From: an uncultured Actinomycetes bacterium
Lineage (GTDB): Bacteria; Actinomycetota; Actinomycetes; Nanopelagicales; Nanopelagicaceae
Direction of reading: 5' to 3'
Assembly: GCA_903875815.1 (NCBI GenBank)
Contig: CAIQXR010000088.1
Location: forward strand, 1 to 25,816
Length of the DNA stretch: 25,816 nt
Below the pieces are notes generated by a model. The model did no database searches. It saw only the letters and a program-made list of their open reading frames with translations, and was not told the DNA's origin. The first letter of the stretch is position 1. The number at the start of each line of letters is the position of its first letter. Shown in pieces: positions 1 to 25,816 of the stretch. The translations under genes and the position numbers were made by a program.

Positions 1-1064
1 CGCGCGCCTAATGGAGCGCCACCGGAGATCGCCGCTTCGACTTTACCGCCCATGGCGTGGCGAATTTTCGAGTAAACGAGTTTGTCGAAGATGACATGCT
101 GGATGCGAAGCAGGGGAGAGATGCGCTTCTTGTCGAGACCTTCACTGTAGGCGATCGCAACATTTGCGGCTTTATGGAAAATCTTTCCCTTACCAGCATC
201 AGTTGCTTTTGCTTCGGCGCCGTTGTAAATCTTTTCAAAAATACGGGGCACAGCTAAGACAAAGCTTGGTTTGAAGGAGGCAAGATCTTGTGGCAGGCGA
301 GTGATATCTCCGCAATGCGCTAAATGAAGTCCGGCAGTAATGGCACCGACTTGGACCATGCGACCGAAGACGTGCGCAATCGGCAAGAAGAGAAGCGTCG
401 AACCATTGGGCTTGAGGAAGAGATCACTCGCACCCTGCACAACGTTGCCACATTCAGAGAGGAAGTTCTGATGGGTCAGCGAGACACCTTTGGGCTTTCC
501 GGTTGTGCCGGATGTATATATAAGTGTGGCGAGAGTTTCTGGGGTGAGTTGTGCGCGACGGCGAACAATCTCTTCATCGTTGATATCGCGGCCGCCGTGT
601 GTGAGATGCAGCATCGCATCTTCAGTAATCGTCCAGATATGTTTGCACTGGGCCGTCATGGCTGGTTGCACTACATCTCGCAATGCAGGAGTCTCCACGA
701 TGATCGCAACAGCTTCTGAATCGGAGAGAATCCATTGCACTTGTTCGGTGCTTGAGGTTTCATAGATAGGAACTGTGACGGCGCCGGCATACCAAATAGC
801 AAAGTCCAGAATCGTCCACTCGTAACGAGTCTTCGCCATCAGCGCAACGCGATCGCCGACCTGAATACCTGCTGCGATGAGCCCCTTTGCGGCTGCGCGA
901 ACTTCTTCATCTACTTCACGGGCAGAGACGGAAACCCAGCCATCTCCGACAGGTCGGGACATCATCGTTCGCTCTGGTTCAAACCACGCGCGTTCAGCAA
1001 TCAAGTTGGTGAGATTGCCTGCCGTGGCGGGCGGCACGAGGGCAGGAACGCTGAAGATATCCAT
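1..1064 (-). CDS. Long-chain acyl-CoA synthetase (AMP-forming), N-terminal part
   Basis: Activates fatty acids to acyl-CoA through an acyl-adenylate; acts in the cytoplasm or at the membrane face. About 354 residues are visible and the C-terminus lies beyond base 1. The protein begins MDIFSVPALVPPATAG and carries the AMP-binding P-loop YTSGTTGKPKG at about residues 183-193, then the family-typical GNVVQGASDLF and FLPIAHVFGRM segments. The ATG at 1062-1064 is preceded by AGAAGG with 7 nt spacing, which supports the start. It is divergent from the SRPBCC gene with only 16 bp between start codons. The FadD15-like actinobacterial group is the best match from memory. The exact chain-length preference cannot be read from sequence. 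Confidence 0.93.
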   Translation of the reverse strand, partial: MDIFSVPALVPPATAGNLTNLIAERAWFEPERTMMSRPVGDGWVSVSAREVDEEVRAAAKGLIAAGIQVGDRVALMAKTRYEWTILDFAIWYAGAVTVPIYETSSTEQVQWILSDSEAVAIIVETPALRDVVQPAMTAQCKHIWTITEDAMLHLTHGGRDINDEEIVRRRAQLTPETLATLIYTSGTTGKPKGVSLTHQNFLSECGNVVQGASDLFLKPNGSTLLFLPIAHVFGRMVQVGAITAGLHLAHCGDITRLPQDLASFKPSFVLAVPRIFEKIYNGAEAKATDAGKGKIFHKAANVAIAYSEGLDKKRISPLLRIQHVIFDKLVYSKIRHAMGGKVEAAISGGAPLGA

Positions 1065-1068
1065 GGGA

Positions 1069-1074
1069 TAACCT
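1069..1074 (+). promoter_or_regulatory. -10 box of a probable leaderless promoter (SRPBCC gene)
   Basis: TAACCT fits the actinobacterial TAnnnT -10 and ends 6 nt before the ATG at 1081, which places transcription start at or next to the start codon. No Shine-Dalgarno sequence precedes this ATG. An in-frame TAA at 1069-1071 excludes a more upstream start. Confidence 0.5.
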
Positions 1075-1080
1075 TCTCTC

Positions 1081-1518
1081 ATGGCTGATATCTCCGCAAG
1101 CACTATTACTATCGACGCACCCGTAGATCTCGTTGAGAAGGCGATTTCGGCGATCGAGGCGTATCCAGATTGGTCGACCTCGACTAAGTCTGTCAGCGTG
1201 GAGAGCCGTGACGATCAGGGTCGAGCTCAAACGGTGAAGATGTCGATTGATGCCGGCGTGATGCGCGACCATGTCGTCCTTGAGTATGACTGGAGTAAAG
1301 CTCCATCAGAGATCTCTTTCTCGCTGGACGACGCAGATTTACTGACAGAGATGAGTGGATCATTTCTTATCAAAGATAATGGCGACGATACGACTGATGT
1401 CACCTATTCGCTCACCGTTGCGCTCTCTATGCCAGTGCCCGCGATGATGCGCACCAAAGCCGAGAAGGCAACCATTGATTTAGCACTCTCGCAGTTGAAG
1501 AAGATGCTCGAAAGTTAA
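1081..1518 (+). CDS. SRPBCC (START/polyketide cyclase-like) family protein
   Basis: A 145-residue single-domain protein of the SRPBCC helix-grip fold, which binds hydrophobic ligands in a deep pocket. The N-terminus has the characteristic strand-helix start (TITIDAPVDLVEKAISAIEAYPDW), followed by alternating strands and a long C-terminal helix (KAEKATIDLALSQLKKMLES). No catalytic residues can be assigned. It lies between a divergent acyl-CoA synthetase and a co-directional ROK kinase 25 bp downstream, so it may be cotranscribed with the kinase. A role linked to acyl-CoA or lipid handling is only suggested by the neighbour. Translation is probably leaderless. Confidence 0.85.
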   Translation: MADISASTITIDAPVDLVEKAISAIEAYPDWSTSTKSVSVESRDDQGRAQTVKMSIDAGVMRDHVVLEYDWSKAPSEISFSLDDADLLTEMSGSFLIKDNGDDTTDVTYSLTVALSMPVPAMMRTKAEKATIDLALSQLKKMLES

Positions 1519-1543
1519 TAGAGAGCCACAAAAAGGAATATTC

Positions 1544-2494
1544 ATGAGTAGCGTTCTGAGCATCGGTGTTGATATCGGTGGCACAAAAGTTTTGGGTGGA
1601 GTAGTCGATTCCCAAGGAAAAATTCTTCAAAGCAGTCGTCGGGACACACCAAAAGAAGGCGGCGAAGCTCTTACTCAGACGATCGCAGAAGTCATTCTTG
1701 AACTCCATCAAGCTCACCCAGTCGAAGCAGTAGGAATTTCTGCGGCAGGCTTTGTCTCATCCGATCGTAAAACTATGTTGGCAACGCCAAATATTTCCGG
1801 ATGGAATGGCATCGACTTGCAGGCAGCACTGGGGGCTCTCACCGGATTGCGTGTGATCATTGAGAACGATGCGAATTCTGCCGCTTGGGGGGAAGCTCGT
1901 TTCGGAGCGGGGCAAGGCGAGGACCACATGGTGATGGTCACTGTCGGCACAGGAATTGGCGGCGGCTTTGTCATCAATGGCGATCTCTATCGTGGAGCAT
2001 TCGGTGTGGGAGCAGAGTTCGGTCATTTCCGCGTAGTTCCCGACGGACATTTATGTGGGTGCGGAGTGCGCGGCTGTTTTGAACAATATGCATCAGGTAA
2101 TGCGCTGCTGCGTCATACCAAAGAGGCAATTAGCGCTTCACCCGATATGGCATTTAATTTATTGGCGCGAGGCGATGGCAGTGTTGCTGGGTTAACCGGC
2201 AAACACATCACTGAAGCTGCGCGCGAAGGCGATCAAGTAGCACTCGCTGGCTTTAATACCACCGGCCATTGGCTTGGAGCGGGTATCGCTTCGCTCTGCG
2301 CAATTTTGGACCCTGCCTGTGTTGTTATTGGTGGGGGAGTTATCGATGCTGGTGAAATTTTGCTGGCGCCTACCCGCACTTCACTCGAGCGTCACATGCC
2401 ATTCTTTGGAAAGCATCCCATGCCTCGAATTGTCGCTGCTGGGCTGGGCAATGATGCCGGTTTAGTAGGAGTTGCTGATTTAGCGCTTCGCTAA
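1544..2494 (+). CDS. ROK-family glucokinase
   Basis: Phosphorylates glucose (or a related hexose) with ATP or polyphosphate at the entry to glycolysis. The protein has 316 residues. The phosphate-binding motif DIGGTK is at 10-15. Catalytic Asp109 lies in IENDANSAAWGE, and VGTGIGGG is at about 134-141. The ROK zinc signature follows, with His161 and Cys171, Cys173 and Cys178 in GHLCGCGVRGCFE. AAGGA at 1533-1537 sits 6 nt before the ATG. There is no N-terminal HTH, so this is a kinase and not a ROK repressor. It ends 3 bp from the convergent hydrolase gene. The phosphate donor and sugar specificity cannot be decided here; glucokinase is the usual role in actinobacteria. Confidence 0.88.
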   Translation: MSSVLSIGVDIGGTKVLGGVVDSQGKILQSSRRDTPKEGGEALTQTIAEVILELHQAHPVEAVGISAAGFVSSDRKTMLATPNISGWNGIDLQAALGALTGLRVIIENDANSAAWGEARFGAGQGEDHMVMVTVGTGIGGGFVINGDLYRGAFGVGAEFGHFRVVPDGHLCGCGVRGCFEQYASGNALLRHTKEAISASPDMAFNLLARGDGSVAGLTGKHITEAAREGDQVALAGFNTTGHWLGAGIASLCAILDPACVVIGGGVIDAGEILLAPTRTSLERHMPFFGKHPMPRIVAAGLGNDAGLVGVADLALR

Positions 2495-2497
2495 TCG

Positions 2498-3631
2498 TTA
2501 GAGAATTGCGCCATCCTCGAAATCATCATCGGAACGAACAAGTCTGCGCGCAACTCCGATAGCGCCAGCGCCAAAGGCGATTAAACCAGGCCACCCTCCG
2601 AGTCCGAGCGGATCGATGCCAGATGTGAGTATGGCCAACATATATAGCGGCCCACCGAGTAATCCGATCAAAGTCCAACGTCCCCAACGACTTATTCGAC
2701 CTAAGACCGGGTTTGGCGCAATGAATCGTTCAGACTCGTCGATTTCATCCAACTGATCCAAATAGGTATTAGGCGTGGATTCATCCAACGAAAGCCCGGC
2801 AACGATTGATTCAAATTCGGCGTTGATCAATTCACGTTCGTCAAACTCTGATCCATCAGTGAAATCGCCGGTTAAGACATCGCGAATGAATTCTGCGCTG
2901 ACCTCAAAGAGAATGTCAGCTTCTCGGTCCAGGGCGACATTATGGAATGACTCTTCCAGAACCAATTCTCGAATATTTTCGGAAAAGACATTTTCAATGA
3001 TGGTCTCACTGCACAGCGGATTAACGACATGGTCATTGAGAGAGTAAGCGACCATCAGTGGCAAGTCGATTAAGTAGAGGTTCTCTTCGACCGCCGACCA
3101 AAGTTTGCGAAGTGAATTGAGGGCACGAAGCGGCAAGCGGTCATATCCATGCTTCGGAGGATTAGGAAGGGAGACATCGGAGGTGGATGAGGGAAGTGAG
3201 GGAATGATTCGCGCGAGCAGCGGTAGTAGCCAGAAGATTTTTCGCTCATCGTAAATAGAAGCGTTGAGAAGGATGAGGCCTTCCATCTCTGATCCGCGAA
3301 TTTGTGCCAGACGTAGCGCAAGCGCGCCACCCGCACTAAATCCAGCTACAAAGACGCGTTCATGTTTTGCTGTTAATTCGAGAAAAGCCGCCTCTGCGCT
3401 CTCATACCAATCAACCCACGATGTTTGATTGAGCTCTCGCCAATCGGTGCCATGTCCAGTCAGACGTGGAGCTGAAACGGTGAAGCCCTCATCATTGAGT
3501 GCGCGTGCCCATGGAGCAATTGAAAGCGGAGAACCGGTAAATCCGTGGAGGACCAGAACAGCGATCTCCCCGCCAGGCAGGTAAATACTGCGCATTGCAT
3601 CAATTTCTGGGAATTCTTCGCCTCCGGCCAC
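2498..3631 (-). CDS. Alpha/beta hydrolase (carboxylesterase/monoacylglycerol lipase-like) with C-terminal membrane domain
   Basis: Serine hydrolase of 377 residues, likely acting on carboxyl esters or acylglycerols. The oxyanion-loop motif HGFTGSP is at 29-35 and the nucleophile elbow GFSAGG places Ser99. Asp200 (YSLNDHVV) and His230 (ESFHN) complete the triad. The hydrolase ends near residue 250. An acidic linker rich in Asp and Glu (about 256-302) follows, then two predicted TM helices (about 319-337 and 346-361) and an acidic tail ending DDFEDGAIL. The tail resembles a small actinobacterial membrane protein usually encoded separately. The start used is GTG at 3631, which has no clear ribosome site. 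An ATG at 3595 (residue 13) is the alternative. The 3-bp gap to the convergent ROK gene leaves no room for a terminator. Confidence 0.85.
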   Translation of the reverse strand: MAGGEEFPEIDAMRSIYLPGGEIAVLVLHGFTGSPLSIAPWARALNDEGFTVSAPRLTGHGTDWRELNQTSWVDWYESAEAAFLELTAKHERVFVAGFSAGGALALRLAQIRGSEMEGLILLNASIYDERKIFWLLPLLARIIPSLPSSTSDVSLPNPPKHGYDRLPLRALNSLRKLWSAVEENLYLIDLPLMVAYSLNDHVVNPLCSETIIENVFSENIRELVLEESFHNVALDREADILFEVSAEFIRDVLTGDFTDGSEFDERELINAEFESIVAGLSLDESTPNTYLDQLDEIDESERFIAPNPVLGRISRWGRWTLIGLLGGPLYMLAILTSGIDPLGLGGWPGLIAFGAGAIGVARRLVRSDDDFEDGAIL

Positions 3632-3694
3632 GCTCAGATGGTGTCACAAGGACTGGCGAACCCCTAAATTAGACCCCTCAGGTTTTGTTATTCA

Positions 3695-3708
3695 GGAGAA
3701 ATATCTCC
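3695..3708. repeat. Short inverted repeat upstream of the acyltransferase gene
   Basis: GGAGA-AATA-TCTCC lies in the 113-bp divergent region between the hydrolase and the acyltransferase genes. It could be a small hairpin in the plsC leader or a regulator half-site pair. Five-bp arms are weak evidence. Confidence 0.25.
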
Positions 3709-3744
3709 AGGCTGACCAGACGGACTCGATGGAAGGGAGTAGCC

Positions 3745-4455
3745 ATGGTCTATCAAGCGTTGAAGTCCTTCTTGATTCCATTGCTCACCTTGCTCTTCCG
3801 GCCCAAGGTGACTGGCCTTCGCAATGTGCCCCAGACCGGCCCGGTCATCATCGCCTCGAATCACCTTTCTTTTAGTGACTCGATCTTTATGCCGCTAGTC
3901 GTGCCCCGCAAAGTAACCTTCTTGGCCAAGAGTGAATACTTCACCTCACCGGGAATAAAAGGTTTCATCAAAAAGATCACCTTCATCGCCCTGGGCCAAG
4001 TACCTGTCGACCGCTCCGGCGGACGCAGAAGTGAAGCCGCGCTTCTGACTGGTCTGGAGCTGCTCTCGCAGGGATCATGCATCGGTATCTACCCTGAGGG
4101 CACTCGCTCACCTGATGGACGTCTTTATCGCGGACGGACGGGCATCGCTCGATTAGCTATTGAATCGGGTGCGGCGGTCGTTCCAGTCGCGATGTTCAAT
4201 ACCGCTGAGATTCAGCCCACTGGCCAAGTAGTTCCGAATGTTCGCCGTGTGGAAATGGTATTTGGCGAGCCGCTCTACTTTGATGGGGATTCCAGCGACC
4301 TGAAATATCTTCGTCAATCAACTGATGAGATTATGGAAGCCATTCATGCGATCTCTCGTCAAGAGTATGTAGCCGATCAATATGCATCAGATGCAAAGAT
4401 TGAAATTATGAAGCGGCTTCGTGAAGAGGCGAAGCATAAGAAGGAAGATAAGTAA
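3745..4455 (+). CDS. plsC: 1-acylglycerol-3-phosphate O-acyltransferase (PlsC-type)
   Basis: Transfers an acyl chain to lysophosphatidic acid to make phosphatidic acid in membrane phospholipid synthesis. The 236-residue form starting MVYQALKSF is chosen because AAGGGAG lies about 6 nt upstream; a longer frame opening at 3685 lacks this support. The LPLAT motifs are clear: NHLSFSD (His40-x4-Asp45), a VPVDRSGG block near 87-93 and PEGTRS with Glu118 to Arg121. An N-terminal hydrophobic stretch (about 9-18) may tether it to the membrane. The C-terminal 40 residues are charged and helical. The acyl acceptor is assigned by family only, since some members act on other lipids. It is convergent with the nuclease gene 16 bp away. 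Confidence 0.88.
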   Translation: MVYQALKSFLIPLLTLLFRPKVTGLRNVPQTGPVIIASNHLSFSDSIFMPLVVPRKVTFLAKSEYFTSPGIKGFIKKITFIALGQVPVDRSGGRRSEAALLTGLELLSQGSCIGIYPEGTRSPDGRLYRGRTGIARLAIESGAAVVPVAMFNTAEIQPTGQVVPNVRRVEMVFGEPLYFDGDSSDLKYLRQSTDEIMEAIHAISRQEYVADQYASDAKIEIMKRLREEAKHKKEDK

Positions 4456-4471
4456 CACCAGTAAATCAGAT

Positions 4472-5167
4472 TTACTCGGCGCCGAGTTTCTCGCGACGTG
4501 CCGAAACATATCGGCACTGTTCGCAATTATCTTTCGCCGCCGGCACATCGCCCTTCACGACCTTGATGAACTCTGCTAACCGCTCTTGTAATGATTCTGG
4601 ATTACGTGGAGCTGGATACCAACTGCACGAGAGTTCCATGCCGAAGTTGCCTGCTGAGTTTCCTCGCACTTTGACGGGCGACCAGACAAGAAGTCCCATG
4701 TGAGAAATGGTGATGGGTGCGTTCTTCGCTGGGTTTTCTAGCGCAAAGGCATAGGCCTCAAGTTGAGGAGAGTAGAACTTGCTCTTATCGCTATCGCGAG
4801 CTTGGAATTTGCAATCGATGATGCCGTAAGTCCCATCAGGAAATTCCATGACCAAGTCATATTTACCGCGAATGGCGAAGCCGGAATCGACTCCATCAAC
4901 GATGATATTTGTCGATTGAACCCAATCTGCGAGTTTCCAGACTTTTCCTTCTGGCAGAGCGGGGTGCATATCGGCCGAACTTTTACCTACATATGAAGCC
5001 TCTTGCATAGCAGCAAGATCTCCGACCAGTGGCATAAACATCGGGGCTTTGACTTGATGGTTGTAGTTAAGCCAGAGGCAGCGGTGACAACCATCCCAGG
5101 AGAAAGTGAGATCCGAGGGACTGATGAATTCGCGCGGACCGGTCTTAGGAGTGGAGTTGTAAGCCAT
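4472..5167 (-). CDS. PD-(D/E)XK nuclease-like protein (RecB/Cas4-type)
   Basis: A 231-residue protein with a RecB-family nuclease core: Asp104 in RGKYDLVME, Asp118-Cys-Lys120 in GIIDCKFQ, and the Q-x2-x-Y motif Gln135/Tyr138 in SPQLEAYAF. It also has CxxC pairs near both ends (Cys27/Cys30 in GCHRCLWL and Cys215/Cys218 in NCEQCRYV). This resembles the four-cysteine [4Fe-4S] arrangement of Cas4 and AddB. ATG at 5165-5167 is preferred: AAGG lies 8 nt upstream, and the upstream LysE gene stops only 10 bp before it. No cas genes or helicase are nearby. Standalone proteins of this kind are common in actinobacteria and their function is not established; DNA repair is a guess. Confidence 0.75.
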   Translation of the reverse strand: MAYNSTPKTGPREFISPSDLTFSWDGCHRCLWLNYNHQVKAPMFMPLVGDLAAMQEASYVGKSSADMHPALPEGKVWKLADWVQSTNIIVDGVDSGFAIRGKYDLVMEFPDGTYGIIDCKFQARDSDKSKFYSPQLEAYAFALENPAKNAPITISHMGLLVWSPVKVRGNSAGNFGMELSCSWYPAPRNPESLQERLAEFIKVVKGDVPAAKDNCEQCRYVSARREKLGAE

Positions 5168-5177
5168 GTGCGAAACC

Positions 5178-5834
5178 TTAGCGGGAGGTACCGACAATGG
5201 CATTGATGATCGTGAAGAGTCCAAGAATTATCATCACCGAGCCGCCAATGCGACGAAGAACTACTAACCGCTTAATTTCTGTGGCAAGCCAATTGCGCAA
5301 AGTGCCAGCCAAGATTCCCCACGAGCCATCAGAGAAGAAGGCGAGGGTGGCAAAGATTGCGCCCATCACAATTAATTGCTGAGTGATATGTCCCCGCGCC
5401 CGATCAACGAAGGCGGGCAAGATGGCGGCGAAGAAGACCATGCCTTTGGGGTTTAAGGCACCCACCCAATATCCATCGCGCATTGAGCGCCACTTGCTGG
5501 GTTTGGCATCGCCTTGCTCCGTCATATCCAGTGCGTGCATAGCTGATTGCCGAATGGCGTCGATTCCGAGGTAAACCAGATAGGCACCGCCAAGAATTTG
5601 CAGCGAGATGTAGGCAAGCTTGGAGTGTTGCAGGATCGGGCCCAGACCGACAGCAACGGCGATGGAGAGCGTGAAAGCGCCCAGAACATTGCCAAAGACT
5701 GTGGCCACAGCTGTCGCCCGACCCCAGGCAATTGCTCGGGCGATAACGAAGAGGACGCTAGGCCCGGGAGCCAAGATAATGACCATGGCGGCGATCACGT
5801 ACTCCCAGATGCGGGAGGGGATCACGAGGGTCAT
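5178..5834 (-). CDS. LysE/RhtB-family amino acid or metabolite exporter
   Basis: An integral membrane exporter of 218 residues, the usual size for the family, with about six hydrophobic segments. The N-terminal signature is present: a first TM followed by LAPGPSVLFVIARAIAWGRATAVATVFGNVLGAF, here cited as motif APGPS near residue 22 and the G-R-x3 turn after it. NPKGMVFF in the middle is also typical (NPK motif). Substrates of the family are amino acids such as lysine, threonine or homoserine lactone; none can be assigned here. It is the first gene of a two-gene minus-strand unit with the nuclease. A TAGGCT box 6 nt before the ATG suggests leaderless transcription. Confidence 0.85.
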   Translation of the reverse strand: MTLVIPSRIWEYVIAAMVIILAPGPSVLFVIARAIAWGRATAVATVFGNVLGAFTLSIAVAVGLGPILQHSKLAYISLQILGGAYLVYLGIDAIRQSAMHALDMTEQGDAKPSKWRSMRDGYWVGALNPKGMVFFAAILPAFVDRARGHITQQLIVMGAIFATLAFFSDGSWGILAGTLRNWLATEIKRLVVLRRIGGSVMIILGLFTIINAIVGTSR

Positions 5835-5840
5835 GGCTGG

Positions 5841-5846
5841 AGCCTA
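5841..5846 (-). promoter_or_regulatory. -10 box of a probable leaderless promoter (LysE gene)
   Basis: On the minus strand TAGGCT matches TAnnnT and is followed by CCAGCC and then the ATG at 5834. No convincing Shine-Dalgarno sequence lies in between. Confidence 0.45.
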
Positions 5847-5950
5847 CTCAGCCCCTACTTAGCCTTGGGGAGCCCAGATTTCCCGACACGCCTAGGGCGG
5901 CAGGCGGCTAAAGTTGCCATTTCTCCATATCTCGGATTAACTATCGCCAC

Positions 5951-5971
5951 GATATATCGAATCGATATATC
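5951..5971. promoter_or_regulatory. Perfect 21-bp palindrome, probable PadR operator
   Basis: The left arm GATATATCGA (5951-5960), a single central A, and the right arm TCGATATATC (5962-5971) form a perfect inverted repeat. It lies 50-70 bp upstream of the PadR start, between divergent padR and lysE genes. PadR proteins are dimers that typically bind AT-rich palindromes in their own promoters, so autoregulation, and with it control of ino1, is the natural reading. Binding is inferred. Confidence 0.6.
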
Positions 5972-6020
5972 TTTCGGAGTAGTAATCGTTGCGAGAGAAA
6001 CAGGACGGGGGAGAGTGAGT

Positions 6021-6575
6021 ATGCGTACTACACGTGGCGAAGCTCTTGAATTTGCCCTCCTGGGATTGCTGAGCCAAGGCGCCCTCCATGGATATGAGCT
6101 GCGTAAGCGTCTCATCGCCATATATGGCCCTTTCCGAGCGCTCTCCTTCTCCGTGCTCTATCCCCAATTACGTCGGATGCTTACAGCTGGAACGATTGAA
6201 GAGTCGGTAGCCGACGAATCAACTCGTGGTGGCATGAATAAGCGCTCGCGAATCGTCTATCACCTCACTTCAGTGGGGGAGCAACGTTTTGCCGAGATGA
6301 CGCAGAGCGCAGGTCCCGAGTCTTGGGATGATGACAGTTTCGAAGTCCGCTTCGCCTTCTTTGGCCCCACACCGCAGAAGAACCGGGTAGCAATTCTGGA
6401 AGGCCGACTCCGTCGCCTCTCGGAAAAGGCCGCCATTTTGCGCAACGAGCTAGAGAAAGCACCAGCGGGAATCGATAAGTACCTCAGTGAATGGCGCCGC
6501 CATTCTTTGGAATCTTCCGAGCGCGAAATCGCTTGGTTGGAAGAGATGATAAATACCGAAAGGAAGTCCTCGTGA
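6021..6575 (+). CDS. PadR-family transcriptional regulator
   Basis: A 184-residue winged-helix regulator. The PadR N-terminal domain is recognisable: [23 protein letters not shown], then [17 protein letters not shown], a basic wing ([15 protein letters not shown]) and SVGEQRF. The C-terminal part (about 95-180) is helical and charged, as in the PadR dimerisation region. The start at 6021 has GGGGGAG about 8 nt upstream. The frame is open far upstream, but that part does not resemble PadR and lies antisense to the LysE gene. Its TGA overlaps the GTG start of ino1 (GTGA), so the two are translationally coupled. M. tuberculosis has the same PadR-like/ino1 pair (Rv0047c/Rv0046c). It probably senses a metabolite related to inositol supply; the ligand is unknown. 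Confidence 0.88.
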
Positions 6576-7666
6576 CCACATCTACAAAAGGCGATATCCG
6601 CGTAGCGATTGTCGGCATCGGAAACTGTGCCAACTCGCTCATTCAGGGTGTCACTTACTACAAGGATGCAAAGCCAGACGTTGAGATCCCTGGCCTCATG
6701 CATGCCGTGCTCGGCGGATATCACATCTCCGATGTGAAGTTCGTAGCTGCATTCGATGTTGATGCCAAGAAAGTTGGCCTCGATATGGCAGATGCAATGT
6801 GGGCGAGTGAGAACAACACCATTAAATTTGCTGATGTAGCAAAGACCGGCATCAAGGTCCTCCGTGGACATACCCTTGATGGCCTTGGTCGCTACTACCG
6901 CGAGACCATCGAAGAGTCGAAAGAAGCTCCTGTCGATATCGTCGCAACCCTCAAGGCTGAGAAAGTAGATGTTCTCATCTGCTACCTCCCAGTGGGTTCA
7001 GAAGAAGCTGCCAAGTTCTATGCACAGTGTGCAATCGATGCTGGCGTGGCTTTTGTTAACGCTCTTCCCGTATTTATCGCTTCAGACCCAGTTTGGGCAG
7101 ATAAGTTCACCAAGGCTGGCATTCCTATCGTTGGCGATGACATCAAGTCACAGGTAGGCGCAACCATCACCCACCGCATTATGGCCAAGCTCTTCCAGGA
7201 TCGCGGCGTTCACTTGGATCGCACCTACCAGCTCAACGTTGGTGGAAACATGGACTTCAAGAACATGCTCGAGCGTGATCGTCTCGAGTCAAAGAAGATC
7301 TCAAAGACTCAATCTGTAACATCACAGCTTGATCACGACATGGGTGCGAAGAATGTCCACATCGGACCTTCTGATTACATTCCATGGCTTGATGACCGCA
7401 AGTGGGCATACGTTCGCCTTGAAGGCCGTGCTTTCGGTGACGTTCCTCTAAATCTCGAGTACAAACTTGAGGTATGGGATTCACCAAACTCAGCTGGTGT
7501 CATCATCGATGCGCTTCGTTGCGCAAAGATCGCACTTGATCGCAAGATCGGTGGCCCATTGCTCTCACCTTCTAGCTACTTCATGAAGTCGCCACCGGTT
7601 CAGTACACCGATGAGCAGGCACATGCAAAGACAGAAGAATTTATCGCTGGTTCACTCGAGCGCTAA
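6572..7666 (+). CDS. ino1: Myo-inositol-1-phosphate synthase
   Basis: Converts glucose 6-phosphate to 1L-myo-inositol 1-phosphate with bound NAD. In actinobacteria this feeds phosphatidylinositol and mycothiol-type thiols. The 364-residue size matches the short actinobacterial/archaeal form and not the ~530-residue eukaryotic one. Visible blocks are the NAD-binding [14 protein letters not shown] near the N-terminus, [28 protein letters not shown] and the C-terminal [20 protein letters not shown]. The GTG at 6572 is chosen because AAAGGAAG lies just upstream and the family's VAIVGIGN block follows at the right distance; it overlaps the padR stop. Codon choice is strongly biased (mostly AAG for Lys, C-ending codons), which suggests high expression. 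A strong terminator follows. Confidence 0.95.
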
Positions 7667-7678
7667 AGAGCTCAAAAG

Positions 7679-7708
7679 AAAAGCCCCCGAAATATCGGGG
7701 GCTTTTTT
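7679..7708 (+). terminator. Rho-independent terminator after ino1
   Basis: Stem AAGCCCCCGA (7681-7690), loop AATA, and matching arm TCGGGGGCTT (7695-7704), continuing into a run of six T (7703-7708). The 10-bp perfect stem plus the U-tract 15 bp after the ino1 stop is a textbook arrangement. It may also serve the convergent minus-strand gene, since A residues precede the left arm. Confidence 0.93.
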
Positions 7709-7732
7709 ATTGCCAATGTGGCTTTTTGAAAT

Positions 7733-7759
7733 TCACTAAAGATTAGTCACTAAAGATTA
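7733..7759. repeat. 14-bp tandem duplication spanning a stop codon
   Basis: TCACTAAAGATTA occurs at 7733-7745 and again at 7747-7759, offset by 14 bp. The second copy contains the stop codon (TTA on this strand, 7757-7759) of the minus-strand hypothetical gene. It looks like a recent slippage or duplication event. Confidence 0.7.
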
Positions 7760-8167
7760 TTGAAGTGCCTTCGGTGTTCGGTTGCTGTCGTTATAGAGAT
7801 GCCATTGGATATCGCAGACTTCGGCGGGATGGTCGTCGTCGATTCCCCTCCAATGTTCGGTTGCGTTATCAATCTCGTAGTTGTGCAAAATGTGATGGTG
7901 GAATTCACCATCGACGAAGAACCACTCTTCCCAAATCACTTGGGCATCACCGATATGTGCGGGATAGGCGTGGAGAACGCCCGGATTGATCCGAGAGTTG
8001 GGGAGGACCTCCCAGGTGTAACCCTCATAAGGCTTGGCGCTCAGCCGTGAGCCTTGGAGTGGAGTGAGAAACTCGTCCACGAAATTAACGCCGATCGACT
8101 CTAAGAAGGGGCCAATTTCAGCGGCCTCCCAAGCCTGGGTTAATTCGATCTTCCAATTTGCGCTCAT
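7757..8167 (-). CDS. Hypothetical protein, 136 residues
   Basis: I do not recognise this family. It is a soluble-looking protein without signal peptide or TM segment. It is rich in Trp, His and acidic residues, with a notable FFVDGEFHHHILHNYEID segment (about residues 83-100) that would fit beta strands of a small cupin- or lipocalin-like barrel, but this is speculation. Single Cys near residue 117. The ATG at 8165-8167 is the first possible start, because an in-frame TGA lies 9 bp upstream. GAGGAG precedes it at an unusually short spacing. It stands alone, convergent with ino1 and divergent from the sugar ABC operon. Confidence 0.65.
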   Translation of the reverse strand: MSANWKIELTQAWEAAEIGPFLESIGVNFVDEFLTPLQGSRLSAKPYEGYTWEVLPNSRINPGVLHAYPAHIGDAQVIWEEWFFVDGEFHHHILHNYEIDNATEHWRGIDDDHPAEVCDIQWHLYNDSNRTPKALQ

Positions 8168-8185
8168 AGCTCCTCATTCTTCCCT

Positions 8186-8206
8186 AGCCGAGTTCGATTT
8201 TCGGCT
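8186..8206. repeat. Small inverted repeat in the intergenic region
   Basis: AGCCGA (8186-8191) and TCGGCT (8201-8206) with a 9-nt spacer. It lies just upstream of the hypothetical gene and about 45 bp before the ABC promoter. It may be a regulator site, or chance. Confidence 0.25.
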
Positions 8207-8209
8207 GGT

Positions 8210-8229
8210 TTCGTTATCAATTCGTTATC
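8210..8229 (+). repeat. Direct repeat TTCGTTATC x2, 11-bp period
   Basis: TTCGTTATC at 8210-8218 and 8221-8229 repeats with an 11-bp period, so both copies face the same side of the helix. They end 20 bp upstream of the -35 box at 8250. This is the usual place for an activator that binds direct repeats. Confidence 0.4.
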
Positions 8230-8249
8230 GGCGGCTCCGCTTAAACTCA

Positions 8250-8278
8250 TTGACACCGTTGTCAGGATGAACTGTAAT
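8250..8278 (+). promoter_or_regulatory. Sigma-70-type promoter of the sugar ABC operon
   Basis: The -35 box TTGACA (8250-8255) is separated by exactly 17 bp from TGTAAT (8273-8278). The predicted transcription start is near 8285, which gives a leader of about 104 nt before the binding-protein gene. It is one of the best consensus promoters in the window and is overlapped by a LacI-type operator. Confidence 0.75.
8251..8264. promoter_or_regulatory. LacI-type operator O1
   Basis: TGACACCGTTGTCA fits the LacI/GalR-type pattern TGACA-n-CG-n-TGTCA with the central CG these regulators require. It overlaps the -35 box, so binding would block RNA polymerase. The gene for a LacI-family regulator is the last gene of the same operon. 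Confidence 0.7.
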
Positions 8279-8283
8279 TCACC

Positions 8284-8297
8284 CGACATCGTTGTCA
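8284..8297. promoter_or_regulatory. LacI-type operator O2 at the transcription start
   Basis: CGACATCGTTGTCA is a second copy of the same pattern with one changed end base. Its centre is 33 bp from that of O1, about three helical turns, and it covers the predicted start site. Two phased sites favour cooperative binding or a small loop. Confidence 0.65.
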
Positions 8298-8388
8298 AAT
8301 AGCGCCCTCAGGAGAGTGAGCTATTTACGGCGATTAACAGGGCTCATCGGGGGCACTGGTTCGATACAGGTTCTGAAAGGAACATTGA

Positions 8389-9381
8389 ATGATCTCATCA
8401 AAGAAGGGCCGCGCACTCGTTGCATTGGCCGCTGCTGGTGCGCTCGTTGCTGGAGTTACAGCAACATCAGCTCACGCAGCATCAAAGAAAATCACCATCG
8501 CCTTCGTTATGGGCGCAGAGTCTGACCCATTCTTCCAGGCTATGAAGGTCGGCGCTGATGCAGAAGCTAAGGCAGAAGGCGTAACCCTCATCTGGCAGGG
8601 AGACCCAGCTCAGTACTCACCAGCAACACAGATTCCTATCGCTGATCAGGTTTTGGCTCAGAAGCCAACTGGTCTCGTCTTGATCCCAACAGATCCAGTT
8701 GCTCTACAGAACACTGTTACCAAGGCAAACGCTGCAAAGATTCCTGTTGTTAACGTCGATACTCACGTTAACGATCTCTCCAAGGTAGTTTCATTCATCA
8801 CCGGCGACAACGCTGATGGTGGCGCAAAGGCTGCAGATGCAATGGCTAAGGCTATTGGATACAAGGCTGGCGGAAAGTACGAAGTAGCAGTTGGTCTTAC
8901 CTCTGCAACAGCAACAACAAACGTTGCTCGCCTCGATGGCTTCTCAAAGGCAATCGCAGCTAAGTACCCAGGCATCACCATCGTTGACAAGGCTTACTCA
9001 CAGTCACAGCCTGCAGTTGCTAACACCAACGTTAACAACTGGTTGACCAAGTACCCTAACCTCAACGGTATCTTCGCAATCGATGGAACCAATGCTGATG
9101 GCGCATCTGCTGCTATCCAGGCAAAGGGCCTCCAGGGCAAGGTAGCTCTCGTTGGATACGATGCATATGCAAAGAACGTTGCATTGATCAAGTCTGGCGT
9201 TATCACCGCTCTCGTAGCTCAGGTTCCTGCTGCTGAAGCAAAGCTTGCTATCAAGACCCTTGTTGAATACATCAAGACCGGAAAGACAACAACTGCAAAG
9301 AACGTTGTTATTCCTAACTTCGTTATCACCAAGGACACATCAGCTGCTGATCTTGCTAAGTACACATACGTACAGAAGTAA
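8389..9381 (+). CDS. Sugar ABC transporter substrate-binding protein (Peripla_BP_4 type)
   Basis: Extracytoplasmic binding protein of 330 residues that delivers a sugar or polyol to the permease. A basic N-terminus, an Ala/Val-rich core (9-23) and TSAHA|AS form a Sec signal with likely cleavage after Ala30. The ribose-type fold shows IAFVMGAESDPFFQAMKVGADAEAKAEG, then DQVLAQKPTGLVLIPTDPVAL, VVNVDTHV, GIFAIDGTNADGASAAIQ and KVALVGYDA. I see no lipobox and no cysteine at all, which is unusual for a binding protein in a single-membrane bacterium. AAGGA lies 7 nt before the ATG. Codon bias suggests strong expression. The sugar cannot be named from sequence. Confidence 0.9.
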   Translation: MISSKKGRALVALAAAGALVAGVTATSAHAASKKITIAFVMGAESDPFFQAMKVGADAEAKAEGVTLIWQGDPAQYSPATQIPIADQVLAQKPTGLVLIPTDPVALQNTVTKANAAKIPVVNVDTHVNDLSKVVSFITGDNADGGAKAADAMAKAIGYKAGGKYEVAVGLTSATATTNVARLDGFSKAIAAKYPGITIVDKAYSQSQPAVANTNVNNWLTKYPNLNGIFAIDGTNADGASAAIQAKGLQGKVALVGYDAYAKNVALIKSGVITALVAQVPAAEAKLAIKTLVEYIKTGKTTTAKNVVIPNFVITKDTSAADLAKYTYVQK

Positions 9382-9418
9382 TAACCAGCTAGTTCAGTAG
9401 TACCGCATTACGGTGTAT

Positions 9419-9450
9419 TGGCCGGCGGGGGAGTGATTTCTCGCCGGCCA
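9419..9450 (+). terminator. Intercistronic hairpin between binding-protein and permease genes
   Basis: TGGCCGGCG (9419-9427) pairs perfectly with CGCCGGCCA (9442-9450) around a 14-nt loop. No U-run follows (TTACATTGC), so it is more likely a partial terminator or a 3' RNA-stabilising element that keeps the binding-protein message in excess over the membrane components, as in other binding-protein operons. Confidence 0.6.
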
Positions 9451-9548
9451 TTACATTGCTTACATGGCCTAATTTCATCGCTTTTCTTTCAGATTCAATT
9501 AGACTCATTTACATCACATTCATGACACGTCGACGGAGGCCGTATCCG

Positions 9549-10517
9549 ATGAGTAAAGTCCGCGAACTGCTCAAAAATCAGCAGTTTGTCTTGGTTCTGG
9601 TTCTGGGCGTAATGATCGCCTTCTTCACCATAAAGAACCCCATCTTCTTCACCGTCGATGTCTTTGGAAATATCACCTCCGACTGGGCGCCGGTAGTTCT
9701 CATGGCGATTGGCGAAACCTTTGTCATCATGTCGGGTGGAATTGATCTTTCGGTCGGATCCACAGTCGGCCTTTCAGGTGTCGCTGCTGCCTTCGCTATG
9801 CGCTCCCTGACTGCTTCTCATCATGGAAGTTCTTTCACGATTTTTATTGGCACCCTCGTTGCAATCGGTGTTGGCCTTGCTATTGGTCTCGTCAACGCCT
9901 TTCTTATCACTAAGGCTCGCATCGTTCCTTTCGTCGCAACGCTGGCAACTCTGGGCGCAGCTCGCGGTCTCTGCATCGTGACTACCGGTGGTGGCCCTAT
10001 CGGAGACGGCCCAACCAAAGCAATTACCTACTCTGTTCCTTGGTTCGGACCGTTGAACACCCCGGACATGATCGTGATCGCCATCGTTCTCGTTGCTGGC
10101 CTCTTTATGCACAAGGCGAAATTCGGTCGCTATACCTATGCCATCGGCTCCAACTCCTTCGCTGCCCGCGGAGCCGGAATCAACGTGAAACTTCACCTCA
10201 CTAAAATTTATGTTCTCTCCGGCGTTCTCTCGGGTCTTGCTGGAATGTACTTCTACATTCGCCTCGGCTCGGGTTCTCCTTCTTCCGGTACCAGCGGCGA
10301 ACTGATGGCTATTGCAGCAGTCGTTATCGGAGGAGCCTCTCTTGCCGGTGGCACTGGGCGTATGTCTGGCACCGTCCTCGGCTCTCTTATTCTCACAACA
10401 GTTACCAGCGGCCTCATCATCATCGGAGTTGCGCCTAACTGGAACCAGGTTGTGGTTGCAGTACTTATTGCAGGAGCAGTATTTACCCAAGGTCTACGTA
10501 CCTGGAGTAAGGATTAG
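9549..10517 (+). CDS. Sugar ABC transporter permease (RbsC/FrcC-like, BPD_transp_2)
   Basis: Membrane channel subunit of 322 residues with about 8-10 hydrophobic segments. Signature blocks of the ribose-type permeases are present: MAIGETFVIMSGGIDLSVGS, the AFLITKARIVPFVATLATLG stretch (cited as IVPFVATL), GRYTYAIGSNSFAARGAGI at the ATPase-contact loop, and AAVVIGGASLAGGTG near the end. The ATG at 9549 is chosen because GGAGG (9535-9539) lies 9 nt before it; frames opening at 9456 or 9522 would add an unconvincing N-terminus. It is separated from the binding-protein gene by 167 bp with a hairpin and from the ATPase gene by 2 bp. Confidence 0.9.
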   Translation: MSKVRELLKNQQFVLVLVLGVMIAFFTIKNPIFFTVDVFGNITSDWAPVVLMAIGETFVIMSGGIDLSVGSTVGLSGVAAAFAMRSLTASHHGSSFTIFIGTLVAIGVGLAIGLVNAFLITKARIVPFVATLATLGAARGLCIVTTGGGPIGDGPTKAITYSVPWFGPLNTPDMIVIAIVLVAGLFMHKAKFGRYTYAIGSNSFAARGAGINVKLHLTKIYVLSGVLSGLAGMYFYIRLGSGSPSSGTSGELMAIAAVVIGGASLAGGTGRMSGTVLGSLILTTVTSGLIIIGVAPNWNQVVVAVLIAGAVFTQGLRTWSKD

Positions 10518-10519
10518 TC

Positions 10520-11284
10520 ATGACAAATAAATCGCAACCACTCTACGAAGTTCGCAATATCTCCAAGCGCTATGGCTCGGTCGTTGCCCTGGAAGATGTA
10601 TCGCTCCAGATCTATCCCGGCGAAGTCATCGGCCTTGTAGGCGACAACGGTGCAGGTAAGTCCACGCTGGTCAAGGCGCTCTCTGGTGCGCATCAACCCT
10701 CTTCGGGAGAAATTCTGCTCGAAGGTAAGCCGGTCGTCTGGAAGTCACCACACGATGCATTGGAAGCTGGCATTGAGACGCTCTACCAGGACTCCGGTCT
10801 AGCCCCTGATCTCTCAGTAAGTGCCAACGTCTTTCTCGGTCGCGAGAAGACGGTACGAGGAATTCTTGGAAAGTTTGGTTTCCTCTCTCAAAAGGTGATG
10901 GATACACAAGCACATAAGGATCTCGAAGCCGTTGGAATTGCTGTTCCCGCATCCAATCGTTCCGTCTCCCAACTCTCTGGCGGTCAGCGCCAGGCAGTGG
11001 CGATTGGTCGAGCCGTGTCATGGGCAAGCAAGGTAATTATTTTGGATGAACCCACCAATCACTTGGGCGCGCGTCAGGCTGGAGAAGTACTTCAGATCAT
11101 CAAGCGCGCGAAAGAGCGTGGTCTTGGAGTTATCTTTATCTCGCACACCTTGCCACATGTGTTGCAAGCAACGGATCGCATTGTTGTTCTTCGATTGGGC
11201 AAAGTTGTTGCTGATGCACCCACCTCATCATTTGATGCCGAAAAATTGCTCGGAACAATCACTGGTCTGATCGAAGCGCATTAA
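10520..11284 (+). CDS. Sugar ABC transporter ATPase, single nucleotide-binding domain (FrcA-like)
   Basis: Cytoplasmic ATPase that powers the importer. Walker A GDNGAGKST at 41-49, Q-loop Gln90 (TLYQDSG), signature LSGGQ at 152-156, Walker B VIILDEP at 172-178 and H-loop His209 are all intact. At 254 residues it has one ATPase domain. RbsA/XylG-type proteins carry two fused domains (~500 residues), so this is the fructose-system (FrcA) type and must act as a homodimer. The GGAGTAAGGA sequence before the ATG overlaps the permease 3' end, so coupling is likely. Confidence 0.92.
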   Translation: MTNKSQPLYEVRNISKRYGSVVALEDVSLQIYPGEVIGLVGDNGAGKSTLVKALSGAHQPSSGEILLEGKPVVWKSPHDALEAGIETLYQDSGLAPDLSVSANVFLGREKTVRGILGKFGFLSQKVMDTQAHKDLEAVGIAVPASNRSVSQLSGGQRQAVAIGRAVSWASKVIILDEPTNHLGARQAGEVLQIIKRAKERGLGVIFISHTLPHVLQATDRIVVLRLGKVVADAPTSSFDAEKLLGTITGLIEAH

Positions 11285-11296
11285 CTTTTCGAAACC

Positions 11297-12337
11297 ATGA
11301 CACTTTCCCATAAGCCGGTAACACCTCGACCACGCGCGACCATGCGCGATGTTGCCGAGCGTTCCGGTACGAGCTTGAAGACCGTCTCTCGCGTCGTTAA
11401 CGAAGAAGAGGGCGTATCGCAGGAATTGATCGATCGCGTGAAAGAGGCGATCAATGAACTGGATTATCGACCCAATCTCTCGGCCGGAGCTTTGCGTCGT
11501 AATGACGGCAAGACTCAGACCATCGGACTGCTCGTGGAGAACATCTCCAACCCATTCTCTTCGGCACTGCATCGAGCCATCGAAGAGGTAGCGCGCGCTC
11601 GGGGAGTAGTGGTTTTTGCTGGATCGCTCGATGAAGATCCACAACGTGAACGTGAACTCACTGCAGCTTTTGCCGCCCGGCGAGTAGATGGCCTGATCGT
11701 GGTGCCGGCAGGGGATGACCAGAGTTATCTTCTCACTGAGCGTGAAGCGGGCACTGCGCTCTTGTTTGTTGACCGACCACCTCATGGTCTTATCGGCGAC
11801 ACCGTTCTCTCAACAAATATTGAAGGCGCTCAGCAAGCAGTGAAGCATTTAATTTCACACGGCCATAAAAAGATCGCCTACATCGGCGACTATGCCACGA
11901 TTCATACTGGTGCGGAACGTCTTGAGGGCTATAAGCGAGCTCTCAAGGGCTCAGGTATTTCGATTAGTGATAAATATATTCTTCAAGGATTTCACACCAG
12001 TGAAGAGGCTCGGATTGCCTTACGAGGTCTACTCACTTCGAGCGATGCGCCCACTGCTGTCTTCGCCAGCCAGAATTTAGTCACGTTAGGCGCGATTCGC
12101 GCCCTCCGCGATTTGCATTTAAGTCACTCGGTAGCGCTAGTTGGCTTTGATGATATTCCGGAGGCCGATCTTCTTGATCCACCGGTCACACTTGTCACGC
12201 AGGATGTCGCTGCGATGGGGGAGCGAGCTGCAGATTTGCTCTTCGCCCGCCTAGATGGCGATGACTCGGATTACATGCATATCGAGATTGAGACAACGCT
12301 TACTGCGCGCGGTTCGGGTGAAATCCTTCCTCGCTAA
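11297..12337 (+). CDS. LacI-family transcriptional regulator of the sugar ABC operon
   Basis: A 346-residue repressor with an N-terminal HTH (MRDVAERSGTSLKTVSRVVN, residues 16-35) and hinge helix NLSAGALRR. A periplasmic-binding-protein-like sensor domain follows (IGLLVENISNPFSSAL through VALVGFDDIPEADLLDPPVTLV). It follows the ATPase gene by 12 bp, so it is probably transcribed with the transporter it controls. The two TGACAnCGnTGTCA sites at 8251 and 8284 are its likely operators, which would also make it autoregulated. No Shine-Dalgarno sequence is visible before the ATG at 11297. A TAACTT box 9 nt upstream could give a near-leaderless transcript. The ATG at 11342 is an alternative start. 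Confidence 0.9.
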   Translation: MTLSHKPVTPRPRATMRDVAERSGTSLKTVSRVVNEEEGVSQELIDRVKEAINELDYRPNLSAGALRRNDGKTQTIGLLVENISNPFSSALHRAIEEVARARGVVVFAGSLDEDPQRERELTAAFAARRVDGLIVVPAGDDQSYLLTEREAGTALLFVDRPPHGLIGDTVLSTNIEGAQQAVKHLISHGHKKIAYIGDYATIHTGAERLEGYKRALKGSGISISDKYILQGFHTSEEARIALRGLLTSSDAPTAVFASQNLVTLGAIRALRDLHLSHSVALVGFDDIPEADLLDPPVTLVTQDVAAMGERAADLLFARLDGDDSDYMHIEIETTLTARGSGEILPR

Positions 12338-12375
12338 TTGATTAGTAGTGAAGAGGCCATACAAACTATAGAAAG

Positions 12376-12425
12376 AGGAAAGCCTCCCAGCGATGTAGCG
12401 CCGAGAGGCTTCTCCCTCATGGAGA
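12376..12425. terminator. Possible terminator region after the LacI gene
   Basis: AAGCCTC (12380-12386) and GAGGCTT (12405-12411) form a 7-bp stem around an 18-nt loop. A second small one, TCTCC/GGAGA, follows. T-runs are short. It sits between convergent genes, so it may work weakly in both directions. Confidence 0.4.
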
Positions 12426-12433
12426 GATGAGGC

Positions 12434-13030
12434 TTAGATCTCTGAATCAGTCGCCACTCTGCGAAGGTGCGCGAATCCGAGTAGAGCGAGGATCAAGAAG
12501 ATGATGCCGCCAGCGAAACAAACATAACTAGCGATAATCGCGATCGATCCAAGGACGCTAAAGGCGTAAGAGAATCCGAGTAGCCCGCGAAGTGTGTCTC
12601 CCATAAAGAGGGTCTGGCGAACTCCGCCGAGAGCACCTGCCTTTGCGGCCAAGGTGGCATCTTTAGGATTCGCTTGGGCAGCGGCATTAGCCGCCATGAA
12701 TTCTCCAGATACTTCCTCGTAAGTCTTTCCTTGACCAATTCCGTTCATATGAACGGCGATGTAATGGTTCGCCCAGGTGTTTGCCTGCGCTCCAGTTGTC
12801 ATTGTCATGCCAGCATATTTCTTCATCGCTGCTGCATCGGCGGCGGGAAGTGCTGTGATGGATGCTGAATCAGCGGCTGGGAAGACAATCTTCTGCTGAG
12901 AGAGCTGATCCTTTACTTGGCTATTGGCAAAGTTGCCACCCCATTGAAGTAGTGCTCCCGCTGCTACAAATAGCACGGCCAATAAAATTCCGATATTGCT
13001 AGCAATTTTGTCGAATTGTTTTCTGTTCAT
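12434..13030 (-). CDS. Conserved membrane protein with two TM segments and an extracytoplasmic domain
   Basis: A 198-residue protein without assigned function. One TM helix (about 12-30, IGILLAVLFVAAGALLQWGG) is followed by an outside domain of about 120 residues and a C-terminal hydrophobic region (about 150-185). The outside domain contains SQVKDQLSQQKIVFPAAD, MKKYAGMTMTTGAQANTWANHYIAVHM and GQGKTYEEVSGEF. This pattern is widespread in actinobacteria, where such proteins are often mislabelled as a ring-opening dioxygenase LigA; no catalytic features support that name. AGGAG 6 nt upstream of the ATG at 13028-13030 decides the start over an in-frame ATG at 13105. Confidence 0.75.
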   Translation of the reverse strand: MNRKQFDKIASNIGILLAVLFVAAGALLQWGGNFANSQVKDQLSQQKIVFPAADSASITALPAADAAAMKKYAGMTMTTGAQANTWANHYIAVHMNGIGQGKTYEEVSGEFMAANAAAQANPKDATLAAKAGALGGVRQTLFMGDTLRGLLGFSYAFSVLGSIAIIASYVCFAGGIIFLILALLGFAHLRRVATDSEI

Positions 13031-13116
13031 GTCGCTCTCCTGTTCTTTGGCCGGTTTATTCCGGCTTCCTAAGGAGATAGTGCTCGCAAACTCTTTCTCA
13101 CACACCCAAAAAGGTG

Positions 13117-13166
13117 AGTGCTAGCCCTGTGTAGGGATGACTTTCGCTTATCGGAGTGTTAGCACT
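13117..13166. repeat. Inverted repeat AGTGCTA/TAGCACT in a 174-bp gap
   Basis: AGTGCTA (13117-13123) and TAGCACT (13160-13166) are 36 bp apart, with a small CCCT/AGGG hairpin inside. The second arm is itself near-palindromic (AGTG-TTAG-CACT). It lies between two minus-strand genes, upstream of the membrane-protein gene. It could be a terminator for the HTH gene or operator sites. Confidence 0.3.
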
Positions 13167-13204
13167 TAGAGGCAGATCACAATGGAGCGAGCGTTTTTGC
13201 GGAA

Positions 13205-13519
13205 TTAGTCAATATGGCGATTGCAGAGCGCACGGCCGTCAGGCCCAACTTCAAAGTGCTGGCAAGGAAGTTTCAATTTATCGAAAGATGCATCACCAAA
13301 TTGTGATCGGTAAGCCAGGGCAAGTAGTACACGAATGTTGGTATCGCCATCGGATTTTAGTGAGAAGGCACGCGCCATCCGTGAAACAGTATTCTCAATG
13401 ACTTTTTCCGTATGCGAAGTTTCATGAGCAATCGCAGAATTCGAGAGTCCGTCGCAGAGGTGCGCCGCAACCAGGTGTTCAAAAGGAGTGAGTTCTCGGG
13501 TCAGGATGCGAATATCCAT
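13205..13519 (-). CDS. Orphan LuxR-type (GerE) helix-turn-helix protein
   Basis: A 104-residue protein consisting almost entirely of one GerE-type HTH: LTPFEHLVAAHLCDGLSNSAIAHETSHTEKVIENTVSRMARAFSL, with the recognition helix around KVIENTVSRM. There is no receiver, PAS or ligand domain. A short C-terminal extension has two cysteines (CQHFEVGPDGRALC). ATG at 13517-13519 with GGAGAT upstream is preferred over a longer frame to 13567. It is divergent from the crotonase gene with 66 bp between starts. In LuxR-type proteins this HTH also mediates dimerisation, so the protein may act alone or pair with another regulator. Target unknown. Confidence 0.75.
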   Translation of the reverse strand: MDIRILTRELTPFEHLVAAHLCDGLSNSAIAHETSHTEKVIENTVSRMARAFSLKSDGDTNIRVLLALAYRSQFGDASFDKLKLPCQHFEVGPDGRALCNRHID

Positions 13520-13572
13520 AGTTGATCTCCAATATCTCTCCATAAAGGTAGCCATAGCGACGATCAAGTCCC

Positions 13573-13578
13573 TAGACT
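13573..13578 (+). promoter_or_regulatory. -10 box of a probable leaderless promoter (crotonase gene)
   Basis: TAGACT fits TAnnnT and ends 7 nt before the ATG at 13586. No Shine-Dalgarno sequence is present. Confidence 0.45.
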
Positions 13579-13585
13579 CAATCCC

Positions 13586-14329
13586 ATGATAGACGTTTTA
13601 GTTGAAGATCGCGCAGCCGTTCGGACGATTACTCTCAATCGGCCCGAAAAGAAGAACGCTTTAACTCCCGGTATGTACACAATCATGGCAAAAGCGCTCA
13701 GCGAGGCTGCTGGAGACTTCGCCATCCGCGCGGTAATCATTACTGGTGCTGGAAGTGCATTTACGGGCGGAAATGACATTAATGATTTTCTTGAAACGCC
13801 ACCTACTGGACCTGACTCACCAGTCTTTCATTTTCTCTATGCGCTTCATGATTTCCCGAAGCCATTGATCGCTGCAGTTCATGGCAATGCGGTCGGAATC
13901 GGCACCACTGCGCTCCTTCATTGTGACATCGTCGTAGCTGCCCCCGATAGTAAATTCCAAATGCCATTCGTGAATTTAGGTCTCGTTCCAGAAGCGGGTT
14001 CATCGCTACTTTTCCCCAAACTAGTGGGTCACGCTAAAGCCTCCGAAATTTTTCTTACCGGACGTCCGTTTGGCGCAGAGGAGGCGCTTGGCATGGGGTT
14101 GGTCAATAAGGTCTCACCGGACTACCTAGCAGATGCGATCTCGATGGCAGAAGCTATCGCAGCCCAGCCACCTACCGCTGTGATCAATACTAAAGCGCTA
14201 CTCAAAAGTGGCCATCATCAAGCGGTCTCTATGGTGATGGAGGCGGAAGGCGAACTTTTCCGCATCGCCCTGGAATCCGATGAAGCACAAATCGCCTTCA
14301 TGAATTTTCTCAATAAGAAGAAGGGGTAG
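13586..14329 (+). CDS. Crotonase-family enzyme, probably delta3-delta2-enoyl-CoA isomerase type
   Basis: Acyl-CoA enzyme of 247 residues in fatty-acid breakdown. The crotonase fold is clear: NRPEKKNALTPGMY, oxyanion-hole segments AFTGGNDI (59-65) and HGNAVGIG (99-106), then CDIVVAAPDSKFQMPFVNLGLVPEAGSS. The two hydratase glutamates are not where expected: the first position is Thr (about 108-109) and the second is Phe128. Glu136 in VPEAGSS matches the catalytic Glu of peroxisomal-type delta3-delta2-enoyl-CoA isomerases. Enoyl-CoA hydratase is the label most pipelines would give. It is followed after 5 bp by the SDR gene, so the two form an operon. Confidence 0.85.
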   Translation: MIDVLVEDRAAVRTITLNRPEKKNALTPGMYTIMAKALSEAAGDFAIRAVIITGAGSAFTGGNDINDFLETPPTGPDSPVFHFLYALHDFPKPLIAAVHGNAVGIGTTALLHCDIVVAAPDSKFQMPFVNLGLVPEAGSSLLFPKLVGHAKASEIFLTGRPFGAEEALGMGLVNKVSPDYLADAISMAEAIAAQPPTAVINTKALLKSGHHQAVSMVMEAEGELFRIALESDEAQIAFMNFLNKKKG

Positions 14330-14334
14330 AGCTC

Positions 14335-15165
14335 ATGTCACTTGCAGGAAAACGCATCTTCATTACTGGCGGATCTCGCGGAATCGGGTTAGCAATAGCT
14401 CTGAAGGCTGCTCAAGATGGCGCCCAGATTGCCATAGCTGCCAAAACAACCGATCCACACCCCACTCTGCCCGGGACTATTTTCTCGGCCGCCAAGGAGA
14501 TTGAAGCAGCGGGGGGAGTTGCGCTCCCTATTCAATGCGATATTCGCGATGAGGCTCAGATTGAATCAGCCATTGCGCTCACCGCTGAGAAGTTCGGCGG
14601 GATCGATATTGTTATTAATAATGCGAGTGCCATCAATCTGACACCCACCGAAAAGACCCCCGCAAAACGCTTTGATCTCATGTTTGATGTAAATGTCCGT
14701 GGCACATTTCTTACTTCTCAGGCAGCCATTCCCTTCCTTCGCACCAGTGCCCAAGAAGGACGAAATCCCCACATTCTGACTCTCTCGCCACCACTCTCCA
14801 TGAATCCCAAATGGTTTAAGCCGCACGTGGCCTACACCATGTCGAAATATGGAATGAGCATGTGTGTCTTGGGGATGTCGCAAGAGTTCAAGCGAGATGG
14901 CATCGCTGTCAATGCGCTGTGGCCACGAACCGCCATTGATACTGCTGCGCTAGCAATGATCCCAGGTGTGGATACCGATTTTTGCCGCACACCAGAAATT
15001 CTCGCTGATTCGGCCTACATTATTCTCAATCGCGAATCGAAGAGTTGCACGGGTAATTTCTTCGTTGATGATGAACTTCTCGCCTCCGAGGGAATTACCG
15101 ATTTAGAGAAGTATTCCGTGAAACCCGGAACGACTGATTTCCTTTTGGATTTCTTCCTCGATTAA
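14335..15165 (+). CDS. HSDL2-like short-chain dehydrogenase/reductase
   Basis: NAD(P)-dependent oxidoreductase of 276 residues. The Rossmann glycine motif TGGSRGIG is at 11-18. The AAKTTDPHPTLPGTI stretch (about 35-49) is characteristic of the hydroxysteroid dehydrogenase-like 2 group. NNAS is at 95-98, and the catalytic Ser151, Tyr167 and Lys171 (YTMSK) are present. GAAGGGG upstream supports the ATG at 14335. In the same operon as the crotonase-family enzyme, it may oxidise a hydroxyacyl-CoA or a related lipid-derived alcohol, but the substrate of this SDR group is not well defined. Confidence 0.85.
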   Translation: MSLAGKRIFITGGSRGIGLAIALKAAQDGAQIAIAAKTTDPHPTLPGTIFSAAKEIEAAGGVALPIQCDIRDEAQIESAIALTAEKFGGIDIVINNASAINLTPTEKTPAKRFDLMFDVNVRGTFLTSQAAIPFLRTSAQEGRNPHILTLSPPLSMNPKWFKPHVAYTMSKYGMSMCVLGMSQEFKRDGIAVNALWPRTAIDTAALAMIPGVDTDFCRTPEILADSAYIILNRESKSCTGNFFVDDELLASEGITDLEKYSVKPGTTDFLLDFFLD

Positions 15166-15172
15166 CAAATTA

Positions 15173-15328
15173 ATGAGATTAATAACGGGAAATCTTCACC
15201 GCGCTGGCCATGCTGGCCATTTACTTTCTGGTCCTAGCCATACCCTGATCGTTGGAGCAAGCACTCTTCTTATTATCTCTGCCCTTCTCTTTGGCACCTG
15301 GGCCTATCTGAAGAGCAGAGATAAGTAA
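15173..15328 (+). CDS. Possible small single-TM membrane protein, 51 residues
   Basis: ATG at 15173 opens a frame ending TAA at 15326-15328. It encodes a His-rich N-terminus (LHRAGHAGHLLSGPSH, four His), one strong hydrophobic helix (about residues 25-44, TLIVGASTLLIISALLFGTW) and a basic tail (YLKSRDK). Such a layout is typical of real small membrane proteins. It begins 7 bp after the SDR stop. No ribosome site is visible, and the AGH repeat comes from a 9-bp direct repeat (GCTGGCCAT twice, 15203-15220). Function unknown; it could also be a chance frame. Confidence 0.4.
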   Translation: MRLITGNLHRAGHAGHLLSGPSHTLIVGASTLLIISALLFGTWAYLKSRDK

Positions 15329-15338
15329 GAGTTTTCTA

Positions 15339-16808
15339 CTAGAGCGCTACGCCGCCTTCAGCTTCGACAAGTGAATCTTTGCCGACGTTGATGGTGAAGG
15401 CAGTAACGATTGCTGCGATCAACAAGAATCCTGCACCGTAAATAAAGGTGGTGGAGAAGCCATGCACCTGAGCAAATACCTGAACTTTGGCACCCAGCGC
15501 TTTATGGGAATTCGCATAGGACGATGCTGAAGAGATGGCGACAGTATTGAGTAGAGCAGCGCCGAGTGAGCCACCGATCTGCTGGCTGGTATTGAGAACT
15601 GCGCTTGCTACACCAGCATCGTGCTCGCCGGCATTGTGGAGGCCAGTGCTCGCTGATGGGATGAAGAAGAGTGCAAGTCCCGACGACATCACAACGAGCG
15701 CAGGAAGGATTGCGGTTGTGTATGAGGATGTTGGGGTGATGCGTGAGAGGAAGAGCAATCCCGCTGCGCCAGCGATGAGGCCAGTCACCATCAGTGGTCG
15801 AGGTCCGACCTTAGGCAAAAGTTGTGAACCGATTCCGGCGAAGACGATGACGCCCATAGAGAACGGAAGGAAGGCAAAACCGGACCGGAGTGATGAGTAA
15901 TGCAAGAAACTCTGCATGTAGATGGAGAGGAAGAGGAACATTGCGAAGAGTCCGGTGCCCACCAAGAGTGAACCTAAGTAGGAGCCACCGCGGTTGCGTT
16001 CGGTAAGAACGCGAAGTGGGAGAAGTGGATTCGCAACTCGCTTTTCGATGATGAAGAAGGTGAGAAGGAAGATCGCAGCAATAATGAAGAACTTGTAGGT
16101 GGAGAAATTACCCCAGCCATGTCCAGCTGCTTGGCTAAATCCATACACAAGTGAAACGAGTCCGAGGGTCACAGAGACCGCGCCCGGAATGTCGTAGCTG
16201 CGATTTCCTGGTGCCTTTGATTCATGGATAAATGGAATGGCAAGAAGCACGGCAATGATTGCGATGGGAACGTTAACGCCGAGGCACCAGCGCCAGTTAG
16301 CGTATTCAGTAAGTGTTCCACCCAAGATCAGACCAATAGCGGCGCCGCCACCGGAGATGGCGCCGTAGACGCCAAAAGCACGGGCACGCTCTTTGGGAAC
16401 AGTGAAAGTGACGTTAATGAGTGAGAGTGCTGCTGGCGCAAGAAGTGCACCGAATGCACCCTGCAAGCCGCGCGCAGTGAAGAGAAGTCCCTGGGTAGAG
16501 GCGATGCCTCCGAGGCCGGAAGCGGCTGCAAAACCAATTAATCCCACGATGAAGATCTTCTTGCGACCCACGAAGTCAGCGATACGACCGCCGAGCAGAA
16601 GTAGTGATCCGAAAGCGAGTGAATAAGCAGTGACTACCCACTGACGGTTGGCGTCAGAAATGTGGAGCGCCTTTTGCGCACTAGGGAGAGCAATGTTGAC
16701 GATCGAGGCATCGAGCACAACCATCAAGGAAGCGATGGCAATAACCATCAGCGCGCGCCAGCGATTGGGATCTAATCCATTTTCATCTAAGACAGGCTTA
16801 TTCGACAT
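15339..16808 (-). CDS. MFS exporter, DHA2 family (14 TM, EmrB/QacA-like)
   Basis: Proton-driven drug or metabolite exporter of 489 residues with about 14 hydrophobic segments. DHA2 signatures are present: motif D1-like SLMVVLDASIVNIALPS in TM1, WVVTAYSLAFGSLLLLGGRIADFVGRKK (motif A with RIADFVGRK), RGLQGAFGALLAPAALSL and the antiporter motif GAISGGGAAIGLILGG. ATG at 16806-16808 (MSNKP) is chosen because GGAG lies 6 nt before it; a start 8 codons upstream lacks this. No linked TetR regulator is visible. Substrate unknown. Confidence 0.9.
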   Translation of the reverse strand: MSNKPVLDENGLDPNRWRALMVIAIASLMVVLDASIVNIALPSAQKALHISDANRQWVVTAYSLAFGSLLLLGGRIADFVGRKKIFIVGLIGFAAASGLGGIASTQGLLFTARGLQGAFGALLAPAALSLINVTFTVPKERARAFGVYGAISGGGAAIGLILGGTLTEYANWRWCLGVNVPIAIIAVLLAIPFIHESKAPGNRSYDIPGAVSVTLGLVSLVYGFSQAAGHGWGNFSTYKFFIIAAIFLLTFFIIEKRVANPLLPLRVLTERNRGGSYLGSLLVGTGLFAMFLFLSIYMQSFLHYSSLRSGFAFLPFSMGVIVFAGIGSQLLPKVGPRPLMVTGLIAGAAGLLFLSRITPTSSYTTAILPALVVMSSGLALFFIPSASTGLHNAGEHDAGVASAVLNTSQQIGGSLGAALLNTVAISSASSYANSHKALGAKVQVFAQVHGFSTTFIYGAGFLLIAAIVTAFTINVGKDSLVEAEGGVAL

Positions 16809-16924
16809 TAATCTCTCCAGGTATTGGGTCATTGTGATTGAAAGAGGGCTCTAGCCCAGCCCGTATTCTCTCCCATTTCGGACGAGATTTCTCGATGGAG
16901 CGCGCTCGGAAGATGAGCAGAAAG

Positions 16925-17662
16925 TTAAATGGCGATGAGATTTGTGTTCAAAGTGGCGCGAGTAACTTCCAGAATCTGATGATTGGGGATATTGGTCCAA
17001 CCAGCCTGATCCCAACCGCTTGAGGCGGCAATGATGCCCTTGGAGTCGGCTCGGTATGCCAAGTCATAATACCCAGGACCTTCATCATCAGGGATTTTGG
17101 CATCGTTATGTTCGCAGATTGTGAAGAAATATTCTGGGGTGAGAAGCATGGCGTTGATGCTCGAGTAGTTGTCTTGTGCAGCAATCGCTCGCACTGCGGC
17201 GACAATTCCCTCGCGCAGGCCCAGCTTACGAACTTGCGTAACGATGGCGAAGAAATATTTCTCGCTATCAGTTTCACCGCGCATCTCGGGGATGAGATCG
17301 GCATCGATGAATTTATCGAGTGAATGAGGCGGGTTGATAGATCCGTTATGAATAAAACTCATATCCTCGAAAGTAAATGGGTGAGTGTTACCTTCTGAGA
17401 TCGCTAAGCCGAGAGTTGCCCACCGCAAGTGAAGTAGGGCGCCATCGGATTCAAGTGATTTCGATGTCTCAGCAAAGAGTGGACTTTCCTTCGCCCGTCC
17501 TGGTTCAAGAATGAGGGTTGCCTCGCTCGCGCTATCAATGGAGGAGATGCCCCAGCCATCACCATGTTTCGCTGACAGCGCCGTAAATTCAGTAAAAGCA
17601 GGACCGGCGATGTCAGAGATTGTTTCCGAGTGATCGGAGACATAACCCATGAGGCGGCACAT
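16925..17662 (-). CDS. Class II glutamine amidotransferase (EgtC/YafJ-like Ntn hydrolase)
   Basis: An Ntn-type amidase domain of 245 residues standing alone, with Cys2 as the nucleophile after Met removal (MCRLMGYV). Supporting residues are HGDGWG (33-38), Arg80 in LHLRWATLG, FIHNGSI (Asn106-Gly107) and ETDSE near 130-134. No synthetase partner domain is attached. The related EgtC hydrolyses a gamma-glutamyl bond in ergothioneine synthesis, and here the gene is third in an operon after a gamma-glutamyl ligase-like protein and an aldehyde dehydrogenase. It is therefore a candidate for releasing glutamate from a gamma-glutamylated intermediate. That role is inference. A TAAAGT box 6 nt upstream suggests it also has its own leaderless start. 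Confidence 0.85.
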   Translation of the reverse strand: MCRLMGYVSDHSETISDIAGPAFTEFTALSAKHGDGWGISSIDSASEATLILEPGRAKESPLFAETSKSLESDGALLHLRWATLGLAISEGNTHPFTFEDMSFIHNGSINPPHSLDKFIDADLIPEMRGETDSEKYFFAIVTQVRKLGLREGIVAAVRAIAAQDNYSSINAMLLTPEYFFTICEHNDAKIPDDEGPGYYDLAYRADSKGIIAASSGWDQAGWTNIPNHQILEVTRATLNTNLIAI

Positions 17663-17668
17663 ATCTGA

Positions 17669-17674
17669 ACTTTA
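17669..17674 (-). promoter_or_regulatory. -10 box of a probable leaderless promoter (class II amidotransferase)
   Basis: On the minus strand TAAAGT is followed by TCAGAT and the ATG at 17662. It lies inside the 21-bp gap after the aldehyde dehydrogenase gene, so it would be an internal promoter. Confidence 0.4.
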
Positions 17675-17683
17675 TCCTGTGAC

Positions 17684-19048
17684 TTAGCTCTGGGTGTCGA
17701 AGAAGACGTTCTTGGTCTCGGTAAATGCGTCGAGCGCATCGGGGCCGAGCTCGCGGCCAAGTCCGGATTGCTTGTATCCACCAAATGGCGTCCAATAGCG
17801 GACCGATGAGTTGGAATTGACGGAGAGGTTGCCTGCTTCAACTCCGCGCGAGACTCGCACTGCCCGGCCAATATCGCGCGACCAGATCGATCCCGACAAG
17901 CCATATTCGCTCTCGTTGGCAAGACGGATGGCATCTGCCTCATCAGTAAAGCGTAAGACGGAAACAACTGGACCAAAGACTTCTTCACGGTAGGCGCGAT
18001 CACTGGAATCTTTGGGAGTGAGTACGGTTGGTGCAAACCAATAGCCAGGACCGGCTGGCTTTGAGCCTTGGAAGGCGATGGGGGAGCCAGCAGGTAGGAA
18101 ATCACTCACGCGATCGAATTGAATTTTGGAAATCAACGGTCCCATCTCGCTACTTTCCTGCGAAGGATCTCCGACGACAAATTTCTTTACCGCAACTTCG
18201 AATTTCTCCATGAAGGAGTCGTAGACGTTGGCTTGCACCAAAATTCGAGAACGCGCGCAGCAATCTTGACCAGCATTGTCGAAGACGCCTCCGGGCGCTC
18301 CAGCTGCGGCCTTTTCGATATCGGCATCATCAAAAATAATATTGGCGCTCTTTCCGCCAAGTTCTAACGTCACGCGTTTTACTTGTTCAGCTGCACCCCG
18401 CATGATCTGCTTGCCAACGCGAGTGGAACCAGTAAAGACAATTTTGCGAACTAAAGGATTGGTGACGAAGCGTTCACCGACAACACTGCCGGCACCAGGA
18501 ATGACATTGAAAACGCCGTCAGGGATTCCTGCTTCGAGGGCGAGTTCGCCGAGTCGAATCGCAGTGAGTGGTGTGTACTCGGCGGGCTTTAATACGACAG
18601 TATTTCCAGCAGCGAGTGCTGGTGCGAAACCCCAAGCAGCAATAGGCATAGGGAAGTTCCAAGGAACAATAATTCCCACAACTCCGAGCGGTTCTTTAAA
18701 GGTGATATCGATGCCATTAGGGACCGGAATTTGGCGGCCAAAGAGGCGCTCGGGTGCGGCGCTGTAGTAATTGAGAAGGTCGCGAACATTGCCTGCCTCC
18801 CAACGGGCATTGCCAATCGTGTGTCCAGCGTTAAGTACTTCGAGTTGTGCCAGCTCTTCGTTGTGGGAATCGACTAAAGCCGCAAATGTGCGAAGCAACT
18901 TGGCACGGTCTCCTGGCGTTACCTTCTTCCAACTTTCGAATGCGTTCTGCGCCTTCAGGATGGTGGCATCAGTCTGGGCGAGATCAGCTAAGGCAATCTC
19001 CTTAATGGGTTGCTCGGTAACTGGGCTGATGATCGTGTAGTTAGACAT
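17684..19048 (-). CDS. NAD(P)-dependent aldehyde dehydrogenase (AldC/PuuC-like)
   Basis: Oxidises an aldehyde to the acid. The 454 residues are slightly short for the family (about 480). Asn131 in PWNFP, Lys154 in KPAEYTP, the GSTRVGK turn near 207-213, catalytic Glu229 in LELGG and catalytic Cys263 in GQDCCARSR are intact. EEVFGPV and PFGGYKQSGLGRELG are present near the C-terminus. It lies 59 bp after the GS-like gene and 21 bp before the class II amidotransferase gene on the same strand. The position matches aldC in the mycobacterial glnA4 region. The probable substrate is a gamma-glutamyl-amino-aldehyde. The ribosome site AGGAG is 11 nt from the ATG, so translation may be moderate. Confidence 0.92.
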   Translation of the reverse strand: MSNYTIISPVTEQPIKEIALADLAQTDATILKAQNAFESWKKVTPGDRAKLLRTFAALVDSHNEELAQLEVLNAGHTIGNARWEAGNVRDLLNYYSAAPERLFGRQIPVPNGIDITFKEPLGVVGIIVPWNFPMPIAAWGFAPALAAGNTVVLKPAEYTPLTAIRLGELALEAGIPDGVFNVIPGAGSVVGERFVTNPLVRKIVFTGSTRVGKQIMRGAAEQVKRVTLELGGKSANIIFDDADIEKAAAGAPGGVFDNAGQDCCARSRILVQANVYDSFMEKFEVAVKKFVVGDPSQESSEMGPLISKIQFDRVSDFLPAGSPIAFQGSKPAGPGYWFAPTVLTPKDSSDRAYREEVFGPVVSVLRFTDEADAIRLANESEYGLSGSIWSRDIGRAVRVSRGVEAGNLSVNSNSSVRYWTPFGGYKQSGLGRELGPDALDAFTETKNVFFDTQS

Positions 19049-19107
19049 GGATTCTCAATCTCCTATTGGGGGGCGAACTCTTGGTTATGGTCGAAAAGGG
19101 GAGGGCG

Positions 19108-20457
19108 TTACATGCGTTCGAAGCCGCGGAAGCGCTCCCAATCGGTAACGGCCTTTCCAAAGGCATCAAGTTCAGTATCGGCCATGTGGGTGTAATGCTT
19201 CTGGACATCTTCACCGAAAGTCTCTTTCACCCAAGCGCTATGCGCCCAGAGATCGCGAGCTTCTTGCAGTGAGGTAGGAACGCGAGAAGTTTCTAGCGCA
19301 TAAGCGTTTCCGGTGAAGATGGGCTCGAGGACGCTCTTCTTCTCGATGCCATCAAGGCCGGCCGCAATCATTCCTGCGACAGCGAGATATTGATTGACAT
19401 CGCCACCCGGCACTCGATTTTCGATGCGCAAGCTATGTCCTTGGCCAACCAAGCGAAGAGCGCAAGTGCGATTATCGCGACCCCACTTCAGAGCAGTTGG
19501 AGCAAATGTTCCATATTGGTAGCGCTTGTAGGAATTGATATTCGGCGCAAAGAGAAGTGTCAGTTCACGCATGTGGGCGTGGATACCCGCCAGGTAATTA
19601 CGCCCGAGTTCTGACATACCATCACCAGCATCGCCCGCAAGTACTGCCTCGCCACTCTTGCTTCGGAAGGAGAGGTGGATATGGCATGAGTTTCCTTCGC
19701 GCTCATTAAATTTTGCCATAAAGGTTAGTGAACAGCCTTGTTGCGCAGCGATCTCTTTCGCTCCCATTTTGTAAATCGAATGGTTATCACAAGTGGTCAA
19801 GGCATCTTCGTATCGAAAAGCGATTTCGTGCTGACCGAAGTTGCATTCGCCCTTAGCAGACTCAACGATCAACCCGGCTTTATCCATTTGGAGGCGAATT
19901 TCTCGGAGCAGCTTCTCCACTCGGGAAGTGCCGATTAGGGAGTAGTCGACGTTGTATTGGTTTGCGGGGATGAGATCCTTGTAGCCCTTATCGAATGCTT
20001 CTTCATACGTGTCTTTGAAGACGATAAATTCGAGTTCGGTTCCGCAGAGCGCGACCATTCCCGCGGCATCGAGTCGCGCCAATTGCTTTTTGAGAATGCT
20101 GCGTGGTGCAACCGAGACATCGTGCTTGTGGTGATCCACAAAGTCCGCAGTGACCATGGCGGTGCCGGGATGCCATTCAAGTTTGCGAACAGTGTTGAAA
20201 TCAGGATGCATTCCCATATCGGCATAACCGGTATCCCAGTTGGAGACGTCATAGCCCTGGACAGTATTCATGTCGATATCGACGGCGAGGAGGTAGTTGC
20301 AACCTTCAGTGCCGTTAGCAATGGTGTCGGCTAAGAAGAAGGGGGCGTGGATGCGCTTGCCCTGGAGGCGACCCTGCATATCGGTGGCTCCTACAACGAC
20401 GGTATCAATCGTTCCGTTCGCAATATCTTTCTTGAGCTCTTCCAGACTGTAGGACAT
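19108..20457 (-). CDS. Glutamine-synthetase-like gamma-glutamyl-amine ligase (GlnA4/GlnA3 type)
   Basis: ATP-dependent ligase that would join glutamate to an amine. The 449-residue GS fold has its metal and ATP residues: ELEF (Glu141, Glu143), KGECNFGQHEIAF (Glu204, Glu211), GNSCHIHLS (His259) and LRIENRVPGGDVN (Arg344, Glu346). The NANQYNVDYS-type segment (PANQYNVDYSLIG, 164-176) and the lack of a GSI-beta adenylylation tyrosine motif near the C-terminus separate it from housekeeping GlnA. It closely recalls actinobacterial GlnA4. S. coelicolor GlnA4 is a gamma-glutamylethanolamide synthetase and GlnA3 acts on polyamines; I cannot tell the substrate by eye. GAGGG precedes the ATG. First gene of the operon with the dehydrogenase and amidotransferase. 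Confidence 0.88.
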   Translation of the reverse strand: MSYSLEELKKDIANGTIDTVVVGATDMQGRLQGKRIHAPFFLADTIANGTEGCNYLLAVDIDMNTVQGYDVSNWDTGYADMGMHPDFNTVRKLEWHPGTAMVTADFVDHHKHDVSVAPRSILKKQLARLDAAGMVALCGTELEFIVFKDTYEEAFDKGYKDLIPANQYNVDYSLIGTSRVEKLLREIRLQMDKAGLIVESAKGECNFGQHEIAFRYEDALTTCDNHSIYKMGAKEIAAQQGCSLTFMAKFNEREGNSCHIHLSFRSKSGEAVLAGDAGDGMSELGRNYLAGIHAHMRELTLLFAPNINSYKRYQYGTFAPTALKWGRDNRTCALRLVGQGHSLRIENRVPGGDVNQYLAVAGMIAAGLDGIEKKSVLEPIFTGNAYALETSRVPTSLQEARDLWAHSAWVKETFGEDVQKHYTHMADTELDAFGKAVTDWERFRGFERM

Positions 20458-20718
20458 GGGACCCTCTCGGCTAGTAACCAGTGGCTTGGCTGCTGGTCAA
20501 TGCTTGAGGTTAACGGCGCAGGAGATGGCGTTCAAGGGGGAAGGGGAAATTTCGGGGTTTTGGGCCGTGAAGCAAAAAACCCAGGCCTTTTGGGGGCACG
20601 GAGGAGCCTTTGTTACGGGAAATTAACAAAAATTAATAAAAAAGAATGGTGAGATCCTTTAAAAAGGGTGAGACGAGGGCCACACTTATGGGAACTTCTA
20701 GGAAGGGTGTATCGATAC
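20458..20718. promoter_or_regulatory. Divergent promoter region between ligase and permease genes
   Basis: This 261-bp gap must hold both promoters of the amine cluster. Seen in it: an imperfect repeat ACCAG...CTGGT (20476-20496 area) near a minus-strand TTGACC; a GGGTTTT/AAAACCC hairpin (20555-20582); and an AT-rich block (about 20618-20645). On the minus strand the hairpin area includes CCCA-n7-TGGG followed by six T, a weak attenuator shape in the ligase leader. Next to the permease lies ATCCTTT-AA-AAAGGGT, six of seven pairs matching. None is strong enough to call an operator. Confidence 0.4.
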
Positions 20719-22209
20719 ATGTCCAATGTTCATGATGCCGATGCCGCGAAATTAGCGGAACTTGGCTACAAACAAGAGTTCGAACGTAAATGGTCTGGCT
20801 TCCATAACTTTGCCATCTCCTTCTCCATCATCTCCATCCTCTCGGGCTGCTTCACCACATTCGCCCAAGCATGGAACAACGGTGGACCCGTTGCGATCTC
20901 CGTAGGTTGGCCAATCATCGCCGGCCTGATCATGCTCATTGGTCTGACCATGGCAGAACTCGTCTCTGCGATGCCTACTGCAGGTGGAATTTATTATTGG
21001 GCGCTCAATCTTGGTAAGCCAATTCATGGTTGGGTTACCGGTTGGCTTAATCTCATCGGCCTGATCACCGTAACTGCCGGTGTGGATTATGGCTTCGCAA
21101 ACTTCTTCACCTTTACCGCAAGCCTCTATTCAAAGAGTTTTGATCCAGGCAATCTCCACACTATCTTCCTCATCTTCGCGATTACTCTCGTCATTCACAT
21201 TGCCATGAATATCTGGGGCGCAAAGATCATTCACCAGCTCCAGGGAATCAACGTCTGGGTTCACGTCTTTGGTGTTGCTGCGATCATTGTGATCTTGATC
21301 CTGATCCCGTCACATCACCAGAGCTCCCACTGGGTCTTTACTCATCAAATTAATAACAGTGGCTTCTCCAATCACGCTTTCTGGATCTACGTTCTTCCAT
21401 TGGGCTTCTTGCTCACCCAGTACACGATTACTGGCTTTGATGCTTCAGCTCACGTGTCGGAGGAAACCGGTCAAGCAGGTAAAGCTGCAGCACAAGGATT
21501 GTGGAAGTCGATTGCATACTCAGCGGTTGCTGGTTGGATCCTCCTCCTCTCATTCCTTTATGCGTCCACCGACGAAGCAGCAATTACTAAGGGCGGCGGC
21601 TTTGTTGCCACCATCTTCACCACTGCAGTTTCCAGCGGTTGGGCAAAGTCCATTTTGATCATCACCTGCCTCGGACAATTCTTCTGCGGCATGTCATGTA
21701 TCACTGCTGGTTCTCGCATGCTCTTTGCATTCTCACGTGACCGCGCAGTCCCAGGTCATAAGGTCTGGACCAAAGTTGATAAGAATCGCAACCCATCGAA
21801 CGCTGCCTTCGGACTAGGTATTGCGGCGCTGATCGTCACTATTCCTGCTCTCTGGTCAGCAGTGGCATTCTTCGCCGTTACTTCGATGGCAGTAATCGGT
21901 CTCTTTGGTTCATTCGCAATTCCTATCTGGTTGCGTTGGCGCAAGGGCGATGCCTTCAAGCAAGGTGAGTGGAACTTGGGTAAGAAGTGGAAGTGGATGG
22001 CGCCTCTAGCTGTTCTCGAGATCGTCGTGGTCTCGGTCTACTTCATCATGCCAACCACACCAGCTGGCGTTCCTTGGGGCAAGAGCTTTGATATCAAGGC
22101 TGCTAACTACACCCCAGTGACCTTCGTCGTCGTTCTTGGCGGAGCGCTTCTCTGGTGGGTACTTGGCGCAAAGAAGCACTTCAAGGGACCTGTTCGTACC
22201 CTCGATTAA
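20719..22209 (+). CDS. APC-superfamily amine/amino-acid permease (ACT or GABA-permease type)
   Basis: Membrane importer of 496 residues with about 12 TM helices. It begins with a short soluble segment (MSNVHDADAAKLAELGYKQE), then FERKWSGFHNFAISFSIISILSG in TM1. Hallmarks of the amino acid/choline transporter group follow: AELVSAMPTAGGIYYWA in TM2-3, TGFDASAHVSEETGQAGKAA mid-protein (ASAHVSEET) and SRMLFAFSRDRAVPGHKVW. The ATG at 20719 is chosen from GGAAGGG about 9-10 nt upstream; a GTG at 20668 would add 17 unlikely residues. Divergent from the ligase operon, it is the probable uptake system for the pathway's amine substrate. The family also includes GABA, choline and ethanolamine permeases. 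Confidence 0.9.
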   Translation: MSNVHDADAAKLAELGYKQEFERKWSGFHNFAISFSIISILSGCFTTFAQAWNNGGPVAISVGWPIIAGLIMLIGLTMAELVSAMPTAGGIYYWALNLGKPIHGWVTGWLNLIGLITVTAGVDYGFANFFTFTASLYSKSFDPGNLHTIFLIFAITLVIHIAMNIWGAKIIHQLQGINVWVHVFGVAAIIVILILIPSHHQSSHWVFTHQINNSGFSNHAFWIYVLPLGFLLTQYTITGFDASAHVSEETGQAGKAAAQGLWKSIAYSAVAGWILLLSFLYASTDEAAITKGGGFVATIFTTAVSSGWAKSILIITCLGQFFCGMSCITAGSRMLFAFSRDRAVPGHKVWTKVDKNRNPSNAAFGLGIAALIVTIPALWSAVAFFAVTSMAVIGLFGSFAIPIWLRWRKGDAFKQGEWNLGKKWKWMAPLAVLEIVVVSVYFIMPTTPAGVPWGKSFDIKAANYTPVTFVVVLGGALLWWVLGAKKHFKGPVRTLD

Positions 22210-22241
22210 TACCGAGCAGGGATATATGTAAGTAAGTGGTC

Positions 22242-22276
22242 AAGCCGCTTCGTTCCAGATTGGAGCGAAGCGGCTT
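22242..22276 (+). terminator. Strong hairpin between permease and SDR genes
   Basis: AAGCCGCTTCG (22242-22252) pairs perfectly with CGAAGCGGCTT (22266-22276). The stem extends inward by TTCC/GGAG (one G-U) to a 5-nt loop, 15 bp in all. No run of T follows, only TTACTTAATT, and the SDR ribosome site starts 10 nt later. It may be a partial terminator or a processing element; outer TAAGT/ACTTA copies could lengthen the stem with a bulge. Confidence 0.6.
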
Positions 22277-22296
22277 ACTTAATTGAAGGAGTAGAT

Positions 22297-23061
22297 ATGG
22301 GTCGGGTAGAAAATAAAGTTGCCCTCGTTACTGGAGCGGGATCAGGTATCGGAGCAGCGAGTGCCATTCGTTTGGCAGAGGAAGGTGCGATCGTCTATTG
22401 CGGTGACATCAACCGTGATTCAGCTGCTGCAACAGTGGTGCAGATTCTCTCAGCCGGCGGAAAAGCTTTTGCTGCCCCGATCGACATTAGTTTGTCCACC
22501 GAATGCGATGCACTGATTGCCAAAATCGTCGTAGAGTCGGGTGGAATCGATATTTTGGTCAATAATGCGGGGGTTAATTTGCCCAGCGTTTTTCATGAGA
22601 CGACCAATGAGGCCATTGATAAAACTCTGAACGTCAATGTCAAAGGCGCCATGTATTTAACACGCGCGAGTCTGCCTCATATGTTGAAATCAGGAAGTGG
22701 TTCGATCGTCAATATGTCCAGCGTTAATGGAATTGTCTCCGAACCATTCTTGAGTGTGTACTCAGCATCTAAGGGTGCGATTGTGATGTTCACGAAGGGA
22801 ATCGCTTTGGATTACGCCAAGCAGGGCGTGCGTTGTAATGCGATCTGTCCTGGTTGGGTGGATACACCGATTAACTATGCCCACGCAGATATGTTGGGCG
22901 GACTCGATCATGTGTATAAGACCATCGATTCGTTCCAGCCAATTGGCCGTCCTGGAACACCTCGCGAGATTGCGAACTTGGTTCTCTTCTTGGCTTCGGA
23001 TGAGTCATCCTTTATGACTGGATCCATCGTTTCTGCTGACGGCGGTATGACTGCGCAGTAG
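22297..23061 (+). CDS. Short-chain dehydrogenase/reductase of the amine cluster
   Basis: Classical SDR of 254 residues. Glycine motif TGAGSGIG at 12-19, Asp37 after the second strand (YCGDINR), which favours NAD over NADP, NNAG at 89-92, and catalytic Ser141/142, Tyr155 and Lys159 (YSASK). GWVDTP and the terminal DGGMTAQ are typical. AAGGAG 6 nt before the ATG supports the start. The Rv2857c SDR occupies a matching place beside glnA4/aldC in M. tuberculosis. It probably oxidises the hydroxyl group of a gamma-glutamyl-amino-alcohol to the aldehyde used by the linked dehydrogenase. That step is inferred from context. Confidence 0.88.
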   Translation: MGRVENKVALVTGAGSGIGAASAIRLAEEGAIVYCGDINRDSAAATVVQILSAGGKAFAAPIDISLSTECDALIAKIVVESGGIDILVNNAGVNLPSVFHETTNEAIDKTLNVNVKGAMYLTRASLPHMLKSGSGSIVNMSSVNGIVSEPFLSVYSASKGAIVMFTKGIALDYAKQGVRCNAICPGWVDTPINYAHADMLGGLDHVYKTIDSFQPIGRPGTPREIANLVLFLASDESSFMTGSIVSADGGMTAQ

Positions 23062-23072
23062 AGTCGGGAGAG

Positions 23073-23783
23073 TCAGGAAATAAGCCGACCCCACTCTTGC
23101 ACGATGGGCTTCCATGTTGAGATCAGCTCGCTTTCGGCTGCTGCGACCTCGGATTCAACACTGGATTTTCCGGATTCAATGAAGGCATTATCAGCATGCT
23201 CTTCCCAGGTATGAATGATTGATGCATCAATTTCTGGGTGGAATTGAACGGCATAGCTCTTGCTGCCTACTCGGTAGACCTGATTAGTGCAGAGATCACT
23301 GCTCGCTAGCAAAGTGGCGCTGGCGGGGAGTTTGGAAACGTAATCTTCGTGCCACTGGGCGACTGGAAGTGAACCTGCGAAATTGAAGAGCGGATCTTGG
23401 GCAGATGCCGCGGTGGATTGGATTGAATAGATTCCAATCTCTGATACCGATGCTCGGGAGACTTCACCGCCGGTGGCAGCCGCAAGAAGTTGCGCTCCTA
23501 AACAGATGGCAAAGATGGGAATATCTCGATCCACGGCATCTTTGAGAAGAGCGCGCTCGGCTGGTAACCATGGCGCAACATGATCATCCATCGCGCCCAT
23601 ATGTCCGCCGAGTGGCATGAGCGCATGGATATCCGCTGGAACGGTCGTGGGAACTTCTTCACCGTCATAAGCGCGCAGAATTTTGATGGCGTAACCCAAT
23701 TCCATTAACCATCGACCCGCGAGATGTGGGGGATCGGTAGGATCATTTTGAATTGCGAGAATAGTCTTGCCAGTTGCGGTCAT
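23073..23783 (-). CDS. Class I glutamine amidotransferase-like protein (GMP synthase-type GATase domain)
   Basis: Standalone class I amidase domain of 236 residues. The nucleophile elbow ICLGAQLL places Cys94, and the His182/Glu184 pair lies in AVQFHPEI, giving a complete Cys-His-Glu triad. PLGGHMGAMDD (57-67) is the oxyanion-side glycine loop. It is not fused to a synthetase. PuuD, which cleaves gamma-glutamyl-GABA, is also a class I-type hydrolase, and Rv2859c beside glnA4 is a similar amidotransferase, so a gamma-glutamyl hydrolase role fits. It is convergent with the SDR gene (11-bp gap) and divergent from the aminotransferase gene. Confidence 0.85.
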   Translation of the reverse strand: MTATGKTILAIQNDPTDPPHLAGRWLMELGYAIKILRAYDGEEVPTTVPADIHALMPLGGHMGAMDDHVAPWLPAERALLKDAVDRDIPIFAICLGAQLLAAATGGEVSRASVSEIGIYSIQSTAASAQDPLFNFAGSLPVAQWHEDYVSKLPASATLLASSDLCTNQVYRVGSKSYAVQFHPEIDASIIHTWEEHADNAFIESGKSSVESEVAAAESELISTWKPIVQEWGRLIS

Positions 23784-23817
23784 GGCGTTATCTTCTCACT
23801 TCACAACGGAGATTTGA

Positions 23818-23835
23818 ACTTTTTTTTAAAAAAGT
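23818..23835. repeat. AT-rich inverted repeat near the class I amidotransferase start
   Basis: ACTTTTTT (23818-23825), TT, AAAAAAGT (23828-23835): eight-bp perfect arms. It lies 35 bp upstream of the minus-strand amidotransferase ATG. Confidence 0.4.
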
Positions 23836-23922
23836 CCAGCGCCATCACGCGGGAAATACTTCAAACTCGCCGAATCTCAGCATTTATGGCTTAAAAAATG
23901 GCGCTCTGCTACCTTTGGAGTC

Positions 23923-23937
23923 AAGCATCCGATGCTT
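23923..23937. promoter_or_regulatory. 15-bp palindrome, possible operator
   Basis: AAGCATC, central C, GATGCTT: seven-bp perfect arms in the middle of the divergent amidotransferase/aminotransferase region, 70-85 bp before the aminotransferase start. Confidence 0.4.
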
Positions 23938-23972
23938 TATCACTGTTTTACCTGAGTTATACAAGGAAATGG

Positions 23973-23985
23973 AGAGTAGTACTCT
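23973..23985. promoter_or_regulatory. 13-bp palindrome just upstream of the aminotransferase -10
   Basis: AGAGTA, central G, TACTCT: perfect six-bp arms. It covers the -35 position relative to the TAGGGT box at 23992-23997, so a bound regulator would block or replace -35 contacts. Confidence 0.4.
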
Positions 23986-23991
23986 TAAAAA

Positions 23992-23997
23992 TAGGGT
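23992..23997 (+). promoter_or_regulatory. Possible -10 box of the aminotransferase gene
   Basis: TAGGGT fits TAnnnT and ends 11 nt before the ATG at 24009, predicting a leader of only a few bases. No good -35 is present, and there is no clear ribosome site. Confidence 0.3.
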
Positions 23998-24008
23998 ACT
24001 TATTCGAA

Positions 24009-25400
24009 ATGGCTACAGCCCTCAACAATCAAACATATAGAAATTTACCGCTCAACTCCGAGCCCGTCTCGCGCGAAACCGTTGCTCGCCTCATGAAGGC
24101 GGAGTGGGAGCGTTTTACCAAAGATACTGCTAACTCCGGCATCGAATCAGATATCGCTCAGAAGAGCATCCCCATGGGTGTGCCTTCGAGCTTCCAATAT
24201 TGGGATCCTTATCCCATCAGCATCACCGGCGCGAAGGGCGCCTATATGACCGATGTCGACGGTCGCCAACTACTCGATCTCTCGATGGGCTTCGGCGCCA
24301 TGCTCGCCGGCCACCTCAATCCAACAGTGGTATCTGAAATTCAAGGCGCGCTGGGAAATGGCATGCTCTTTGTAACGCCTTCTCCTATCTCACGCGATGC
24401 CGCCGAGCGAGTCTGCCGTCGTTTTGGAATCGATCAGGTTCGTTTCACTAACTCTGGTACTGAATCCACCATGTATGCGATTCGTACCGCAAAAGCATTT
24501 AATGGCCGCGAAGGAATTGTGAAACTTGAGGGCGGCTACCACGGTAGTCATGACTCGCTCACGGTTTCAGCAAAGCCAGATCTCAATTTAGCTGGTGACC
24601 CAGAAGATCCCACCCCAGTTCCATCAGAAGGAACTAATCCAGGTCTTGTCTTCGTGGTTCCTTTCAATAATCTTCCAGCGCTCGAGCGGGTATTTGCGGC
24701 GCATCATAAAGAGATTGCTTGCTTTATCTTGGAGCCAGTTCTCGAAAACCTGGGAATTGTTCTGCCTGATGCCGGATACCTTCAGTCGGTCCGTGAACTT
24801 TGCGATAAGTACAACATCATCCTTATCTTCGATGAAGTGAAGACTGGCCTCACCGCTGGAACAAAGGGCGCAGCAGCTCGCATCGGTGTAAAGCCAGATT
24901 TAATCTGTTTAGCTAAATCGATTGGCGGCGGCGTTCCTGTTGCGGCTTTCGGTGGCAAGAAAGAGATTATGGATGCAGTTACTGATAACCGCATGGCGCA
25001 CTTCGGTACCTTCAACGGTAACCCACTTGCTATGGCCGGTGTTCGTGCGATCGACATGATCTGTACTGATGAAGCTCTAGCGCAAGCAGAGGCGCTTAAT
25101 TATCAGGCCCTTGATCGCATCACAGCAATTATCGAGGAGTATCGCCTTCCCGCCCAGACCGTTGGATTTGGCGTTAAAGGTTGCATTACTTGGGCAGTGG
25201 ATCCAGTTCGCAACTATCGCGATTACAAGGCAACGGACTTCGAAGTGGCTGAGCTTTCTTGGCTCTGGTCACTCAACCGCGGCATCATCACCCCTCCGGG
25301 ACTCGATGAGCAATGGTTGATTTCTCTCGCCCACACCCAGAAAGAGATCGATATGTTGGTCGAGGATTTCCGCGAGTTGGCGGCAGCGCTTCGTTCCTAA
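24009..25400 (+). CDS. Class III PLP aminotransferase, HemL (glutamate-1-semialdehyde aminomutase)-like
   Basis: Fold-type I PLP enzyme of 463 residues. SIPMGVPSSFQYWDPYPISI (53-72) matches the start of the HemL-like group. SGTES (149-153) and HGSHD (178-182) bind the cofactor phosphate and ring, FDEVKTG has Asp275, and Lys303 in LAKSIGGG is the Schiff-base lysine. FGTFNGNPLA lies near 338-347. Canonical HemL has about 430 residues and would normally sit with heme genes; this one stands beside amine-catabolism genes. It is more likely an omega-amino acid or beta-amino acid aminotransferase. ATG at 24009 is preferred over an upstream frame (23898) whose added residues lack family similarity. 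A palindromic terminator follows. Confidence 0.85.
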   Translation: MATALNNQTYRNLPLNSEPVSRETVARLMKAEWERFTKDTANSGIESDIAQKSIPMGVPSSFQYWDPYPISITGAKGAYMTDVDGRQLLDLSMGFGAMLAGHLNPTVVSEIQGALGNGMLFVTPSPISRDAAERVCRRFGIDQVRFTNSGTESTMYAIRTAKAFNGREGIVKLEGGYHGSHDSLTVSAKPDLNLAGDPEDPTPVPSEGTNPGLVFVVPFNNLPALERVFAAHHKEIACFILEPVLENLGIVLPDAGYLQSVRELCDKYNIILIFDEVKTGLTAGTKGAAARIGVKPDLICLAKSIGGGVPVAAFGGKKEIMDAVTDNRMAHFGTFNGNPLAMAGVRAIDMICTDEALAQAEALNYQALDRITAIIEEYRLPAQTVGFGVKGCITWAVDPVRNYRDYKATDFEVAELSWLWSLNRGIITPPGLDEQWLISLAHTQKEIDMLVEDFRELAAALRS

Positions 25401-25409
25401 GTAAAAATT

Positions 25410-25438
25410 AAAAGCCCCTGAATATTCAGGGGCTTTTT
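25410..25438. terminator. Bidirectional rho-independent terminator
   Basis: Left arm AAAAGCCCCTGAAT (25410-25423) and right arm ATTCAGGGGCTTTT (25424-25437) form a perfect 28-bp palindrome, continuing to six T. Runs of A on one side and T on the other let it end transcripts from both the aminotransferase (+) and the ABC-F gene (-). Confidence 0.92.
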
Positions 25439-25449
25439 TCTTATGCCTG

Positions 25450-25816
25450 TTATTCCAGCGCGATCAATTCAAGATACTGCTCACTCCAGAGATCCTCATC
25501 ACCATCTGGCATGAGGAGAACGCGATCTGGCTTCAGCGCCCGTACGGCGCCTTCATCGTGGCTCACGAGAATAACTGCGCCTTGATATTCACCAAGCGCT
25601 GCCAAAATTTCATCGCGGGAAGCGGGATCCAAGTTATTTGTCGGCTCATCGAGCAGTAGAAGATTTGCAGAACCGACTACCAAAGTAGCAAGAGCCAGAC
25701 GGGTTCGTTCGCCACCGCTAAGTACTTTGACGAACTTATGAACGTCATCGCCTTCAAAGAGGAAGGAGCCAAGAACTTGGCGCGCTTGCTGTTCGGAAAT
25801 TTTCTCTCCTGCTGAG
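25450..25816 (-). CDS. ABC-F family ATPase, C-terminal part
   Basis: About 122 residues of the last ATPase domain are present; the rest lies beyond the window. Visible are the signature LSGGERTRLALA, Walker B LLLLDEPTNNLD, the switch His in ILVSHDEGAV, and the C-terminal strand RVLLMPDGDEDLWSEQYLELIALE. The LDEPTNNLDP form and lack of TM segments mark the ABC-F group, whose members act on the ribosome (translation factors or antibiotic protection). Which subfamily cannot be decided from this piece. Confidence 0.9.
   Translation of the reverse strand, partial: SAGEKISEQQARQVLGSFLFEGDDVHKFVKVLSGGERTRLALATLVVGSANLLLLDEPTNNLDPASRDEILAALGEYQGAVILVSHDEGAVRALKPDRVLLMPDGDEDLWSEQYLELIALE

What the first reader, a model, noticed from the sequence alone, without database searches (positions are those of the whole stretch)
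16925..25400. Gamma-glutamylation amine-utilisation cluster with an expanded gene set
A GS-like ligase, aldehyde dehydrogenase and class II amidotransferase (minus strand), a divergent APC permease and SDR (plus strand), a class I amidotransferase and a class III aminotransferase are packed together. From established knowledge, M. tuberculosis carries glnA4 (Rv2860c), an amidotransferase (Rv2859c), aldC (Rv2858c) and an SDR (Rv2857c) side by side. Here the same four types appear with three extra genes: permease, class II amidotransferase and aminotransferase. Together they suggest a complete route: uptake, gamma-glutamylation, alcohol oxidation, aldehyde oxidation, removal of glutamate, final transamination. 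The whole pathway is inference.
Basis: partly seen in the sequence, partly recalled or inferred. Interest (0 to 1): 0.72.

Follow-up and report, generated by a model that had tools for sequence, protein, structure and literature searches.

The report
Freshwater ethanolamine-type gene cluster, rewired
A probable freshwater actinobacterium carries a variant of a known gene cluster that likely eats ethanolamine-like amines by first tagging them with glutamate; here the tag-removing enzyme seems to have been replaced and the uptake-plus-oxidation gene pair looks swappable.

Summary
The seven genes are real, intact and at the stated coordinates. The ligase belongs with Streptomyces GlnA4 (63% identity) and keeps the residues published for GlnA4, including Phe in the ammonium site. 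Most of the "expanded set" is already in print: the Streptomyces ethanolamine cluster has ligase, aldehyde dehydrogenase, SDR, permease and an amidotransferase.

Three things differ here.
(1) The C26-type gamma-glutamyl hydrolase, near the ligase in 47 of 51 other fully flanked loci, is near it in 0 of 13 here and in 0 of 201 genomes of the order (control 4 of 4). A class II amidotransferase is present in 13 of 13; the window's clade adds a class I enzyme. This looks like non-orthologous replacement.
(2) The SDR and one permease subtype travel as a pair, exchanged repeatedly against the ligase (AU p 2e-61).
(3) The cassette, bracketed by the two amidotransferases, sits at three or more chromosomal sites.

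The class III aminotransferase belongs to one site: it is there without the ligase and was not found at the other two. The final transamination step is therefore unsupported.

Verdict: a new variant of a known kind. Substrate and hydrolase assignment are inference; both amidotransferases also occur without the ligase.

The parts
16925..17662 (-). GAT2: class II (N-terminal Cys) amidotransferase, last gene of the ligase-ALDH-GAT2 run (21 bp after ALDH); proposed gamma-glutamyl hydrolase that replaces the C26 hydrolase
   Evidence: Pfam PF13230; best NCBIfam model EgtC, 66.2 bits, below its cut-off of 218.65; Cys2, Arg80, Asn106-Gly107, Asp132 invariant in 18 rows; near the ligase in 13 of 13 fully flanked loci of groups A and B
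17684..19048 (-). ALDH: aldehyde dehydrogenase, proposed gamma-glutamyl-aminoacetaldehyde to gamma-glutamylglycine step
   Evidence: PF00171 1.2e-156; next to the ligase in 23 of 24 loci of the window clade, the other (L124) being cut by a contig end
19108..20457 (-). GS-like ligase of the GlnA4 clade (gamma-glutamyl-amine synthetase, probably ethanolamine)
   Evidence: PF00120; nearest solved structures 11zs 393 and 5dm3 379 bits, next 156; 63% to Streptomyces loci with the GlnA4 layout; Phe318 where true synthetases have the ammonium-site Glu
20458..20667 (.). 210-bp divergent intergenic region between ligase and permease; no regulator gene in the cluster
   Evidence: coordinates; promoter-like matches not above shuffles; GntR-type regulator of the canonical loci found in 0 of 24 window-clade loci
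20668..22209 (+). APC-family permease, subtype X (start perhaps 20719)
   Evidence: PF13520; permease tree splits X (10 rows) from Y (20 rows), 100/100
22297..23061 (+). Window-type SDR, proposed to oxidise the alcohol of the gamma-glutamylated amine; linked to permease subtype X
   Evidence: PF13561; copies of at least 77% in 7 of 23 clade genomes; found with 9 of 10 subtype-X and 0 of 20 subtype-Y permeases
23073..23783 (-). GAT1: class I amidotransferase (PF00117, not the C26 hydrolase); second proposed gamma-glutamyl amide hydrolase, possibly a safety valve
   Evidence: PF00117 2.5e-17; Cys94, His182, Glu184 in columns at least 97% identical; in 23 of 23 window-clade genomes
23898..25400 (+). 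Class III aminotransferase (start perhaps 24009): a neighbour from chromosomal site I, not counted as part of the pathway
   Evidence: PF00202; at site I with or without the ligase, not found at sites II and III
25410..25437 (.). 12-pair palindrome, terminator-like on both strands, between the aminotransferase and the opposing ABC-F gene
   Evidence: the number of terminator-like sites in the region is not above shuffles

Best explanation
This is a variant, in probable freshwater actinobacteria, of the GlnA4 ethanolamine (or close amino-alcohol) utilisation cluster. Proposed route: the APC permease imports the amine. The GlnA4-type ligase spends ATP to join it to the gamma-carboxyl of glutamate. 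The SDR oxidises the alcohol and the ALDH the aldehyde, giving gamma-glutamylglycine. An amidotransferase-family hydrolase then releases glycine and regenerates glutamate. The last step is done not by the C26 (PuuD-like) hydrolase used elsewhere but by the class II, N-terminal-cysteine enzyme GAT2, with the class I enzyme GAT1 as partner or safety valve. The SDR and its permease form an exchangeable entry pair. Shown here: gene content, ligase clade and active-site residues, recurrence, absence of C26, linkage of SDR and permease. Inferred: substrate, order of steps, the role of each amidotransferase.
For: Ligase: 63% to two Streptomyces, an Actinokineospora and an Amycolatopsis locus. The Streptomyces order, with C26 amidotransferase, permease and GntR-type regulator upstream of ligase-ALDH-SDR, is the order of genes in the published glnA4 figure legend (PMC6529630). 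That paper lists the metal, glutamate and ADP residues of GlnA4 and Phe in place of E327. The S. coelicolor sequence is not held; counted by a constant offset, the matching window residues are Glu141, Glu143, Glu204, Glu211, His259, Glu346, Glu254, Gly255, Arg312, Arg348, His261, Arg335 and Phe318, invariant in all 8 rows aligned. Recurrence. Hydrolase swap: of 51 fully flanked loci among L009-L080, 47 have C26 near the ligase and 1 has GAT2 (L014, itself without C26); of 13 fully flanked loci of the window clade and of L126-L130, 0 have C26 and 13 have GAT2. C26 in 0 of 201 genomes, control 4 of 4, one of them the query's own genome. GAT2 in 88 of 92 ligase-positive and 49 of 109 ligase-negative genomes.
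Against: GAT2 and GAT1 persist without the ligase (both in G034, G040, G063, G069; GAT2 alone beside miaB or the aminotransferase in others), so they are not dedicated to this pathway. GAT1 is missing near the ligase outside the window's clade (0 of 69). Nine of 23 clade genomes have neither SDR type, so the alcohol step there is unexplained, or the substrate is not always an amino alcohol. No regulator is linked. The Fisher p (4e-16) is not corrected for kinship, completeness of the genomes is not told, and at least two 'ligase-negative' genomes (G073, G115) are cut inside the cluster by contig ends. The D50 side of the ammonium site was not mapped. No enzyme has been assayed.
Confidence: 0.6

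Rival explanations
1. Complete seven-gene route, ending in transamination by the class III aminotransferase, so that the amine is something like 3-aminopropanol or putrescine whose deglutamylated product is an omega-amino acid.
For: The aminotransferase is intact and adjacent in the window; it lies in the locus in 11 of 24 window-clade loci. Class III aminotransferases of this broad fold act on omega-amino acids (recalled).
Against: AT3 orthologs lie on another contig or over 50 kb away in G001, G002, G003, G006 and G011, 5 of the 9 genomes with a match of at least 70% (for G002 a contig break could hide adjacency). AT3 is at site I without the ligase beside it (L137-L139, L149, L150) and was found in 0 of 8 loci assigned to sites II and III, two of which end before that place. 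Its best named matches are glutamate-1-semialdehyde aminomutase models, below cut-off, and chains. For ethanolamine the product is glycine, which needs no class III aminotransferase.
Confidence: 0.1
2. GAT1 and GAT2 have nothing to do with the ligase: they are a scavenging pair for other gamma-glutamyl compounds (or genuine glutamine amidotransferases), and the cluster uses an unlinked hydrolase.
For: GAT1 and GAT2 are directly adjacent (matched parts 21-31 bp apart) in four genomes without a ligase hit and in two with the ligase elsewhere. GAT2 sits in the miaB-trmD neighbourhood in ligase-negative genomes. GAT2 is found in 49 of 109 ligase-negative genomes.
Against: The cassette carries GAT1 and GAT2 at three different chromosomal sites. 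GAT2 is also next to the ligase in the rearranged layout of L126-L130 and in L014. C26 and GAT2 were never found together near the ligase.
Confidence: 0.25
3. The substrate is not ethanolamine but another small amine, and different cassettes take different amines, the permease-SDR pair setting the choice.
For: Two deeply split permease subtypes, one tied to the window-type SDR, swap against the ligase. Two SDRs about 35% alike, or neither, accompany otherwise alike cassettes.
Against: The ligase is close to GlnA4 throughout, with unchanged active-site residues in the rows aligned; GlnA4 of S. coelicolor gamma-glutamylates ethanolamine in vitro (PMC6529630, start of abstract, section heading).
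Confidence: 0.3
4. Ordinary glutamine synthetase paralog in a chance gene neighbourhood.
For: Where the 120 listed relatives of the ligase have a name, it is glutamine synthetase or a general label.
Against: The ammonium-site Glu is Phe; scores for type I and type III synthetase models are far below cut-off; the cluster recurs; a second GS homolog lies about 8 kb away in L007, L008, L122 and L125, and a family copy in L144 is a type I glnA above cut-off.
Confidence: 0.03

Closest known systems
GlnA4 (SCO1613) ethanolamine cluster of Streptomyces (PMC6529630; passages and section 7 read)
   Same: Ligase clade and active-site residues; adjacent ALDH; an SDR, an APC-family permease and an amidotransferase-family protein in the same cluster
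   Different: Here the C26 hydrolase is absent, with class II GAT2 and a different class I GAT1 instead; the SDR is not the orthologous one (about 35%); the permease is of another subfamily; no regulator gene; divergent layout. The paper calls orf5 a glutamine amidotransferase in one place and gives SCO1615 as a formylglutamate-amidohydrolase-family candidate in another
Ethanolamine gamma-glutamylation operon of Phaeobacter / Chromohalobacter salexigens (PMC10132767, passages read)
   Same: Ethanolamine gamma-glutamylase, aldehyde and alcohol dehydrogenases and a gamma-glutamylglycine amidohydrolase. The window ligase's second-best solved relative is 5dm3, recalled as the C. salexigens enzyme
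   Different: That operon uses a TRAP transporter and its own amidohydrolase; 5dm3 scores 379 bits against about 640-700 for full-length 63-69% ligases of the order
Actinomycete order ligase-C26-ALDH-SDR (L035 and L075 Kitasatospora, L078 Amycolatopsis, L079 Lentzea. The M. tuberculosis Rv2860c-Rv2857c run is recalled, not checked)
   Same: Same ligase and ALDH families
   Different: C26 hydrolase between ligase and ALDH; F1-type SDR; no GAT1, GAT2 or AT3 ortholog near the ligase
Aniline / 1-naphthylamine gamma-glutamylation (AtdA1-AtdA2, NpaA1-NpaA2; PMC11335346, passages read)
   Same: A GS-like ligase beside an amidotransferase-like enzyme that hydrolyses the gamma-glutamyl amide back, keeping it low: a model for GAT1
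   Different: Aromatic substrate and dioxygenase; no ALDH, SDR or permease named in the passages; ligase match 112 bits only (8wwu, recalled as NpaA1). GAT1 was not compared with AtdA2 by sequence
EgtC (ergothioneine pathway gamma-glutamyl amidohydrolase)
   Same: Class II family; best NCBIfam model for GAT2
   Different: 66.2 of 218.65 bits; against solved structures EgtC is only a marginal match (E about 0.004) and an unnamed class II domain protein, 3mdn, is better

Membership tests
GlnA4-type gamma-glutamyl-amine ligase | Closer to Streptomyces GlnA4-locus ligases than to true glutamine synthetases | tested here: met
   63% over nearly the full length; true GS solved structures at most 156 bits against 379-393 for the two nearest chains
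GlnA4-type gamma-glutamyl-amine ligase | E327 replaced by Phe; metal, glutamate and ADP residues kept | tested here: met
   Phe318 and the listed residues invariant in 8 of 8 rows; residue list from PMC6529630, mapped by constant offset; D50 and Y179 positions not mapped
GlnA4-type gamma-glutamyl-amine ligase | Makes gamma-glutamylethanolamide | not testable with these tools
   No assay possible
Streptomyces-type ethanolamine cluster | Adjacent ALDH | tested here: met
   Window ALDH 59 bp downstream; 23 of 24 clade loci
Streptomyces-type ethanolamine cluster | Orthologous (F1-type) SDR | tested here: not met
   51 of 51 fully flanked loci among L009-L080 have the F1 SDR near the ligase; the window locus does not and has another SDR
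Streptomyces-type ethanolamine cluster | C26 hydrolase near the ligase | tested here: not met
   47 of 51 fully flanked loci among L009-L080 against 0 of 24 window-clade loci; 0 of 201 genomes of the order
Streptomyces-type ethanolamine cluster | APC-family permease | tested here: inconclusive
   An APC permease is present, but not of the common Streptomyces subfamily F6; 40-54% to permeases of Kitasatospora, Actinokineospora and several other loci
Streptomyces-type ethanolamine cluster | Divergent repressor gene upstream of the ligase | tested here: not met
   GntR-type family (taken to be the paper's regulator) in 38 of 51 fully flanked loci among L009-L080 and 0 of 24 window-clade loci
EgtC | Reaches the NCBIfam EgtC cut-off | tested here: not met
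   66.2 bits against 218.65
PuuD / C26 gamma-glutamyl hydrolase (for GAT1) | PF07722 as the main domain | tested here: not met
   GAT1 PF07722 38.7 bits against PF00117 63.6; a canonical C26 protein (L062) gives PF07722 223.5

The most novel reading that the evidence does not exclude
A modular amine cassette. A constant core (GlnA4-type ligase, ALDH) is bracketed by two unrelated amidotransferases: a class II Ntn-type enzyme that has displaced the C26 hydrolase as terminal gamma-glutamylglycine hydrolase, and a class I enzyme as AtdA2-like safety valve. A swappable permease-SDR entry pair retunes which amino alcohol is used. The cassette moves between chromosomal sites and can be lost cleanly from between the two amidotransferases.
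Probability: 0.4. Interest if true: 0.6.

Novelty: new variant of a known kind. Interest (0 to 1): 0.42.

Why it matters
Ethanolamine from membrane lipids links carbon, nitrogen and phosphorus cycling, and its gamma-glutamylation route was described in Streptomyces (PMC6529630) and in a marine Roseobacter (PMC10132767). The cluster studied here lies in small-genome (about 1.1-2 Mb), probably freshwater actinobacteria. If right, it gives a named gene set for this step in lakes, shows another independent answer to the terminal deglutamylation problem (a class II enzyme instead of C26), and offers a natural set of cassettes, alike but for permease and SDR, in which substrate choice can be tested directly.

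Tried and rejected
Tried: promoter and terminator scan, counts not above shuffles; the 25410-25437 palindrome stands out only by eye. Alignment of the ligase upstream region gave no convincing conserved operator, and the window aligned poorly. First gene calls on high-GC loci by longest ORF were poor; replaced by a GC3-weighted caller. Idea that GAT2 belongs to a polyamine transport operon: rejected when its neighbours turned out to be miaB, miaA, dapF and hflX. Literature: six full-text searches. No title or abstract start in the capped listings (8-20 rows each) places a class II amidotransferase in this pathway or describes the pathway in Nanopelagicales. Only open-licence papers are held, so this is weak.

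Rejected: ordinary glutamine synthetase; the seven-gene unit; orthology of GAT1 with the C26 hydrolase.

Rows dropped: one search left out L033-L080 and L081-L110; one search kept rows with at least 60% query coverage; one search kept rows above identity floors of 34% (GAT2), 50% (GAT1) and 60% (AT3) and 85% coverage; one search gives counts both for all loci and for loci with 4.5 kb on both sides. L009-L080 are not all outside the order: L014 (G011) and L015 (G012) are in the 201-genome sample, and both lack C26 near the ligase. The subtype-X group tested was named from the permease tree and includes L112, which lacks a visible SDR.

Full report
OBSERVATION. The window's GC content is 0.48-0.55 throughout and no tRNA gene was found. 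The seven reading frames of the finding are present at the coordinates given, with the families named. Ligase, ALDH and GAT2 run on the minus strand with gaps of 59 and 21 bp; permease and SDR run on the plus strand with 87 bp between them; 210 bp separate the two divergent starts. GAT1 (minus) faces the SDR with 11 bp between stops. The aminotransferase AT3 starts 114 bp beyond GAT1 and ends before a 12-pair palindrome. An MFS permease (15339-16832) follows GAT2. The window's source is not told. Its closest named relatives are actinobacterial MAG contigs, some titled Nanopelagicales, and some relatives of the ligase come from freshwater metagenomes.

WHAT THE LIGASE IS. The ligase matches no curated synthetase model at cut-off. 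Against solved structures it scores 393 bits with 11zs and 379 with 5dm3, and 156 or less with all others; 5dm3 is, from memory, the C. salexigens enzyme of the ethanolamine operon cited in PMC10132767. Its relatives in named genomes include Streptomyces, Kitasatospora and Amycolatopsis loci at 61-63%. There the order is C26 amidotransferase, permease, GntR-type regulator, ligase, ALDH, SDR, or ligase-C26-ALDH-SDR. This is the gene set that PMC6529630 describes as the Streptomyces ethanolamine cluster (Fig. 2 legend and section 7). The paper lists the GlnA4 metal, glutamate and ADP residues and Phe in place of E327 (passage). Counted by a constant offset, the corresponding window residues, Phe318 included, are invariant in the 8 rows aligned, and the alignment to a true synthetase (8oow) shows Glu at that place. 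The S. coelicolor sequence itself was not held, and the D50 and Y179 positions were not mapped. So the ligase is a GlnA4-clade enzyme; ethanolamine is its likeliest amine.

HOW MUCH IS EXPANDED. A permease and an amidotransferase are part of the published cluster, so those are not additions in kind. At ortholog level the window differs (all counts). Of 72 loci L009-L080, 51 have 4.5 kb on both sides: all 51 have the F1-type SDR near the ligase, 47 a C26 hydrolase, 38 the GntR-type regulator and 1 a GAT2 relative (L014). The four without C26 are L013, L014, L015 and L037; L014 and L015 belong to genomes of the order sample below. Of 24 loci of the window clade 9 are fully flanked: all 9 have ALDH, permease, GAT1 and GAT2, 0 have C26 and 0 the regulator; 3 have the window-type SDR, 3 the F1 type, 3 neither; 5 have AT3 within 6 kb. 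Of 5 loci of a more distant group of the order (L126-L130, ligase 66-67%) 4 are fully flanked: 4 have GAT2 and 0 C26. C26 and GAT2 were never found together near the ligase.

GENOME-WIDE. In 201 genomes of the order of G007 (drawn evenly by the tool, unnamed, completeness not told) the ligase is found in 92 at E 1e-100, GAT2 in 137 at 1e-15, GAT1 in 50 at 1e-20 and C26 in 0 at 1e-25. The C26 query rang in 4 of 4 control genomes known to carry it, one being its own genome, and in 0 of 4 order genomes repeated at 1e-10. GAT2 is in 88 of 92 ligase-positive and 49 of 109 ligase-negative genomes and lies within 6 kb of the ligase in 73 of 92. GAT1 is in 23 of 23 genomes of the window clade (ligase at least 81%; 18 within 6 kb) and in 6 of 69 of the rest, none near. 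The Fisher p (4e-16) ignores kinship, and at least two ligase-negative genomes are cut by contig ends inside the cluster (L135, L136).

SITES. Marker genes around the cassette place 19 of the 24 window-clade loci at three chromosomal sites. Site I (ABC-F and AT3 on one side, SDR2-ECH on the other) holds 11, including the window; one of them (L111) is placed by AT3 alone, the other ten by further markers too. Site II (thiL on one side, a D-Ala-D-Ala ligase-like gene on the other; both names by eye, no call) holds 6. Site III (EamA and APC genes) holds 2. Five are unassigned: L114 and L116 end early, L120 shows no marker in about 3.8 kb beyond GAT2, and L006 and L123 carry permease-ligase-ALDH away from the amidotransferases, which lie with AT3 on another contig (L149, L150). 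Apart from which SDR is present, gene order between GAT1 and GAT2 is the same where it can be seen. AT3 is in all 10 loci placed at site I by other markers and was found in 0 of 8 at sites II and III (L002 and L112 end before that place). It is also at site I where the ligase is absent (L137-L139) or elsewhere (L149, L150). In whole genomes AT3 orthologs of at least 70% are found in 9 of 16 searched, on another contig or over 50 kb from the ligase in 5 of those 9 (for G002 a contig break could hide adjacency). AT3 is therefore best read as a resident of site I.

AMIDOTRANSFERASE PAIR. GAT1 and GAT2 abut (matched parts 21-31 bp apart) in G034, G040, G063 and G069, which have no ligase hit, and in G006 and G181, whose ligase is on another contig; a weaker pair is 190 bp apart in G196. 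The flanks of G063 and G069 match G003 on both sides; those of G034 and G040, whose contigs begin at or just before GAT1, match on the GAT2 side. In the GAT2 tree these four group with G003 (100/99). The SDR-permease-ligase-ALDH block is simply missing from between the two genes; this reads as clean loss, though gain by recombination is not excluded. In the more distant group GAT2 sits beside miaB-miaA-dapF-hflX, with or without the ligase. So GAT2 and GAT1 have some value without the ligase. This is the main result against a dedicated role and is kept as a rival. For the two-hydrolase arrangement a model exists: in aniline degradation the amidotransferase-like AtdA2 hydrolyses the gamma-glutamyl amide back, keeping it at a tolerable level (PMC11335346, passages).

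ENTRY PAIR. The permease tree splits into subtype X (10 rows) and Y (20 rows) with 100/100 support. The window-type SDR is with 9 of 10 X permeases (the tenth, L112, has both permease types in tandem and ends 3.2 kb upstream) and 0 of 20 Y permeases. On the ligase tree the X label needs 7 changes, at least 5 of them forced by well-supported branches, and holding X together costs 419 log units (AU p 2e-61; X was named from the permease tree). In G029 the ligase is 67% to the window's but permease and SDR are 79% and 78%; its permease pairs with that of G004 (100/99). So permease and SDR have been exchanged together against the ligase. In whole genomes the window SDR (at least 77%) is in 7 of 23 clade genomes and the F1 SDR in 8 of 23; one genome has both and nine have neither, though some of those nine have other SDRs of about 40% elsewhere. 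How those nine oxidise the alcohol, or whether they take another amine, is open.

ASSESSMENT. What is new, as far as six capped paper searches show, is the replacement of the C26 hydrolase by other amidotransferase-family enzymes in this order, and the exchange of the permease-SDR pair. Both are comparative inferences without an assay.

Noticed in passing
L131-L134 against L003: Relatives of G003 lack the SDR-permease-ligase-ALDH block exactly between GAT1 and GAT2, with matching flanks (both sides in L133, L134; GAT2 side in L131, L132): a natural empty site.
   Followed up: partly
L126, L127, L129, L130, L141-L143, L146, L147: A class II amidotransferase (GAT2 relative) lies beside the miaB-miaA-dapF-hflX genes, with or without the amine ligase; its role there is unknown.
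   Followed up: partly
L005, L115, L119 (G005, G044, G059) and six more genomes: Nine of 23 window-clade genomes carry the ligase without either SDR type; the alcohol-oxidising enzyme is unidentified.
   Followed up: partly
L112 upstream of the ligase: Both permease subtypes stand in tandem, possibly an exchange caught half-way; the contig ends just beyond.
   Followed up: no
window 6491-12334: A myo-inositol-1-phosphate synthase-like gene, then a sugar-type ABC importer (binding protein, permease, ATPase) and a LacI regulator, look like a separate sugar or inositol uptake locus.
   Followed up: no
window 12434-13105 (-): A 223-residue reading frame without any Pfam match.
   Followed up: no
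L014: A contig titled Streptomycetaceae belongs to a genome of about 1.3 Mb and carries the permease-ligase-ALDH-SDR-GAT2 layout, so the title is probably wrong.
   Followed up: no
L007, L008, L122, L125: A second GS homolog (about 30% to the ligase) lies about 8 kb from the cluster at site I; a family copy in L144 matches type I glnA above cut-off.
   Followed up: partly
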